Assembly (NCBI RefSeq): GCF_024345995.1
Contig: NZ_JAGQCE010000007.1
Span: 62,001 to 126,000, forward strand
From: Synechococcus sp. Cruz-7E5
GTDB lineage: Bacteria; Cyanobacteriota; Cyanobacteriia; PCC-6307; Cyanobiaceae
Direction of reading: 5' to 3'
Length of the DNA stretch: 64,000 nucleotides
Numbering within the stretch: position 1 is the stretch's first letter; each line of letters begins with the position of its first letter. The notes beneath the pieces were generated by a model. It was given only the letters and a program-made list of their open reading frames with translations, made no database searches and was not told the DNA's origin. Shown piece by piece: positions 1 through 64,000 of the stretch. The position numbers were made by a program, and so were the translations under genes.

Positions 1-942
1 GAGGGGCCAGGGGGCGATCGCTTTCTCCAGTATTCGATCCACCTGCACCGTTCCCACACACCAAATCATTCAGGCGCGAATGCACTGGAGCTGGATTGGG
101 GCTATCTGGAGATCGGGCGCAGCCTGCGCGGACTGGACGCGGAACGGGAACGGCTCTGGTGGGCAACCCAGACGATTGTGGTGCTCGCCCTGCTGGTGGC
201 GGGCCTGGCCAGCTGGTGGCTGTCTGGTCTGGCGATGCGGCCACTGCTGGCGGCGTACCGGCAGCAGGAGCAGTTCACCGCCGATGCAGCCCACGAACTG
301 CGCGCACCTCTGGCCAACCTGCTGGCCGTTGTGGAAGCCCACAGGGCGCAGCCTCCGGCTGACGCCGTTGCCAGGGAGCAGATGCTGGCGGCGGTCCACG
401 GGCAGGGTCTACGGCTGAGCCGTTTGATCGCTGACCTGCTGCTGTTGGCCCGGCTCGATGGTCACGAGGCCGCAGCGGCAGTGCAGCCCTGCTCCTTGGC
501 TGAGATCGCGCACGATCTGCAGGAGGAGACCAGCGAGGCGGCGGCGACAGCACAAGTGCAGCTGCGTCTGCTGGGTGGTGAAGTGGATCTCCATGTGTTG
601 GGAGTGGAATCGGAGCTCTATCGGCTCGTGTCCAACCTGCTCCTGAACGCGATCCAATACACGCCCCCAGGCGGAGAGGTGTTGCTGAGACTCAGTCGCG
701 AGGGAACCTATGGGTGGTTGCAGGTACAGGACAGCGGTATCGGCATTACCCCGGCGGATCAAGAACGTATCTTCGATCGCTTCTTTCGCAGTGATCCCGG
801 TCGTTCCCGCCGTCAGGGCGGCACCGGCCTTGGTCTCTCAATCGTGGCCGCGATCGTGCGCCGCCATCACGGACAGATCTCGGTGGACTCCAAGGTTGGC
901 TCCGGCAGTGTCTTTTCCGTGAAGCTCCCACTGGCTGGCTGA
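1..942 (+). CDS. Sensor histidine kinase, C-terminal part (5' end outside window)
   Basis: The reading frame is open from base 1, so the N-terminal sensor part is missing. A membrane helix (about codons 60-80) is followed almost directly by a HisKA dimerisation domain, with the phospho-acceptor histidine in AHELRAP (bases 292-294). The HATPase domain then shows the N box LLLNAIQYTP, the G1 box DSGIGI and the G2 box GTGLGLSI. The protein should autophosphorylate and pass phosphate to a response regulator, which would lie upstream and is not visible. The short linker after the helix and the wording around the H box recall the cyanobacterial RppB/NrsS redox- or nickel-sensing kinases, but that assignment is only by resemblance. 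It ends at a TGA. The following 400 bases hold no gene. Confidence 0.9.
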   Translation, partial: EGPGGDRFLQYSIHLHRSHTPNHSGANALELDWGYLEIGRSLRGLDAERERLWWATQTIVVLALLVAGLASWWLSGLAMRPLLAAYRQQEQFTADAAHELRAPLANLLAVVEAHRAQPPADAVAREQMLAAVHGQGLRLSRLIADLLLLARLDGHEAAAAVQPCSLAEIAHDLQEETSEAAATAQVQLRLLGGEVDLHVLGVESELYRLVSNLLLNAIQYTPPGGEVLLRLSREGTYGWLQVQDSGIGITPADQERIFDRFFRSDPGRSRRQGGTGLGLSIVAAIVRRHHGQISVDSKVGSGSVFSVKLPLAG

Positions 943-1350
943 GGTCCGTGGATGGCTGAGAAGACCCTGCCTCCTCCCAAAGAGATGGAAACCCGATCAC
1001 ATTGGCGTGGTACAGATCTCTATGAAGCCATGGAATGATGCATCTCTTTCAATAAGTGATTGGGCGCAATACCTGCAGAGAGGCATAGAGACCACTTTTT
1101 ACCCTATCTTTCAGGCTCATTATCCTGTTTCACAGGGGACAGAAGTCGGAGATGCTTCCATGAACGGGAATTGCAACGCCATGGGTACCGCAGATTAGAT
1201 GTTCTATTCTGGATGAGCCCAAGGTCTCAGATTATAAAGAGTATCGAGCCATTGGGTGACCCGCCTTACTGCCTGGCCAAAGGCATGTTGGCAGCAGAGC
1301 CAAGGAAAGGCAGAGTTTCCTTTTTGGATTTCATGGCATGACTCACATCC
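943..1350. other. Gene-free stretch between the kinase and the last attC site
   Basis: About 400 bases, more AT-rich than the kinase gene. Only short unconvincing reading frames are present, without ribosome sites or recognisable domains. No further attC site with matching core bases was found (see rejected items), so the cassette array appears to end at 1351. Confidence 0.5.
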
Positions 1351-1433
1351 CTCGAACGCCCAAGATCAGCGGAGGGAAGCCCAATCATTCTTCAGCCATC
1401 TTTGGCTCCGGCCGCTGAATCTTGATGTTGGAC
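1351..1433 (-). repeat. attC site of the hicBA cassette
   Basis: On the minus strand the site runs from R'' GTCCAAC (1433-1427) to a degenerate R' GTTCGAG (1357-1351). The arms CCGCTGAATCTT and AAGATCAGCGG pair except for one extra A in the first arm, the extrahelical base that marks the folded bottom strand in attC sites. It begins 14 bases after the hicA stop. The outer R' departs from GTTRRRY at two places, suggesting the end of the array or decay. Confidence 0.85.
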
Positions 1434-1447
1434 AGCCGTTGAGTTCG

Positions 1448-1672
1448 TCATAGAAGGTCTTGCAATTCAGTTCTTGAGAGCTTGACATCACGAACGATGC
1501 TTGCCAAGAGGCCAGGCCCCAACGTTTCATTCGAATGAACGGGAACAACTGTCGTTCTTCCATCCAGGTGCTTAAGGAAATGGTGGCTCCCTCTTACCCT
1601 GATTTCTTCAAAACCAATTCTCTTCAAGGCTGCGATGAGAGTCTTTCCTGAAATCGCAGAATATCTCGTCAC
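1448..1672 (-). CDS. hicA: HicA-family mRNA interferase toxin
   Basis: This 74-residue protein has the small double-stranded-RNA-binding-like fold of HicA toxins. It shows the usual N-terminal SGKTLIAALKRIGF helix and the catalytic histidine context RGSHHFLKH, followed by a TVVPVHSNETL segment. HicA cleaves mRNA when not neutralised by HicB. It starts at GTG, and the GTGA overlap with the end of hicB implies translational coupling. The order here is antitoxin first, then toxin, which is common for HicBA. With attC2 directly behind it, hicBA is a complete integron cassette; toxin-antitoxin cassettes are a known way to keep integron arrays from being lost. Confidence 0.9.
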   Translation of the reverse strand: MTRYSAISGKTLIAALKRIGFEEIRVRGSHHFLKHLDGRTTVVPVHSNETLGPGLLASIVRDVKLSRTELQDLL

Positions 1673-1884
1673 ACTTCAACGGTAACCCGTTGTACTCCTA
1701 CAAAATCAAGCGACTCAGGATGAGTGCCCGCAACTTCCAGGCAAAGCTCAATGGCTTCCTTGATTCGCTCCATTAATTGATCCAAAGATTTAGCTTGCGT
1801 ATGGCAACCGGGAAGAGCAGGGACGGTCGCCACAAAGAAGCCTTCTGAATCTTTTTCGACTACTACATCAAACTGTCTAGACAT
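1669..1884 (-). CDS. hicB: HicB-family antitoxin
   Basis: A 71-residue HicB_lk antitoxin that binds and neutralises HicA. The start at 1884 (MSRQFDVVVEKD) is chosen because a very strong ribosome site, GAGGAGGTGA, sits just upstream; an in-frame start at 1935 lacks this. The core GFFVATVPALPGCHTQAKS is the HicB signature, with the GCHTQ turn. A C-terminal DNA-binding helix is not obvious, as is usual for the short HicB forms, so autoregulation may be weak or need the complex. It overlaps hicA by four bases. It is the first gene of cassette 2, just after attC1, so its promoter must lie in attC1 or in the 70 bases that follow. Confidence 0.9.
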   Translation of the reverse strand: MSRQFDVVVEKDSEGFFVATVPALPGCHTQAKSLDQLMERIKEAIELCLEVAGTHPESLDFVGVQRVTVEV

Positions 1885-1954
1885 TGAAGTCACCTCCTCA
1901 ACCCATTGTAGCTGCTTAGCCGCAGACTGGTTCATGTCCCGCGTTTACCGGTCG

Positions 1955-2058
1955 GTCCAACGCCCGCGATCACCTGGCCACAGAGAGTTGGGACTAGAGG
2001 CTCCTTGTGAGTTAAGGCGACCTCTCGGTGGTGGGTCAGGTGAATCGCGTTGTTGGGC
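1955..2058 (-). repeat. attC site of the nuclease cassette
   Basis: On the minus strand it runs from R'' GCCCAAC (2058-2052) to R' GTTGGAC (1961-1955), both exact matches to RYYYAAC and GTTRRRY. The inner arms GCGATTCACCTG and CAGGTGATCGC pair with one unpaired T, the extrahelical base expected of attC. The site starts one base after the nuclease stop codon. The middle part can form further stem structure. Confidence 0.92.
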
Positions 2059-2059
2059 T

Positions 2060-2806
2060 TCAGGTAGCATCTAATGCAACTTTGTTGACTTGTACAGATA
2101 GGCTGTATTCATACAACTGAATATCCGGAAGCTCTGAGCAAGCGAGCTTGAGATCATCGCTGATTTCTTTTGCGACTATAATCCCTCGCACTCTCTGCTG
2201 GGGATCAGCTTGATTCTTCTTTATCCATCCAATATAACGTAGTATTTGACCTACCACTCGGTCATATCCCTTGGATACTTTTAACTCAATGACAACATAG
2301 TCGCCGTTGCTGTCAACCGCTAGGATATCTATTAAGCGCCCACCTACAGGGAATTCGACCCCCGTTATCCCTTCATCTGAGTAAAGCCGGAGGGAGGGTT
2401 CAAGAATGTGCAAACTTCGCGCAAGGTAGTCTCTGAGATCATGTTCATAGGCAAACTCGCTTGAGGCCCCTGGGGATTCGGCTGGAGAATCGTCTGGAAC
2501 TGGAGATAGGTCAGATATGGGTGTTGGATCTCGACCAGGCTCATAAAGGCGAAAATGAGAGCCGTCAATCTTGAAGAATTTATCATCTGATCCATCTGCT
2601 CTAGCGCTATAGTGAACTCTTGAAGGTGCATTTATTGAAAGCCTTGTCAAATGTGCGGCTACAGTAGCCTGCTTGACATTTGGATAATTCTTGGCAAACC
2701 ATTGCACCGCCTGTTCCCTAGAGATGGCTTCCCCTGGAGATAGTCCCATGGAGGAGATCATGTCGTGCATTAACAGCCGAACAGGTTTGTCATTTAATGC
2801 GGCCAC
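2060..2806 (-). CDS. NucS-like (DUF91) PD-(D/E)XK endonuclease, integron cassette cargo
   Basis: A 248-residue protein starting at GTG with AAGGA seven bases upstream. Residues from about 115 onward resemble the nuclease domain of NucS/EndoMS. There is an acidic helix entry FAYEHDLRDYLARSL, then GGRLIDILAVD with the catalytic Asp, then DYVVIELKV with the E-x-K pair, then a conserved Q and Y in the helix VVGQILRYIGW. The first 90 residues form a winged-helix-like domain with EQAVQWFAKNYP, joined by a Pro/Ser-rich linker. NucS enzymes cut mismatched or branched DNA. This protein lacks the NucS N-terminal domain and PCNA-binding tail, so a role in DNA repair is not assured; defence or cassette maintenance is equally possible. 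It is the sole gene of cassette 1. Confidence 0.8.
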   Translation of the reverse strand: MAALNDKPVRLLMHDMISSMGLSPGEAISREQAVQWFAKNYPNVKQATVAAHLTRLSINAPSRVHYSARADGSDDKFFKIDGSHFRLYEPGRDPTPISDLSPVPDDSPAESPGASSEFAYEHDLRDYLARSLHILEPSLRLYSDEGITGVEFPVGGRLIDILAVDSNGDYVVIELKVSKGYDRVVGQILRYIGWIKKNQADPQQRVRGIIVAKEISDDLKLACSELPDIQLYEYSLSVQVNKVALDAT

Positions 2807-2824
2807 GGTTTTTCCTTACTGTAA

Positions 2825-2831
2825 GCCCAAC
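2825..2831 (-). other. attI-like core / first cassette junction
   Basis: GTTGGGC on the minus strand matches GTTRRRY. Its TTGGGC is complementary to the R'' core of the next attC (GCCCAAC at 2058-2052), as required where the first cassette joins attI. The rest of attI should lie towards 2900, but its other boundaries cannot be drawn from sequence alone. Confidence 0.75.
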
Positions 2832-2962
2832 TTGTCATTGGACGGTTCTGAGAACCAACCCCGCTCACGCCGTTGCTTCTGTGAACCCAGGCCATCAAGT
2901 GGATGCGAATCCTTGAAAAACCTGAAGCAGCCTAGGTCCTCTTGATCTGTATGGAGAACCCG

Positions 2963-2992
2963 CATGTGGTTCTCTGGTCAGAGAACCACATG
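2963..2992 (-). terminator. Perfect 14-base inverted repeat behind intI
   Basis: CATGTGGTTCTCTG, two bases, then CAGAGAACCACATG forms a perfect hairpin 10 bases past the integrase stop, with partial extension on both sides. It lies between intI and attI. It may end intI transcription, although no T-run follows, or insulate the array. Confidence 0.5.
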
Positions 2993-3001
2993 TTCGGTTT
3001 G

Positions 3002-3931
3002 CTACACAAAGTCTGCGGGGCTGCTCACGCCCAGTGGTCCACGGTTGAGCACATGGGTGTAGATCATGGTGGTGCTCACATCCTGATGACCCAACAATTC
3101 CTGGATCGTACGGATGTCCTGACCCCGTTCCAGAAGGTGCGTGGCAAAGGAATGGCGAAACGTATGGCAGCTGGCAGCTTTGCTCACTCCAGCATCAGCC
3201 ACCGCCTGCTTCACGGCCCGCTGCACCACGGTGGGGTCAAGATGGTGTCTCCCCTGAGCCCCTGTTCTGGGATCCAGCCAGCGCTTCTGCTGGGGAAACA
3301 CCCACTGCCAGGCCCACTCCCGATCTGCGTTGGGATACTTCCGTGCCAGAGCGTATGGCATGAGCACCCGGCCCCATCCGGCCGCCAGATCCCCCTGATG
3401 AAGACTTCGCACCTCAAGCAGATGCTGCCGCAGCGCAGCCATCTGGCTCTGGGGAAGCATCGTGAGCCGATCCTTTCCTCCCTTGCCATCACGAACCACC
3501 AGTTCGCGACGATCGAAGTCCAAATCCTTGACCCTCAACCTCAGCGCCTCCATGAGCCGCAGACCACTGCCATACAGCAACCCCACGACCAACGCCGGCA
3601 CGCCCTCAAGGCGCTGACGGACGGCTTTCACCTCCCCCTCACTGAGCACCACCGGCAGCCGCTTGCGCGTCCGTGCCCGCACCACACCGTCGAGTTCCAG
3701 ATCCCGCTCCAACAGCTCCCGGAACAGAAACAGCAGCGCACTCAGGGCCTGATTCTGGGTTGAGGCACTCACCTGCAGGTCCTCCCGGTAGCGCTGGATC
3801 AATCCGGGGGAGCGGGCTTCAGGAACCACGAGCAGGGGTTGGGCAACATGCGTGAAGAGTTCCCACGCCAGGGCGCCTACGCTCACCGCAGGATCGGCGG
3901 CAGGCCGCACCGGCTGCCCAGCCTCAGGCAT
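3002..3931 (-). CDS. intI: Integron integrase (tyrosine recombinase), N-terminal domain abnormal
   Basis: The catalytic domain is an IntI. The first Arg is in [19 protein letters not shown], the Lys in DGKGGKDR, HxxR in [12 protein letters not shown], and [15 protein letters not shown] carries the last His and the nucleophile Tyr. The stretch [20 protein letters not shown] is the extra segment found only in integron integrases. From [15 protein letters not shown] on, the match is good. The roughly 53 residues before it lack the usual HYSxRTExxYxxWIxRF helices of the core-binding domain, so about 30-60 residues are missing or replaced. The annotated start overlaps the opposite-strand methyltransferase start, as if a rearrangement cut the gene. 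Activity is therefore doubtful, although all catalytic residues remain. Confidence 0.85.
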
Positions 3932-4640
3932 GGACTTCTTCGACCGTCAATGGAGCACCTACCGCCGGGTGGTCGACCACGACCTGATGGAGCATCAGGC
4001 GCTCTCAGCGGCCACCACCGCGGCGATCGAGGGCTGGCTGGCCCAGCGGCCCCAGGGATCGTCACCGCCCCACATGGTGGATCTGGGCTGCGGCGACCTC
4101 GGCCTGCTGGCGCCGCTGCTGCGCCACCTGCCGCTCGGCTCCTACCTGGGCCTCGATCTCTCCGCCCCGGTGCTGCCGCGGGCGGCGGCGGCGCTTGGCC
4201 CCGTCTCCTACGCCTGCCAGTGGCGTGAGCAGGATCTGCTGGCCTGGGCCGAAGCGGAGCCCGAACCCGAACCGGTCGATCTGCTCCATTCCGCCTTCGC
4301 CCTTCACCACCTCAACGACGTGAACAAGTCGAGGTTTCTGGAGCTCTGCCGCCGTCATCTGGCGCCGGACGGAGTCCTGCTCTGGGCTGATGTTTTCCGC
4401 GAGCCGGTGGAAGCGCGCGAGGCCTACGTGGCGCGCTACGTGGAGCGGATCCGCAGCGGCTGGAACCCACTCGAACCCGAGCAACAGCAACAGGTGATCG
4501 ACCACCTCAGCCAGTTCGACGACCCGGCCGATCGTGGGGCCATCCAGCGCAGCGCCGAGGCGTGCGGCTGGCGGTGGCAGTGGCTCTGGCAGGGAGCCCA
4601 CCACGCTGAAGCCCTGGCCATGCTCACCCCGGTACGTTGA
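3930..4640 (+). CDS. Class I SAM-dependent methyltransferase
   Basis: A 236-residue protein from the start MDFFDRQW; an in-frame ATG at 3852 would add 26 residues without family likeness and lies over intI. The SAM-binding motif I is [15 protein letters not shown], the acidic end of strand 2 is LGLDLS, and [13 protein letters not shown] is motif IV with the downstream helix. The fold is that of Methyltransf_25/12 proteins that act on small molecules. The substrate cannot be told. The next gene begins within a few bases, so the two may be co-transcribed. Confidence 0.8.
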
Positions 4641-4645
4641 GGGAG

Positions 4646-5071
4646 ATGCCAGAGACGATGCGCCGAAGCCTTCTTCTCTTGCTGGGCCTGGTCGCCGCTG
4701 GCGTCAGCTTCAGCAGCGGCTCCAACTCGACCGCCGCCGAGCTGCAGCGTGTCATCCCCGAACGCTTCCGGGGGGAATGGCAGGACAGCCGCCACCCCTG
4801 CGGCTCTCCGATCAACATGGAAACACGCCTGCTGCTGCAGGCAGGCACAGTCACGTTCTACGAAAGTGGCGGCCCCGCCGTTGCGGTGGTCACCAGCGGG
4901 ACCTCGGAGCTGGCCCTGATCACCGCACTGGCCGGGGAAGGCCAGACCTGGCTGGATCTGCGCCGGTTCCTCCTCTCCGCCGACCAGTCCACCCTCACCG
5001 ACGTCACCCATGCCGGGGGGCCAGACCAGGACAAGCCATTCGTCCGCAAGCGCTGCCCGCCCCAACGCTGA
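4646..5071 (+). CDS. Secreted hypothetical protein
   Basis: A 141-residue protein with a clear Sec signal peptide (MRRSLLLLLGLVAAGVSF, cleaved about residue 30). The mature part is small and mostly beta-like, with cysteines at HPCGSP and near the C-terminus (KRCPPQR) that could form a disulfide. The segment RVIPERFRGEWQDSRHPCG followed by a TVTFYESGG turn resembles small periplasmic lipocalin-like or META-type proteins, but no family is firmly recognised. The start at 4646 is preferred to TTG 4637; ATG 4658 is also possible. It follows the methyltransferase by five bases. Confidence 0.65.
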   Translation: MPETMRRSLLLLLGLVAAGVSFSSGSNSTAAELQRVIPERFRGEWQDSRHPCGSPINMETRLLLQAGTVTFYESGGPAVAVVTSGTSELALITALAGEGQTWLDLRRFLLSADQSTLTDVTHAGGPDQDKPFVRKRCPPQR

Positions 5072-5077
5072 ATCCGT

Positions 5078-5476
5078 TCAGGGCCGGATCTCAACCGGTG
5101 TGCCCAAAGCCGTGCGCGGAAACAGCCAGCGGGCCGTGGCACTCGTGGTGCGGATGCAGCCGTGGCTGCGGGCCACACCGAAGCACTGACCGGCCCTCTC
5201 CTGCCAGGGGGCAGGGTGGAGGCAGAGGCGATCGGGGGCGAGGCCGCCACCGCTGAGACACATCACGTTCGGCACGGCGGGGATGCGGTAATCGGCCCCC
5301 ACCAGCGTCGTTTCGCTGTACTTGCTGCCGATCTGAAACCGTCCCGTGGGAGTTGACATACCAGGTATGCCCGTCGAGACCAAGGCGGCATAGAGCAACC
5401 GTTGCCGGTCGTCGTAGGCATAGAGCTTCTGCTCGGAGAGATCGACCAGCAGCGCCGCCACGATTTCCAGCATCAA
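5078..5476 (-). CDS. L,D-transpeptidase (YkuD) domain protein
   Basis: A 132-residue protein consisting of almost nothing but a YkuD domain. The nucleophile cysteine lies in SHGCIRTT, the family signature, and an upstream TPTGRFQIGSKY strand and the LVGADYRIP segment fit the fold. Such enzymes make 3-3 cross-links in peptidoglycan or attach proteins to it. There is no convincing signal peptide; the N-terminus MMLEIVAALLVDLSEQKLYAYD starts directly with the first strand, so export is unclear or the N-terminus is short. It lies 12 bases behind sufS on the same strand and could be read through from the suf operon. Confidence 0.82.
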   Translation of the reverse strand: MMLEIVAALLVDLSEQKLYAYDDRQRLLYAALVSTGIPGMSTPTGRFQIGSKYSETTLVGADYRIPAVPNVMCLSGGGLAPDRLCLHPAPWQERAGQCFGVARSHGCIRTTSATARWLFPRTALGTPVEIRP

Positions 5477-5488
5477 TGGGCCAGCCCC

Positions 5489-6832
5489 TCAGCTGTGCTC
5501 CCTGAGGAAGGCAACGCTGCTGGCCAGCTCTTCAGCGAAGCGATCGATCTCCGCGAGGGTGGTGGTGAAACTGAGGCTGGCGCGGGCTGAACCACTGATT
5601 CCGTAGTGGCGATGCAGGGGCTGGGTGCAGTGATGGCCGCTGCGGATGCAGATGCCGCTGGCATCCAGCAAGGCTGAGATGTCATTGGCGTGCAATCCCT
5701 CCACCACGAAGGCGGCCAGGGCGCCACGGTGGGGTTGCTGCTGGGGGGTGGGGCCCAGCACCCGCAGGCCTTCGATCCTCTGCAGCCGCTCGAACAGATG
5801 GGCGGTGAGCCGCTGCTCCCAGGCATGGATGCGATCAAGCCCGATGGCATTGAGATAATCGATGGCGGCACCCATGCCCACGGCCTCACCGATCGCCGGT
5901 GTGCCCGCCTCGAACTTGTGGGGCAGCTCAGCCCAGGTGCTGTGATCCAGGTACACGTCCTGAATCATTTCGCCACCGCCGAGGAAAGGCGGCATCGCCT
6001 CCAGCAGCGACTCCCGCGCCCAGAGGAAGCCCATGCCCGTGGGGCCGCAGAGCTTGTGGGAAGAACCCACCAGAAAATCAGCGCCCAGGGTCTGAACATT
6101 CACCGGCAGATGGGGCAGGCTCTGGCAGGCATCCACCAGCAGCAGAGCTCCGGCTGCATGGGTGAGCTCGGCGATCGCGCCGATCGGGTTGTGGCAGCCG
6201 AGGGTGTTGCTGATCTGCACCACGCTCACCAATCGGGTGCGCTCATTGATCTGATTGCGCAGATCCTCCAGATCCAGTTCACCGCCAGCGGTGAGGCCGG
6301 CGTGGCGCAATCGGGCCCCCGTGCGCGCAGCCAGCTGCTGCCAGGGCACCAGGTTGCTGTGATGCTCCATCACCGTGAGCACGATCTCATCGCCCGGGCG
6401 CAGGAAGGCATCGCCCCAGCTGCGAGCCACCAGGTTGATCGCCTCAGTGGCATTGCGGGTGAAGACGATCTCCCGGGGCGTGGCGGCGCCTACGAAGCGG
6501 GCGGTCTTGTCGCGGGCTCCCTCGAAGGCATCAGTGGCTCGTGCACTGAGCTGGTGGGCGCCGCGATGCACGTTGGCGTTGTCATGGCGGTAGTAGCGCT
6601 GCAGCGCATCGAGCACCGCCCGGGGCTTCTGGCTGGTGGCAGCGTGATCGAGGTAGATCAGGGGCTGACCAAGGCAGGCCTGATCCGCCAGCAGCGGGAA
6701 ATCAGCGCGGGTGAGAGCGGCCAGATCCTCGGGGCCGGCTGCAGGTCCAGCCTGATGGCCAGGCTTCATCTGACGGCCGTCGACCACCTGCTCGGCGGGC
6801 GTGGTCACAGGAGCGGAGGTGGTGGAAGGCAT
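5489..6832 (-). CDS. sufS: Cysteine desulfurase SufS
   Basis: A 447-residue group II cysteine desulfurase that draws sulfur from cysteine for Fe-S cluster assembly. The PLP lysine is in GSSHKLCGPTGMGFLW and the active-site cysteine in RSGHHCTQPL, both class-defining; the N-terminal block IYLDHAATSQKP is also intact. An extra N-terminal tail of about 45 residues (Thr/Pro/Gly-rich) precedes the conserved start. Last core gene of the ftrC-sufBCDS run, five bases behind sufD. No sufE or sufU partner is in the window. Confidence 0.96.
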   Translation of the reverse strand: MPSTTSAPVTTPAEQVVDGRQMKPGHQAGPAAGPEDLAALTRADFPLLADQACLGQPLIYLDHAATSQKPRAVLDALQRYYRHDNANVHRGAHQLSARATDAFEGARDKTARFVGAATPREIVFTRNATEAINLVARSWGDAFLRPGDEIVLTVMEHHSNLVPWQQLAARTGARLRHAGLTAGGELDLEDLRNQINERTRLVSVVQISNTLGCHNPIGAIAELTHAAGALLLVDACQSLPHLPVNVQTLGADFLVGSSHKLCGPTGMGFLWARESLLEAMPPFLGGGEMIQDVYLDHSTWAELPHKFEAGTPAIGEAVGMGAAIDYLNAIGLDRIHAWEQRLTAHLFERLQRIEGLRVLGPTPQQQPHRGALAAFVVEGLHANDISALLDASGICIRSGHHCTQPLHRHYGISGSARASLSFTTTLAEIDRFAEELASSVAFLREHS

Positions 6833-6837
6833 CGTGA

Positions 6838-8091
6838 TCAGTCCTCCCCCAGCATTCGCTGCAGTGGCCTCCAGGCAGCCGCAGCGGCAGGCAAGGCCCG
6901 CAGCACCTCCTCGCAGAAGCCGCGCTTGAGCAGTCCGGCAGCCACCGACGCCGAGAGACCCCGACTCTGCAGATAGAACAGTTCGTCGGTCTGGAGCCGG
7001 CTCACGGTGGCGCCATGGGCGCAGCGCACGTCGTCGGCCACGATCTCCAGCTCCGGCTTGGTGTCGATCCGGGCCTGGTTGGAGAGCAGCAGGTTGCGGC
7101 TGAGCTGGGAGGCATTGGTGCGCTGGGCGGCCCGGGGAACCCTCACCGCTCCGTTGAACACGCTGCGGCCGCGGTCATCGGCAATGGCTTTGTGAAGCTG
7201 ATCCAGCTGGCCCTCGGGGCCGCGGAATTCGACGCGGCTGTGGGTGTCGACCAGCTGTTGGCCGTCGGCCAGCTGCAGGGCTTTGAGGCTGGTGGTGGCT
7301 TCGCCATCCACCTGCACCACCCGGGGCTCGAAGCGCGAGAGCGCCCAGCCATGGCTGGCCCACACCGACTCAAGCTGACTGCGGGGCTCCTGCTCCACCG
7401 CCAGGTGGCCCAGGAAACAGGCCTGACCCTCTCCCAGGGCCAGCAGGCCATGACGCAGCGTGGATTCGCGGCCCAGATGGGCTTCCATCACCAGGCTCGA
7501 AAGGCTGCAACCTGAGCCGAGCTGGATCTGCAGCACCTTCAGGCTGGCCTTCTCCTCCAGCAGCAGCAACACCCGGACGGGGCGCATCACACCGTCTTCG
7601 GCGGCCTGGCTCACCAGCTCCAGGGTTGGGACCACCGCACCACTCACCCGCAGCGCCAGCACCCGGGTGGCGCTGGCCTGGTTCAACTCCACGGGCCAGT
7701 GCTGCTCACAGTTGCAGGCGGCCAGGGTGTGACCCAGAGCCTGCTGCACCTCATCAGAGCTCAGAATCGAAAGGCCGGCTGGCAGGCTCTGGCCGTTCAG
7801 GAGATCATCTGGGGCATCAAGCCAGAGGCGGAACACATCTGCCGCAGGCTCGGGCCAGCCGACCTGGGCGCTGGAGGGAGCGAGGACCGGGGCCAGAGCC
7901 GTGAGCGGGGCGAGGTCGGTGAAGCGCCAGTCTTCCTGGCGGCGGGAAGGCAGCGGCTGGCGGGAGAGGGCTTCCCGGCCGCGCCATTGCACCGCTTCGA
8001 GCTCACCGGCAGGGGCAGGCAAACGCTCCAGGAAAGTGGTCACCCAGGTGGAGGCGGCCACAGCCGCGGAGTTGGACATCGCAGCCACCAT
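6838..8091 (-). CDS. sufD: Fe-S cluster assembly scaffold subunit SufD
   Basis: A 417-residue SufD. It shows the beta-helix core of the SufB/SufD family, with RTNASQLSRNLLLSNQARIDTKPELEI spread around positions 320-350 and the C-terminal [21 protein letters not shown] block. SufD pairs with SufB in the SufBC2D scaffold and helps bring in iron. Its ATG shares one base with the sufC stop (TGATG), so translation is coupled. A second start four codons in (MSNSAAV) is possible. Sequence is more divergent than SufB, as is usual. Confidence 0.94.
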   Translation of the reverse strand: MVAAMSNSAAVAASTWVTTFLERLPAPAGELEAVQWRGREALSRQPLPSRRQEDWRFTDLAPLTALAPVLAPSSAQVGWPEPAADVFRLWLDAPDDLLNGQSLPAGLSILSSDEVQQALGHTLAACNCEQHWPVELNQASATRVLALRVSGAVVPTLELVSQAAEDGVMRPVRVLLLLEEKASLKVLQIQLGSGCSLSSLVMEAHLGRESTLRHGLLALGEGQACFLGHLAVEQEPRSQLESVWASHGWALSRFEPRVVQVDGEATTSLKALQLADGQQLVDTHSRVEFRGPEGQLDQLHKAIADDRGRSVFNGAVRVPRAAQRTNASQLSRNLLLSNQARIDTKPELEIVADDVRCAHGATVSRLQTDELFYLQSRGLSASVAAGLLKRGFCEEVLRALPAAAAAWRPLQRMLGED

Positions 8092-8879
8092 CAGGCCACC
8101 TCCAGCACGGCCAGCTCCTGATCGACCCAGTCATAGCCGCGATCTTCAAGCTCCAGCGCCAGCTCCTTGCCGCCAGTGCGCAGGATCCGGCCGCCCGCCA
8201 TCACATGGACGTAGTCAGGTGTGATCACATCCAGCAGACGCTGGTAGTGGGTGATCAGCAAAGTGGCGTTTTCGGGGCTGGCCAGGTGATTCACACCGCC
8301 AGCCACGATCCGCAGGGCGTCGATGTCGAGGCCGGAATCGGTTTCATCGAGGATCGCCACCAGCGGATCGAGCAGAGCCATTTGCAGGATCTCGTTGCGC
8401 TTCTTCTCACCGCCGGAGAAGCCCTCGTTGACGCTGCGTTCGAGAAAAGCCGGATCCATCTGCACCACCTGCAGTCGCTCACGCACCAGGTCCTCAAAGG
8501 CGAAAGTGTCGAGCTCCTCCTCGCCTTTCTCCATGCGGCGAGCATTGGTGGACACCCGCAGAAATTCGAGATTGCTCACCCCCGGGATCTCCACGGGGTA
8601 CTGAAACCCCAGGAACAGCCCCAGCCGGGCTCGCTGCTCCGGTTCGAGGTCGAGCAGGTCGGCGCCGCGATAGCGCACGCTGCCGCCGGTGACGGTGTAA
8701 GCAGGGTGGCCGGCCAGCACCTTGGAGAGGGTGCTCTTGCCGCTGCCGTTGCGGCCCATCACCGCATGGATCTCTCCGGCTTTGATCGTGAGATTGACGC
8801 CCTTCAGGATCGGCTTGTCCTCTACTCGGGCCTGCAGGTCAACGATCTCGAGGAGGGTATCGGCGTCGGGGCGAATCAC
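8091..8879 (-). CDS. sufC: Fe-S cluster assembly ATPase SufC
   Basis: A 262-residue ABC-type ATPase that powers the SufBC2D scaffold. Walker A is GRNGSGKST, the signature [13 protein letters not shown] is the SufC-specific form, and Walker B is [13 protein letters not shown]. The start is taken as GTG 8879 ([12 protein letters not shown]), which gives the family's usual length; the open frame reaches 9041 but that part lies in the spacer and inside sufB and has no SufC likeness. It is separated from sufB by 79 bases, the largest gap within the operon. Confidence 0.95.
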
Positions 8880-8958
8880 AGCTGATGAAACAAGGGAAAC
8901 GACAGGGGAAGGAGCCACGCTCCGGGAGAACAAACTGTGCTGGACAAGGCCGGGGTGT

Positions 8959-10401
<1,443 letters not shown>

Positions 10402-10406
10402 GGCAT

Positions 10407-10778
10407 TCAGGCGGCAGGGGGTTCGGTATGGGTCTTGATCTCCTCGAGACTGATGCTCTGCTGCTCGCCACGGAAGGGGTTGTCTTCAGTCAGAAAGAGC
10501 ATGCAGTGGCATTCCTTGCGCTCCCTCATCGGCACGCAGGGACAATTCCAGAACGCCTGCTCCGCCTCGGCCTGCTTGTCCTCGTAGTGGCGACAGGGAC
10601 AGAGAGCCGCCCCCAGCTGCTCCTTGTGGCGGGCCAGCCCTTCGAGCACCACCGCCGTCACCCCGGGGTCACTGCAGAAATAGGTGTCGGTCCGCTTGGC
10701 GAAAGCCTCAGCGAAACGCCGGATCAACTCCAGGCTCTCGCTGCTGGGGGCGGCCGTGGCGGAGGGGGCGTCGGACAT
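10407..10778 (-). CDS. ftrC: Ferredoxin-thioredoxin reductase, catalytic subunit
   Basis: A 123-residue protein with the full FTR cysteine set: TYFCSDP, then [19 protein letters not shown] and ECHCMLFL. These bind a [4Fe-4S] cluster next to a redox-active disulfide. FTR passes electrons from photosystem-I-reduced ferredoxin to thioredoxin and so links light to enzyme control. It is the first gene of the minus-strand run leading into sufB, which makes sense for an Fe-S enzyme placed under SufR control. The variable subunit FtrV is not in the window. Confidence 0.95.
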
Positions 10779-11084
10779 GAATTCAGAACAACGAGGGAGT
10801 CACCGAGGCCGGAGCGGAAGCCCCAGGCGGCGGGAGGATTGAGACAGAACCCGGCAGCAGCACGGCTGCGGGAGGCTGGCGGAATTCCCCAGGAGGGTCA
10901 TCGCACCGGGCTGGCGGCACGATTGAATTACGAAACACAAACGTTTCGTTACCGACAACCCTAGGGCAGCCGAGCTGGCGATGGGGGCTGGCGCCATTCT
11001 GAACTGCCCGTTTCCACAACACCTGAAATAGCGTGGCAATGTGTGGAGAAGGTTCGCGACCAGACGAGCCGGGCTGAGTGTCCG
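10779..11084. promoter_or_regulatory. Divergent ftrC-suf / sufR promoter region
   Basis: This 306-base spacer separates the ftrC-suf operon from sufR and must hold both promoters. The only clear element is the inverted repeat at 10930-10949. Short plus- and minus-strand frames here have no family likeness. Confidence 0.7.
10930..10949. promoter_or_regulatory. Candidate SufR operator
   Basis: ACGAAAC-ACAAAC-GTTTCGT is a perfect inverted repeat with 7-base arms and a 6-base spacer. SufR of Synechocystis is known to bind CAAC-N6-GTTG; here the core AAC-N6-GTT and the spacing are kept while the flanking bases differ. Its place between sufR and the suf operon supports joint control of both. Confidence 0.7.
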
Positions 11085-11753
11085 ATGAGCGCTTCCACCC
11101 AGACACCAACCCGAGAAGCAGCCCTTGCCCTCCTGCTGCGCCAGGGAGAGGCCACGGCAGCTCAGCTCGCCGAGCTTCTGGGTGTGTCGGTGCAGGTGAT
11201 GCGCCGCCATCTGCGCAGCCTTGAAGACGATGGCCTGGTGGCCAGCAGCCCCAGCGGCGAAGGCCCCGGGCGCCCAAGCAATCACTGGCACCTCACCCCT
11301 GCAGGGCACGACCAGTTCCCCAACGGCAGCGAGCACTTTGCCCTGGGTCTGCTCACCTCCCTCGCCGACAGCCTTCCTGCCGACACCGTGCAGACCCTCC
11401 TGCGCCAGCAGGCCATTGCCAAAGCGCTCGACTACCGGCGGCAGATCGGCACTGGCTCCCTGCCGGAGCGGCTGGAGCGGCTGGTGGAGCTGCGCTGCAG
11501 CGAGGGCTACGTGAGCGACTGCCACCCCGAGCCCGACGGGCTGTCCTGGTGCATGAGCGAATTCCACTGCTCCGTTTCCCGCCTGGCTGAACAGTTCCCG
11601 GTGCTGTGCGATCAGGAACTGCAACAGATGCGCCACACCTTCCCCGACTGCAGCGTGGAGCGGGTGCACTGGCGTCTCGAAGCGGGCCATTCCTGCGGCT
11701 TCCGCATCACCCCTGACAACGGGGGATCTTCCCAGCTCTCCCAGGATGGCTGA
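11085..11753 (+). CDS. sufR: Fe-S-sensing transcriptional repressor SufR
   Basis: A 222-residue DeoR-type winged-helix repressor of the suf operon. The helix-turn-helix lies near residues 20-45 (ATAAQLAELLGVSVQVMRRHL). The C-terminal sensor part carries the cysteines that hold the [4Fe-4S] cluster: VSDCHPE, SWCMSEFHC and PVLCDQE, plus HSCGF further on. With the cluster bound it represses suf; on cluster loss it lets go. MSASTQ at 11085 is chosen over the upstream GTG/ATG frame start at 11043 because family likeness begins there. It is divergent from ftrC-suf and overlaps the next gene by eight bases. Confidence 0.95.
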   Translation: MSASTQTPTREAALALLLRQGEATAAQLAELLGVSVQVMRRHLRSLEDDGLVASSPSGEGPGRPSNHWHLTPAGHDQFPNGSEHFALGLLTSLADSLPADTVQTLLRQQAIAKALDYRRQIGTGSLPERLERLVELRCSEGYVSDCHPEPDGLSWCMSEFHCSVSRLAEQFPVLCDQELQQMRHTFPDCSVERVHWRLEAGHSCGFRITPDNGGSSQLSQDG

Positions 11754-12135
11754 GTCCCAGGCCGGCCCCCTCGCCAGCGACGACCTGGCCGCCATCGAGG
11801 CCACCCTGCTCCCCAGTCTCGAGCGCCACCACCTGCGCCTGCTGGCCCACTGCCTGCGCACCCTGCAGGAGGCCGCCGGCAGCCGCTGCGGCCCCCTGCC
11901 TTCCCGCCCCGCCCTGCTCGCCTGGGTCGCAAGCCAGGGCGCCCTGGTGGCCGATCCCGACTTTCAGCAGGTGTTTCTCAACCAGCTCGAATGCGCCGCT
12001 CTGCAGTTGCAGGAGCTGGCGATCAGGCTCGACTGCGAACCCCTCGCCCTCGAGATCGGTGACCTGATCGCCTGGGCGGAGGCGGCAGCCAGAAGCCGGC
12101 TCAGCCTCGCCACCCCAGTCCAACCACCAGGCTGA
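11746..12135 (+). CDS. Conserved hypothetical protein downstream of sufR
   Basis: A 129-residue, helix-rich soluble protein with no signal peptide or membrane helix. It contains two single cysteines (AHCLRTL, RLDCEPL) and one in GSRCGPL. No domain is recognised. Its start overlaps the sufR stop, so the two are translated together, hinting at a link with Fe-S metabolism, but this is inference from place only. Its 3' end overlaps the convergent permease gene by 35 bases. Confidence 0.7.
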   Translation: MAESQAGPLASDDLAAIEATLLPSLERHHLRLLAHCLRTLQEAAGSRCGPLPSRPALLAWVASQGALVADPDFQQVFLNQLECAALQLQELAIRLDCEPLALEIGDLIAWAEAAARSRLSLATPVQPPG

Positions 12136-13000
12136 CCCCGGCCAGGGCCAGCACAGCCGCCAGCAAGCCACTGAGGCCTGGCCGGTCACCCTCCAGGCCC
12201 GCCAGGGGCAGGGCCAGCACCGGAGCGGTGGCCAGCAGGGCCACGGCCAGGCCGGCCGGCAGGTGCTGGAGAGCCGTCTGTTGCAGCACGATGCCGGCAC
12301 TGGTGCCCAGCAAAGTGGCGAGCAGCACCAGGGGCCAGCGCAGCCGCAGCGTCCGCGGGCGCATGCCCGGGGGAGGCAGCCGCCGCAGCAACGGCACCAT
12401 CACGATGGCCGCCGCCGCCAGGCGCAGGGTGGCCGACTGCAGCGGCGGCAGATCCGAATCACGCAGGGCCGCTCTTGAGAGCAGGGCACCGGCGCTGCCG
12501 CAGACCAGGGCTGCCAGGGCCAGCACCAGGCCCAGTCGCTGCCCCCCCGGGGGCAAGGGCACGACGTCAGGCCCCCCGGACGGGGACGGCTGACGGGCCA
12601 CCAGCGCCACCGACAGGCAGATCAGGGCCACCCCAAACCCCTGGGGCCAGCGGGGCCACTCGGCCAGAAACAGGGCCCCGCCCAGCAGTGACAGCGCCGG
12701 ACCACCCGCCTCGAGGGTGAGGGTGCGGCGCGTACCCAGCCGGCGCAGGGCCGCGAAGTAGAGGCTGTCCCCCATAGCGATGCCGACCACGCCGCTGGCC
12801 AGGAGCAGCATCAGCGCCAGGGGGGAGACCAGCCACCCCCCCAGCAGCAGAACCGGCAACTGGAGTCCCACCGCAATCAGGTTCTTGACCAGGTTGAGCT
12901 GGGCGGCGCTCAAGGAGGTGGGCAACCGCCGCCAGAGGCTGCTGGAGAGCGCCCAGCAGAGGGCTGCGGCCAGGGCCGCCACGACTCCCGTTGTGGCCAC
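12101..13000 (-). CDS. EamA/DMT-family permease
   Basis: A 299-residue integral membrane protein with about ten predicted helices in two repeated halves, the EamA layout. The first half begins VVAALAAALCWALSSSLWRRL, and the Gly-rich helix SGVVGIAMGDSLYFAALRRLG matches the conserved end of EamA repeats. The second half starts about residue 155 (LGLVLALAALVCGSAGALLSR). Substrates of this superfamily range from amino acids to nucleotide sugars and none can be picked here. It is transcribed against the sufR operon and overlaps it at the 3' end. Confidence 0.85.
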   Translation of the reverse strand: MATTGVVAALAAALCWALSSSLWRRLPTSLSAAQLNLVKNLIAVGLQLPVLLLGGWLVSPLALMLLLASGVVGIAMGDSLYFAALRRLGTRRTLTLEAGGPALSLLGGALFLAEWPRWPQGFGVALICLSVALVARQPSPSGGPDVVPLPPGGQRLGLVLALAALVCGSAGALLSRAALRDSDLPPLQSATLRLAAAAIVMVPLLRRLPPPGMRPRTLRLRWPLVLLATLLGTSAGIVLQQTALQHLPAGLAVALLATAPVLALPLAGLEGDRPGLSGLLAAVLALAGVSLVVGLGWRG

Positions 13001-13055
13001 CGGGCAACGGCTGGGGTGAGGGAGTTGCGATCATCGCTACAGCCGTGCTGCCCCC

Positions 13056-13682
13056 GTGAGCGTTCCGATCTCCGATGCCCTCAGTTTCTTCAGGCTGAGC
13101 TGCGGCCGCTGGCGCTCCCAGCGCACCAGCCACCACCTGTTGCACAGGCGCGCCGAGGCCGGCGGGTCTCTGATCGAGGTCACGGAGGTGGAGGCCAGCG
13201 ACCCGCGCCTCCAGGCGATTGCCGAACTGCACGGCCAGGACCCGGCAGGGCTGGTGGGGGGCTGCCAGGTGCGCTGGAACGGCTCGATGGCCTGGGACAA
13301 GGCTGGTGAAGCGCACCAGGGGGAGTCGGTGTTCGGCCTGATCCCCACCGACGCCTCAGGGCGCGCGGGATTGCTCTTACGCGACCGGGGCTACGCGGAG
13401 ACCGCTCCGGTGGCTGGGCACTTCCGCATGGATGAGCGCGACGGCCTGTTGCTCACCACGGCCTACGAAACGATGAGCAGCCTGGAGCGCTTCTGGTTTC
13501 CCAACCCAAATCTGCGCCTGCGCACCAGCACGGTGGAGGGGCTCTCCAACACGGCCTCTTTCTGCATGGAAAGCCGCTGCCTGCCTATCGACGGCGAAGG
13601 GGAAACCAACGACTCAGACGATGGCGCCACAGTCGTATCGGAGCCCCCCCGCAGGCCACTGGTTTCAGCCTTCGGCTGGTGA
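13056..13682 (+). CDS. cpcS: Phycobiliprotein lyase, CpcS/CpeS family
   Basis: A 208-residue lyase that attaches phycocyanobilin (or a related bilin) to Cys-84-type sites of phycobiliproteins. The N-terminal signature FFRLSCGRWRSQRTSHHL is characteristic, followed by SLIEVTEVEA and the SMAWDKAG and ERFWFPNPNLRLRTSTVEG barrel strands. The fold is a lipocalin-like beta-barrel. A C-terminal tail of about 25 polar residues is extra. It lies upstream of cpcG on the same strand, 114 bases away, so the window holds both pigment attachment and antenna assembly. Confidence 0.9.
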   Translation: MSVPISDALSFFRLSCGRWRSQRTSHHLLHRRAEAGGSLIEVTEVEASDPRLQAIAELHGQDPAGLVGGCQVRWNGSMAWDKAGEAHQGESVFGLIPTDASGRAGLLLRDRGYAETAPVAGHFRMDERDGLLLTTAYETMSSLERFWFPNPNLRLRTSTVEGLSNTASFCMESRCLPIDGEGETNDSDDGATVVSEPPRRPLVSAFGW

Positions 13683-13796
13683 GGAACGTGCCCCTGCATG
13701 CCTCTCAAACATTACGGACTGTGAGCCCTGCCGCCCCTGGCGGGGTTCGATCGGGGCTGACTTCTACGATCCACAGCGACGGATGACGATGTTCGC

Positions 13797-14558
13797 GTGG
13801 CGATCCCGCTTCTGAAGTACGCACCCACCAGCCAGAACTCTCGAGTCAAGGCTTTCCGCGTGGGCTCCGACGAGGATCCGAAAGGCGTCTCGCTTGACAA
13901 GGCCTTTGATCGCAACGCCCAGAACGTTGTGATCGAATCGGCCTACCGTCAGATTTTCTTCCACGCCTTCAAGGTCGACCGAGACACGATTCTGGAATCG
14001 CAGCTGCGCGACGGCCAGATCTCTGTGCGTGATTTCATCCGGGCTCTGTGCCTCTCGGATACCTTCACCCGCAGCTTCTACAACCTGAACAGCAACTATC
14101 GGGTGGCCCGCCACCTTGTGGAGAAACTGCTGGGCCGCCAGGTGTATGGAAAAGCCGAAGAAATCGCCTGGTCGGCTGTGATCATGACCAAGGGCGTGGC
14201 CGGCGCCGTAGATCAGATCCTCGACAGCGACGAGTATCTCGAGAACTTTGGCTACGACACCGTGCCTTACCACCGCAACCGGGTGGTGGGCTCCCGTGAA
14301 GTGGGCGAAACCCCCTTCAACATCACCTCGCCGCGCTACGAGGCCTACTACCGAAGCATCCTGGGATTCCCCCAGATTGTTTACACCGGTACCGTCAAGT
14401 CTCTGCCCACAAGAGCACGTCAGCGTCGCGGTGGCTTCCCCGAGGACTACCTTCCCTGGGTGCGTTCGATGCCTGCCATGCGCACCGGAGCCGCATCATC
14501 AGGCAACACCAGCATGGATTACCTCTCCAAGGTCCCCTATCGCAGTGTGGGCCGCTGA
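13797..14558 (+). CDS. cpcG: Phycobilisome rod-core linker CpcG
   Basis: A 253-residue linker with one PBS_linker domain (about residues 12-180) and a basic C-terminal tail. It starts at GTG (MAIPLLKYAPTSQNSRVKAF). Landmarks are NVVIESAYRQIFFHAFKVDR, SVRDFIRALCLSDTFTRSFY and DNLNSNYR-like NLNSNYRVARHLVEKLLGR. It fixes phycocyanin rods to the allophycocyanin core. There is no C-terminal membrane helix, so it is the CpcG1-like form that binds the core, not the membrane-bound CpcL type. A strong terminator follows. Confidence 0.95.
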   Translation: MAIPLLKYAPTSQNSRVKAFRVGSDEDPKGVSLDKAFDRNAQNVVIESAYRQIFFHAFKVDRDTILESQLRDGQISVRDFIRALCLSDTFTRSFYNLNSNYRVARHLVEKLLGRQVYGKAEEIAWSAVIMTKGVAGAVDQILDSDEYLENFGYDTVPYHRNRVVGSREVGETPFNITSPRYEAYYRSILGFPQIVYTGTVKSLPTRARQRRGGFPEDYLPWVRSMPAMRTGAASSGNTSMDYLSKVPYRSVGR

Positions 14559-14592
14559 GTTCAGCGGTCTGCAAGCCCCAAACTCCCTCAGC

Positions 14593-14618
14593 AACGGCGG
14601 CTCACCCCGCCGTTTTTT
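14593..14618 (+). terminator. Intrinsic terminator of cpcG
   Basis: AACGGCGG, a short loop, and CCGCCGTT followed by a run of six T. It lies 35 bases past the cpcG stop. Confidence 0.9.
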
Positions 14619-14728
14619 CATGGCCATCCAGCGGAGGCCCAGTCAGCTGTTGCTGACGGAGGGCGGCTGGATGGCCGAGATCGGCGGGATTCAGCCCAAA
14701 CTGATCCCAAACGAAATCCGGAGAAACG

Positions 14729-15871
14729 GTGACTCAGGCTCTCTCGTCCTTGGCTCGCATGACCCTGCGTCAGCTCCGCCAGATCGCCAGTGACCTCGGT
14801 GTGAGCCTCTACAGCCGCAAAACCAAAGAGGAGCTGCTCAACGAGATCCAGAGCTCCAAGGGCGAAGGGGAACGATCTCGCAGCGAAACGGTGATGGCAC
14901 CAGGTGCCTCCACGCCAAGCCTGGAGATCCTGGAGGCAGGCTTCACTCCAGCTCCACGGCCCGAGGTTGAAACCAAGGTTGTGTTTCTGCCCAGGGACCC
15001 CCAGTGGGCCTATGTCTTCTGGGAGATCGCCGAAACCGAGCGCATCAAGGCCATCGAGGCTGGTGCTGGCCAGCTCTGCCTTCGTGTCGCCGACGTGACC
15101 GGACTGCCCTCGGGCGCCGCTCACCCCCACACGCTCCAGGAAGTTCCCGTCGATAGCCATGCCACAGAGTGGTACCTGCCCGTTCCACTGAGCGACCGCG
15201 ATTACCGCGTTGAGCTGGGGTACCGCAAGCACGGTGGTGGCTGGCTCTCCCTGGGTTTCTCAGCCATAGCCCGGGTACCTTCCCTGCATCCAAGCGAGCA
15301 GATCCTCGATCAGTTCGTCCCTTTCTCTCTGGAAGCGGCACCCAGCGACACAACCCTGGCCAGCTCCTATCCCCAGAGCGGTCTCCACGCGGCCGGAGGA
15401 GTCGACAGCGGCCTGCATGAGCGCCTGTATCAAACCGCCACGGTGCGCTGGAAGCATTTCGGCCGCGGTTCCGAAGCCTTCCATGAGCTCGAAGACTCTG
15501 ACTCTGCTGCAGGCCTGCGCAGTCTCCACGATTCGGGCATCGGCCTTTGGGCCAGTGGCCGTAACGAATCAGGCATCGGTGGTGTTGCGCCCCGTCAGCG
15601 TTCCTTCTGGCTTGTGGCCGATGCCGAGCTGATCGTCTACGGCGCCACCGATCCGACCGCCAAACTCACGATCGGCGATGAAGCCGTGCCTCTCTCTCCC
15701 GACGGCACCTTCCGCGTGCAGGTGCCGTTCCGCGACGGCCAGCAGCTCTATCCCATCCAGGCAGTGGCCGCCGATGGCGAGCAGAAGCGCAGCATCACCC
15801 TCAAGTTCGAGCGCACCACCCCTGAAGACAACAGCAATCCCTCCGACCAGGCCGTGGCGGAGTGGTTCTGA
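14729..15871 (+). CDS. DUF4912 protein with Rho-N/SAP-like N-terminus
   Basis: A 380-residue cytosolic protein starting at GTG. Residues 5-45 (MTLRQLRQIASDLGVSLYSRKTKEELLNEI, split here only for naming) form a Rho-N/SAP-like three-helix motif often found in nucleic-acid-binding proteins. Then follows DUF4912 with FLPRDPQWAYVFWEI and a YRVELGY strand. A second beta-rich unit near residues 290-365 includes a repeated SFWLVADAELIVYGAT strand. Function is unknown; DUF4912 is common in cyanobacteria and Firmicutes. The next small membrane-protein gene starts on its stop codon, so the pair may work together at the membrane. Confidence 0.82.
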   Translation: MTQALSSLARMTLRQLRQIASDLGVSLYSRKTKEELLNEIQSSKGEGERSRSETVMAPGASTPSLEILEAGFTPAPRPEVETKVVFLPRDPQWAYVFWEIAETERIKAIEAGAGQLCLRVADVTGLPSGAAHPHTLQEVPVDSHATEWYLPVPLSDRDYRVELGYRKHGGGWLSLGFSAIARVPSLHPSEQILDQFVPFSLEAAPSDTTLASSYPQSGLHAAGGVDSGLHERLYQTATVRWKHFGRGSEAFHELEDSDSAAGLRSLHDSGIGLWASGRNESGIGGVAPRQRSFWLVADAELIVYGATDPTAKLTIGDEAVPLSPDGTFRVQVPFRDGQQLYPIQAVAADGEQKRSITLKFERTTPEDNSNPSDQAVAEWF

Positions 15872-16044
15872 TGCGCACCTTCGTCGCACTCACCCCCCTG
15901 GCCGGCACTCTCGCCCTGCCTTTCCTGGTGCCAGTGCTGATGGTCAAAGTGGGTATCGGCACGGCCGTGGGCATGGCCGTACTGGTGAGCACCCTCTGGT
16001 TCGTTGTGATGCTGCGCACCGCTGAGATGCCAGGCCACCACTGA
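15871..16044 (+). CDS. Small two-helix membrane protein
   Basis: A 57-residue protein. The ATG at 15871 shares a base with the stop of the DUF4912 gene (TGATG), so translation is coupled; the in-frame GTG nine bases upstream is less likely. Two hydrophobic helices are seen, LAGTLALPFLVPVLMVKVGI and AVGMAVLVSTLWFVVMLRTA, with a short polar C-terminus. No family is recognised. Confidence 0.7.
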   Translation: MRTFVALTPLAGTLALPFLVPVLMVKVGIGTAVGMAVLVSTLWFVVMLRTAEMPGHH

Positions 16045-16101
16045 GGCCAGCCCAACTCCCCCATAGCGGGGAATGCTCAGGGCAGTCGCAACGCGCTGTC
16101 C

Positions 16102-17562
16102 GTGAGCCCCTTGTCAGACGTCCAACCCGCCAACCAGGCCCGGGCGGTCGCCCTGATCTCCTGCCTTTCCGCGCTCGGTCTTGGCGGTTGCTCAGCCACC
16201 GCCCGCATCCTGGGCTCACCCCCGGCAGATCTGCCCTTGCCGGCGGGGGTGGAGGTGACCTTCAACCATCGCGCCGACCGCCACTACCGCAGTCCGATCA
16301 GCGGCGAGCGCCGCAGCGGCGACAACCTCGAGCAGTTCCTGCTCGAGACGATCGAGCGGGCCGAGAGCGAAATCCTGGTGGCCGTGCAGGAACTCTCCCT
16401 GCCCAGAGTTGCCGAAGCCTTGGTGGAACGCAAACGCCAGGGGTTGCGCGTACTCGTGATCCTTGAGAACACCTACAGCACTCCCTTCAGTGAGCAGCTG
16501 CCAGCGGGACTGAGTTCTCACCAGCTCGGGCGCCACCGCCACCTGATGGCCCTGGCCGACACCGACCGCGACGGACACCTGAGCGCCAGCGAGCGCGACC
16601 GGGGCGATGCCGTCCGCATCCTGCAACGGGGCGGCATTCCCATGATCGACGACACCGCCGACGGCAGTGCGGGCAGCGGTCTGATGCACCACAAATTCAT
16701 GGTGGTGGACCAGCGTTGGGTGGTGACAGGCTCCACCAATTTCACCCCCTCCTGCGTCCACGGCGATCCCGACGACCGCCGCACCCGGGGCAACGTCAAC
16801 CACCTGCTGCGCTTCGACAGCCGGGAACTCGCTGGGCTGTTCAACAAGGAATTCAACCGGATGTGGGGGGATGGCCCCGGCGGCCTTCCTGACAGCAGGT
16901 TCGGCATCGCCAAGGAGGGAGGGCCGGTGCAGACGGTGATGGTGGGGCCCACCCGGGTCGAGGTGCTCTTCGCTCCCCACCGCCGCAAGGATCCCAACCA
17001 TGGCCTTCTGCTGCTCGATCAGCGCCTGGTCCGGGCCGAGCGACAGCTCGATCTGAACCTGTTCGTGTTTTCAGCCCAGGGACTGGCCAACCGCCTCGCC
17101 GAACTGCGGCAGCGGGGGGTGGCGATCCGGCTGCTGGCTGATCCCGGCTTCGCCAACCGCAGCTTTTCAGAGGTGCTCGATCTGCTGGGGGTCTCGATGC
17201 CGGATCGCTTCTGCAAACTGGAACAGGGCAACAGCCCCTGGCAGCAACCGATCACCGGAGTGGGTACGCCACGCCTGGCCCGCGGCGACAAGCTGCACCA
17301 CAAATTCGCCGTGGTGGATCGAAAGACGGTGATCACCGGTTCGTTCAACTGGAGTCCATCCGCCGCCCACGGCAACGATGAAACCCTGATGATCCTGGAG
17401 TCGCCCCAGCTGGCGGCCCACTTCATCCGTGAGCAGGACCGGATGTGGCAGGGGGCGGAGCTGGGAATCACATCCCGGCTGCGGCGCAAGCTGGAGCGGA
17501 TCCGCCAGACCTGCGGCCAAGGCACACCGCGGCCCCTGGCCGCCACAGCGCAGCAGCCATGA
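16102..17562 (+). CDS. Phospholipase-D-like lipoprotein with an EF-hand loop
   Basis: A 486-residue protein starting at GTG. The N-terminus ends in a lipobox (LGLGGC, residues about 25-30), so it should be a membrane-anchored lipoprotein facing outward. Two PLD half-sites are complete: HHKFMVVD (His196, Lys198) with GSTNFT, and HHKFAVVD (His399, Lys401) with GSFNWS. Such enzymes cut phospholipid or nucleic acid phosphodiesters. Residues 153-164, DTDRDGHLSASE, match an EF-hand calcium loop at positions 1, 3, 5, 6 and 12. It sits inside the first PLD domain before the HxK motif. Calcium control is inferred only. The next gene overlaps its stop by four bases. Confidence 0.87.
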   Translation: MSPLSDVQPANQARAVALISCLSALGLGGCSATARILGSPPADLPLPAGVEVTFNHRADRHYRSPISGERRSGDNLEQFLLETIERAESEILVAVQELSLPRVAEALVERKRQGLRVLVILENTYSTPFSEQLPAGLSSHQLGRHRHLMALADTDRDGHLSASERDRGDAVRILQRGGIPMIDDTADGSAGSGLMHHKFMVVDQRWVVTGSTNFTPSCVHGDPDDRRTRGNVNHLLRFDSRELAGLFNKEFNRMWGDGPGGLPDSRFGIAKEGGPVQTVMVGPTRVEVLFAPHRRKDPNHGLLLLDQRLVRAERQLDLNLFVFSAQGLANRLAELRQRGVAIRLLADPGFANRSFSEVLDLLGVSMPDRFCKLEQGNSPWQQPITGVGTPRLARGDKLHHKFAVVDRKTVITGSFNWSPSAAHGNDETLMILESPQLAAHFIREQDRMWQGAELGITSRLRRKLERIRQTCGQGTPRPLAATAQQP

Positions 17563-18776
17563 CCACAGCCCCAGACTCCCAGCCCGTCGTGATCGTGGGG
17601 GCTGGCCCCGCGGGAACGTCGCTGGCGATGCTGCTGGCTGAGCGGGGGGTGAAGGTGACCCTGGTGGAAGCAGCGCGGGATTTCCAACGCCAGTTCCGTG
17701 GCGAGGGGCTGATGCCATCGGGCCTGGCGGCTCTGGAGGCCATGGGTTGCGGCCCCGTACTGGCCCGCCTGCCCCAGCGTTCCCTGAGCGCCTGGTCGTT
17801 CCATCTGCACGGCCGGGAGCTGTTCAGGGTCGAGGAACCGCTGGAGAGCCATCGACCCTGCACGTTGATCTCCCAGCCGGCGCTGCTGGAGGCCCTGCTG
17901 GAGCGTGCCAGCCGGGCCAGCGGCTTCCAATGGAGCCAGGGGCTTTCGGTGGTGGATCTGATCGAGGCCGAGGGCCGCGTCGCCGGGGTCGTGCTCAGTG
18001 ATGGAAGCCGGCTTGCGGCATCCCTGGTGGTAGCCAGCGACGGCCGCTCCTCGCTGGTACGGCAGCGCTCGGGCCTGAAGCTCGAGCGCCAGAGCAGCCC
18101 CATCGACCTGCTCTGGTTCCGCCTTCCCAGCCACCCCCGCTTCGAGAGCGACAACGCCTTCACCATGCTGCTGGGTGAAGACGGAGCTGCCTGCAGCCTT
18201 TTCCATGGCGCCCTGCCTGGGGAGCTGCAGCTGGGATGGGTGCTCAGCCCAGGTGAGCGGATCGAGCGCAGCCCCCAGGCCTGGGGCGAAGCTTTTGCGG
18301 CCATGGCCCCCGACTGGCTGGCCGATCACCTGCGCCAGGTGGCCCCAGCGATCAGCGCACCGCTGAAGCTCTCGGTTCAGGTGGGCTGCTGCCGCCGCTG
18401 GCACCGCCCAGGCCTGCTGCTGCTGGGCGATGCCGCCCACCCGATGAGTCCGATCCGGGCACAGGGGATCAACATGGCCCTGCGCGACGCGGTCGTGGCC
18501 GCCAACCAGCTCCTCGCTCCCCTGATGGCGGGCGATACCGCAGCCATCGATGCCAGCCTGGAGCAGATCCAGGCTGAGCGCTTGCCGGAGATCCAGCGAG
18601 CCCAGACCCTGCAGCAGCAAGAGGCCCGCCAGGCCCAGCTGCTGCGTCGATCGCCCCTGCTGCGCCGTGCTCTGGTGCAGCTGGCTCCATGGCTGGGGGA
18701 GCGAATCGGACACTTCTGGCGGCAGCGCCAGATTCCCCTGCGGCAAGGCCTGGCCACGGTTCAGCTCACGGTGTGA
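17559..18776 (+). CDS. FAD-dependent monooxygenase (UbiH/PHBH-like)
   Basis: A 405-residue flavoprotein hydroxylase. The FAD-binding Rossmann motif is VIVGAGPAGTSLAMLLAERG, ending at the acidic VTLVE. The second FAD motif is GDAAHPMSPIRAQGINMALRD, and the middle GRSSLVR segment matches the DG motif region. Members of this class hydroxylate aromatic compounds, for example in quinone or carotenoid-like pathways; the substrate is not clear. The start MTTAPDS overlaps the previous stop (ATGA). The open frame extends upstream inside the PLD gene but without family likeness. Confidence 0.87.
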   Translation: MTTAPDSQPVVIVGAGPAGTSLAMLLAERGVKVTLVEAARDFQRQFRGEGLMPSGLAALEAMGCGPVLARLPQRSLSAWSFHLHGRELFRVEEPLESHRPCTLISQPALLEALLERASRASGFQWSQGLSVVDLIEAEGRVAGVVLSDGSRLAASLVVASDGRSSLVRQRSGLKLERQSSPIDLLWFRLPSHPRFESDNAFTMLLGEDGAACSLFHGALPGELQLGWVLSPGERIERSPQAWGEAFAAMAPDWLADHLRQVAPAISAPLKLSVQVGCCRRWHRPGLLLLGDAAHPMSPIRAQGINMALRDAVVAANQLLAPLMAGDTAAIDASLEQIQAERLPEIQRAQTLQQQEARQAQLLRRSPLLRRALVQLAPWLGERIGHFWRQRQIPLRQGLATVQLTV

Positions 18777-18785
18777 GCCGCCGCC

Positions 18786-19301
18786 ATGATGAGACGTAGT
18801 TGCTGCCGTGCATCGATGGCCCGATCAAGCCTTGCCGCCACGCTGTTGAGCGCCGTGATGCTCGCTGCGCCCAGCCTCGGCTGGAGTCCGGCCGAGGCCA
18901 ACGACAGCCTTGCCATCTACCCGAGCAGTGAGACCCTGCGCCGGGTGCAACTGGCCGCCCTCGACTGCGGCAGGGAGAACAGTGCCGCCACCTGTGATCG
19001 GGCCCGCAAGCTGGCGGATCCACTGATGGATCACCCCCTTCTCTCGGGCTTCTGCAAGGACGCCCTCTGGGGAGTGGTGCAGATCGCCGTGACAGACCCC
19101 AGCAACAGCCTCACCCGGCGGGACGGCATCGATGCCGCTGCGGACCGGGTGGTCAGCAGCTGCCGGCCGGTGAGCAAGCCCGTGGCCAAGGACGGGTCCG
19201 GCCCAGGTGGGCCTGGATCCGCAGCCAGCGGTGCGCCAGGGGGCTCGGGTGGCGCTCGACCATCCGGCTCTGGCTTCGGATTTGGATCAGGCGGCCGCTG
19301 A
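18786..19301 (+). CDS. Secreted Cys-containing protein with Gly/Ser-rich tail
   Basis: A 171-residue protein with a Sec signal peptide (ARSSLAATLLSAVMLAAPSLG) cleaved near AEAND; a start at 18816 is an alternative. The mature part (about 95 residues) is helical with four cysteines (LDCGRE, ATCDRA, GFCKDA, SSCRP), likely two disulfides. The last 45 residues are low-complexity Gly/Ser/Pro (GSGFGFGSGGR at the end). No family is recognised. It faces a second small secreted cysteine protein gene tail to tail. Confidence 0.6.
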   Translation: MMRRSCCRASMARSSLAATLLSAVMLAAPSLGWSPAEANDSLAIYPSSETLRRVQLAALDCGRENSAATCDRARKLADPLMDHPLLSGFCKDALWGVVQIAVTDPSNSLTRRDGIDAAADRVVSSCRPVSKPVAKDGSGPGGPGSAASGAPGGSGGARPSGSGFGFGSGGR

Positions 19302-19333
19302 GTGGCGGTGCAAGCCCGGTGGCCGGTCAGAGT

Positions 19334-19723
19334 TCAGGGGGTTATGGCCACTGGCGTATCCGAGAGCTTCAGCAACTCCTGAGAGGTGCGTTCCATGAAA
19401 TCCATCGACCAGCCGGTGGTCACCGCCGCCTGATTGGCCAACTGACAGATGGGGGAGCGATCGCCCACAGCCTCACAACTGGAGGAGAGGCTGAGCAGGG
19501 CATTGGTGAGCTTGCCGGTGAGGCAGCTTGAGGTACCCGATTTCTCGAGAACGGCCGTGGCCGCATCCCGGGTCACGCTGATTGCCTGGGCCATCGGCTT
19601 GGCGGGAGCAGCGCCCATCACTCCGGCCTGGGCGGGAGCAATGCTGAGGGCCACCAGGGACAGCAGCAGCCCCTGGAACCTGCTCGACCGAGACGAGGGG
19701 AAAACCATCGGCGTGGAGATCAT
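19334..19723 (-). CDS. Small secreted Cys-containing protein
   Basis: A 129-residue protein from the start MISTPMVFPSS; the frame is open up to 19858 but that part overlaps the pgm start and lacks a signal. A signal peptide (FQGLLLSLVALSIAPAQAG) ends near residue 35. The mature part is helical, with cysteines in SSCLTG, SSCEAV and PICQLA. Size and cysteine pattern recall the neighbour at 18786-19301 on the other strand, but a common origin cannot be shown by eye. Function unknown; the place is the periplasm or outside. Confidence 0.6.
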   Translation of the reverse strand: MISTPMVFPSSRSSRFQGLLLSLVALSIAPAQAGVMGAAPAKPMAQAISVTRDAATAVLEKSGTSSCLTGKLTNALLSLSSSCEAVGDRSPICQLANQAAVTTGWSMDFMERTSQELLKLSDTPVAITP

Positions 19724-19730
19724 GCAATGA

Positions 19731-21506
<1,776 letters not shown>

Positions 21507-21521
21507 GCTGTCGCCCCTGCC

Positions 21522-21812
21522 TCAGTCGCTCCGCTCATCAAGAGGGGCACCGGGCTCGCCGCGGCGGGTGAGGCTGATCTGACGCAGGCTCTCGCCCCAG
21601 ACGCCGCAAAACGCTGCCATCCCCGCCACCGCCACCCAGAAGCGAGGATGAATCGGTGGCAGCAATTCACCGGGCGTTCGCGACACCCGGTGGGCCAAAG
21701 TCAGCAGCACCAATGCTGCAGCCAGATTGATCACCCCCGCCAGCACGATGCGACGGCGGTCGACCCGCAACTGGCGCCTCGGTTGATAGTCGGCGGGCCT
21801 GGGGAGGGGCAT
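21522..21812 (-). CDS. Small two-helix membrane protein of RND module A
   Basis: A 96-residue protein with two hydrophobic helices (IVLAGVINLAAALVLLTLA and FWVAVAGMAAFCGVWGESL). It starts two bases behind the stop of the RND pump gene. Its layout RRIVLAGVI, TPGELLPPIHPRF, AFCGVWGESLRQ lines up with the 93-residue protein at 26304-26585 in the second module, so the two are paralogues. No known family is recognised. An accessory subunit of the pump is a fair inference from the repeated gene order. Confidence 0.72.
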   Translation of the reverse strand: MPLPRPADYQPRRQLRVDRRRIVLAGVINLAAALVLLTLAHRVSRTPGELLPPIHPRFWVAVAGMAAFCGVWGESLRQISLTRRGEPGAPLDERSD

Positions 21813-21813
21813 C

Positions 21814-24800
21814 TCAGCTGGACGGACCCGCCGGCAGCACCGGTTCGGTCTCCTGACTGGCGGGGAACCAGGCCGCCTCAGCCTGCTTCATCAGCACATA
21901 GAACGAGGGCACCACGAACAGACTCAGCCCGGTGGCCACCAGCAGCCCTCCGAAGATCACCGCCCCGAGGGACTGCTGACTGAGCGCGCCGGCACCGCTG
22001 GCCACCAGCAGGGGGAAGAAACCTGCCAGGGCCGCCATCGCCGTCATCAGGATCGGCCGCAGACGGGAGCAGGCTGCCGCCATCGCCGCTTCGGTGGCGG
22101 TCATTCCCTGCTCCATGCGCTGGTTGGCCAGATCCACGATCAGGATGCCGTTCTTGGCCGCAAGGCCGATCAGGGTCACCAGGCCCACCTGGGCATACAC
22201 GTTGTTCACCTGACCGCGCAACACCAGGAACATCAGCGCCCCAAGCATCGCCAGGGGCACCGTCATCAGAATGATCAGGGGATCGATGTAGCTGCCGTAC
22301 TGGGCGGAGAGCACCAGATACACCACCACGATCCCGAGCGCAAACACCAGGATGGCCAGGGCGCCGGCCTGAACCTCCGAGCGGGTCAGGGCCGACCAGG
22401 CGGAGCCGATGTTGGCGAAATTGAAGCGACGGAACACCGCGGCGATGGTGTCGATCGCCTGGCCGCTGCTCTTGCCGGCAGCTTCCACCCCCTGGATCAG
22501 CACGGAGCGGTATAGGTCGAAGTGGCTGATGATCGGCGGAGCGCTGTCCAGGCGGGCCTTCACCACATTGGAGAGCGGCACCAGCGCGCCGGCGCGGTTA
22601 CTGATGTTGAGATTGTTCAGGTCCTGGATCATGCCGCGATGGCTGGCATCGGCCTGCACAACCACCTGGCGGTACTGCTGCTGCTCGTAGGTCTGATTCA
22701 CGAAGCTGCCGCCGGTGAGGGTACCCAGAGCCTCCATCGCGGCGCTGTAATCGATGTCGAGCGAGGCCATCCGGTCGCGGTCCACATCCAGTCGCCAGAC
22801 CGGGGCATCACTCACGAACTGGGTGTAGAGGTTGCCGAAGATGCCGGTGCTCCGGGCTTTGGAGATCAGCTCCCGCGCCAGGCCGGACAGTTCAGTGGGG
22901 CTGTAGCCGCCATTGCTGAGGTCGTTGAACTGGAAGGAAAGCCCCCCCTGGGCGCCGAAGCCCGGCACGGCGGCTGGTGCCTGGGCCAGCACGATCGCAC
23001 CGGGGATCGTGGCGAAGGCCTTGTTCATCCGCTTGATGATCGCGTCGGCGGACTGCTCGGGCCTGGTGCGCTCCTCGATCGGCTTGAGGCCGAAAAAGAA
23101 GAGGCCCTGATTGAGCGAGCCGCCGTTGAAGCCGGCTCCACCCACCAGCTCCCCAGACACCACATCGGTTTCCTTGGCAATGACCTTTCGGGCCTGATCC
23201 GCCACCTCCATGGTGGCCTCGATCGAAGCCTGCGCCGGCAACTGAATGATTCCCAGCCCATAGCCCTGGTCTTCAGTGGGCACGAAGCCGGTAGGAATGA
23301 GCACGAAGGCCGCACCGGTGAGCAGAACCCCTCCCAGCAGCGCCACCAGCACCAGTCGCCTGAGGCGAATCACCTGTTGGAGCAGGGCGGCATAGCCGCG
23401 GGCCACCTGCTCGAAGGCCTTGTTGAACGCCGTGAAGATGGGCATCAGGAAGCTGCCCACCACCGCACCCAGCACCCCGAGCAGCAGGGCCAGTACCCAG
23501 CCACCGGCCAGGGTGCCGTAAAGGGCGCCGAACGCCCCGCCGATTGCGGTCCAGCGCCAGCCCCTGGGCTCGGTCTTGCCGCCCCCCAGCAGCAGCGCCG
23601 ATTGCAACGGCTTGCCGGTGATGGCGTTGAACGTGGAAACGATGATCGAAAACACGATCGTGAGCGCGAACTGGCGGTAGATCACCCCAGTTGCTCCCGG
23701 GAAGAAGGCCACCGGCACGAAAACAGCCAGCAGCACCAGCGCCGTGGCCAGGATCGCCCCGGTGAGCTCCTTCATGGCATTGGAGGCGGCCACAAAAGGC
23801 GGATCACCCGCTTCGATCCGCGCAGAAACGGCCTCGACCACAACGATCGCGTCGTCCACCACCAGGCCCGTGGCCAGGATGATTCCGAGCAATGTGAGCT
23901 CATTGATCGAGAAGCCGAAGGCCTTCACGAACACCATCGCTCCAAGCAACGCGATCGGCAGTGCCAGGGCAGGCACGGCCGTGGCCTTCCAGTCCTGCAG
24001 AAACAGGAAGATGATCAGCAGCACCAGCACCACGGCATCGCGCAGGGCATCGAGGGCCCCTTCGATCGACGCATTGATGAAGTCGGTCTGGTCGAACACC
24101 TTCTCGAGAACCACACCTGGCGGCAGGGTGTCACGGAACTGGCTGAGCACCTGATCGACCGCTTTAGCGGTGGTGATGGCGTTGCTTCCCGGCAGCTGGA
24201 TCACGCCGAAGCCGACGGAGGGGTGGCCACTGATGGCGTTCACGGCCGCCTGATTGAAATTCTGAAACGCATACTCAGCCCGGCCCACATCCCCGAGGCG
24301 AATCAGCCCTCCATCGGATCCTTTCGCCAGAATGAGTTGCTCAAATTCCGCCACTGTTTCAAGATTACCATTAACCAGAATCGGGAATGTGCTGCGATTA
24401 TTTGGCAGAGATGGCGGGCCACCGATGCTGCCAGCGATCACCACCACATTCTGCGACTTCAACGCGTTCACCACATCGGTGATGGAGAGGTTGAAGCGGG
24501 AGAGCCTCAGTGGATCCACCCAGAGCCTGAAGGCTGGATCACTTGCCCCGAAGATGTTCACCTGACCGACTCCATCGGCGCGGGTGAGCGGATAGAGCAA
24601 ATTGAGCTGCACCAGTCCGTTCAGATAGTTGCGATCGAACTGTCCTTCGCTGGAGGTGACATTATAAACAAGCAGATAACTGCCTGATGTCTGTTGAACC
24701 GTCACACCCTGGGCATTCACCTGGGGAGGCAACTGGGGAGTGGCCGTCTGCACCCGGTTGAGCACATTTACCTGGTCGATATCAGGATTGGTGCCAGGCT

Positions 24801-25089
24801 TGAAATAGACATTGATCTGACTGCTGCCCTCACCGGTGCTGGTGGAGGTGATGTAGTCCATCCCCGGGGCACCGTTGATCTGCTCCTCGAGCGGGCCGGT
24901 CACGGCACTCTCCACCGTGAGTGCATCGGCGCCCGGCAGGCTGGCGTTCACCTGGATCGTGGGCGGGGCGATGTTGGGGAGATTCTCGATCGGCAGCAGA
25001 GGCAGGCTGATCACTCCCGCCAGCAGGATCAGCACACTGCACACCGTGCTGAGCACGGGGCGGCGGATGAATGTATCCGACAGGCTCAT
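21814..25089 (-). CDS. RND efflux pump inner-membrane subunit, module A (HAE-1 type)
   Basis: A 1091-residue AcrB-like pump that should export hydrophobic compounds by proton exchange. The N-terminus MSLSDTFIRRPVLSTVCSV is typical, with two large periplasmic loops and twelve helices. The proton-relay aspartates in helix 4 are seen in ATGLVVDDAIVVVEAV, and helix 10-11 blocks GLAAKNGILIVDLANQRM and RLRPILMTAMAALAGFFPL are conserved. An insertion of about 40 hydrophobic residues near position 520 (WRWTAIGGAFGALYGTLAGG) enlarges the central cytoplasmic segment; the pump of module B has a like one. It overlaps the membrane fusion gene by four bases. Confidence 0.93.
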   Translation of the reverse strand: MSLSDTFIRRPVLSTVCSVLILLAGVISLPLLPIENLPNIAPPTIQVNASLPGADALTVESAVTGPLEEQINGAPGMDYITSTSTGEGSSQINVYFKPGTNPDIDQVNVLNRVQTATPQLPPQVNAQGVTVQQTSGSYLLVYNVTSSEGQFDRNYLNGLVQLNLLYPLTRADGVGQVNIFGASDPAFRLWVDPLRLSRFNLSITDVVNALKSQNVVVIAGSIGGPPSLPNNRSTFPILVNGNLETVAEFEQLILAKGSDGGLIRLGDVGRAEYAFQNFNQAAVNAISGHPSVGFGVIQLPGSNAITTAKAVDQVLSQFRDTLPPGVVLEKVFDQTDFINASIEGALDALRDAVVLVLLIIFLFLQDWKATAVPALALPIALLGAMVFVKAFGFSINELTLLGIILATGLVVDDAIVVVEAVSARIEAGDPPFVAASNAMKELTGAILATALVLLAVFVPVAFFPGATGVIYRQFALTIVFSIIVSTFNAITGKPLQSALLLGGGKTEPRGWRWTAIGGAFGALYGTLAGGWVLALLLGVLGAVVGSFLMPIFTAFNKAFEQVARGYAALLQQVIRLRRLVLVALLGGVLLTGAAFVLIPTGFVPTEDQGYGLGIIQLPAQASIEATMEVADQARKVIAKETDVVSGELVGGAGFNGGSLNQGLFFFGLKPIEERTRPEQSADAIIKRMNKAFATIPGAIVLAQAPAAVPGFGAQGGLSFQFNDLSNGGYSPTELSGLARELISKARSTGIFGNLYTQFVSDAPVWRLDVDRDRMASLDIDYSAAMEALGTLTGGSFVNQTYEQQQYRQVVVQADASHRGMIQDLNNLNISNRAGALVPLSNVVKARLDSAPPIISHFDLYRSVLIQGVEAAGKSSGQAIDTIAAVFRRFNFANIGSAWSALTRSEVQAGALAILVFALGIVVVYLVLSAQYGSYIDPLIILMTVPLAMLGALMFLVLRGQVNNVYAQVGLVTLIGLAAKNGILIVDLANQRMEQGMTATEAAMAAACSRLRPILMTAMAALAGFFPLLVASGAGALSQQSLGAVIFGGLLVATGLSLFVVPSFYVLMKQAEAAWFPASQETEPVLPAGPSS

Positions 25090-26207
25090 GGACGAGTCTG
25101 GGGAAGCGAGGCGCCGGTGGCCCTGCGTACCGCCAGGCCACTGCGCAGCTGGGCCAGGTTGCCGAGAATCACCGCATCGCTGGTCTGCAGTCCCGCTTCA
25201 ACCGGGTAGACATCGGCCTGGAGCGTTCCCAGGGTCACGGGCACCTGCACGGCCACCAGGGAACCAGCCGGTGGCGGCGGCTCGATCTCCCGCCCCAGGC
25301 GCTGGCGGGCCTCCTGGGGGCTCAGGGCCAGGAAAACGAATGTCTTGCCGGCCTGTAGAAGCACCGCCTGGGCTGGGATGGCAAGGGAACTGGCCTGGTC
25401 GAACACCAGGGTGGCATTCACCCGCTGGTTGTTGCGCAGGGAGCCCTGCGCATTGGCGAAGGTGGCCTTGACCAGCAGGGTCTGGCGTTCCTTGTCGAGC
25501 GAGGGGGCGACGAAACTCACTGCACCCCTGGCCACCAGCTCGGAGCGCCCCGGCACCCGCAGCAGCACCGGCAGACCCTGGCGCACCCGGTAGGCGTCTT
25601 CGCCGGCCACATCCAGGCGCACCCACAGGATCGAGTTGTCGATCACGCTGGTGACCACACCGCCAGCGCGCACCACGTCGCCGAGCTTGGCGTTGATGCT
25701 GCCAACCTCACCGGGAATCGGCGCCAGCACGTTCTTGTAACCAAGGGTGGCCTGGCTGGAGCGCAGCTGGTCGCGGCTCTGCAGGGCCTGGGTGATGTAG
25801 AAATCGCGTTCCTTCGTGGAGACCGCTCCCTGATCATTCAGGAAGATGTAGCGCTCGGCGTTGAGGACATCCTTGCGCGCTTCCGAAGCCGCAGCATCCG
25901 TGGAAGCCTGCTGCTGCACCTGATCGAGCCGAAACAACAGTTGACCACGCTTGACGCGCTGACCTTCCTGCATCGGCATCGCCACGATGCGCCCGTCGAT
26001 TTCGGCAGCGAGCTTCACATCGCGGATGGCCTCGAGGGTGCTCTGATAATCAGCCGAATCAAGGAACGGCAGAGACCGGGGACTGACGAGCCGTACCTCG
26101 GGGGGAAGGGCGGCAGTCGGATGCGGGCGACCGCATCCGACTATGGGTAGCAGAATCGCCACGGCTGCGATGGCGACGGGGTTGGCTGGCAACCGCAAAG
26201 AACCCAT
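25086..26207 (-). CDS. RND membrane fusion lipoprotein, module A
   Basis: A 373-residue HlyD-type periplasmic adaptor. The start at 26207 puts a signal peptide ending in the lipobox IVGC near residue 24; the longer open frame from 26300 would bury this. The biotinyl-lipoyl halves are EIDGRIVAMPMQEGQRVKRGQLLFRLD and, after a helical hairpin, LAPIPGEVGSINAKLGDVV (each part named here in pieces only for place). It joins the inner pump to an outer-membrane TolC channel, which is not in the window. It is followed at once by its pump gene. Confidence 0.9.
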   Translation of the reverse strand: MGSLRLPANPVAIAAVAILLPIVGCGRPHPTAALPPEVRLVSPRSLPFLDSADYQSTLEAIRDVKLAAEIDGRIVAMPMQEGQRVKRGQLLFRLDQVQQQASTDAAASEARKDVLNAERYIFLNDQGAVSTKERDFYITQALQSRDQLRSSQATLGYKNVLAPIPGEVGSINAKLGDVVRAGGVVTSVIDNSILWVRLDVAGEDAYRVRQGLPVLLRVPGRSELVARGAVSFVAPSLDKERQTLLVKATFANAQGSLRNNQRVNATLVFDQASSLAIPAQAVLLQAGKTFVFLALSPQEARQRLGREIEPPPPAGSLVAVQVPVTLGTLQADVYPVEAGLQTSDAVILGNLAQLRSGLAVRRATGASLPQTRP

Positions 26208-26303
26208 CCAATGTTGCCAACCATAACGGCCATGCCATGAATGGCCACCAAGAGGATGGCCCACTGCATCGACAGGCTTCCATCTGCGGGTGATGGCCAC
26301 CCG

Positions 26304-26585
26304 TCAGGGTCGATCGCGCTCAGATCCGCCCCGTAGCGTGCGCGGGTGGTAGGCCGGATCCGGGTTGGTGGCCTGCAACTGGCGCACCGTCTCAAGGGTG
26401 AGGCCTGCAAAGGCCCCGAAGGCGCAGAAGATACTGAAGAAGATAGCAAACGTGCGCGGACTAACCTCCACCGGCGTGTGGGTCACCACCACATGCAGCA
26501 TCAGTGCCACGGCAGCCCCCAGACCGCTGCCGATCACCCCGGCCAGCAGGATCCGGCTCCCCCGCAGTGGGGCCTGGGGGGCCAT
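26304..26585 (-). CDS. Small two-helix membrane protein of RND module B
   Basis: A 93-residue protein with helices ILLAGVIGSGLGAAVALML and AIFFSIFCAFGAFAGLTLE. Its ATG shares a base with the stop of the module B pump (TGATG). RILLAGVI, HTPVEVSPRTF and CAFGAFAGLTLETVRQ match the same places in the 96-residue protein of module A. That the pair has been kept behind both pumps argues for a role with the pump, but no function is known. Confidence 0.72.
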   Translation of the reverse strand: MAPQAPLRGSRILLAGVIGSGLGAAVALMLHVVVTHTPVEVSPRTFAIFFSIFCAFGAFAGLTLETVRQLQATNPDPAYHPRTLRGGSERDRP

Positions 26586-29500
26586 CAGGGGGAAGCCCCC
26601 TCGCCCTCAATCAGGACTCCCTCCCCATCCCCCGGCAGTGGAGGCGTGGGAGGCGGCACCAGCTGCTTCACCACCACATAGAACACCGGCACCACCAGCA
26701 GCGACAGCACCGTGGCCACCAATAAGCCACCGAACACCACTGTACCCAGGGAGGACTGGCCACGGGCACCAGCCCCACTCGCAAACACCAGCGGCAAGAA
26801 GCCGAACAACGATGAGACGGCGGTCATAATGATTGGCCGCAGGCGGGAACGTGCCGCGTCCCGGGCCGCATCCAGGGCGCTGGCGCCGGCGGCCATGCGC
26901 TGGTTGGCGAGATCCACGATCAGGATTCCATTCTTCGCCGCCAGGCCGATCAGCATCACAAGCCCCACCTGGGCGTAGATGTTGAGCTCGTAGCCGCGTG
27001 CGCCCAGGAAGATCAGCGCCCCGAGCATGGCGGTGGGCACCGTCATCAGGATGATCAGGGGATCGCTGTAGCTCTCGTACTGGGCTGCCAGCACCAGATA
27101 CACCACCATGATGCCGAGGGCGAAAATCACCACCGCCAGGGCCCCGGCACTCACCTCCTCCCGAGCGATGCCGGTCCAGTCGTAGCCGATGCCGGGCACA
27201 TCCAGGCCCTTGAACAGCCCCAGGATGCCCTTGATCGCCTGGCCCGAACTGCGCCCCTGCGCCGCGGAGCCCTCCACCCGGATGGCGCGGAAGAGATTGA
27301 AGCGGGGAATGATCGAGGGGCCGGTGATGGGCTCCACCGTGATCACCTCCGCCAGCGGCACCGACTCACCCTTCGCATTGGTCACGAAGATGGCCTGGAG
27401 CCGCTCTGGGGTGGCACGGAAGGGGGCGTCCGCCTGCACAAACACCCGCCGCACCCGGCCCTCCTGGAAGGTGTCGTTCACATAGACCCCACCGAAGTAG
27501 AAGCTGAAGGTGCGCATCGCCTGGCCGTAGTCGAGGCCCAGGGTGGCGAGCCTGTCCCGGTCCACCGTGACGGCCAGTTGGGGTGACTCAGCGCTGAACT
27601 GGGTGAACACACGGCTGAACAGGGGCCGTCCGTCCGGCTGTGCCTGGTTGGCCTTGCCGATCAGCTGGCCAGCCACCCCGGCGAACTGGGGCAGGTTGAG
27701 GGCCCCACCGCTCTGGTCCAGAAGCTGGAACTCGAAACCGCCGGAGGCGCCATAGCCGGGGATCGAGGGGGGCTCCACCACGAACACCCGGGCGCCGTCG
27801 ATCACCGAGAGCTTGCGGTTCAAGCGCTCCACGATCGCGTTCACCGACTGGTCCGCATCGCCGCGGTCGTCCCAGTTCTTGGTGCCGAAGAAGAAGAGGC
27901 CCCGGTTGGGGGCGTTGCCATCGAGGCTGGCGCCGCTGAAGATCGCCGCCGAGGTGATGTCCTTTTCAGTCCGCAGGATTTCAGCAACCTGGGCATTGAC
28001 GCGGCTGGTCTTCTGCACCGAGGTGCCGTCGGGAGCTTGCACGAAGCCGATGGCGTAGCCCTGATCCTCCACCGGCACGAAGCCCGAAGGGATGGCGTTG
28101 AAGGCGACGCCGGTGAGCACCACACCCCCCACCAACAGGGCCATCACCAGCTTGCGACGCCCCAGAACCCAGGCCAGAGCACCGTCGTAGCGCCGCTCGA
28201 ACCCGGCATAGAAGCGGTTGAACCCCCTGAAGATCGGCGGGGTGAACCAGCCCAGGGCCAGGCCCAGCAAGCCGAACAGCGCCAATGGGATGGGGTTCGC
28301 AAAGCCACCGCTGAGCAGCAACCCGTAGATGGCGCCGATCACCGCACCGGCGATGGCATAGGTGCGTCGGCCGGGGGGTGGGCTCTCCCTGGCCAGCAGG
28401 AGGGCCGAGAGCATCGGCGAAAACGTAAGCGCGTTGAAGGTGGAGATCGTCACCGCAAAGAGGATCGTGGCGGCGAACTGCTTGTAGATCGTGCCCGTGG
28501 CGCCAGGGAAGAACAGCACCGGCAGGAACACCGCGAACAACACCAGGGAGGTGGCGATCACCGCTCCGAACAGCTCGTTCATGGTGGCCATGGCGGCCGC
28601 CACGGCCGAGAGGCCCTCCTTCTTTTTCGTTGAGGTGTCCTCGATCACGGTGATGGCGTCATCCACCACCAGGCCGGCGGCCAGCACCAACCCGAACAAG
28701 GTGAGCTGATTGAGAGAAAAGCCGAATGCCAACACGAAGGCGAAGGTGCCCACCAGGGCCACCGGAATGGCGATCCCCGGCACCATGGTTGCCTTCCAGT
28801 CCTGCAGGAACAGGAACAGGATCAGCACTACAAGCAGCACGGCATCCCGAAGGGCGCCGGTCACCCCCTCGATCGAGGCGTTGATGAAGTCGGTGTTGTC
28901 GTAGATGATCTCCTTTCGAATCCCCGGCGGCAGGGTGGCCACGAAGGTTTCGATCACCTCCTTCACGCCATTGGACACCTCCAGGGCGTTGCTGCCGGTG
29001 AGCTGATACACCGCCAGGCCCACCGACGGCACCCCGCGCAGGTCAGTGGCCCCCACATCGAAGCTTTCACCGCCCAGTTCGACCCGGCCCACGTCGCTCA
29101 GACGGATCAGGCCCCCATCTGGGGTGGTGCGCAGGATCATGCGCCCGAATTCCTCGTTGGTGCGCAGCCGTCCCTGCAGCTGCACGGTGAAGGTGAACTG
29201 CTGGCCATCGGGTGCCGGCGCCCCACCCACCCGGCCGGCTGGCACCAGGCGGTTCTGGGAGCTGAGGGCCGTCACCACGTCGGCGGAGGTGAGATTGTTG
29301 GCGGCCAGCCGGTCGGGGTCAAGCCAGAGGCGGATCGCCAGTTGGCGGTTGCCGAAATAGGCGATGCTGCCCACTCCCCGCACCCGGCGGAGGGCATCGG
29401 TAAGCCCTTGATCGAGCAGGCCGCTGATCGTCTCGATGCTGAAAGTGTTGGCAGGGTCTTCGCTGACGAAGTTGGCCACCAGCAGGATCGAGTTGGAGGC

Positions 29501-29899
29501 CTGGTTGACCACCACCCCCGACTGGCGCACTTCTTCGGGCAGTTGGGGCTGGGCCAGGGCCACCCGGTTCTGAACGTTGACCTGGTTGATGTCGCCGTCG
29601 GTACCGCTAGCGAAGGACACCGTGATCGCGCTGGTGCCGTCGGCGGAACTGTTGGAGCTGATGAACTCCATGTTCTGGACGCCGTTGATCTGCTGCTCCA
29701 GCACGGCGGTGACCCCCTGCTCGACGCTGAGGGCATCGGCGCCGTTGTAGCGGGAGGTGACCTGCACGGTGGGCGGGGCGATGTCCGGCAGGTTCTCGAC
29801 CGGCAGCAACGGAATTGCGATCAGCCCGGCAAACACGATCAGCAGGCTGCACACCACGGTGAGCACCGGCCGAACGATGAAGTTGTTAGAAGGTGACAT
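26585..29899 (-). CDS. RND efflux pump inner-membrane subunit, module B (HAE-1 type)
   Basis: A 1104-residue AcrB-like pump, clearly related to the pump of module A along its whole length. Helix 4 shows AAGLVVDDAITVIEDT with both relay aspartates; helix 10-11 shows GLAAKNGILIVDLANQRM and RLRPIIMTAVSSLFGFLPL. The periplasmic docking loop and the GFVPVEDQGYAIG block are present. It has the same extra hydrophobic segment in the central region (YAIAGAVIGAIYGLLLSGG). The C-terminus is Pro/Glu/Gly-rich. It follows its membrane fusion gene by 11 bases. Confidence 0.93.
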   Translation of the reverse strand: MSPSNNFIVRPVLTVVCSLLIVFAGLIAIPLLPVENLPDIAPPTVQVTSRYNGADALSVEQGVTAVLEQQINGVQNMEFISSNSSADGTSAITVSFASGTDGDINQVNVQNRVALAQPQLPEEVRQSGVVVNQASNSILLVANFVSEDPANTFSIETISGLLDQGLTDALRRVRGVGSIAYFGNRQLAIRLWLDPDRLAANNLTSADVVTALSSQNRLVPAGRVGGAPAPDGQQFTFTVQLQGRLRTNEEFGRMILRTTPDGGLIRLSDVGRVELGGESFDVGATDLRGVPSVGLAVYQLTGSNALEVSNGVKEVIETFVATLPPGIRKEIIYDNTDFINASIEGVTGALRDAVLLVVLILFLFLQDWKATMVPGIAIPVALVGTFAFVLAFGFSLNQLTLFGLVLAAGLVVDDAITVIEDTSTKKKEGLSAVAAAMATMNELFGAVIATSLVLFAVFLPVLFFPGATGTIYKQFAATILFAVTISTFNALTFSPMLSALLLARESPPPGRRTYAIAGAVIGAIYGLLLSGGFANPIPLALFGLLGLALGWFTPPIFRGFNRFYAGFERRYDGALAWVLGRRKLVMALLVGGVVLTGVAFNAIPSGFVPVEDQGYAIGFVQAPDGTSVQKTSRVNAQVAEILRTEKDITSAAIFSGASLDGNAPNRGLFFFGTKNWDDRGDADQSVNAIVERLNRKLSVIDGARVFVVEPPSIPGYGASGGFEFQLLDQSGGALNLPQFAGVAGQLIGKANQAQPDGRPLFSRVFTQFSAESPQLAVTVDRDRLATLGLDYGQAMRTFSFYFGGVYVNDTFQEGRVRRVFVQADAPFRATPERLQAIFVTNAKGESVPLAEVITVEPITGPSIIPRFNLFRAIRVEGSAAQGRSSGQAIKGILGLFKGLDVPGIGYDWTGIAREEVSAGALAVVIFALGIMVVYLVLAAQYESYSDPLIILMTVPTAMLGALIFLGARGYELNIYAQVGLVMLIGLAAKNGILIVDLANQRMAAGASALDAARDAARSRLRPIIMTAVSSLFGFLPLVFASGAGARGQSSLGTVVFGGLLVATVLSLLVVPVFYVVVKQLVPPPTPPLPGDGEGVLIEGEGASP

Positions 29900-29910
29900 C
29901 TGGCGATTCC

Positions 29911-31002
29911 CTAGTTCGCCGTCACGGGGGTGCCGTGACGCAGGGTGAGCAGATTGGTCGTGATCACCCGTTCACCGGGTGTCACACCGCGAAGGACCGC
30001 ATAGCGGTTGTTCTGCAGGGGTCCGAGTTGCACCGGGCGCTGCAGTGCGAAGCTGCTCCCCGGCGGCAACTGGCGCAACTGATCCAGGGAGGCCTTGCCC
30101 GGATTCTTCTCCAGATCCTGCAGGGTGCCGAGGGCGAACACGAAGCTCTGGCCAGCCGTCTGGGTGACGGCGGCGAAGGGAACCGACGGCAGATCAGCCG
30201 CATCGAGCTGGACCCGGGTGCGTAAGCGCAGGCCGCTGCGAAGAGCGCCGGTGGGATTATCGAATTCGGCCTTCAACAGCAGGGCCTGGGTGCCGGCATT
30301 CACGACCGGATCCACGGAGCTGACCACGCCGCGGGCCAGCACCTTCGGGGACTGAGGCTCCTGCAGGGTGACCGGCAGGCCGGGCCGCACCCGGGCGGTC
30401 AGCACGCCGGGTACGTCGATGCGGGCGGTGAGGCGGTCATTGCGCACCACCTTGGTGAAGGGATCCCCGGCACTGATCACATCGCCCACCTTCACCTGCA
30501 GATCGCTGATCACCCCATCCGTGGGGGAGCGCAGGTCGCGGAAGGACAGATCGGCCTCCCTGGCCCGCAGGGCCTCCCGCGACTGAACGTACTGGGCGCG
30601 GAACTGATCGCGCTGCAGGGCACTGGCGGCCCCTTGGCGCACAAGGAACTCAAAGCGCTTGTAATTGAGCTCGTCCTTCTCCGCCTGCGCGCGCAGACTG
30701 GCCACATCGGCTCGTACCTGAACCTGATCGAGCACCATCAGCAGCTGACCCTGTCGCACCACATCGCCCTGACGCACCAGCAAGCGCTCGATGCGGCCGC
30801 CGGCCTGGGCCGCCAACTGCACCACGCTGAGAGCCTCTAGGGTGCTGATCGTGTCGACGTCGTCGCTGAAGCGGGCCAGGGCGACCGGTTCGGTCTTGAC
30901 CTGAACCTGTCTGGGCGGCGGCTTGGGGGGATCGCCGCAGCTACTGAGACCAACCGCCAGCAGACCGATTGCGGCCGGGATCACCAGACAGGAACGCTTC
31001 AC
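29911..31002 (-). CDS. RND membrane fusion lipoprotein, module B
   Basis: A 363-residue adaptor. GTG 31002 (MKRSCLVIPAAIGLL) is favoured over TTG 31014 because it gives a tidy signal peptide ending in the lipobox LSSC. Key parts are AQAGGRIERLLVRQGDVV, a helical hairpin, and FRDLRSPTDGVISDLQVKVG. It is the first gene of six in the same direction (module B then module A), and only 96 bases separate the modules. Upstream lies a fragment of rarA, so the promoter may be partly imported. Confidence 0.88.
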   Translation of the reverse strand: MKRSCLVIPAAIGLLAVGLSSCGDPPKPPPRQVQVKTEPVALARFSDDVDTISTLEALSVVQLAAQAGGRIERLLVRQGDVVRQGQLLMVLDQVQVRADVASLRAQAEKDELNYKRFEFLVRQGAASALQRDQFRAQYVQSREALRAREADLSFRDLRSPTDGVISDLQVKVGDVISAGDPFTKVVRNDRLTARIDVPGVLTARVRPGLPVTLQEPQSPKVLARGVVSSVDPVVNAGTQALLLKAEFDNPTGALRSGLRLRTRVQLDAADLPSVPFAAVTQTAGQSFVFALGTLQDLEKNPGKASLDQLRQLPPGSSFALQRPVQLGPLQNNRYAVLRGVTPGERVITTNLLTLRHGTPVTAN

Positions 31003-31100
31003 GCACGGTGACAAGAGTTGTCCGATTCTGCAGGCCCGTGCCTCCTGCTGCAGGTCCTGAGGGTTGATCCCAGGATTGTCCTCATCCCGCCACGCGCGTC

Positions 31101-31287
31101 TTGAGCGATCTGTTCAGCCATCAGGGGGAGATCAACCGCCAGGCGCTTGCCCCCCTGGCCGATCGTCTGCGCCCCGCAGCCTCGAGGAATTCGTGGGTCA
31201 GGAGGAGATTCTCGGCCCCAGGAGGCTGCTGCGGCGGGCGATCCACGCCGATCGGGCGGGCAACCTGATCCTGCACGACCTGCCCAG
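31101..31287 (+). pseudogene. 5' fragment of rarA (duplicate)
   Basis: This stretch repeats the first 60-odd codons of the intact rarA at 42188, including the start region LSDLFSHQGEINRQ. I count about 20 differences over some 185 bases, most at third codon positions. One base is missing near 31176 (CGCCCCGC against CGGCCACGC), so the frame breaks before EEFVGQEEILG. Likeness stops just before the Walker A motif. It is in the same orientation as intact rarA. Confidence 0.88.
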
Positions 31288-31326
31288 CGTCCGCGTTGCC
31301 TTTTGAACCGACACCACACCATCGCC

Positions 31327-32126
31327 ATGACCAACTCCGTCCTTCCGCCGATCGCAGGCGATGAAGCCGGGATCCTCGCCCTGATGCAGCAGGCCGACCT
31401 CGTTTTTCTGCCGCGCATCAATCTCAACCTGGCGCAGATCCGCTCAGGCTTTGCGATCTTCGCGATGCTTCTCTACAAGATTCTGGTGGAGTGGATCCGC
31501 CTCACCCGGCCCAATCTGCTCTCATTTGATCGCAACACCCGCAGCGGCCTGCTCCTGGCGGGCATCTTCGGCTCCTACGCCATCGGCGCCAACGGCATCG
31601 GCAATGTGATGGGCTTTTCGTGGAGGCCTCGCCGTTTCGCGATCTGAGCCTGGGACGCTTCAGCGTCTCGTCGGTGGAGCAGTTGTTTCTGATCGGTGGG
31701 ATTGCCGTGGCGGTGGGTGCCTACACCTATTTCCGCCGGGTGATGATGACCGTGGGCGACGGACTGATGCCCCTCTCGCCGCTGGCCGCTTTCGTGGTCG
31801 TGGTGTCCCATTCGCTGGTGCTTTTCATCTTCTCCTCCACCGCCCTCGAAAGCCTGCTGGCGGGCTGGGTTCTGCCCACGATTCCGCTGCTGCCGGTGTC
31901 TAGGACGCAGGCGGTGATCGGCTCGGTGCTGGGAATTGGTCAGCTGCAGGGCTTTAAGGGGGTGCACCAGATCCGCTGGGGCGTGCTTGTGGGGATCGCT
32001 TCGGGCTGGATAACCACGCCCCTGATCGCGGCGGTGATCGGTTTCGTGCTGCTACTCGTGGTGCAGAACGTGTTCGGCCAGGAGGTCTATTTTTCGGAGA
32101 TTGCAGCAGTTACCTCCCCAGGCTGA
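31327..32126 (+). pseudogene. Truncated, frameshifted PiT-family phosphate transporter
   Basis: Two adjoining frames together read as the second half of a PiT inorganic phosphate transporter. The first (to 31647) ends in FGSYAIGANGIGNVMG, the PiT signature. The second, from about 31620, goes on with VEASPFRDLSLGRFSVSS, then helices and PVSRTQAVIGSVLGIGQLQG and GIASGWITTPLIAAVIGF, the conserved C-terminal half. One base is missing near TTTTCGTGG (31615-31624). The N-terminal half, about 150-200 residues, is absent and replaced by the rarA fragment. It is almost surely non-functional unless the shift is a sequencing error, and even then truncated. Confidence 0.82.
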
Positions 32127-32541
32127 GTGCCCAGCCTGGCTGGCCGTCCAACGGATCCCACAGCTGAGCTGACCGATCACTTGATTGCCCAGGCCGCCAC
32201 GTTTTTCAATAATGTGGGATCCCAAACAATTTGAGAAGGTGCGCTCGTCTAGTCAAAACCCCAATTACTGTTGGCCTTCTTAAACCTTGCAGATCAGCTT
32301 TTCAGTTATGAATGGGAGTTCGATTGCACTCTGGAGAGCCAGGTCGATGCCTAGTGCCGGATGGCGCAATCTTCGAGATTCAAAGAGCCATCAGGTCAGG
32401 TGTTGCCAGAGACAGACTGCTTTCGTGAATTCAGGTTAGTTTGATAGTTGCAAGCTGGGCTTTTTATTTCCCGCTGATTTGATTTCTCGCTGAGTTGATT
32501 CCTGTAATCCTTCCCGTTTTACTCACACGTTTTCTCCAGTC
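32127..32541. other. AT-rich spacer before the P-type ATPase
   Basis: About 415 bases, clearly more AT-rich than the flanks, with no reading frame of note. It should hold the promoter of the ATPase gene. No strong hairpin or clear consensus promoter was picked by eye. Confidence 0.5.
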
Positions 32542-35337
32542 ATGATCACGTCAAGCAGCGCCATTGATCCAGCAGCCCCGCAGGGATCTTCGCAGGCAAT
32601 CCCCTGGCACAGCCTTGATCTCTCCAAGGTGCTTGCTCGTATCGATGTCGATCCAGAGCAGGGCCTCTCCAGTACTCAGGCAACACGGCAACAGGAGCGT
32701 TTTGGAAAGAATGAGCTCAAAGCCAAGCAGGGCCGCTCTCCTTTATGGATGTTTCTGCTTCAGTTCAAGAATCCTCTTCTTTACATCCTGCTCATTGCTG
32801 GTGCCGTGAAGGCCTTCATGGGCTCTTGGATTGAGGCGGGGGTGATCACCGGTGTTGCGGTTCTGAATGCGCTGATCGCCTTCACGCAGGAATCGAAGGC
32901 GGAATCTGCCATCAAGGCCTTGGCCTCTTCGGTCACTACTGAGGCTATGGTGCGCCGCAATGGAGAGATGCAGAAGCTTTCCTCTGTAGAACTGGTGCCA
33001 GGAGATGTGGTGCTGCTGGCTTCTGGTGACAAAGTGCCGGCCGACATTCGTCTTGTAACAAGTCGCAGCCTGCAGATCAATGAATCAGGCCTCACGGGTG
33101 AGTCCGTAGCCGTGGAAAAAGATGCCGATTGCCAGGCCTTAGGTCCGGAAATGCCCCTGGCTGATCGCATCAACATGGCCTATGCAGGCAGCTTCGTCAC
33201 CTTTGGTCAGGCTGAAGGAATCGTCGTTGAAACGGGACAGAGGACGGAGACCGGTCGAATATCCACATTGATGGATGAAAGCAGCGCCCTGACGACACCG
33301 CTTACCCGTAAATTTGAACGCTTCAGCAACCTGTTGCTCAGGGCGATCCTGATAATTGCCATCTTTACCTTCCTTGTCGGCCTGGCCTGGGGGAACACCC
33401 CTTTCGATATGTTTCAGGCCGCCGTCGCCCTTGCCGTGAGCGCGATTCCTGAAGGGTTGCCAGCCGTGGTCACCATCACTCTGGCGATCGGTGTTTCACG
33501 AATGGCGGAGCGCCACGCCATCGTCCGAAATCTTCCGGCAGTGGAAACACTCGGAAGTGCCACAATCATCTGTTCCGACAAGACCGGAACCCTCACCGAA
33601 AATCAGATGACGGTGCAGGCCCTTTATGCCGGCGGTCATCATTATCAATTCACCGGTGATGGTTATGCCCCCAAGGGGGATCTGCTCGATTCCGAAGATG
33701 AACTGATCGAGATCCCCATGATGCCGCTGGCCGTTCGAGACTGTTTGCTAGCTGGTGTGCTCTGCAACGATTCTGTTCTGGCCCATGAAGACAAGACCTG
33801 GAGCATCGTGGGCGATCCAACGGAAGGCGCTCTGCTGGTCTCCGGTCGCAAGGTAGGCCTGGATCGCGCCCAGCTCACAGAATCGCATCCGCGCCTCGAC
33901 AGCATCCCCTTCGAGTCCGAGTATCAATATATGGCCACCTTGAATCAGTTCCCTGAGGATGCTGGTCGCTTCATCTGGATGAAGGGATCCGTCGAATCCC
34001 TGCTCAAGCGCAGTGATTCCTTCCTTGATCAGGAAGGAGGCGTCCATCCGATCAACAAGGAGCGGCTCCAACAGCAGGCCGACCGCATGGCTTCGAAGGG
34101 CCTGCGGGTACTTGCTTTCGCCCAGAAACCCCATGCAGGCAACACGATCGATCACGATGATCTGGCCTCGGGCCTCGTCTTCCTGGGCCTGCAGGGAATG
34201 ATTGACCCGCCGCGCTCCGAAGCCATCCAATCCATCCGGGCCTTCCACAGCGCCGGCGTCGATGTGAAAATGATCACCGGAGATCACAAGGTCACCGCTG
34301 AGGCAATCGCCGATCGCATGAAGCTCAGTCGGCAGGAGATAACCGCGGCCTATAGCGGCCAAGAGCTCTCAGACCTCGAAAAGAACGACTTCGTCAATGC
34401 CGCACTTGAGGGAAGCGTCTTTGCCCGGGTCGTTCCTGAGCAGAAGCTGCGCCTGGTTCAGGCCCTGCAGTCCCGCGGTCACGTCGTTGCCATGACCGGT
34501 GATGGTGTGAATGATGCCCCCGCCTTGAAACAGGCAGATATCGGCATCGCCATGGGGATCACTGGCACGGAAGTGGCGAAAGAAGCGGCGGATATGGTGC
34601 TCACCGACGACAACTTCGCTTCGATCGAAGCGGCCGTGGAGGAAGGCAGGAATGTGTTCCAAAACCTGATGAAGGCGCTGGCTTTCCTGTTGCCGGTCAA
34701 CGGTGGTCTGGCTGCAAGCGTCTTTCTGAGCGTCATGGTTGGACGCGGCCAGTCCCTGCCGATTCAGCCGCTTCAGGTGCTCTGGATCAACATGATCATC
34801 TCGATCACGATGACGATTCCCATCGCGTTCGAGCCCAAGCCCTACGACCTGATGGAGCGCCCGCCCCGCTCTCCCCAGCAGCCCCTGCTGTCGCGACCCC
34901 TGCTCGTAAGGATCGCTTTGATATCCACGCTCAACCTGATCTTCATCTTCGGCGTCTTCGCCTGGATCCGCGATACCAACGGCGATCTGATCCTGGCCCG
35001 CACGATGGCCATCCAGACACTGGTCACAGGCCTGGTGATCTATCTGTTCAGCCTCAGCCAGTTCTGGGCCTCACTGGTCGCACGGCTGCGGGGACGCAAG
35101 GTGGTTCTGGGGAACTTCTCACGCATCGGCTTCGGCATCCTTGCCGCCTTCCTGCTGCAGGTGATGTTCAGTCAGTGGCGCGTGATGAATCTGCTGTTCG
35201 AGACCACGCCGATGAATGCAAACCAATGGCTCGCTTGTTTCGGTCTGGCCACGCCGATGCTGCTGGTGTCCCTGCTCGCCAACCGCTGGCCTGTCAACTG
35301 GGTCCCTCCCCAGCGCACCTTCTCGGGAGCTGGCTGA
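32542..35337 (+). CDS. P-type cation-transporting ATPase (P2, Ca2+/Na+ type)
   Basis: A 931-residue pump with ten predicted helices. The phosphorylation motif is [16 protein letters not shown], the actuator loop [13 protein letters not shown], and the hinge [22 protein letters not shown]. Helix 4 reads [20 protein letters not shown], the PEGLP form of P2 pumps, so calcium or sodium is a more likely cargo than copper or potassium. The N-terminal cation-ATPase domain ([17 protein letters not shown]) is normal. Codon use is more AT-rich than in neighbouring genes, suggesting later arrival. It faces the Mrp antiporter cluster tail to tail, fitting a salt-handling island. Confidence 0.9.
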
Positions 35338-35362
35338 GCCGCACAAAGCTGGCCCTAGCCCC

Positions 35363-36022
35363 TCAGAGCAGGCCCCGATAGCGCACGAACAGCTGCACCA
35401 TCGTCCAGGATCCCAGGGTCACCTTGATGGCCATCAGCACGTTGAGCAGCGGGATCCAGCCGCCGCTCTCCACCGTGCCGAACCCGCCACTCGCTGGCAC
35501 GATGTCCTCCAAGCTGAGCAAGGCAAGGGCGATGAAGGCCAGCACCGCCAGCTTTTCCCACAGATCGGCGTGGACTTTCCTGTAGAACCGATCCGCCAGC
35601 CTTGCCGAGCCGCTGATCACCACCAGGCCGAAGGCCGTGCCGCCCGCCACACCGGCCGCGAAGCCCCCTCCGGGGGTGAGATGGCCCCGCAGCGCCAGCT
35701 CCACCGCCACCATGGCGGCCACAGTTGCGCCGAGTCGGCAGAGCACCACCGAAGCCGTATCGCTCAAGGCCTCGATCTGCCGCTCCGGGCGCGTGTCGCT
35801 GAGCAGCCAGCGCACCCCCAGCGAAGCCAGGGTGAACACCACCACCTCGCCGATGGTGTCGTAGAGGCGGGCCTGCAGGATCACGGCGGAGACCGTGTTC
35901 GGGATGCCGCTCTGACTCACCAGCAGCCTGATCACTTGGGCCGAGTCGACTGGGGTGGCCCTGACGGCGAGCAGGGGAGCCAGGCAGAGGATGAACCCAG
36001 CGATCAGGTAGAGGGGCTTCAA
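35363..36022 (-). CDS. mrpB: Mrp antiporter subunit, MnhB domain
   Basis: A 219-residue membrane protein with about six helices. The block ALRGHLTPGGGFAAGVAGGTAF is the MnhB/MrpB signature, and the DTIGEVVVFTLASLGVRWLL helix before it is the MrpA C-terminal or MbhE-like part often fused in cyanobacteria. It belongs to a Na+/H+ antiporter complex related to respiratory complex I. Its start overlaps the upstream gene by four bases. Last gene of the cluster. Confidence 0.88.
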   Translation of the reverse strand: MKPLYLIAGFILCLAPLLAVRATPVDSAQVIRLLVSQSGIPNTVSAVILQARLYDTIGEVVVFTLASLGVRWLLSDTRPERQIEALSDTASVVLCRLGATVAAMVAVELALRGHLTPGGGFAAGVAGGTAFGLVVISGSARLADRFYRKVHADLWEKLAVLAFIALALLSLEDIVPASGGFGTVESGGWIPLLNVLMAIKVTLGSWTMVQLFVRYRGLL

Positions 36023-36549
36023 GGGTCGGTCTCGTTGCTGAGCGCATCGATCGGGCCGATCTCCCCGCCCCAGTGCTTCCAGCGGCTGGCCCCCTCCAGG
36101 GCCAGCAACTGTTGCCGGAGCTGGTCATTGCGCAGCCGCAGCCTTCGGCTGCCGATCAGCTCACCGTGCAGATCACCGGCCATCCCTGGCTTTGAGGTCC
36201 CCTTCGCAGCCAAGGGCACCAGCTGAAGGCGCAACCGGGCCTGCTTCAGCCAGCTGGCCAGCAGTTCCGCCGCCGCATCTTCCACAGGTTCATCAGTTGG
36301 CACAGCTAGACGCAGCACCATTGAGGAGCGCAGCGCCACGGCGTAGAGGGTGGTGGACAGCAGGGTGCCCACCATCGCCTCGGTGAGGGCCACGTCCGCC
36401 GCCCCCAGCAGGACGTAGACAAGGGCGGCCACCACCCCCAGCACCCCCCGCAGGATCAACACCTGGTACGGGTCGGCTCGGCTCACCAGCATCATGGCCG
36501 TCAACGGCAGCAGTGCCGTGACCGGCAGCAACAAGTAAAGGTCGTTCAC
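36019..36549 (-). CDS. Mrp antiporter subunit, DUF4040 (MrpA C-terminal/MbhD-like)
   Basis: A 176-residue protein starting at GTG 36549 (MNDLYLLLPVTALLPLTAMM); the longer frame runs back through mrpG and mrpF in the wrong frame. The block GVLGVVAALVYVLLGAADVALTEAMVG is DUF4040, which in Bacillus forms part of the very large MrpA. Here, as in other cyanobacteria, it is a separate subunit. The C-terminal 80 residues are charged and predicted cytosolic. It overlaps both neighbours by four bases. Confidence 0.82.
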   Translation of the reverse strand: MNDLYLLLPVTALLPLTAMMLVSRADPYQVLILRGVLGVVAALVYVLLGAADVALTEAMVGTLLSTTLYAVALRSSMVLRLAVPTDEPVEDAAAELLASWLKQARLRLQLVPLAAKGTSKPGMAGDLHGELIGSRRLRLRNDQLRQQLLALEGASRWKHWGGEIGPIDALSNETDP

Positions 36550-36821
36550 TGGGAGCCGCGTCGCGGTCGCGGCTGGGAGCAGGCCGCCAGGACGTAGCCC
36601 ATGATGGTGTTCCAGATCACGAGCATCAGCAGCGCAATGGTCAACAGAGGCCATTCCCGCGGCAGTTTGAGCAGCAGACCCACCAGAACCAGCGCCGAGC
36701 CCATGTTGTCGGCCACCGAGAGGTTGTGCAGCTTGCTCAGGTAGCTGGCCAGCCCGAGCAGGGGCCAGCTTCCCCAGAACCAGAACATCAGGCCCAGACC
36801 GATCAGCAGCAGACTGAGCAC
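36546..36821 (-). CDS. mrpG: Mrp antiporter subunit G
   Basis: A 91-residue protein with three short hydrophobic helices (LLLIGLGLMFWFWGSWPLL, NMGSALVLVGLLLKL, LLTIALLMLVIWNTIMGYVL). SYLSKLHNLSVADNMGSALVL is the MnhG/PhaG pattern. The start GTG 36821 is by family fit; TTG 36827 is also possible. It lies between mrpF and the DUF4040 gene, the standard order. Confidence 0.85.
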   Translation of the reverse strand: MLSLLLIGLGLMFWFWGSWPLLGLASYLSKLHNLSVADNMGSALVLVGLLLKLPREWPLLTIALLMLVIWNTIMGYVLAACSQPRPRRGSQ

Positions 36822-36823
36822 GT

Positions 36824-37072
36824 TCAAGGCTCGCTTCCCCAGAGCAGGTTGGCCAGCAGCATGAGCCCGGCGTTGCCCACACTGAGGATGATGACGCCCA
36901 CCAGGCCAATCATCCAGTCGTCGCGCACCACCGATACCACCAGCATCAACACCGCAACTTTGGTGGAGAGGCTGGTAAGGCCGGCCAGCAAATGCCAGAC
37001 ATCGTTGCTGCGGCCAGCCACGGCGATCGGAATCAGCAGCGCCAACACCATGCAGTACATAAGGGCGGTCAT
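36824..37072 (-). CDS. mrpF: Mrp antiporter subunit F
   Basis: An 82-residue protein of three helices. RSNDVWHLLAGLTSLSTKVAVLML and VVRDDWMIGLVGVIILSVGNAG match MnhF/MrpF, including the acidic pair in the middle. It overlaps mrpE by four bases and is two bases from mrpG, so the cluster is one transcription unit. Confidence 0.88.
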   Translation of the reverse strand: MTALMYCMVLALLIPIAVAGRSNDVWHLLAGLTSLSTKVAVLMLVVSVVRDDWMIGLVGVIILSVGNAGLMLLANLLWGSEP

Positions 37073-37509
37073 GGTTCCAGGGGCTCCGGAGCGACAGGCT
37101 GCTGGTTGGGTTCGAGCCGATGCAGGCGGTAACGGCGACCATCACCGCTCATTCCCAGCACGAGCGTCAGGGGTGTGAAGTTGATCCGGAAGATTTCCAG
37201 GAACACCAACAGTCCGTGGAGGCCCCGCGCCCGGCCCCGCCCCACCGGCTCGCTGGCCGGAGTCTCCACCAGCCGCTCCTGCCCGTGGCGGACCCGCATC
37301 ATGCGGAAGGCTTCGGCGTAGCCCTGGGGAATCACCCGCAGGGTGCGGCCCACTGCTACCGCCAGCTGCCGCGGGGTCAGCCCAGGGCCGCGATGGCTGG
37401 GCAGCAGGAGAGCCACGATCAGGCCGATCGCCAGGTTCACAGGTCGTAGATCGGCGGTCAGCAGGCACCACAGCAGCAGACGGAACGCAATGGTGAGAAA
37501 AGGTGTCAT
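37069..37509 (-). CDS. mrpE: Mrp antiporter subunit E
   Basis: A 146-residue MnhE protein with an N-terminal membrane segment (LLLWCLLTADLRPVNLAIGL) and a cytosolic remainder. The block FLEIFRINFTPLTLVLGM fits the family C-terminal part. A Pro/Arg/Gly-rich insert near residues 75-100 is unusual. It overlaps mrpD and mrpF by four bases each. Confidence 0.86.
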   Translation of the reverse strand: MTPFLTIAFRLLLWCLLTADLRPVNLAIGLIVALLLPSHRGPGLTPRQLAVAVGRTLRVIPQGYAEAFRMMRVRHGQERLVETPASEPVGRGRARGLHGLLVFLEIFRINFTPLTLVLGMSGDGRRYRLHRLEPNQQPVAPEPLEP

Positions 37510-39026
37510 CGGCTCAGCAGCAGCACCAGCGCAGCCCCGACCAGAACGGCGCCGCCGAGCAGATCATCGAAGCCCTCCAGATCGGGCAGACGGTACCCAT
37601 CGTTGCCTGTGGGCCACAGCCGCTGCAGGCCCGCTCCGGCGAGCAGCAGGCCAGCCGACTTGAGCAGGGCATCGGTCATACCCTGGCCGATCAGGGCTTT
37701 CCAGGCCTCCAGGGCCCAGGGGGTGACATTCAGCAGCAGCAGCGCCGTCACCAGCAGCAGTGCCCCCGGCGAGGCGGGTTGCCCCTCCTCCGCCTCGTCG
37801 GCATTGCCGGGCAGGAGCCAGAGGCGGGCATAGACGGCTGCCGTACCCACCGAGAGGAGAAGCAGGGCTATGGGCAGCAAGTCCGCAGCTTGCAGCCCGG
37901 CTTTCGGGCCAGCGAGGGCCACGCTCAGCTGCTCCTTGGCCAGAAAACCGAGCAGGGGGGGGGCCCCGGCGATCGAAAGCGAGGCCAGCAGCAGTGGAGC
38001 CCCGTGCCGCCATGGCAACGCCTGGGCGCGCCAGCCGTCGAGCGAAACCACGGGCAGCCGCGCACTGACCAGGAACAACGCCGCCTTGGCCAGACCGTGG
38101 GCCAGGGCATAGAACCCACCCACGGCCGGCACTAGCAGCACCATGCCCATCTGGGAGATGGTGCTCCAGGCCAGCAGCCGCTCCACCCGGCGTTCGGCCA
38201 GGGCAAAGACCAGGCCCAGCAGGGCACTGGCAAGACCGATCCAGCGCAGCAGGGGGCCCACACTCTCCACCGCCGCCGCGATGCGCAGCAGGGGAGCGAG
38301 ACCGGCGCACACCACTCCGCCAGAGATCAAGGCGGAGACGGCGGCCGGGGACACGGCGTTGGTGCGGGGCAGCCACAGCCCGGAGATGAACACTTCGGCC
38401 TTGGTGAAGAGGGCCACCAGCAGCAGCGCCAGGGCCATGCCACTGCTCTGCTCCAGTCCCTGCAGCGCGAAGCTGCTCTGTTCGCGGTACACGAGCGCCG
38501 CACCGAGCAGGTACAGAAGCATCACGCTGTTGCCGATCAGCAGATAACGCAGACCGATCCAGAGCTGGGGGGGGCGATTGCCCTGCACCAGCAGCAGAAA
38601 GGTGCTGATCCCCACCACCTCCTGAGCCACATAGATGCTGATCAGATCACTGGCCACGATTGCCGAATCGATCCCGCCCTGCAGCAGCAGCAGCAACAGC
38701 AGAAAGGGCTTGTCCGGAGCGCGGCCCCAGCCCTCCAGCAGCACTGCCGCGCTCACCAGGGCCGTCAGCAGGAGCAACGGCGAGGCGAGCTGATCGAGTT
38801 GCAGGCGTACCCCGAACGGCCCGAGCAGGAGCAGATCCGACGGCAGCCAGCCCTGCCAGGCCGCCAGGGCCATCGCCAGCGTGGTGGCCACCACCAAGAG
38901 GATCAGGGGTCGCCCCAGCCGCGGAACCAAGGCCGCCAGGAACGCCGCCAGGAAGGGCAGCAGCAGCCACGCGATAGTCAGGTCCGAACCACTCGGGTTC
39001 CAGGACATCAGGGAAAGGGGAGACAT
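37506..39026 (-). CDS. mrpD: Mrp antiporter subunit D (NuoL/M/N-like)
   Basis: A 506-residue proton-translocating subunit with about fourteen helices. ATG 39026 is chosen because GAGGGG lies six bases upstream. The NADHdh domain shows FTKAEVFISGLWLPRTNAVSP with the key lysine and ERLLAWSTISQMGMVL, both classical. It is the only large antiporter-like subunit in this cluster; other cyanobacteria often have two mrpD copies, so the complex here may be minimal or need a subunit encoded elsewhere. Confidence 0.9.
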   Translation of the reverse strand: MSPLSLMSWNPSGSDLTIAWLLLPFLAAFLAALVPRLGRPLILLVVATTLAMALAAWQGWLPSDLLLLGPFGVRLQLDQLASPLLLLTALVSAAVLLEGWGRAPDKPFLLLLLLLQGGIDSAIVASDLISIYVAQEVVGISTFLLLVQGNRPPQLWIGLRYLLIGNSVMLLYLLGAALVYREQSSFALQGLEQSSGMALALLLVALFTKAEVFISGLWLPRTNAVSPAAVSALISGGVVCAGLAPLLRIAAAVESVGPLLRWIGLASALLGLVFALAERRVERLLAWSTISQMGMVLLVPAVGGFYALAHGLAKAALFLVSARLPVVSLDGWRAQALPWRHGAPLLLASLSIAGAPPLLGFLAKEQLSVALAGPKAGLQAADLLPIALLLLSVGTAAVYARLWLLPGNADEAEEGQPASPGALLLVTALLLLNVTPWALEAWKALIGQGMTDALLKSAGLLLAGAGLQRLWPTGNDGYRLPDLEGFDDLLGGAVLVGAALVLLLSR

Positions 39027-39036
39027 TTTGGGCCCC

Positions 39037-39417
39037 TCAGTCGCGGCCCAACTGATCGAGCCGGCCCGCTTCAAGGCTGGGATCCACGCTGGCCAGACGG
39101 GTGATCGCCACCAGCAGCAGCGCCTGAATCGAGAGGCCTATCACCACAGCGGTGAGGATCACGGCCTGGGGGATCGGATCGGCCCAGTCGTTGTCGCCGG
39201 GAAACACCACACTGCCGTCGAGAATCGGGGTGCGAAAGCCGCCGCGGGCAGAAACGAGCACGAAGAAGGAGATCACCCCGGTGCCCATCACATCCATTCC
39301 CATCACCTTGAGGAAGAGGCTGCGGCGCAGCAGCAGACCCAGCAGGCCCGTGAACACGGTGAGCAGCATCAGCGCCTCCATCACCACAAAGCCATCGATG
39401 GCATCAACGATGGCCAT
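39037..39417 (-). CDS. mrpC: Mrp antiporter subunit C (NuoK-like)
   Basis: A 126-residue protein with three helices. ATG 39417 (MAIVDAIDGFVVMEALML) is preferred to 39447. The block LKVMGMDVMGTGVISFFV and DPIPQAVILTAVVIGLSIQALLL is MnhC/NuoK. It opens the minus-strand mrp cluster, so its promoter lies in 39418-39540. A broken copy of its first 40 codons is found at 41276-41396. Confidence 0.88.
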   Translation of the reverse strand: MAIVDAIDGFVVMEALMLLTVFTGLLGLLLRRSLFLKVMGMDVMGTGVISFFVLVSARGGFRTPILDGSVVFPGDNDWADPIPQAVILTAVVIGLSIQALLLVAITRLASVDPSLEAGRLDQLGRD

Positions 39418-39539
39418 GAATTCCCAGTCATTGCGGAAGATCCTCAATCTATCGAGGACTTCTTCCGCACTGAGCAGCGCACCTCACTGCCAGGGTCTCT
39501 CCTTCACAACCTTGTCCCACCGAAATGGGACGGATGAAG

Positions 39540-39870
39540 CGCTGACCCCCCTGGCCAGCCAACTCGCCGCCCGCTCCCAAGATCGGCAGAGCGGCTCCTG
39601 GTCAATGGCCGGCTATGGGCAGCCTTCAACGGAAGGTTGGATCCCCTCGATCAGCGCCGGCTGGGGCCACGACCGGTTCGCGTTCACCAGCCATCAGATG
39701 GCGGTGCGGACTCCGGCCTCGCCTTAGAACTGGCCACTCGGATCCGTCTGCGCGATATCTTCAGCGTCACGCCTGCCCTGCACTGGCTCACCCTGCGTTC
39801 GCCGCAAACGGACCATTCCGCCAGCCTCAGCGTGTGGGCCGCGCTGCTTCGCGCCAACCGTTGCTTCTGA
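39540..39870 (+). pseudogene. Remnant of an OprB/Som-type porin C-terminus
   Basis: Two overlapping frames look like the end of a cyanobacterial carbohydrate-selective porin. Frame 2 gives WSMAGYGQPSTEGWIPSISAGWG up to a stop at 39727. Frame 1 then gives LALELATRIRLRDIFSVTPALHWL and ends LSVWAALLRANRCF at 39870, close to the usual porin ending with a terminal Phe. No porin N-terminus or SLH domain is nearby. Hence it is a decayed tail with at least one frameshift. The family call rests on pattern memory of the C-terminal strands. Confidence 0.55.
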
Positions 39871-39924
39871 TCGCGTGGAGTAAGCTCCCTGCCAACAGGT
39901 TCGTTTCCACCCAGCTCACCGAAG

Positions 39925-41145
39925 ATGAACGTTGTGGATGGAACGATTGAGGTGCAGTCGTTCCTTACGGTGACCCTGGGGATTCTCGTTCTTTTCCTCG
40001 GTAAGAATCTCAACAGTCGCTTCCGATTCCTACGGGAATTCACCATTCCGGAGCCCGTAAGTGGCGGCCTGCTGGTGGCTCTGCTGATCACCCTGCTGCA
40101 TTTCGCCTTCGGATTTGAGATCAACTTCGGCATGCGGGCCCGTGATGTGCTGCTCGTTTACTTCTTCACCACGGTGGGCATGAATGCCAGCTTCGCCGAC
40201 CTGCGCCGTGGTGGCCGCTCCCTGGTGGTCCTGCTGGTGCTGAGCATCGTGCTGATGGTGGCGCAGAACCTGCTGGGAATCGGCCTGGCCCGCTGGAGTG
40301 GATTGCCGGCCGCCACCGGACTGCTGGTCGGCACGGTGTCGTTGATCGGCGGCCATGGCACCACCATCGCCTGGGCTCCGAAGTTCGCCTCCGGACACGG
40401 CGTGGCCAACGCCCTGGAGCTCGGCATTGCGGCCGCCACCTTCGGCCTGATCATCGCCAGTGCCACTGGAGGACCCATCGCCCAATACCTGATCCGCCGC
40501 CACCGTCTGGCAACTCCCGGCTCCGAGGAGACGCCCGTGCAGGCAAGCCCGAGGGGCGGCGGGGAGGTGATGGGTCACCTCGATTTTCTGGGAGCGGTGC
40601 TGGCGATCAACATCTGCATCATCCTCGGCTCGATTCTGCAGAAGCTGATGCGCGACCTCGGGCTGTTCCTGCCATTGTTCGTGCCCTGCCTGATCGTGGG
40701 CATCCTGCTCAGCAACCTGCTGCCCAGGCAAGGGCCGAAGGCAGGGTTCCGCTGGCCCTCCAGAACACCGGCCCTGGACCTGATCGCCGAGATCTCACTC
40801 GGGGCGTTCCTGGCGATGTCCCTGATGGCCTTGCAGTTCTGGACGCTGGTGGATCTGGCGGGGCCCCTGCTGCTGATCCTGATCGCCCAGTTCCTGCTGG
40901 CCCTGGTGATCAATCTTTTCTTGGTGTTTCCGCTGCTCGGTGGCACCTACGACGCCGCTGTGATCGCCGCGGGCTTCGGCGGCATCTCGCTGGGCTCCAC
41001 CCCCACCGCCATGGCCAACATGACGGCGGTGACCCAACGATTCGGGCCTTCGTACAAGGCCTTCATCGTGCTGCCGCTGGTGTCGGCGTTCCTCATCGAT
41101 CTGTTCAACGCCGTGCTGATCCCCTTCTTTCTGCGCCGCCTCTGA
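39925..41145 (+). CDS. gltS: Sodium/glutamate symporter GltS
   Basis: A 406-residue secondary carrier with two inverted five-helix repeats. The re-entrant loop signatures are GTVSLIGGHGTTIAWAP in the first half and AAGFGGISLGSTPTAMANM in the second. It takes up glutamate with Na+. FTIPEPVSGGLLVALL near the start is the usual ESS family opening. Placed between an Na+/H+ antiporter and a porin remnant, it fits a sodium-using, salt-related gene group. Confidence 0.93.
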   Translation: MNVVDGTIEVQSFLTVTLGILVLFLGKNLNSRFRFLREFTIPEPVSGGLLVALLITLLHFAFGFEINFGMRARDVLLVYFFTTVGMNASFADLRRGGRSLVVLLVLSIVLMVAQNLLGIGLARWSGLPAATGLLVGTVSLIGGHGTTIAWAPKFASGHGVANALELGIAAATFGLIIASATGGPIAQYLIRRHRLATPGSEETPVQASPRGGGEVMGHLDFLGAVLAINICIILGSILQKLMRDLGLFLPLFVPCLIVGILLSNLLPRQGPKAGFRWPSRTPALDLIAEISLGAFLAMSLMALQFWTLVDLAGPLLLILIAQFLLALVINLFLVFPLLGGTYDAAVIAAGFGGISLGSTPTAMANMTAVTQRFGPSYKAFIVLPLVSAFLIDLFNAVLIPFFLRRL

Positions 41146-41541
41146 GCCTGCCGCCGCCATCCGGCGCTGCCTTCAGCGGCTCAGCCACCCCCGGCCATCG
41201 GCGTCGCTCTCCACCCGTGGGGCGATCACGCAGATCTCAGGTTCGCTCTAGGTTGTTGGCGCCGCCCAGCCCCAGTCCCCATCACCTTGAGGAAGAGGCT
41301 GCGGCGCAGCAGCAGACCCACCAGGCCCGTGAACACGGTGATCAGCAGCAATGCCTCCATCACCCGAAAGCCATCAATGGCACCAACGATGACCATGGAG
41401 TAGCAGACACTGCCAAGAAGCCGGCACGTACGGGGCCTTGATTCGCTACCAAGCCACCCAGCGCGTCAATCTCAGACCATGACGGGGAAGGCACGGCAAC
41501 TTTTCCCTTGCCTACGTTGCCAAGGATGTGTCCAGGGTCTT
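41146..41541. other. Spacer with mrpC debris
   Basis: Nearly 400 bases between gltS and the DUF308 gene. Apart from the mrpC fragment at 41276-41396 there is no recognisable gene. The remainder gives only short frames. Confidence 0.55.
41276..41396 (-). pseudogene. 5' fragment of mrpC (duplicate)
   Basis: The minus strand reads MVIVGAIDGFRVMEALLL, then continues as the first 40 codons of mrpC up to LFLKVMG, where likeness ends abruptly. It keeps the start codon but has no stop of its own. It is in the same orientation as intact mrpC 2 kb to the left. Differences are few and mostly silent, so the copy is fairly recent. Confidence 0.88.
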
Positions 41542-42171
41542 ATGCCTTCCGGCGCCACCTTCAACTCTCCCGACGCGGAGGATTCCTCGTGCCTTCCCCT
41601 GGATCGCACAGCGGCCGAAGCGGGCCGGCTCCAGGGCCTCACCCAGGCCGAGGGAATCATCATGATCGTGCTGGGGCTTCTGGCCCTCAGCTTTCCTGTG
41701 GTGGCTTCAGCCTCCGTCACCGTGATGGTGGCGATCGCCTTCCTGGTGGGGGGCCTCATGGGCTGGATCGACAACCTCTCCAGGGCCCGACGCCTCGGCC
41801 GCTGGCACTGCTTCTGGAGGCTGGTGGTGTCCACCCTCTTCCTGGTCACCGGCATCTGGATGCTGCTGCAATTCAAATCCGGGGTGGTTCCTGCCGCCCT
41901 GCAGGTGAAGGCGCTGGCCACAGCACTCGGCCTGGTGTTCCTTGTGGAGGGGGGCGTGATGGCGATCGTCTCCCTCACCCACCGCACCACCAGGGGCTGG
42001 GGATGGGGGCTGGCCAACGGCATCGTCACCCTCGCTCTTGGCTTGCTGATCCTGACGATGAGCCCGGCCAGCCTGCTCTCGGTGATCGGTCTGCTGGTGG
42101 GTATCAGCTTCCTGTTCAGCGGGTTTGACCTGCTGGCCTTCAGCTCCCGCTTCCATCCACGGGTGGAGTGA
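41542..42171 (+). CDS. DUF308/HdeD-family membrane protein
   Basis: A 209-residue protein with six helices in three pairs, each a DUF308 repeat: GIIMIVLGLLALSFPVVAS, then RLVVSTLFLVTGIWMLLQF, then GLANGIVTLALGLLILTMSP. HdeD proteins are tied to acid resistance in enterobacteria; the role in cyanobacteria is unknown. Start ATG 41542 is chosen over 41479 since the added 21 residues look non-coding. It ends 16 bases before rarA. Confidence 0.82.
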   Translation: MPSGATFNSPDAEDSSCLPLDRTAAEAGRLQGLTQAEGIIMIVLGLLALSFPVVASASVTVMVAIAFLVGGLMGWIDNLSRARRLGRWHCFWRLVVSTLFLVTGIWMLLQFKSGVVPAALQVKALATALGLVFLVEGGVMAIVSLTHRTTRGWGWGLANGIVTLALGLLILTMSPASLLSVIGLLVGISFLFSGFDLLAFSSRFHPRVE

Positions 42172-42187
42172 GCCTGGGCGCGCGACG

Positions 42188-44452
42188 GTGAGTGACCTGT
42201 TCAGCCATCAGGGAGAGATCAACCGTCAGGCGCTCGCACCCCTGGCCGACCGTCTGCGGCCACGCAACCTTGAGGAATTCGTCGGGCAGGAGGAGATCCT
42301 CGGCCCGGGGAGGCTGCTGCGGCGGGCCATCCGCGCCGATCGGGTGGGCAACCTGATCCTGCACGGCCCGCCAGGAGTGGGCAAGACCACCCTGGCGCGG
42401 ATCATCGCCAGCAGCACCCGAGCCCATTTCACCAGCCTCAATGCGGTGCTGGCCGGGGTCAAGGACCTGCGCGTGGAGGTGGAGGCGGCCCGCCAGCGGC
42501 TGGAGCGCCACGGCCTGCGCACCCTGCTGTTCATCGATGAGGTGCATCGCTTCAACGTGGCCCAGCAGGACGCCCTGCTGCCCTGGGTGGAGAACGGCAC
42601 CGTGACTCTGATCGGAGCCACCACAGAAAACCCCTACTTCGAGGTGAACAAGGCCCTGGTGAGCCGCTCGCGGCTGTTCCGCCTGCAATCGCTTGAGCCC
42701 CGTGATCTGCGGGTGCTGCTGGATCGGGCCCTCACCGACAGAGAGCGCGGCTATGGCGGCCGGTCGGTGGAGCTGAGCCCCGAGGCCGCTGATCACCTGC
42801 TCGATGTGGCGGGCGGTGACGCCCGCAGCCTGCTCAACGCCCTGGAGCTGGCGGTGGAGAGCAGCGCCGCCGATGACACCGGAGTGGTCCGGATCGACCT
42901 GGAGATCGCCGAACAATCGATCCAGCAGCGGGCCGTGCTCTACGACAAGCAGGGGGATGCCCATTTCGACACGATCAGCGCCTTCATCAAGTCGCTGCGG
43001 GGATCCGACCCCGACGCCGCCCTGTTCTGGCTGGCGCGGATGGTGGAGGCCGGTGAGAACCCGCGCTTCATCTTCCGGCGCATGCTGATCTCCGCCGGGG
43101 AAGACATCGGTCTGGCCGACCCCCAGGCGATCGTGGTGGTGGAGGCCTGCGCGTCGGCCTTCGAGCGGGTGGGCTTGCCGGAAGGGCTCTATCCCCTGGC
43201 CCAGGCAGCCCTCTACCTGGCCGGTGCCGAAAAGAGCAACAGCCTGCTGGGGTTCTTTGACGCCCTGAAGAGTGTGCGGGCCACCAACCGCCAGGAGGTG
43301 CCCTCCCACCTGCGCGACGCCAACCGCGATGGGACGGCCTTCGGCGATGGGGTGGGCTATCGCTACCCCCATGCCTACGCCGAGCATTGGGTGGCCCAGA
43401 CCTACCTTCCGGCCGCCCTGCAGGGGGAGGTGTTCTGGTTGCCGGGTCAGCTCGGTTGGGAGGGAGGCCTGCAGAGCCGGCTGCAGCGGCGCCGTGCCGC
43501 CCAGCTGGCTGCCGCGGCCGAGAGCACCGTTGACTCCGGCCCTCTGCTCAGCAGCGGCCCGGGCGACGCGGAGCTGGAGCGCTGGCTGCAACGCCAGGCA
43601 GCAGCGGAGGGGGAGCGGCTCGATCAGCTGCGCCAGCGTTTCTGGCAGGGAGCCGTCTGGAAGCGGCAGGACCGAACCCTGATCCTGGGGGCTCGCTCCC
43701 TGCTCTGGGCCCTGGATCCCCTGGAGAACTGTCCGGAGGGGGGCGTGCTGATCAGCGTTGATACCGCAGCGGATCAACAGCGCCTGCAGGCCCAGAGCCA
43801 GCTGCTCGACAGCCTGCGCAGCCCCCGGCTGCTGCTGCTGGAGCCCACAAGACCAGAGAGCCTGAGCGAAGTGATGGAACCAGGCGAGCGCTTCGAGTGG
43901 CTGGTGGGGCGTTCGCCCTTCCAGGGACAGCCGCCTGCGGTTTGGCATCAGTGGCTGGAGGAGCTGGATCGGCTGGCCAGCCCCAGGGCGCAGTGGCGCC
44001 TGCTGCTGAGTTGGCCGTTGCTTGGTCCCGCCGGGGCGCTGGCGGAACTGCTGAGCAGGCCTGGGGGCTCAGGTGCTGCCCTGGCCGACGCGACCTTGCC
44101 TGAACTGCTGCAGCGGGTCAGCCGCGAAGAAGAAGCCTGGCTCACGCCAGTGCCAGGCTCAGCCGAGTTGACGGCAGCTCTGGAGGCGCTGAACTGGCAG
44201 GTGGAGCTCGAGAGCTGGCAGGAATCGCTGACCCTGGAGCTGAGCGAGATCACCTGCCAGAGGTGGTTCGGCCCGGGTGCGGCCTACCGAAGCCGGCTTG
44301 AGGCCGTGATCAACGGTGCGGAAATCGCCAGGATGGAAGCTGGGTTCCGAAGTCAGATCAGGGTGTTGCTGCCCCAGCGACTGGGCCACCAACGCCTGAT
44401 CGCCCACCGCTTGAAATCTCAGCGGACGGGGCCAGCCAGGGCCAGCCCATGA
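42188..44452 (+). CDS. rarA: RarA/MgsA-type AAA ATPase fused to a C-terminal domain of unknown function
   Basis: A 754-residue protein starting at GTG (MSDLFSHQGEINRQALAPLA). Residues 1-430 are RarA: Walker A HGPPGVGKTT, Walker B FIDEVHRFN, sensor 1 IGATTENPYF, and the tetramer domain from about 250 with DAALFWLARMVEAGENPRFI and SAGEDIGLADPQ. RarA acts at stalled replication forks with SSB. After about residue 445 comes a 300-residue extension (from LDQLRQRFWQGAVWKRQDRT) that looks like a worn class I methyltransferase-type fold but shows no clear SAM loop. This fusion is known from marine and freshwater Synechococcus. Its first 60 codons are repeated at 31101. Confidence 0.9.
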   Translation: MSDLFSHQGEINRQALAPLADRLRPRNLEEFVGQEEILGPGRLLRRAIRADRVGNLILHGPPGVGKTTLARIIASSTRAHFTSLNAVLAGVKDLRVEVEAARQRLERHGLRTLLFIDEVHRFNVAQQDALLPWVENGTVTLIGATTENPYFEVNKALVSRSRLFRLQSLEPRDLRVLLDRALTDRERGYGGRSVELSPEAADHLLDVAGGDARSLLNALELAVESSAADDTGVVRIDLEIAEQSIQQRAVLYDKQGDAHFDTISAFIKSLRGSDPDAALFWLARMVEAGENPRFIFRRMLISAGEDIGLADPQAIVVVEACASAFERVGLPEGLYPLAQAALYLAGAEKSNSLLGFFDALKSVRATNRQEVPSHLRDANRDGTAFGDGVGYRYPHAYAEHWVAQTYLPAALQGEVFWLPGQLGWEGGLQSRLQRRRAAQLAAAAESTVDSGPLLSSGPGDAELERWLQRQAAAEGERLDQLRQRFWQGAVWKRQDRTLILGARSLLWALDPLENCPEGGVLISVDTAADQQRLQAQSQLLDSLRSPRLLLLEPTRPESLSEVMEPGERFEWLVGRSPFQGQPPAVWHQWLEELDRLASPRAQWRLLLSWPLLGPAGALAELLSRPGGSGAALADATLPELLQRVSREEEAWLTPVPGSAELTAALEALNWQVELESWQESLTLELSEITCQRWFGPGAAYRSRLEAVINGAEIARMEAGFRSQIRVLLPQRLGHQRLIAHRLKSQRTGPARASP

Positions 44453-44476
44453 AAAAACCCCGGCTTTGCCGGGGTT
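44452..44476 (-). terminator. Intrinsic terminator of the DUF1400 gene
   Basis: AACCCCGG, five-base loop, CCGGGGTT. Read on the minus strand it is followed by six T, so it ends the minus-strand gene; on the plus strand it starts at the last base of rarA without a T-run. Confidence 0.88.
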
Positions 44477-44514
44477 GAGATCAACAATTCCTGGCCGGAA
44501 CCAGGAAGTGATTG

Positions 44515-45216
44515 TCACCAGAGGCCGCGAATGGGCTCGGCCTCAGGGATGGGGGTGAAGGTAGGCGCGGGGGCGGTGCGCACCTGAGCCACGGGATCCG
44601 TCATCTGGTTTGCCTGGATGCAGGCCGGCAGGAAGACATACCAGGACAGCAGGGAGGTGCACTGGGCTTCACCCTGGCACTTGCCTTCGGCACAGATGTT
44701 CTGCTTGCCGTCGTAGGTGCCGCAGGTGTCAGCCAGACGGAAGTCGGTGGGCAGGGCAGCCATGATGCCGGCCGAGGAGATGGAGCCATCGGCGGCGTCG
44801 GCGATGATCGCGCCACGCAGGCCCTGAACGGCGTAGGTCGACATCGACCAGTAGGGGAAGTAGCTGCGGGTCTGGTTCTTGAGGAACTTGACGCCAGCAT
44901 CGGAGTACAGGAAGCGGGTCACACCCACCACATCGACGCTGTAGCTCTTGGCAAGACCGGTGCGGAGTTCGCTGGCCGTCCAGCCAGAGCGGGAAATTCC
45001 GCCGGCGAGACCGCGATCGACCACATCACCGTCTTCGATGAACGTTTTGAACGCATCCAGGTTGGTGGACCACACGGCACCGCCGGTGTTCCAGCGCACA
45101 GGAAGGTCGTTGTCCACAGCTGCCGAAGCGGGCAGAGCTGTGGCTGAGAAAGCGGCTCCAGCAAGGAGACCGGCGGCAAGACGCTTCAGCACGGGATAGC
45201 GAAGACACATCTCCAT
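44515..45216 (-). CDS. Secreted DUF1400-domain protein
   Basis: A 233-residue protein with a signal peptide (RLAAGLLAGAAFSATALPASA). The start at 45216 has AGG five bases upstream; 45210 is also possible. Mature residues about 5-125 fit DUF1400, the domain found before alpha/beta hydrolases in cyanobacteria: LDAFKTFIEDGDVVDRGLAG, the FLYSDAGVKFL turn and the RGAIIADAADGSISSAGIMA helix. No hydrolase follows. Instead the C-terminal part has four closely set cysteines (DTCGTYDG, NICAEGKCQGEAQC), probably disulfide-bonded, plus one in LPACIQ. Function is unknown; the place is periplasm or lumen. It has its own terminator. Confidence 0.78.
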   Translation of the reverse strand: MEMCLRYPVLKRLAAGLLAGAAFSATALPASAAVDNDLPVRWNTGGAVWSTNLDAFKTFIEDGDVVDRGLAGGISRSGWTASELRTGLAKSYSVDVVGVTRFLYSDAGVKFLKNQTRSYFPYWSMSTYAVQGLRGAIIADAADGSISSAGIMAALPTDFRLADTCGTYDGKQNICAEGKCQGEAQCTSLLSWYVFLPACIQANQMTDPVAQVRTAPAPTFTPIPEAEPIRGLW

Positions 45217-45294
45217 CAACCTAGACAGGTGAGTTGCACTTGCCAACAACTTGCTGTGCCAATGAAGACAGACCTTCGGCTGGCCCACTCCTGC

Positions 45295-45807
45295 CTACCC
45301 CTCAGGGGTGGGGCGAAGGCGCCTGAGGCTGCCGAGCGGGCGCCATCCCGGCGGGCAACCGAGACGGTCGGAAGTAAAGGGAAAAGCTCCCGGCTTGCCC
45401 TCTCCGCGGCAGACCACCCCTCGCGGCACGCTTTCGATGGCCTCCACCCGCGCCACATAGGTCTCCTTGCCCGTTCGCGGGGTGAGCCTCAGCTGGGCGC
45501 TCTGGTCCTCCACCTTCAGATCGGCCTTCATATCCTGGGGGACTTCAAGGCCCAGCACATCGAGATAGCCGCTGAAGCCCCCCCAGAAGTAACGGGTGAT
45601 CTGGGCGCCAACGAAGCGGTTCAGCAGCAGGGCCGCCTGCTGACGCTGATCCAGCAGGGCCTCCTGGGCCTCGAGATCGGCCAACACAACGGACGCTGAT
45701 GTCCCCGGGCGGCTGGCCAGGGGCGGCTGCAGGGTCAGCTGGACCAGACCGGCGACACCAATCAGCGCCAGCAGGGTGGAGACGCCGAGGCGAAGAGCGA
45801 GGGCCAT
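45295..45807 (-). CDS. Membrane-anchored hypothetical protein
   Basis: A 170-residue protein with one N-terminal hydrophobic helix (LGVSTLLALIGVAGLVQLTL) acting as signal or anchor, then a coiled stretch (LADLEAQEALLDQRQQAALLLNRF) and a small beta domain. Cysteines occur in GVVCRGE and LGCPPG. No family is recognised. It is divergent from prxQ, 64 bases apart. Confidence 0.68.
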   Translation of the reverse strand: MALALRLGVSTLLALIGVAGLVQLTLQPPLASRPGTSASVVLADLEAQEALLDQRQQAALLLNRFVGAQITRYFWGGFSGYLDVLGLEVPQDMKADLKVEDQSAQLRLTPRTGKETYVARVEAIESVPRGVVCRGEGKPGAFPFTSDRLGCPPGWRPLGSLRRLRPTPEG

Positions 45808-45871
45808 CGGGCTTCGGGAGATCGTCCGACCCTACCGGCGACCTAAGTTCAATTCTCGAAATCGTCGACCC

Positions 45872-46339
45872 ATGACGCTGCAGATCGGAGACTCGGCCCC
45901 CGCATTCACCCTTCCCGACCAGAACGGCACATCCGTGTCGCTGGCCGACCTGCGTGGACAGCGGGTGGTTCTCTACTTCTATCCAAAGGACGACACACCG
46001 GGCTGCACCAAGGAAGCCTGTGGTTTTCGCGACCAGTGGGCCAGCTTCGAGCGGCACGGCATCAAGGTGCTGGGCATCAGCAAGGACGCAGCCGGCAGCC
46101 ACACCAAGTTCATCGCCAAGTATCAGCTGCCCTTCACCCTGCTCAGTGATCCAGAGCCCTGTGAGGTGGCCGCGGCCTACGACAGCTACGGGCTCAAGAA
46201 GTTCATGGGCCGCGAATTCATGGGGATGATGCGCCACACCTTCGTGGTCGACCCTGAAGGGAAGCTGGAGCGCATCTATTGGAAGGTCAAGGCAGAGGAG
46301 ATGGCCCAACAGATCCTCTCGGATCTGGGTCTGAGCTGA
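45872..46339 (+). CDS. prxQ: Peroxiredoxin Q / BCP
   Basis: A 155-residue thiol peroxidase. The start at 45872 (MTLQIGDSAPAFTLP) fits the family; the longer frame lies in the promoter region. The active site is YPKDDTPGCTKEACGFRD, with peroxidatic Cys and the resolving Cys five residues on, the helix-alpha2 form of PrxQ. It removes H2O2 and alkyl peroxides using thioredoxin, fitting the FTR system encoded elsewhere in this window. Its 3' end overlaps convergent coaX by 53 bases. Confidence 0.94.
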   Translation: MTLQIGDSAPAFTLPDQNGTSVSLADLRGQRVVLYFYPKDDTPGCTKEACGFRDQWASFERHGIKVLGISKDAAGSHTKFIAKYQLPFTLLSDPEPCEVAAAYDSYGLKKFMGREFMGMMRHTFVVDPEGKLERIYWKVKAEEMAQQILSDLGLS

Positions 46340-47087
46340 GGGCCACCATTGCCTTCATCGCCAGCTCCGGTGCCAGCTCGAAAGGAACCTGCTCCTGCCG
46401 CAGCAGCGGGGCGAGCCCCGGGGCGTCCCCCCCGGTGAGCCAGAGCGAGGTGGGCTCCAGCCGCTGCAAGTCGCGCCAGGCCTGGGCCACAGCCGCCGCC
46501 AATCCCAGCAGGCACCCCACCCGCATCGCCTGCTCCGTTTCGGTCGGCCAGGGGTCCATCACCTCGACGAGAGGTCCCAACCCGTCAGGCCCTGGTACCA
46601 GCAGCGGCAGCAGCGCCGTCGTCCGCCCCAGAGAGCTGATCTGGGTGCTCACTCCAGGCTGAAGCCGCCCTCCCGCGAAGTTGCCCGTCGCCCCGACCCG
46701 GGTGAGGCTGAGGGCCGTGCCCGCATCGGCCACCAGCACGGCCCCTCCCCCCCGCTGGACCTGGCACCGCCAGGCCTGCCAGCCCACCAGAGCTCGATCG
46801 ATGCCCAACCAGGGAGGGATCTGCTGCAGGGGCACCCGCTCGAGCCGCAGGCGTCGGCTCTCCAGTTGCTCGAGCCGACGGCTGCCTTCCTGCCCCTGAA
46901 TGGGCAGTGGGCCGACGGCTGCCCAGGCCCGCAGCCGGTTCCACGGCACCACGGCCAGATCAGGGGGGGGCGGGCCATGGCTGAAGTGCAGTGCAGCCGT
47001 CCCAGGTTCTGCGGCGGTCTCGGCCAAGGCCTCAGCCCAGTGCCAACGGCTGTTGCCGATCAACAACCAGAGATCGCCGGCACCCAC
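46287..47087 (-). CDS. coaX: Type III pantothenate kinase CoaX
   Basis: A 266-residue enzyme for the first step of coenzyme A synthesis. GTG start. The ATP loop is IGNSRWHWAEAL; the usual Asp of DxGN(T/S) is replaced by a hydrophobic residue, as I recall also for other cyanobacterial forms. The second catalytic Asp is in VADAGTALSLTRVG, and GVSTQISSLGRTTALLP is the dimer and substrate part. It lies three bases behind cysH and overlaps prxQ at the 3' end. Confidence 0.86.
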   Translation of the reverse strand: MGAGDLWLLIGNSRWHWAEALAETAAEPGTAALHFSHGPPPPDLAVVPWNRLRAWAAVGPLPIQGQEGSRRLEQLESRRLRLERVPLQQIPPWLGIDRALVGWQAWRCQVQRGGGAVLVADAGTALSLTRVGATGNFAGGRLQPGVSTQISSLGRTTALLPLLVPGPDGLGPLVEVMDPWPTETEQAMRVGCLLGLAAAVAQAWRDLQRLEPTSLWLTGGDAPGLAPLLRQEQVPFELAPELAMKAMVALSSDPDPRGSVGPSPLP

Positions 47088-47090
47088 CGC

Positions 47091-47849
47091 TCAGATGCCC
47101 TCCCCCATCACTCCCGGCAGATGAATGCCGCATTCCTGCTTCAGCCCTCCGAAGCGGCTGGAGCGGCCGTCACCATCGTCAGGGCGACTGGAGTGCCAGT
47201 CGCCCACGCTGGAGTAACCCTGCTCAAACAGCGGGTGCTGGGGCAAGGCATGGTTCTCCATGTAATAGAAGACCTGGCGCGGGCCCCAGGAGAGCAAGGG
47301 TCGAAGCGACCAGCGCCCACGCACCTCACCAAGCGGGGCCATGCCGCCGCGATGATCGGTCTGGCCACCGCGCACCCCACTGGCCCAGCAGTGAACCCCC
47401 AGCTCCTGGAAGAGTCGATCAAGGGGTTCCACCTTGCGTAACCGGTGGTAGGTCTGCAGGTCCTCCACCCGACCGGTTTCCCATAGGCGACCGTAGAGAG
47501 CCTCCATCCGGGCCGGGGAGAGATCCGCCTGTGCCACCTTCAGATTCAGGTTGAGGGCAGTGCAGAGCCTGTCGGCATAGAGATAGGTTTCGCTGGGCAG
47601 GTAGCCCGTGTCCACCCAGAGCACGGGAATCCGCTCACTGAGGCGACTGGCCATGTGCAGGAGCACGGCCGACTGGATCCCGAAACTGGTGGTGAGCGCA
47701 AACCCTTCGCCGAAGGTTTCATACCCCCAGGCCAACTGCCCAGCAGCATCGAGGGGCTCCAGATGGCGCCGTGCCGGTTCCGGCTCGATGGTCCGGCCCA
47801 GCCGATCCGTCGGCAACGGGGTCGTGGTGAGGCTGGTCATGGCACCCAT
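47091..47849 (-). CDS. cysH: Phosphoadenylyl-sulfate reductase CysH
   Basis: A 252-residue enzyme reducing PAPS to sulfite in sulfate assimilation. The start at 47849 has GGAGG five bases upstream; 47840 is an alternative. SFGIQSAVLLHMAS is the PP-loop, VLWVDTGYLPSETY the next block, and KQECGIHLPG the catalytic cysteine. The paired CC and CxxC cysteines of Fe-S-type APS reductases are absent, so PAPS with thioredoxin is the likely route. It is followed by coaX. Confidence 0.93.
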   Translation of the reverse strand: MGAMTSLTTTPLPTDRLGRTIEPEPARRHLEPLDAAGQLAWGYETFGEGFALTTSFGIQSAVLLHMASRLSERIPVLWVDTGYLPSETYLYADRLCTALNLNLKVAQADLSPARMEALYGRLWETGRVEDLQTYHRLRKVEPLDRLFQELGVHCWASGVRGGQTDHRGGMAPLGEVRGRWSLRPLLSWGPRQVFYYMENHALPQHPLFEQGYSSVGDWHSSRPDDGDGRSSRFGGLKQECGIHLPGVMGEGI

Positions 47850-47915
47850 CATCTCCTCCGGGGCAACATCGCTGGTTAGGGTTCGAACAACCCGAGACGG
47901 CAAGGCCTTTCGCCC

Positions 47916-49157
47916 ATGGAAGAGCCCAGCAGGAGCCAGGCCAATCCTTCCCAGCAGGCGCCCGGCTCCACCCGGCCGGTGCTGATTGCCGGTGGCGGCT
48001 TCGGCGGGCTTTACACCGCCCTGGCCTTGGCGTCCCACCGTCATCACCCGCCGATCCTGCTGGTCGAGCCCCAGGAGCGGTTCCTGTTCCTGCCCTTGCT
48101 TTACGAACTCCTCTCCGAGGAATTGCGCGGCTGGGAAGTAGCCCCCCGCTACGACACCCTGCTGGCCAGCCGCGGAGTGGCCTGGCTGCGGGACGGGGTC
48201 AGCCGGATTGATGCCAGCTCCTGCTGTGTGACCACCGAGCAAGGCCGAACGCTGCCCTATTCCCGCCTGGTGATCGCCACCGGCAGTCGCGGCACCAGCT
48301 ACGGCATCCCCGGGGTGGAGGAGCTGGCCATCCCCTTCCGCAGCATGGCCGACGTGGAGCGCCTGCAGGATCTGGTGCAACATCTGCTCAGCCACCCCAG
48401 GCCCCTGCAGCGGCTGGCGCTGGTGGGGGCTGGACCCAGCGGGGTCGAGCTGGCCTGCAAACTGGCCGATCTGCTCCGGGGCAGCACCGTGATCGAACTG
48501 ATCGAGCAGGGCGCCGATCTGCTGCCCCAGGCCCGGGCCTTCAACCGCGAGCAAGCCCGATCGGCGCTGCTGCGCCGTGACATCCGCCTGCGCACCCACA
48601 CCAGGGTGCTGGCCCTGGAACCCGGCCGCCTGGAGTTGAGGCTCACGGCGGCAGAGGAGGGCAACTGCCGCGAAACCCTGCCGGTGGATGGCGTGATCTG
48701 GACCGCTGGGGTGACGGTGGCCCCGCCCCCGATCGAGCCTGCCGCCAATCTCGATGAGCGGGGTCGTCTGCTCTGTGAACCGACCCTGGAGCTGCAGAAC
48801 AACCCCGGAGTGTTTGCGATCGGGGATGTGGCCCACGTCGCTGATGCTGATGGAGCGCCCTTGGCGGCCACGGCCCAGGTGGCCTTCCAGCAGGCCGACT
48901 GCCTGGCGGAGAATCTGCTGCGCTCACTCGAAGGTGAGCCGTTGCAGCCGTTCCGCTGGAAGGATCTGGGCGAGATGATCAGCCTGGGCATCGGCGAGGC
49001 CAGCCTCACGGGCATGGGCCTGACGCTGGCTGGACCTGCCGCCTACAGGATCCGCCAGCTCACCTACCTCTCGAGGCTGCCGGGCCTGCCGCATCAGCTC
49101 AGGGTGGCCGCAGGCTGGTTGAGCGATCTCGGGCGGCCTCTGATCGCACCTCGATGA
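47916..49157 (+). CDS. Type II NAD(P)H dehydrogenase-like flavoprotein (NDH-2/NdbB type)
   Basis: A 413-residue enzyme with two Rossmann units: VLIAGGGFGGLYTALALA for FAD and LALVGAGPSGVELACKLADLL for NAD(P)H. The FAD end motif is VFAIGDVAHVADADG. NDH-2 proteins pass electrons to quinones without pumping protons; the NdbB branch in cyanobacteria also reduces demethylphylloquinone for vitamin K1 making. A C-terminal amphipathic part (YRIRQLTYLSRLPG) may touch the membrane. It overlaps the next gene by four bases, first in a four-gene run. Confidence 0.86.
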   Translation: MEEPSRSQANPSQQAPGSTRPVLIAGGGFGGLYTALALASHRHHPPILLVEPQERFLFLPLLYELLSEELRGWEVAPRYDTLLASRGVAWLRDGVSRIDASSCCVTTEQGRTLPYSRLVIATGSRGTSYGIPGVEELAIPFRSMADVERLQDLVQHLLSHPRPLQRLALVGAGPSGVELACKLADLLRGSTVIELIEQGADLLPQARAFNREQARSALLRRDIRLRTHTRVLALEPGRLELRLTAAEEGNCRETLPVDGVIWTAGVTVAPPPIEPAANLDERGRLLCEPTLELQNNPGVFAIGDVAHVADADGAPLAATAQVAFQQADCLAENLLRSLEGEPLQPFRWKDLGEMISLGIGEASLTGMGLTLAGPAAYRIRQLTYLSRLPGLPHQLRVAAGWLSDLGRPLIAPR

Positions 49158-49816
49158 GGCACCCCCTGATGACGGGCTCCCCCGCCGCTCTGCTGCTGGA
49201 TGCGATGGGAACGCTGATCGGCCTGCGCAGCTCGGTGGGCCACACCTACGCGGATGTGGCCCGGCAGCACGGCATGAGCGTGGATCCGGCAGCGATCGAT
49301 CGGGCCTTCCCCGCCGTGTTGCGCCTGGCTCCCCCCCTGGCTTTTCCTGGCCTGGAGGGCTCGGAGCTGCTGGCAGCAGAGCGGCAATGGTGGGCCAGGC
49401 GGATCGAGGACACCTTTCGCGCAACCGCTGGCAACCTGGCCCAGATCGAATTGCCCCCGGAGCTGGCTCTCGAGCTGTTCGATCGCTTCGCCGAACCTGA
49501 TCTCTGGCAGGTGTACCCCGATGTGATCGGCCCCATGGGCCGCTGGCACCGGGGCGGTCTGCGCCTGGCCGTGGTGAGCAACTTCGACCAGCGCCTTCAT
49601 GGTCTGCTGGAGGCCCTCGGTCTGGCGGATCTGCTGGAGCTGGTGGTGGTCTCGAGTGCGGCCGGTGCCGCCAAACCAAGTGCACAGCCTTTCCAGCTGG
49701 CCCTCGACGGCCTGAAACTCGGGCCCGAGCAGGTCTGGCATGTGGGCGACAGCCCCGAGGATGTGGCGGGTGCCCGGGCGGCTGGAATCACCTGCCTGCG
49801 CATCCAGCGTCATTGA
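49154..49816 (+). CDS. HAD-superfamily hydrolase, HDHD3-like
   Basis: A 220-residue HAD phosphatase-like protein. Motif I reads LLLDAMGTLIG, so the usual second Asp of DxDGT is Met here, as in the HDHD3-like subgroup. Motif II is AVVSNFD, motif III AKPSAQPF, and motif IV WHVGDSPEDVAGARAAG. With the acid/base Asp missing, ordinary phosphatase turnover is doubtful. It is tied by overlaps to both the NDH-2 and hflX genes. Confidence 0.82.
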   Translation: MRHPLMTGSPAALLLDAMGTLIGLRSSVGHTYADVARQHGMSVDPAAIDRAFPAVLRLAPPLAFPGLEGSELLAAERQWWARRIEDTFRATAGNLAQIELPPELALELFDRFAEPDLWQVYPDVIGPMGRWHRGGLRLAVVSNFDQRLHGLLEALGLADLLELVVVSSAAGAAKPSAQPFQLALDGLKLGPEQVWHVGDSPEDVAGARAAGITCLRIQRH

Positions 49817-51459
49817 AACAGTCCGTCCTCGCCGGCCGCGTCACAGGGCTGCGGCCAGCCCAGAAACGGCGGTTGGAGCGCCTCGCCCAGCGCCGCCACC
49901 CGGAGCAGGGAGGCGCCGACCTGCTGGGCCTGCAGCGGCTGGCGGCGGAGGCCCGCGAGCTGGAGCTGCCCCTCAGCCTGGTGGTGGATGGCCGCGGCCT
50001 CTGCCGCTTGCTGTGGGTGGGTCCCCTGGAGCAATCGGGCCGGCTGATCGAGCGCCTGCCCGGCTCCGAGCGGCGTCAGGGCCAGGATCTACGGCTGCTC
50101 AGCTGCATCGGCCGGGGTCAGTCGCTGGAGCCCCTGGGCAGCGAAGCCCTGGTGGGCATGGATCTGCAACCCCTGTTCTGGTTGCGGTTCAGCGACCGTG
50201 CCCGCGCCGGTGGACGCTGGCCCGCTGCCGTTTACGGGCTCAGCCACGAGGAAGCCCAGCCCTGGAGCTGCCGGTTGGAAGGCGAGCTCCCCGACCTCTG
50301 TGATCCCGCCATCAACCCCGCCGACACCAGCGACCTGGAAGGGGCTGGGGGGATCAAGCAGACGCAGCAGGGACCGGAGCGGGTGATGCTGCTGGCGCTG
50401 GTGAGCGGCGAGGAGAGCGAGAGCCAGCGTGACATCGCCGAACTCGAAGGGCTGGTGCGCAGCGCTGGTGGTCTGCCGGTGGGAGTGGTTCGCCAGAAGC
50501 GCCAGCAAGCTGCCCCCCAGACCCTCTGGGGCGAAGGCAAGCTGAGGGAAGCGGCACTGGAAGCCCGCCGGCTGGAGGCCAGCCTGGTGGTGACCGACCG
50601 GGAGCTGACGCCGGTGCAGGCCCGCAACCTGGAGCGCCTGCTGGACCTGCCAGTTAGTGACCGCAGCGAGCTGATCCTCGATATATTCGCCCAGCGGGCC
50701 GCCAGCAGCGCCGGGCGCCTGCAGGTGGAACTGGCCCAGCTGCGCTATCGGTTGCCCCGGCTGAGCGGACGCGGCCTGAGCCTCTCGCGTCAGGGGGGCG
50801 GCATTGGCACCCGCGGGCCGGGCGAGACCCAGCTGGAGAAGGACCGCCGCACCATTGCCCGCCGGATCGAGCGTCTTCAACGCGACGTGGAGCGGCTTGG
50901 GGAGCACCGTGCTCGCCTGCGCCAGGGACGGGGTGGGCTGAAACGGCTCGCCCTGGTGGGATACACCAATGCGGGCAAGAGCTCGCTGCTCAACGCCCTG
51001 ACCCAGCCGGCGGCCGGTGAGGAGGTGCTGGCGGAGAACAAGCTGTTCGCCACCCTGGATCCCACCACCCGCCGGCTGGAGCTGGCAGATGGGAGTGGAG
51101 CGGTGCGGCGCATCCTGCTCACTGACACGGTGGGATTCATCCGCGAATTGCCGCCGCCCCTGGCCGAAGCCTTCCGCTCCACCCTGGAGGAAACACTCGA
51201 GGCCGATGGGTTGCTGATCGTGGTGGATCTATCCGATCCGGCCTGGCCCGTGCAGCTCAGGACCGTTCACACCATCCTCGATTCCCTCGGCTGCCAGGCC
51301 CCCCGCCGCCTGGTGGCCAACCAGATTGATCGCTGCCCTGCCGGCGCCCTGGAGCAGGCCCGATCTTTCGACGCTGATGTGGTGTTCATTTCCGCAACGG
51401 CAGGGCTGGGATTGCAGCACCTGCGCGATGTACTGCAAGATTGGCCGCATTCCACATAG
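49813..51459 (+). CDS. hflX: Ribosome-associated GTPase HflX
   Basis: A 548-residue GTPase starting at TTG on the previous stop (TTGA). Residues about 200-360 form the HflX N-terminal domain with the Gly-rich loop SRQGGGIGTRGPGETQLE. The G domain follows: G1 GYTNAGKSSL, G3 DTVGFIRELP, G4 NQID. An extra 190-residue N-terminal part is longer than in E. coli HflX and is seen in cyanobacterial forms. HflX splits stalled 70S ribosomes under stress. The next gene starts 11 bases on. Confidence 0.93.
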   Translation: MKQSVLAGRVTGLRPAQKRRLERLAQRRHPEQGGADLLGLQRLAAEARELELPLSLVVDGRGLCRLLWVGPLEQSGRLIERLPGSERRQGQDLRLLSCIGRGQSLEPLGSEALVGMDLQPLFWLRFSDRARAGGRWPAAVYGLSHEEAQPWSCRLEGELPDLCDPAINPADTSDLEGAGGIKQTQQGPERVMLLALVSGEESESQRDIAELEGLVRSAGGLPVGVVRQKRQQAAPQTLWGEGKLREAALEARRLEASLVVTDRELTPVQARNLERLLDLPVSDRSELILDIFAQRAASSAGRLQVELAQLRYRLPRLSGRGLSLSRQGGGIGTRGPGETQLEKDRRTIARRIERLQRDVERLGEHRARLRQGRGGLKRLALVGYTNAGKSSLLNALTQPAAGEEVLAENKLFATLDPTTRRLELADGSGAVRRILLTDTVGFIRELPPPLAEAFRSTLEETLEADGLLIVVDLSDPAWPVQLRTVHTILDSLGCQAPRRLVANQIDRCPAGALEQARSFDADVVFISATAGLGLQHLRDVLQDWPHST

Positions 51460-51470
51460 GGATTACGTCC

Positions 51471-53285
51471 TTGGACGATCTGCTCCAGACCGCCCTCCAA
51501 CCCCAGGCCCTGATCACTCTTGTCACGCTGGCCGGCTCGATCGTTCTGTTCGTCAGCGGTTGGCTGGCCCCTGAAGTCACCGGACTGCTGGTGGCTGGTC
51601 TGCTGATGGCCACCGGCGTGCTCAAGCCTTCCGAAGCCCTGGAGGGCTTCGGAAGTCCGGCTCTGATCACCGTGCTCGGCCTGTTCGCGCTCTCGGCGGG
51701 TCTGTTTCGCTCCGGCGGCCTCGATCGACTGCGAGGGATGATCGGCTCAGATGCGGTGCGGACTCCGAAGCGGATGATCGTGCTGCTCACCACCCTGGTG
51801 GCACCGGTCTCCGCCTTCGTGCCGAACACCCCGATCGTTGCTTCCTTGCTGCCCGTGGTCGAGGGCTGGTGCCATCGCCGCCGCATCTCGCCCTCGAAGG
51901 TGTTGCTGCCGCTCTCTTTCGCCACGGTTCTGGGCGGCACGCTGACGCTGATCGGCAGTTCGGTGAACCTGCTGGCCAGCGAGGTCAGCAGCAAGCTGGG
52001 TTACGGCGCCTTCGACCTGTTCAGCTTCACGCCGATCGGGATCGGGGTATGGCTGGTGGGCAGCCTGGTGATGGTCCTGCTCTCCGACCGCTTTCTGCCG
52101 GATCGCGGCAGCGACGATCTTGACCTGTCCCGCAGCTTCAGCAGCAGCGGATACCTCACCGAAGTGATGATCCCTGCCGGCTCCGAGCTGGTGGGCCAAT
52201 CCCTGCACAGCACACGTCTGCAGCGTCGTTTCGACGTCGACGTGCTCGAGCTCCACCGCGACGAAGAGCGCTTCACCCCACCGCTGGCCGATCGGATCCT
52301 GCAGAAAGGTGATCGCCTGGTGCTGCGCTGCACCCGTGACGACCTGCTCCGCCTGCAGCAGGACCACACCATCGTTCTTGCCCCAGTCCCTGAATCGGGA
52401 GCCGCCGAAGTGGCTTCCCAGACGGTGGCCAACCTGCGGATGGTGGAGGTGCTGATGCCGGCAGGCTCGACCCTGGCCGGGGCAAGCCTGCGGGATCTGC
52501 GCTTCCGCCAGCGTTACAACGTCACCGTTCTGGCCCTGCGCCGCGGCAATGCGGTTTTACGCGAGCGGCTTGGCAGGGCATCCCTGAGGGAGGGCGACGT
52601 GCTGCTCCTGCAAGGACCCCAGGACGCCATCCGCGGCCTACAGGCCAACAATGACCTGGTGGTGCTCGAGCAGATCGAAGACGATCTGCCCACCGTGAGC
52701 CGTAAGGGAATCGCCATGGTCATCGCCGTTCTGGTGATCGTGCTGCCCACCTTCAAGCTGCTGCCCCTGGTGGCAGCGGTGCTGCTGGGCACCGTGGCAA
52801 TGGTGGCCACCGGTTGCCTTCGCACGGGTGAACTGCTGCGTTCGATCCGGCTGGATGTGATCCTTCTGCTCGGATCGCTCGGAAGTTTCAGCATCGCCCT
52901 GGAGAAAACCGGGCTGGCCGAAGCGATGGCCAGGTCGTTGCTCAGTGGCTTGCGGCACTGGCCGATCTACTGGGCCCTCGCCGCAGTGTTCCTGTTCACC
53001 ACCCTGCTCACCGAGGTGATGAGCAATGCGGCCGCGGTCGCGATGGTGATTCCGATCGCGGCGCAGGTTGCCGTCGGCCTCGGCATGGCGCCGATGGCCT
53101 TCATCTTCACTGTGCTGTTCGGTGCCAGCCAGAGCTTCCTCAGCCCGGTGGGCTATCAGACCAACCTGATGGTGTTCGGACCGGGCCGCTATCGCTTCCT
53201 CGATGTGGCCCGCTACGGCTTCCCCCTCACCGTGGTGATGACCCTTCTGGTCCCCTGGCTGGTCTGCAGACAGTTCGGGATCTAG
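51471..53285 (+). CDS. SLC13/DASS permease with two RCK_C (TrkA-C) domains
   Basis: A 604-residue membrane protein from TTG 51471; TTG 51441 inside hflX is the other choice. Two sets of helices flank two soluble TrkA-C domains (about residues 215-300 and 315-400: VGQSLHSTRLQRRFDVDVLEL and LAGASLRDLRFRQRYNVTVLAL). Transport motifs are SAFVPNTPIVASLLPV and TEVMSNAAAVAMVIPIA. Relatives carry sulfate or other anions with Na+ (SAC1-like). The RCK_C parts may bind a nucleotide that gates transport. It ends the NDH-2/HAD/hflX run. Confidence 0.88.
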   Translation: MDDLLQTALQPQALITLVTLAGSIVLFVSGWLAPEVTGLLVAGLLMATGVLKPSEALEGFGSPALITVLGLFALSAGLFRSGGLDRLRGMIGSDAVRTPKRMIVLLTTLVAPVSAFVPNTPIVASLLPVVEGWCHRRRISPSKVLLPLSFATVLGGTLTLIGSSVNLLASEVSSKLGYGAFDLFSFTPIGIGVWLVGSLVMVLLSDRFLPDRGSDDLDLSRSFSSSGYLTEVMIPAGSELVGQSLHSTRLQRRFDVDVLELHRDEERFTPPLADRILQKGDRLVLRCTRDDLLRLQQDHTIVLAPVPESGAAEVASQTVANLRMVEVLMPAGSTLAGASLRDLRFRQRYNVTVLALRRGNAVLRERLGRASLREGDVLLLQGPQDAIRGLQANNDLVVLEQIEDDLPTVSRKGIAMVIAVLVIVLPTFKLLPLVAAVLLGTVAMVATGCLRTGELLRSIRLDVILLLGSLGSFSIALEKTGLAEAMARSLLSGLRHWPIYWALAAVFLFTTLLTEVMSNAAAVAMVIPIAAQVAVGLGMAPMAFIFTVLFGASQSFLSPVGYQTNLMVFGPGRYRFLDVARYGFPLTVVMTLLVPWLVCRQFGI

Positions 53286-53387
53286 GCCCTCCGGTGCCTA
53301 ACCTGTATCATGCACAGGATGAGGCCGCGGCAGCGCGCCCCTTCCCGCACAATCCTTTTCCACTCCCTCCCAACACGCCTTCTTTCC

Positions 53388-54023
53388 ATGACGCTGCAAC
53401 TCGGCGACACCGTGCCCGATTTCACCCAGGAGTCCCAGCTGGGTCCGATCAACCTCTACGACTTCGCCGGCGACAGCTGGGTCGTGCTCTTCTCCCATCC
53501 CGCCGATTACACCCCGGTGTGCACCACCGAGCTGGGCGAGGTTTCACGCCTGCGCCCCGAGTGGGAGAAGCGCAACGTCAAAACGATCGCCCTGAGCGTG
53601 GATTCGGCCGAAAGCCACAAGGGCTGGATCGCCGACATCAACGAAACCCAGTGCACCGTCGTTGATTACCCGATCCTGGCCGATTCCGACAAGACTGTCA
53701 GCGATCTCTACGGCATGATCCACCCGAACGCCCTCAACAATCTGACGGTGCGCTCGGTCTTCATCATCGATCCCAACAAGAAGCTGCGCCTGCAGATCAC
53801 CTACCCCGCCAGCACCGGCCGCAACTTCACTGAAATCCTGCGGGTGATCGATTCGCTGCAGCTCACCGACCACCACCAGGTGGCCACACCGGTGAACTGG
53901 AAAGACGGCGAGGACTGCGTGGTGGTGCCCTCGATCGCCACCGAGGACGCCCGCGCCAAGTTCCCCAAGGGAGTCACCGAGATCAAGCCCTACCTGCGCA
54001 TGACCCCCCAGCCGAACAAGTGA
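53388..54023 (+). CDS. 1-Cys peroxiredoxin (Prx6 type)
   Basis: A 211-residue peroxiredoxin. Start MTLQLGDTVPDF by family; the open frame begins at 53310. The peroxidatic site is SHPADYTPVCTTELG; no resolving Cys is found in the right place, and the long C-terminal dimer domain (DHHQVATPVNWKDGEDCVVVP) marks the 1-Cys class. It removes peroxides, using glutathione or another reductant. A strong terminator follows, so it is a separate unit between the SLC13 gene and ktrA. Confidence 0.93.
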   Translation: MTLQLGDTVPDFTQESQLGPINLYDFAGDSWVVLFSHPADYTPVCTTELGEVSRLRPEWEKRNVKTIALSVDSAESHKGWIADINETQCTVVDYPILADSDKTVSDLYGMIHPNALNNLTVRSVFIIDPNKKLRLQITYPASTGRNFTEILRVIDSLQLTDHHQVATPVNWKDGEDCVVVPSIATEDARAKFPKGVTEIKPYLRMTPQPNK

Positions 54024-54081
54024 GAACCAGCCAGCCGGGGTGGCAACGGCCTGCCAGCTGGCTTCTGATCCCTCGCTCTTT

Positions 54082-54105
54082 CCCGCCGGCGGCGGGATTT
54101 TTTTT
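54082..54105 (+). terminator. Intrinsic terminator of the 1-Cys peroxiredoxin gene
   Basis: CCCGCC, three-base loop, GGCGGG, then A and eight T. Short stem but pure GC with a long T-run. Confidence 0.85.
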
Positions 54106-54187
54106 GGCCAGTCGCCGTCAGATGTCAGGCCGAGCGGCGGCCAGTGGGCACGGGTCACAGAATGGCGCCGCATGCAGATGAGCCTTG

Positions 54188-54892
54188 ATGACCAACTGGT
54201 GGCGCTGGCAAGGAGCCGGAACGGCCGCACCGGACAGTTTCGCGGTGATCGGGGTAGGGCGTTTCGGCACAGCCGTCTGCAAGGAACTGGTGCGCTGCGG
54301 CGCCGAAGTGCTGGCGATCGACAGGGATCAGCGCGCGATTGACGACCTGCGGCAGGTCGATCCAGCCATCGAGGCCCGCGCCCTCGACTGCACCGATGAG
54401 GAGGCCCTGCGGGAGGCGGGCGTTCTCGATCTCACCACGGTGGTGGTGGGCATCAGCGAACCGATCGAGGCCAGCATCACCGCCACCTTGATCGTCAAAG
54501 ACAGCGCAGGCAGCAAGGTCAAGCAGGTGATCGCCCGGGCCACCAGCGATCTGCACGAGAAGATGCTGCGCCGGGTGGGGGCCGACAAGGTGGTGTTTCC
54601 CTCGCGCATGCAGGGTGAGCAGCTGGCCCGTCAGCTGGTGCGCCCCAACCTGCTGGAGCGGCTCAGGCTCGACGATCGCAACAGCATTGAGGAGATCAAG
54701 GTGCCCCAGGCCTTCATCGGCCGCTCCCTGCGTGATCTGAACCTGCGCAAGAACTATGAGGTGAGCGTTCTGGCTGCCGGCCCGGAAAATCGGCTCTCAG
54801 TGAATCCACCGGCCTCCCATGTGCTCAGCGAAGGGGATCTGCTGGTGGTGATGGGAACTGTTCAGGCGCTTGAAGGCCTGCCCCAGCTGTGA
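54188..54892 (+). CDS. ktrA: K+ channel regulatory subunit KtrA/TrkA
   Basis: A 234-residue RCK protein. The Rossmann motif is FAVIGVGRFGTAVCKELV with the acidic AIDRD end for NAD/ATP binding (RCK_N), and the C-terminal RCK_C runs from about 150 (IKVPQAFIGRSLRDLNLRKN). It gates a KtrB potassium/sodium channel, which in related genomes sits next to it; here no ktrB is present and the upstream gene is a peroxiredoxin. Start at ATG 54188. It overlaps anmK by four bases. Confidence 0.9.
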   Translation: MTNWWRWQGAGTAAPDSFAVIGVGRFGTAVCKELVRCGAEVLAIDRDQRAIDDLRQVDPAIEARALDCTDEEALREAGVLDLTTVVVGISEPIEASITATLIVKDSAGSKVKQVIARATSDLHEKMLRRVGADKVVFPSRMQGEQLARQLVRPNLLERLRLDDRNSIEEIKVPQAFIGRSLRDLNLRKNYEVSVLAAGPENRLSVNPPASHVLSEGDLLVVMGTVQALEGLPQL

Positions 54893-56061
54893 GGTTCCCA
54901 GGGAGGCCCAGCCTGGTGCTCGGATTGATGAGCGGCACCAGCGCCGATGGGGTGGACGCGGTGCTGGCCAGTTTCCAGCCCCCACTGGCACACCCCCGTT
55001 GGCGTGTGCTCCACCAATGCTTCTATCCCTACCCCAGCGATCTGCGGGCCCAGCTGATCGCGGTGGGACAGGGTCAGCCATTGGCGGCGTCCGCGCTGCT
55101 GGATCTGGCCGAAGCAGTGAGCGAAGCTCAGGCCGAGTGTGCCCGCCGCTGTGATCCAGACGGCCGCGCCGAGCTGGTGGGCTGCCATGGCCAGACCATC
55201 TGGCACCGGGCACCCCAGGGGGGACGGCGCGGTGCCAGCTGGCAGTTACTGCAGGGGCCACTGCTGGCCCAGCTGCTGGAGCGGCCGGTGGTGTTCGATC
55301 TGCGCGCATCCGACCTGGCCTTGGGGGGCCACGGTGCCCCGCTGGTGCCAGCGGCGGATGCCGCCCTGCTGCCACCGATAGGAGGCTGGCGCGCTGTACT
55401 AAACCTCGGAGGGATCGCCAATCTCACCCTGCTGCCGCCAGCCCAGGGACCGGAGCGCCACCAGCCTGTACGCGGCTGGGACTGCGGCCCGGCCAACAGC
55501 CTGATTGATCTGGCGGTGAGCCGATTCAGCCAGGGCAACCTCAGCTACGACAAGGGGGGAGCCTGGGCCAGTCGGGGCATGGTTCAGGAGGACCTGATCC
55601 AGTCGTGGTTGAGGGAACCCTTCTTCCAGCTACCGCCGCCGAAATCCACCGGCCGGGAAGATTTCGGCCTGCCGGATCTGGATCGGCGCCTCGAGGAGCT
55701 TGAGCTGCGGGCGGTGGCCGCTGGAGTCCCCCTCGAGCCCGCCGATGCTCTGGCCACCCTCACAGCCTTCAGCGCAGCGGTGGTTGCAGCCGATCTGCGC
55801 CATGGGACGCGGCCGCTGGAGCTGGTGGTGGCCGGAGGCGGAGCCCGCAACGGGATGCTGATGGATCAGCTGAGGCGGCGCTGCCGGGGACTGTTGGTAC
55901 GCCCGCTGGCGGAGCTGGGCCTCGATGAGGCCGCCCGTGAGGCCCTGGGCTTTGCCCTGTTCGCCTGGTGGCACCAGCATCGGCATGCCGGCGCCCTGCC
56001 CTCTGTGACTGGGGCCAGTCGGGCAGCGGTGATGGGGGTCAGGGCCGATCCCAGCCGTTGA
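54889..56061 (+). CDS. anmK: Anhydro-N-acetylmuramic acid kinase AnmK
   Basis: A 390-residue sugar kinase for peptidoglycan recycling: it opens and phosphorylates anhydroMurNAc. GTG start overlapping the ktrA stop. Landmarks are VLGLMSGTSADGVDAVL at the N-terminus, GCHGQTIWHRAP, LNLGGIANLTLLP, WDCGPANSLID and the C-terminal VVAGGGARNGMLM. All ASKHA-fold nucleotide contacts appear kept. The pairing with ktrA has no known biochemical meaning. Confidence 0.94.
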   Translation: MRFPGRPSLVLGLMSGTSADGVDAVLASFQPPLAHPRWRVLHQCFYPYPSDLRAQLIAVGQGQPLAASALLDLAEAVSEAQAECARRCDPDGRAELVGCHGQTIWHRAPQGGRRGASWQLLQGPLLAQLLERPVVFDLRASDLALGGHGAPLVPAADAALLPPIGGWRAVLNLGGIANLTLLPPAQGPERHQPVRGWDCGPANSLIDLAVSRFSQGNLSYDKGGAWASRGMVQEDLIQSWLREPFFQLPPPKSTGREDFGLPDLDRRLEELELRAVAAGVPLEPADALATLTAFSAAVVAADLRHGTRPLELVVAGGGARNGMLMDQLRRRCRGLLVRPLAELGLDEAAREALGFALFAWWHQHRHAGALPSVTGASRAAVMGVRADPSR

Positions 56062-56077
56062 ACTGCTGGGAGACCAT

Positions 56078-56407
56078 TCAGGCGCCGGAGCGGGGCAGCC
56101 GCAGGCGCCGCGGCAGCCCCCGCAGCCGGCGGGGCTGGCTGTTCTCCTGGCGTTCCAGGACCTCGCGGAAGCGTTCGGTGGGCCTGCTTGCGCCGCTGGC
56201 GCGCTCGCCCATCCCCGGGGAGGACGGAGCCACTGCCTGATCAAGGCTGTCGAGTCCCCGCTGGATCAGCACCTTGGCCATGTTGCTGACTGTGCGCGAC
56301 TCCGCCTCGGCCGCTGCGGTGAGGCGGTCGCAGAGCCCCTCAGGCAGCACCACCTGAATACGGGGGGACTTGGGGCGGCCGCTCGTGGAAGTCTGGCGAG
56401 TGGCCAC
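56078..56407 (-). CDS. Ribbon-helix-helix-like DNA-binding protein
   Basis: A 109-residue basic protein starting at GTG. Residues 15-60 (SPRIQVVLPEGLCDRLTAAA, then ESRTVSNMAKVLIQRGLDSL) have the strand-helix-helix order of Arc/CopG proteins, with a strand of alternating residues to enter the major groove. The C-terminal half is disordered and Arg/Pro-rich. It likely represses its own gene or the divergent one; two palindromes lie in the spacer. No toxin gene lies beside it. Confidence 0.68.
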   Translation of the reverse strand: MATRQTSTSGRPKSPRIQVVLPEGLCDRLTAAAEAESRTVSNMAKVLIQRGLDSLDQAVAPSSPGMGERASGASRPTERFREVLERQENSQPRRLRGLPRRLRLPRSGA

Positions 56408-56428
56408 AGCGGATCAGGTCCCACGCGT

Positions 56429-56467
56429 TACACACCAGTGTACAGAGATCCCAACGGATAGTATCCG
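56429..56467. promoter_or_regulatory. Two palindromes in a divergent promoter region
   Basis: TACAC-ACCA-GTGTA (56429-56442) and CGGATA-G-TATCCG (56455-56467) lie in the 92 bases between the ribbon-helix-helix gene and the divergent small gene. They are fair candidates for operators of that regulator. Confidence 0.5.
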
Positions 56468-56499
56468 GCACTAAGATTGAGAAGCTCCGAGCACGAGCC

Positions 56500-56829
56500 A
56501 TGCCCAACAGCGCGCTCACGTCGGCGGCGGGACAGACCCCGAAGCCGCGTCGCACAAAGGAGCGTCAAGGCTCCCCAGGGATCCCCAGCGCTCGCGGGGC
56601 CGGCTCCAGCAACGTCGAGGTTTCGGCGGTGATCAGCACCTACCTGCTCACCCATCTGCATCACGTGCTGCAGCGTGCCGAGTTCAACGCCCTGCAGGAG
56701 GGCCGCCAGCCCCTGGCCGCCAATTACGCCCAGTTGCGCCAGCTGCTCTGCCTGGAGGCCCGAAGCCTGGAGAACCCCGCCGCCTGTCCCGAATCGAGCG
56801 AATCAGTGAAGCCGTCGCAAGCTGCCTGA
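56500..56829 (+). CDS. Hypothetical cyanobacterial protein
   Basis: A 109-residue soluble protein. The first 40 residues are disordered and basic (TPKPRRTKERQG). The rest is helical, VSAVISTYLLTHLHHVLQRAEF followed by NYAQLRQLLCLEARSLE. No known family is recognised. Divergent from the ribbon-helix-helix gene and probably under its control. Confidence 0.6.
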   Translation: MPNSALTSAAGQTPKPRRTKERQGSPGIPSARGAGSSNVEVSAVISTYLLTHLHHVLQRAEFNALQEGRQPLAANYAQLRQLLCLEARSLENPAACPESSESVKPSQAA

Positions 56830-57117
56830 AAGCTCTTCCAGCCTGACTTTCCCCTTGGCCCACGGTTCAGCGGCAGCGTGCCAAGACCAGGACAAGGGGC
56901 CATTCTCCCAGGGCGGTCACCAGCACTCTTTCTGGTCCTCCCGAATTGACGAGTACGCGCGCAGCCATTGCTGGGGTTATGCCAGCAGCCTGAGTCGGCG
57001 CCGGTCGTGGTGACACCTCCAACAACCAACAACAGCCAACAAATACTGGCCACCACTGAATAGCCGCCATAAGGTGCCAATCAGACAGCTCAGGCAGCAA
57101 CCGCCAGGCCCGTACCA
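56830..57117. other. Spacer without recognised gene
   Basis: Nearly 290 bases. Minus-strand frames exist but lack ribosome sites and any recognisable domain or helix pattern. An A/C-rich repeat-like stretch (57017-57042) lies shortly before the next gene. Nothing else is seen. Confidence 0.45.
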
Positions 57118-57375
57118 ATGACCGAGCACCCGCCCGAACCGGCCGCTGCGGCCAATGCCGCCGCGCTCTACGAGCGGATTCGCTCCGATGAGGCCCTCAC
57201 CCAGTCCCTGTTCCGCCAGGCACTGCAGGACCCCAAAGGCACGATCGAGCGGATCATCGCCATGGGATCCGACTTCGATCTACCCGTCACCGAGGCGTCG
57301 GTTCGGGAGCATCTGGCCTCCCTCGACGATCTGGATAGCAAACAGTGGCTGATCAAGGCTCGCGGCGGGCTGTGA
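57118..57375 (+). CDS. Nif11-like small protein
   Basis: An 85-residue protein. Residues 15-65 (AALYERIRSDEALTQSLF, then RQALQDPKGTIERIIAMGSDFDL) follow the Nif11 pattern: a helix with D-x-x-L-x-x, then a hydrophobic helix ending in G-x-x-F, then a TEASVREHL helix. It ends KARGGL and stops. Nif11 leaders of peptide natural products end in a double Gly before the core peptide, so this looks like a leader with almost no core, or a stand-alone Nif11 protein. No modifying enzyme or peptidase gene is nearby. The family call is moderate. Confidence 0.6.
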   Translation: MTEHPPEPAAAANAAALYERIRSDEALTQSLFRQALQDPKGTIERIIAMGSDFDLPVTEASVREHLASLDDLDSKQWLIKARGGL

Positions 57376-57402
57376 TCCAAGGAGGGGCGTCCCTCGCTCT
57401 GC

Positions 57403-57579
57403 TCAGGGCACCCGCCGGCCGCCAGGGGGGGTTGGCTCCGCCTGGATGGCCGGAACCTGACGAGGTGCCTGGCGCAGCTCACGGCCACCCTGGGCCCAGC
57501 TGAAGAACAGCCAGTAGCTCACGATCGCCAGTCCAGCTGCAACCACAAGCGCCGCCACCTGCTCCAGACGTTTCACCAT
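57403..57579 (-). CDS. 58-residue single-helix membrane protein
   Basis: A short frame reading MVKRLEQVAALVVAAGLAIV, continuing to SYWLFFSWAQGG, then a Pro-rich tail to GGRRVP. Positive charges come before one membrane helix and a polar tail after it, so it is a plausible N-in anchor protein. No strong ribosome site is seen. The length of the spacer (57376-57677) and the protein-like composition favour a real gene. Function unknown. Confidence 0.55.
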   Translation of the reverse strand: MVKRLEQVAALVVAAGLAIVSYWLFFSWAQGGRELRQAPRQVPAIQAEPTPPGGRRVP

Positions 57580-57677
57580 CAAGTGAGGTGGGGGGATGGG
57601 TTTGTCAGTCTGCCCCGCAGCCGATCGGATCCGCCCTTTGAGGATGGATCAAGCCACCGCGATCGGGCCGAGCGGAG

Positions 57678-59441
57678 ATGATGACGTTTCACAGCCGATC
57701 CGCCCAAACCGTGCTCCGTCTGGAACGTGTCTCAAAGATCTACCCCACCGGCGAGGTGCTGCGGGATGTCACCTGGGAGGTCAAGTCCGGGGACCGGGTC
57801 GGTCTGGTGGGGGTGAATGGGGCCGGTAAATCCACCCAGCTGCGACTGATCGCCGGCCTGGAGGAACCCAGCACGGGCCAGGTGGTGCGCCAGGGGAATC
57901 CCCGCATCGCTTACCTGCGCCAGGAGTTCGACGTGGATCTGGAGCGCAGCGTTCGTGAGGAGTTGTTCCAGGCCTTCGGCGAGGCGGCCGACGTGCTGAT
58001 CCGCCAGCATCAGGTGGAGCACGAGATGGCCAGTGATCAGGCGGCGACCGATCCCCACCACCTCGATGAGTTGATCCATGAGCTGGGCAGGCTTCACAGC
58101 CGCTTCGAAGCACTGCACGGCTATGAGCTCGATGCTCGCATTGACAAACTGCTGCCCACCCTCGGCTTCACCCCCGAGGGAGCCGAAGAAGCGGTGGGGG
58201 CCTATTCCGGCGGCTGGCAGATGCGCATCGCCCTGGGCAAGATCCTGCTGCAGGATCCGGACCTGCTGTTGCTGGATGAGCCCACGAACCACCTGGATGT
58301 GGAGACCATCCAGTGGCTGGAAGGGTATCTGCTCGAGCAGGAGGTCCCCATGGTGGTGGTCAGCCATGACCGAGCCTTCCTCGATCGGGTCTGCAATCTG
58401 ATCGTCGAAACGGAGCGGGGCGTCTCGCGCACCTACCTGGGCAACTACAGCCAGCACCTGGAGCAGAAGGCCCTGGAGCGGGAAGCCAGTCAGGCCGCCT
58501 TCGATCGCCAGCAGAAGGAACTGGCCAGCCAGCAGGCCTACATCGACCGCTTCCGCGCCAGCGCCACCCGCAGCACCCAGGCCAAGAGCCGCGAGAAGCT
58601 GCTGGAGAAGGTGGAGCGGATCGAGGCCCCGCTCGAGGGACTCTCAGGCCCCCGCTTTCAGTTCCCGCCAGCACCTCGCTCGGGGCGCCAGGTGGCCCTG
58701 ATCGAGGACCTCACCCACAGCTACGGGGAGAAGATCCTCTTTCTGGGCGCCGATCTGGAGGTGGAGCGGGGGGATCGCATCGCCTTCGTCGGTCCGAACG
58801 GGGCGGGCAAATCCACCCTGCTGCGCCTGGTGATGGGGCTGGAAGCCCCTGACGGGGGAAGGGCCGGCCTGGGTGAGCACAACGTGGTGGCGGGGTACTT
58901 CGAGCAGAACCAGGCCGAAGCCCTCAATCTCGAGCGCAGTGTCGTCGACACCCTGTTCGAGGCCGTGCCCGACTGGACCCAGACCCAGGTGCGCTCGCTT
59001 CTGGGCAATTTCGGCTTCAGCAACGACGACGTGTTCAAGGACGTGGGCCAGCTCAGCGGCGGTGAGAAGGCCCGTCTGGCCCTGGCGCTGATGCTGCTGA
59101 CCCCCTCCAACCTGCTGGTGCTGGATGAACCCACCAACCACCTCGACATTCCCGCCAAACAGATGCTGGAGTCAGCTCTGCAGGACTACGAAGGGGCCGC
59201 ACTGATCGTCTCCCACGACCGCTACTTCATCTCCCAGGTTGCCAACCGCATTGTGGAATTGCGCGACGGCGAACTGGTGCTGTACCGCGGCGATTACGCC
59301 TATTACCTTGAGAAAAAGGCTGAAGAGGCCGAAGCCGAAAACCGTGCCCAGCAGGACCGGGTGAAAAAGGCCCGCCAGGAGGCCAACCGGCAGAAGCAGA
59401 AAGACAAGAGCCAGGGGCGCCGTGCCCGCACCGGCAGCTGA
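57678..59441 (+). CDS. ABC-F family ATPase (ribosome-acting)
   Basis: A 587-residue protein with two ABC domains and no membrane part. Domain 1: Walker A GVNGAGKST, signature YSGGWQMR, Walker B LLLLDEPTNHLD. Domain 2: Walker A GPNGAGKST, signature LSGGEKARLAL, Walker B LLVLDEPTNHLD. Between them lies a charged linker helix pair (RQQKELASQQAYIDRFRA), the part that enters the ribosomal E site. The C-terminal 40 residues form a Lys/Glu/Gln coil. It is closest in layout to Uup/EttA-type factors. Start may also be ATG 57681. Confidence 0.9.
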   Translation: MMTFHSRSAQTVLRLERVSKIYPTGEVLRDVTWEVKSGDRVGLVGVNGAGKSTQLRLIAGLEEPSTGQVVRQGNPRIAYLRQEFDVDLERSVREELFQAFGEAADVLIRQHQVEHEMASDQAATDPHHLDELIHELGRLHSRFEALHGYELDARIDKLLPTLGFTPEGAEEAVGAYSGGWQMRIALGKILLQDPDLLLLDEPTNHLDVETIQWLEGYLLEQEVPMVVVSHDRAFLDRVCNLIVETERGVSRTYLGNYSQHLEQKALEREASQAAFDRQQKELASQQAYIDRFRASATRSTQAKSREKLLEKVERIEAPLEGLSGPRFQFPPAPRSGRQVALIEDLTHSYGEKILFLGADLEVERGDRIAFVGPNGAGKSTLLRLVMGLEAPDGGRAGLGEHNVVAGYFEQNQAEALNLERSVVDTLFEAVPDWTQTQVRSLLGNFGFSNDDVFKDVGQLSGGEKARLALALMLLTPSNLLVLDEPTNHLDIPAKQMLESALQDYEGAALIVSHDRYFISQVANRIVELRDGELVLYRGDYAYYLEKKAEEAEAENRAQQDRVKKARQEANRQKQKDKSQGRRARTGS

Positions 59442-59599
59442 AAGGAACCGCCAGGAGCAGCCCTCAGCCTTGAATCAGCAGAATCTCTAAAGCAAGCACA
59501 AACAACTTCATCCTTCAGTAGGTAAGAAGACTCAATTATCTGGACCCACCCGAATGATCTCCATATCCTGACCATATCCCCATTGCCCAGGTCCGGCGC

Positions 59600-59815
59600 A
59601 TGACCAATTCCTTCGGCCATCCCTTTGCCAGCCAAGGCGGAGCAGGCTCTCTGCAACCTGCTGCAGGCCTGATGATGACAACCACTGCCGCCAGCTTCGG
59701 CCACGATGAAGGCGGTGATTCGGTGGAGAGCTACTTCGAGTGCATCACCACCTGCTCCCTCGACGATGGCGAGTGCATCACCAACTGCGTGGAGCAGCTT
59801 CGGGAGCACCACTGA
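59600..59815 (+). CDS. Small protein with twin CX3C motif
   Basis: A 71-residue protein. The C-terminal part reads YFECITTCSLDDGECITNC, with two CX3C motifs six residues apart, then VEQLREHH. The spacing fits a helical hairpin joined by two disulfides or a metal site. The N-terminal 40 residues are Gly/Ala/Ser-rich and variable. Similar short proteins occur in picocyanobacteria, as I recall, but no function is known. Upstream 160 bases are AT-rich and hold its promoter. Confidence 0.7.
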   Translation: MTNSFGHPFASQGGAGSLQPAAGLMMTTTAASFGHDEGGDSVESYFECITTCSLDDGECITNCVEQLREHH

Positions 59816-59947
59816 GGCTTGCCGTCAGCGCTTGCCCCATCGGCAGACGCTGACAAGAAGTCGGTAACTCTGTACCGGTCGATACGCGAGCACCCGAAAC
59901 ACTTCGTAGCATTGGCGTGGCTTCACTGTCCCGTCGCGATGCCTCGT

Positions 59948-60220
59948 ATGTCCGAACCGCTCGCCCTCAGCCTCGGCCAACAATTTGAGCTGGAGCGCAT
60001 GACCCGCATGATCGATTCCACTGGGGACCCCCAGTCGCTGAGGGGTCTGGCCAAGCAGTTACTGCAGGCCTGGCACACCCAGAAAGCTGCTACGGAGTGG
60101 ATCATGCGCCAGCAGCTGGGAACCCCGGGTCACTTCGGAGGGATGGCAAAGTCCGCTGCCGGACTCTCCGTCGACAGCTCCTCCCAGACGAACGTCAACG
60201 GCTCGATGGATGTGCTCTGA
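59948..60220 (+). CDS. Conserved small cyanobacterial protein
   Basis: A 90-residue soluble protein. Start MSEPLALSLGQQFELERM is chosen over 59819, whose extra residues look like untranslated leader. Two helices dominate: LGQQFELERMTRMID and LRGLAKQLLQAWHTQKAAT, followed by EWIMRQQL. The tail is Ser/Asn/Gly-rich. I know such proteins from other Synechococcus but not with a role. It faces the protease gene tail to tail across a long hairpin. Confidence 0.7.
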   Translation: MSEPLALSLGQQFELERMTRMIDSTGDPQSLRGLAKQLLQAWHTQKAATEWIMRQQLGTPGHFGGMAKSAAGLSVDSSSQTNVNGSMDVL

Positions 60221-60250
60221 ACCGGATCCCGGGTTTCGCCCCGATTAAGT

Positions 60251-60296
60251 GCAAAGGAGGGGAGTCCATGGGCCCCATGGTCATCCCCTCCTTTGC
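60251..60296. terminator. Long nested inverted repeat between convergent genes
   Basis: GCAAAGGAGGGGA (60251-60263) pairs perfectly with TCCCCTCCTTTGC (60284-60296). The loop itself holds CCATGG-GCC-CCATGG, a second hairpin. No T-run follows on either strand. It may act as a bidirectional terminator or protect mRNA ends of the flanking convergent genes. Confidence 0.6.
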
Positions 60297-60315
60297 GTGG
60301 GCTTCACTCTGGCGC

Positions 60316-61452
60316 TTACCTAGCCTGCCCCCCACTCTGCATGCCGGTAGGCACCACCTCCAGCTGAACCGGGGTGCCGCCACGCATCACCCTCAGCGCC
60401 ATCGGCCGTCCCACACCATTGGCCTCCACCGCCTCCACCATCTGAGACGGACCAGTCACCGGCTTGCCTGCCGCCGCCACGATCACGTCTCCACTGCGCA
60501 GACCGGCTCTTGAGGCCGGGCCTCCGGGCATCACTGAACGCACCAGTGCACCCCCACTGAGGCTGCGCTTCATTTCGGGGGGAAGATTATCGAGCCCGAC
60601 TCCGATCATCGGGTGGCTTACCCGGCCTGTGGCCAGAAGTTGAGTGGCGATCTCTCGAGCCCGGTTGATCGGGATGGCAAAGCCCAGGCCCGCCCCGGGA
60701 CCCGAGCGCACCAGGGTGTTGATCCCCACCACCTCCCCGTCGGCGTTGAGCAGGGGGCCACCGGAATTGCCCGGATTGATCGCCGCATCCGTCTGAATCA
60801 GATCCAGGCGCTTGTCGGTGATGCCCAGCTTGGCCACGTTGCGGTTGAGGTTGCTGATGATGCCCATCGTCACCGTGTTGTCGAGGCCAAAAGGGTTCCC
60901 TACCGCAATCGCCCAGTCACCCACCTGAAGAGCATCGGAATTGCCCAGCGGGGCGACCGGCCAGGGGCCTGGCTCCATCAGCCGCACCAGAGCCAGATCG
61001 GTGACGTTGTCAAGGCCGATCACCTTCCCCTCAGTGCGGCGGCCATCCTTGAGCCCCACATAGACCCTGTCGGTTTTCTCCACCACGTGGGCGTTGGTGA
61101 GGATCAGCCCATTCGACTGGAAGATCACGCCGCTGCCCTGGCCCCGCTCCGTGCGCTGACTCGGCTGCTGGGCCTGGGGGAAGAAGCGCCTGAAGAAGGG
61201 ATCGAGCATCATTCCAGGCGGTAGTCCGCCACTGCCCGGGCGAACCACGGTGCGCTCGGTGTCGATCGTGACCACCGCAGGGCCTGAGCGGCGCACGGCA
61301 TCGGCCACGAACGACTGGCGAGACAGGGACGCTGCAGCCGCAGGCCTGGCCTGGGCGAGGAGGGGAGCGACCGGTAGCAGCGGGGTTCCAAGCAGCAGGG
61401 CCAAGGGCAGAACAGGACGCAGGGACCGATGCCAGAAGAAGTTCTTCGTCAT
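60316..61452 (-). CDS. HtrA/Deg-family serine protease
   Basis: A 378-residue periplasmic protease. ATG 61452 gives a signal peptide ([20 protein letters not shown]). The triad is His in LTNAHVVEK, Asp in VTDLALVRL and Ser in [12 protein letters not shown]. One PDZ domain follows ([20 protein letters not shown]). This matches cyanobacterial HhoA/HhoB/HtrA with a single PDZ; which of the three cannot be told. It degrades damaged proteins under light and heat stress. Divergent from the 33-residue membrane protein. Confidence 0.92.
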
Positions 61453-61605
61453 CACGTCTGGAGTGCTCTCGTTTTTTGGACCGTAACGGCAATGGCGGGC
61501 TGCACGAAAGGCCGGTCGGCCTCCAAGGTGTGACGAAGTGCGGCGCACCAATCCACGCACAGGGCCTGACAACCACCTAGAGTTTACAAAGATTTACAGA
61601 AATCC

Positions 61606-61707
61606 ATGGATACCAGTTCGTTCCTGCTGATTTTTCTTGCCTTCGGTGCCGCTTGCAGCAGTCTTTGGGCCTGGAAGATCGCTCAGGGAGCCACATCCAG
61701 GCAATGA
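61606..61707 (+). CDS. 33-residue membrane protein
   Basis: A very short frame: MDTSSFLLIFLAFGAACSSL, then WAWKIAQGATSRQ and stop. One membrane helix with a short basic end, the size of small photosynthetic or NDH-1 subunits, but no match to Psb, Psa, Pet or Ndh small subunits that I can place. It lies between divergent htrA and the DUF2973 gene, 42 bases before the latter, and its codons are well used. Existence is likely, function unknown. Confidence 0.55.
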   Translation: MDTSSFLLIFLAFGAACSSLWAWKIAQGATSRQ

Positions 61708-61749
61708 TGTGGGTGTGAACGGGATACCCCCAGCACCGCCGAGCCGCCG

Positions 61750-62058
61750 ATGGCACAGTTGTTGTCTCAGATCTTTCCCATCCTCTACGGCGCCTGCGTT
61801 CTGCTGCTGCTCTGGCAAGCCTTCAAGGTGATGGCCAGGGGCTTTTCAGCTGTGCCTCGCCCGGGTGATCCAGCCTCGTCCGCACCCATGGGTCCACCCC
61901 CGGCTGACGATCCGGAAGAGAATGGGGACCGCACCGGCAGGCTCACCATCCACCCCGAGCTGCTTGATGCCGATGGGCAGATCACATCCGAGGATCTGCT
62001 CACGGTGCGATTCGGTGGCGACAACGACTCCACCAGGCTTCCGGCCCAGTCCGACTGA
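61750..62058 (+). CDS. DUF2973-like membrane protein
   Basis: A 102-residue protein with one N-terminal helix (ILYGACVLLLLWQAFKVMA), a Pro-rich linker, and a C-terminal motif RLTIHPELLDADGQITSEDLLTVRF (quoted in parts: IHPELLD, DGQIT, LLTVRF). HPELLD plus DG is the mark of the cyanobacterial DUF2973 group. Role unknown; anchor with cytosolic tail. Just upstream is the 33-residue membrane protein, so the two may form one small operon. Confidence 0.72.
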   Translation: MAQLLSQIFPILYGACVLLLLWQAFKVMARGFSAVPRPGDPASSAPMGPPPADDPEENGDRTGRLTIHPELLDADGQITSEDLLTVRFGGDNDSTRLPAQSD

Positions 62059-62139
62059 TCCGGCCCCTTCATATCTTGGAGCGGCCCGTCCGGCTGGTAC
62101 AACCGGTGGGCGAAACAGAGTTCTGGCGGAGGCCGAGAA

Positions 62140-62523
62140 TTGGATCAGAAAACACGTATCGTTGCGGCTGTGCTGCGTGGCCTGAAGCTGCCGCCCCGCT
62201 TCCGCCTTCACCTGATCAAGGACGATCCAATTCGTCTGGAACTGAGCCTGACTCCTGCCTACGGCAAGGACCCGATCCTGGTGGGGCTGGTGGAGTCCCA
62301 GGATCTGGTAGCCCGTCGCGACCGGGAAGGTCGAATCCCCCGCGACCTGCAGGGCACCTGGGACTGGACCGTCCGCCACGGCAAAGTGAGCACCGGTGGC
62401 TGGAACCCGTATCTCAAGGAGGCCCTGCAAACCATGTTCGAAACAGGTCTGCCGGCGATTGTCTATGAAGAAACCACCGGAGAGGCATACCACCCGGTGG
62501 ACGGGGCCCGTCACGTGCGCTGA
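62140..62523 (+). CDS. Conserved hypothetical cyanobacterial protein
   Basis: A 127-residue soluble protein starting at TTG, supported by GGAGG seven bases upstream. It has an alpha/beta look: a basic N-terminal helix (TRIVAAVLRGLKLPPRFRLH), a middle DPILVGLVESQDLVARRD strand-turn, and TWDWTVRHGKVSTGGWNPY. No known domain is recognised. 81 bases behind the DUF2973 gene. Confidence 0.68.
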   Translation: MDQKTRIVAAVLRGLKLPPRFRLHLIKDDPIRLELSLTPAYGKDPILVGLVESQDLVARRDREGRIPRDLQGTWDWTVRHGKVSTGGWNPYLKEALQTMFETGLPAIVYEETTGEAYHPVDGARHVR

Positions 62524-62642
62524 TCGGCGGCGCTTCGGATCTGTGGTCATTCCAACGTGTGGCGACGAAACGTGGCAATCAACACCACCCACCCCACCGG
62601 GCGGCGTTAAAACTGCAGTATCCACTTCTTCCGATTTTCTTC

Positions 62643-62747
62643 ATGTCCTCTCTGGGCCTGTCCGTCGGGCCGCTTGTGCGCTTGCTGGCCTCCCTGGGAT
62701 TGCTCAGCACCGCCCTGCTGGCCCTCGTTCTGCGGCTCCTCGGCTGA
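62643..62747 (+). CDS. Possible 34-residue membrane peptide
   Basis: The frame reads MSSLGLSVGPLVRLLASLGL and goes on LSTALLALVLRLLG before the stop. It is a single hydrophobic helix with two arginines. A start at 62559 would add a polar stretch. No ribosome site is seen and a chance frame in GC-rich DNA is possible. Confidence 0.35.
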   Translation: MSSLGLSVGPLVRLLASLGLLSTALLALVLRLLG

Positions 62748-62808
62748 GCTGTCAAGAAACTCTCGAGATGGCTTCGCCGGCGGAACCCATCTCCCCCCGC
62801 TGAACTCC

Positions 62809-64000
62809 ATGGGCTTCCCCTGCAGCCGCCACGGGGAAGCGTTGCCGATCGACCCGCTTCTGCCGGAGATCCTGCAGCAACTTCCCCGCGGCGGCACCCT
62901 TCTTCTTCAAGCCCCGCCCGGGGCTGGCAAAACCACCCGCGTCCCGCTTGCCCTGCTGCAGCACCTGGCCTCAGACAACGGCGAGGTGGGCATCATTTTG
63001 ATGATCGAGCCGCGGCGGCTTGCAGCCAAAGCCGCAGCAACCCGCCTGGCTGAAGCCCTTGAGGAGCCGGTGGGCGCCACGGTCGGATATCGCGTGAGGC
63101 TGGAGCAGCGCTGCTCCAGGACCACCCTCCTGGAGGTGCTCACCGACGGACTGTTTCTGCGTCGCCTTCAGGACGACCCGGCCCTCAGCGGCGTGGTGGC
63201 GGTGATCTTCGACGAGTTCCACGAGCGCCGCACCGACGCCGATCTCGCCCTGGCACTGCTGAGGGAGGCCCGTGCCCTGCTGAATCCCCAGCTGCGCCTG
63301 CTGGTGATGTCGGCCACGCTCAACCTCGAACCCCTCAGCCAGCAGCTGCCGGAGGCGGTGGTGCTCAGCAGCCAGGGACGCAGCCATCCCGTGGAGCTGC
63401 ACCACCAACCGCCGCGGGAGCGGGAGCCTCTGGACCGCCAGGTGGTGCGTGCCCTGGAGAGCCACTGGCTGCAGGACGAAGGCGAAGCCGGTACGGCCCT
63501 GGTGTTTCTGCCGGGCCAACGGGAGATCCAGCAGGCGCTGCGGGCGATCGAATCCACCAGTTGGGGCCAGCGTGCAGAGCTCCACGCCCTGCACGGCGGA
63601 CTGTCACTGGCGGCCCAGAGCCGCGCCATCGGCGCCAGCCATCACCTGGGCGACAAGGTGGTGCTCACCACCTCCATCGCTGAAAGCTCCCTCACGATCG
63701 AGGGGGTTCGCCTGGTGGTCGATAGCGGCTTGAGTCGGCGCAGCCGCTTCGATCCCCGCACCGGCATGGACGGGTTGGTCACCCTGCCCGCCAGCCTGGC
63801 CAGCGCCGAGCAGCGCCGGGGACGGGCCGGTCGCCTGGGACCCGGCCGCTGCGTGAGGCTCTGGTCGTCCGCGGAACAGCAACAGCGGCCGGCCTACGAC
63901 CCGCCCGAGCTACTGGAAGCCGATCCCTTGCCGCTGGTGCTGCAGCTTGCCCGCTGGGGGGCCGGCCTAGGGGAAACGTTGCCGTGGCTGGACCCGCCTC
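62809..64000 (+). CDS. hrpB: ATP-dependent helicase HrpB (3' end outside window)
   Basis: The frame is open from ATG 62809 to the end of the window (397 codons seen of about 830 expected). DEAH-box helicase motifs are present: I APPGAGKTTRVPLALL, Ia IEPRRLAAKAAATRLA, II DEFHER (the HrpB form of DEAH), III SATLN, IV-V LVFLPGQREI and VVLTTSIAESSLTIEGV, VI QRRGRAGR. It unwinds RNA; the cellular task in bacteria is poorly known. A GTG/TTG start a few codons on cannot be excluded. Confidence 0.92.
   Translation, partial: MGFPCSRHGEALPIDPLLPEILQQLPRGGTLLLQAPPGAGKTTRVPLALLQHLASDNGEVGIILMIEPRRLAAKAAATRLAEALEEPVGATVGYRVRLEQRCSRTTLLEVLTDGLFLRRLQDDPALSGVVAVIFDEFHERRTDADLALALLREARALLNPQLRLLVMSATLNLEPLSQQLPEAVVLSSQGRSHPVELHHQPPREREPLDRQVVRALESHWLQDEGEAGTALVFLPGQREIQQALRAIESTSWGQRAELHALHGGLSLAAQSRAIGASHHLGDKVVLTTSIAESSLTIEGVRLVVDSGLSRRSRFDPRTGMDGLVTLPASLASAEQRRGRAGRLGPGRCVRLWSSAEQQQRPAYDPPELLEADPLPLVLQLARWGAGLGETLPWLDPP

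Follow-up and report, generated by a model that had tools for sequence, protein, structure and literature searches.

An 11-kb ion-transport island acquired from outside was probably captured between an HlyD-type gene and rarA in the stretch of Synechococcus sp. Cruz-7E5 DNA analysed here (64 kb, the window), without the help of a site-specific recombinase, by homologous recombination at the rarA end and an illegitimate join at the other. The incoming DNA would have consisted of part of PHO4, a P-type ATPase, the mrp cluster, gltS, HdeD and the start of a rarA gene. At one end, homologous recombination within the first few hundred bases of the resident rarA would have restored a full gene, made up of the donor start and the resident remainder. 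At the other end an illegitimate join to the resident rarA at about base 183 would have caught a 190-bp scrap in the join. Because one end was joined by homology and the other illegitimately at about base 183, the resident rarA start would have been left beyond the island, cut off from its gene, where it forms a direct repeat. The features of the locus, in window positions, are listed below.

29911-31014, minus strand: gene for an HlyD/RND adaptor, the native neighbour of rarA on its left (Pfam HlyD_D23; adjoins rarA in 8/8 other genomes of the genus)
31102-31284, plus strand: LEFT, a stranded and frameshifted piece, apparently bases 1-183 of the resident rarA (colinear with empty sites; 89% to the right copy)
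31265-31454, plus strand: 190-bp scrap, covering the 5' end of an unrelated GH57-like gene and sequence upstream of it (91% to the intact copy at G000:C23:139126-139316; Pfam match on the intact gene)
31453-32126, plus strand: PHO4 transporter without its N-terminal half and with a frameshift near 31620 (Pfam PHO4 C-terminal match)
32542-35337, plus strand: P-type cation ATPase, type II (Pfam/NCBIfam)
35363-36022, minus strand: mrpB-type antiporter subunit (PRK12567.1-3 above cut-off)
36019-36909, minus strand: mrp/MBH subunit D-type gene (Pfam MbhD; conserved in G013, G159, G174)
37069-37509, minus strand: mrpE-type subunit (weak MNHE match, below cut-off; position conserved in G013, G159, G174)
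37506-39074, minus strand: mrpD-type subunit (Proton_antipo_M)
39037-39447, minus strand: mrpC-type subunit, complete copy, containing repeat X, 39299-39434 (PRK07375.1-5 above cut-off)
39925-41145, plus strand: gltS, sodium/glutamate symporter, apparently a nested insertion (TIGR00210 above cut-off)
41278-41413, minus strand: X', stranded mrpC 5' end on the HdeD side of gltS (88% to 39299-39434; 90% to the mrpC of G013)
41479-42171, plus strand: HdeD/DUF308 membrane protein gene (Pfam DUF308; 98-99% aa to G159, G174)
42188-42374, plus strand: RIGHT, start of the working rarA, apparently of another lineage than the rest of the gene (13% different from G001)
42374-44452, plus strand: remainder of rarA, of the long cyanobacterial form PRK13341 and of resident type (on a branch with G001, bootstrap 99; PRK13341.1-4 above cut-off)

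The P-type ATPase, the mrp cluster and gltS, which the original prediction had placed between two copies of the rarA start, were all found as described, together with a truncated, frameshifted PHO4 transporter and an HdeD/DUF308 gene. Its term "salt island" is a label only: the genes are ion-linked transporters, but the ATPase reaches no cut-off of the ion-specific NCBIfam models. PHO4 is full-length in G013 and G159. An open reading frame at 36824-37072, overlapping the MbhD gene, had no Pfam match, and 32090-32517 had no match other than the window's own sequence among the loci compared.

In all eight other genomes of the genus examined the site is empty, with the HlyD-type gene directly beside rarA. 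The island is found at the same locus and in the same order in the Cyanobium-type genomes G013, G159 and G174, and is partly deleted in G279. From the ATPase to HdeD the third-codon-position identity to the Cyanobium-type island genomes is 68-96% (matches of at least 136 aa), while for the flanking genes except the RND pump it is 50-62% and for PHO4 52-55%. The gain of an island at rarA, as originally predicted, is thus supported both by the empty sites and by an ATPase-to-HdeD block that is far nearer to the Cyanobium type than its flanks; the rarA flanks of the relatives do not show the same gene order without an empty site. It is very unlikely that the island stood at rarA in the common ancestor and later disappeared from the eight other genomes of the genus. 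The shared gene order and locus in the Cyanobium-type genomes would fit such a history, but third-position identity is far higher in the ATPase-to-HdeD block than in the flanking genes (though not in PHO4), and vertical inheritance would not leave a stranded rarA start belonging to another lineage. Within the Cyanobium-type genus the distribution is likewise patchy, with island genes beside rarA in 4 of the 30 loci read (42 genomes searched, 40 with a match). Island-type relatives of the ATPase (87-91% aa) occur in 4 of 399 other sampled genomes of the family. A scan of genome contigs returned six loci, three of them island relatives (84-88%) and three distant antiporter matches (28-31%) that were left out of the comparison.

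The nearest relatives differ from gene to gene, G078 for PHO4, G013 for the ATPase and G159 for both gltS and HdeD, which agrees with the "reshuffling" that had been proposed. PHO4 is nearest to other genera (89% to G078) and only 77-78% identical to the Cyanobium-type island copy, so the donor block itself must be composite. The flanks are also a mosaic: HlyD is nearest to G003 and the RND gene to G002, and several recombination events must therefore have happened.

The repeat of the rarA 5' end, originally given as 31101-31287 in direct orientation, was recovered at 31102-31284 as a direct repeat of the first 183 bp of rarA (42189-42372), 89% identical and with an E-value of about 2e-62 against the whole genome. 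The frameshift and mostly silent changes ascribed to it are also present, in that a 1-base gap shifts the frame of the left copy and that 14 of the 20 mismatches in 183 aligned bases are at third positions and silent, the other six being replacing. The earlier right bound of this copy, 31287, overlaps the start of the scrap at 31265-31454 by about 20 bp. Each of the eight empty-site relatives has one full-length match to the rarA start (G002 and G003 also have a 24-bp match), and no rarA fragment was found at the left island edge in G013 or G159. Comparison of the window with itself (E at most 1e-8) gave five repeat pairs, of which only two fall in the class of 70-500 bp and at least 80% identity, namely the rarA-start pair and an mrpC-start pair (39299-39434 and 41278-41413), the latter absent from the original prediction. 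Over 400 kb of contig C12, some 13% of this genome, four pairs were found, none of them in this class, for which reason a general abundance of short local repeats was rejected as an explanation.

The two copies of the rarA start appear to have different origins. LEFT is colinear with the empty sites through the start of HlyD and the intergenic region, with 96% identity to G003 across 379 bp, and so far as sequence comparison can tell it is the resident rarA start, still joined to its native upstream DNA. RIGHT would be part of a mosaic gene, its first ~185 bp from another lineage and its remainder matching the nearest relative: the right rarA differs from G001 by 13% before the breakpoint and by 2.5% after it. 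The change from a foreign start to G001-type sequence at 42374 (base 185), the best estimate of the breakpoint (0/1000 permutations reached it), points to homologous recombination at this end. This position adjoins the end of the repeat (42372), though the breakpoint interval, 42315-42501 (about bases 126-312), is wide and the agreement may be chance. From the same interval, at most ~130 bp of the resident rarA, and possibly none, was replaced between the junctions. The first 200 bp of rarA are somewhat more variable in general, with an excess at p<0.05 in 5 of 28 pairs among G001-G008 (strongest in G001/G002, 2.75-fold, p 0.0002); for the right copy in the window the excess against G001 is 4.8-fold (p 8e-8), and it is also seen against 5/7 other genomes. 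In the tree LEFT and RIGHT lie on different branches of the genus, RIGHT with G002 (support 72), while the remainder of rarA groups with G001 (support 99). LEFT is closer to G003 (11/183 differences) than to G001 (15/183) while the rest of rarA is G001-type, which we count against the capture reading.

Since the tree separates LEFT from RIGHT, an origin of both in one duplication was dropped. That rarA was duplicated locally in a single genome, or that the assembly is at fault, is scarcely credible: two direct copies 11 kb apart are what either would give, but the copies lie on different branches (a modestly supported placement) and most of their differences are silent, which suggests that they accumulated changes while functional, each in its own lineage. 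As to the assembly, the island and its repeats lie inside a 133-kb contig, and in our judgement copies of 89% identity are unlikely to confuse an assembler. Equally improbable is a recombinase-driven element with the rarA start as its attachment site. A repeat at the 5' end of a gene does flank the island, and integrases that target the 5' end of a gene exist, as described for dusA in the available part of PMC4482086. However, no recombinase was found among the island proteins scanned and no tRNA in the 64-kb window, the repeat is 183 bp long and 11% diverged where a short and exact one would be expected, and G013 and G159 have no such rarA repeat. There was likewise no Rfam match at 29-45 kb.

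At the left end of the island the junction has the short shared sequences of an illegitimate join, 8 bp between rarA and the scrap (12 of 13 counting the flank) and 2 bp between the scrap and PHO4. Under the capture reading we infer that one event made both junctions. A single event predicts equal private changes in the scrap and the left rarA fragment; the scrap has 12/190, whereas the fragment, counted only up to base 183 and leaving aside the junction overlap, has 3 substitutions and one gap, which speaks against it.

The capture may tentatively be given a more definite geometry, in which the donor fragment closed into a circle, its rarA base ~183 end-joined via the scrap to PHO4, and a single crossover within the 183 bp of the rarA start then integrated it. 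This geometry is one variant of the capture, and its likelihood, somewhat below even, does not add to that of the capture; the outcome would be a partial duplication with no resident DNA lost. The right breakpoint should then lie at or before base 183, which the best estimate of base 185 approaches, but the interval of ~126-312 also allows a crossover beyond base 183, as in linear homology-facilitated illegitimate recombination (HFIR), and the comparison is with relatives rather than with the exact resident and donor sequences. According to the available part of a study in E. coli, partial duplications made up 56 of the 60 recombinants that had been scored for one-sided homology (PMC3240628).

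The island would seem to have been built in Cyanobium-type bacteria. The start of the right rarA is of the window's own genus, not of the Cyanobium type, and the immediate donor is therefore placed in that genus, presumably as an unsampled member that already carried the island; this donor had no match among the sampled genomes. A Cyanobium-type genome as direct donor was dropped, as rarA takes on the genus type within some tens of bases of its start and the closest PHO4 genes are those of other genera. Entry was perhaps by natural transformation. A ComEC-family gene, present in 9/9 genomes of the genus, lends weak support, since matches to this family also turn up in 10 of 14 controls, among them E. 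coli.

The original prediction also held that homologous recombination could remove the island, and excision between the rarA copies may be possible. That the repeats are a working switch, through which the island is regularly removed, is quite unlikely. Direct repeats do flank the island, and RecA-independent deletion of an island between short direct repeats is documented in E. coli, according to the part of PMC5426353 available. But the longest exact run common to both copies is 20 bp, two of the three longest shared runs lie downstream of the frameshift in the left copy and would give a broken rarA, and no deleted form was seen, such a form being indistinguishable from a never-occupied site in the genomes compared.

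The second repeat pair would mark an older insertion, that of gltS. In G013 gltS is absent between mrpC and HdeD, while X' is also present in G174 and partly in G159. This nested insertion in Cyanobium-type genomes has the same geometry as the capture at rarA, so stranded gene starts could serve in genome searches for recombinase-free captures. It is unlikely that picocyanobacteria in general repeatedly capture whole gene blocks in this way, without a recombinase and stranding the 5' ends of resident genes. The stranded rarA start, the GH57-gene start and the stranded mrpC start are three pieces of 136-190 bp that each span or touch a gene start; the 5' position of the rarA and mrpC pieces follows from the geometry, and only the GH57 scrap is independent evidence. 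If general, such scraps would be a trace from which each capture can be read, and they may stem from DNA left single-stranded where transcription begins. Gene content is often the sole basis for inferring operon-sized gains with no evident mobile element; in this case the join is itself legible, in a stranded resident gene start, a scrap joined at microhomologies and a homologous breakpoint in the working gene. Among the literature matches listed there was nothing on a rarA island in cyanobacteria nor on a templated scrap in bacteria, which is not proof of absence.

HFIR is known in S. pneumoniae, A. baylyi, P. stutzeri and E. coli. One end of the incoming DNA is joined by homology and the other illegitimately, mostly at 3-10 bp of shared sequence, and resident DNA of similar size is generally deleted, according to the part of PMC3240628 available. 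The rarA island is similarly homologous at one end and joined at a short shared sequence at the other; it differs in having two copies of the rarA start and, within the join, a scrap of third-party origin, and it is known from sequence alone. The available text of the same study also describes single crossovers with a recircularised molecule, giving partial duplications of 109-950 bp beside the insert in 14 sequenced clones (PMC3240628). The locus here is likewise duplicated beside the insert, over 183 bp, but that case was a laboratory plasmid, and no scrap from elsewhere is mentioned in the part of PMC3240628 available.

In Helicobacter pylori, "insertion with long target duplication" (Nobusato et al, 2000, as described in the available parts of PMC1643837 and PMC4978471) gives an insert flanked by a long direct duplication that is duplicated in one genome only. 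Here too a long direct repeat flanks the insert and is single copy in the empty sisters. Those insertions, so far as these accounts go, are often tied to restriction-modification genes, whereas the rarA island carries ion-transport genes; its repeat copies are 11% diverged and, lying on different branches of the genus (support 72), do not come from one resident target, as we take the definition to require. The orphan immunity gene arrays of the Vibrio T6SS also have parts of resident genes beside a new insert and are likened to HFIR by their authors, in the part of PMC5361080 available. There immunity genes or the 3' part of an effector are displaced, as far as that part describes, while here it is a 5' fragment with no evident function.

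In short-patch double illegitimate recombination a short piece from elsewhere in the genome is inserted at microhomologies, and the 190-bp GH57 scrap resembles such a piece. The patches are typically shorter and stand alone, whereas the scrap sits in the junction of a large insertion. The kind of event is already known, and this case is an unusually readable one.

The rarA start occurs twice in the window, as the original prediction had described: the left copy at 31102-31284 and the right copy, the start of the complete gene, at 42189-42372 differ by 20 mismatches over 183 bases and one 1-base gap. Fourteen of the mismatches are silent third-position changes and six are replacing. Comparison of the window with itself (E<=1e-8) gave five matching pairs, two of them of 70-500 bp at at least 80% identity and both at the island. 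The genome is 3.16 Mb in 31 contigs, and the window is 62001-126000 of its contig C29; another 400 kb of this genome gave four pairs at this threshold and none of that class. In trees the two copies do not pair: the right start falls with G002 (support 72), the remainder of rarA with G001 (99) and the HlyD-type gene with G003 (83), all three being other genomes of the genus. Given the mostly silent differences and the separate branches, the two starts must have diverged in separate lineages, as parts of functional genes, before they came together.

In all eight other genomes of the genus, the gene immediately upstream of rarA is the HlyD-type gene (29911-31014). The left side of the island aligns unbroken with these empty sites from the HlyD start across about 87 bp to the rarA start (identity 96% with G003 over 379 bp and 85-92% with the remaining seven), and the left copy is therefore the start of the resident rarA, still at its native position, with the complete rarA the copy attached to the island. 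Since the left copy differs from G003 at 11 of 183 bases and from G001 at 15, the resident start is not simply G001-type.

At the right junction the window matches the Cyanobium-type genomes (our working label for the genus of G013, G159 and G174) up to the rarA start codon, and takes on its own genus type inside the gene's first tens of bases. The difference to G001 is 13% in the first 185 bases and 2.5% in the rest of the first 1,200, and the best breakpoint, 42374 (interval 42315-42501), was equalled in none of 1000 permutations. Against this, the rarA start is somewhat more variable generally: of the 28 pairs that the other eight genus genomes form, 5 show an excess at p<0.05, the strongest being 2.75-fold (G001/G002) as against 4.8-fold for the window and G001. 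The window's start is also in excess (p<0.05) against five of the seven genus genomes besides G001. The C-terminal part of rarA (44000-44452) is its fastest-changing, with 70-80% DNA identity to G003-G008 at 44000-44500.

A fragment of another gene lies at the left junction:

31265-31454: 190-bp scrap, overlapping the end of the left rarA match, 91% identical to C23:139126-139316

It corresponds to the 5' end of a GH57-like gene together with its upstream region; the gene is intact at this second position in the window's own genome and has DNA matches in G001 and G002. Only these three genomes align over nearly the whole length of the scrap, so it belongs to their clade. Of its 12 private changes, eight are C-to-T or G-to-A, a pattern expected of dead DNA. 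The rarA/scrap join, at CCTGCACG, shares 8 bp (12 of 13 with the flank) and the scrap/PHO4 join, inside PHO4, shares 2 bp (GC). Through this second join PHO4 has lost its N-terminal half, and it carries a frameshift near 31620. We take the scrap to resemble short-patch recombination.

Among 400 family genomes, the window's own included, island-type mrpD (84-88%) was found in three others, G013, G159 and G174, and island-type ATPase (87-91%) in the same three and G279. In G013 and G159 the same locus reads HlyD, a putative PhoU-like ORF, PHO4, ATPase, mrp, gltS (G159), HdeD and rarA. In G174 the island is visible from the ATPase end rightwards to the contig end. G279 lacks most of mrp but retains the ATPase and gltS; HdeD had no match there. 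Third-codon-position identity between the window and these relatives is 50-62% in the flanks (HlyD, rarA and four genes to the right), 62-63% in the RND gene, 68-77% in the ATPase, 76-88% in the mrp genes (the short G279 remnants separately 64-79%), 86-95% in HdeD and 91-96% in gltS. As the island genes bar PHO4 stand above the flanks, horizontal transfer of the island is well supported; together with the empty sites, these identities uphold the predicted gain of an island at rarA. The gradient across the island genes suggests that transfer occurred more than once. PHO4 departs from this pattern, with 52-55% to G013 and G159, and its DNA is nearest to that of G078, of another genus (89%; 201 genomes searched). 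Among the loci compared, the roughly 430 bp between PHO4 and the ATPase (32090-32517) matched only themselves.

The RND permease gene at 26585-29899 marks a separate exchange within the left flank. Its product has 92% amino acid identity to G002 and 77% to G001 and G003. At 21814-29899 two RND permease genes stand in tandem, sharing DNA repeats of 73-79%; G002, G005 and G008 show one of them only.

The Cyanobium-type genus was searched in 42 genomes, of which 40 had a rarA match, and 30 loci were read over about 1.4 kb upstream of rarA. Island genes adjoin rarA in four, an HdeD-like gene alone lies upstream in six, the HlyD-type or the other adaptor gene is directly upstream in 18, and in two none of the window's proteins is found in that stretch. 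We infer that the island was built stepwise, HdeD being followed by PHO4-ATPase-mrp and then by gltS. The last of these is absent between mrpC and HdeD in G013 and present there in the window, G174 and G159, where a second repeat is found:

39299-39434 and 41278-41413: direct repeat of the mrpC start, 88% identical, flanking gltS

The copy on the HdeD side of gltS is a second mrpC start, 90% identical to G013 mrpC, and the duplicated stretch recurs in G174 (145 bp) and G159 (60 bp). Because insertion and repeat are common to the window and the Cyanobium-type genomes, both are most likely older than the island transfer. The geometry is that at rarA, with the complete mrpC attached to the insert and an mrpC start left behind at the native upstream end. 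In G176, G320 and G265 this type of gltS (80-86%) is located to the left of the RND pump genes; in G386 it comes after the same left-hand gene, and then the contig ends. An island-type remnant (81% over 172 bp) lies left of the RND genes in G005 (L029:12989-13208). From these positions, gltS may have moved within the neighbourhood.

The P-type ATPase is of type II and falls below every ion-specific NCBIfam cut-off; the island also encodes Mrp-type antiporter subunits, a sodium/glutamate symporter (gltS), which passes its cut-off, and an HdeD-like membrane protein, which stays under its NCBIfam cut-off. That the island would help with salt is plausible; further, divergent mrpD and gltS genes lie elsewhere in the genome. 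Because rarA begins 16 bp beyond the stop codon of HdeD, and the upstream region native to it stays with the left copy, it may be transcribed with HdeD.

No recombinase was found among the island proteins scanned, no tRNA in the 64-kb window and no Rfam element at 29-45 kb. The arrangement bears the signature of one-sided homology integration, one end homologous and the other illegitimate, without such elements. It could have taken the form of linear homology-facilitated illegitimate recombination; alternatively, a single crossover may have integrated a recircularised donor. This second form would keep all resident DNA and predicts a rarA breakpoint at or before base 183; the observed estimate, base 185, is close to this. 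All nine genus genomes have a ComEC-family gene, but so do 10 of 14 control genomes; it is thus compatible with competence, not proof of it. Deletion between the two rarA starts would bring back the empty site. The longest stretch that they share exactly is 20 bp, and of the three longest such stretches two are beyond the frameshift of the left copy, so that rarA would be broken in many of the products.

The recircularised-donor form matches results from E. coli, in which partial duplication was seen in 56 of 60 recombinants and, in the 14 that were sequenced, spanned 109-950 bp (PMC3240628). Nothing like the scrap is mentioned in what that account describes of one-sided homology (PMC3240628). 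One-sided homology integration is a known kind of mechanism, and a more specific one than originally proposed.
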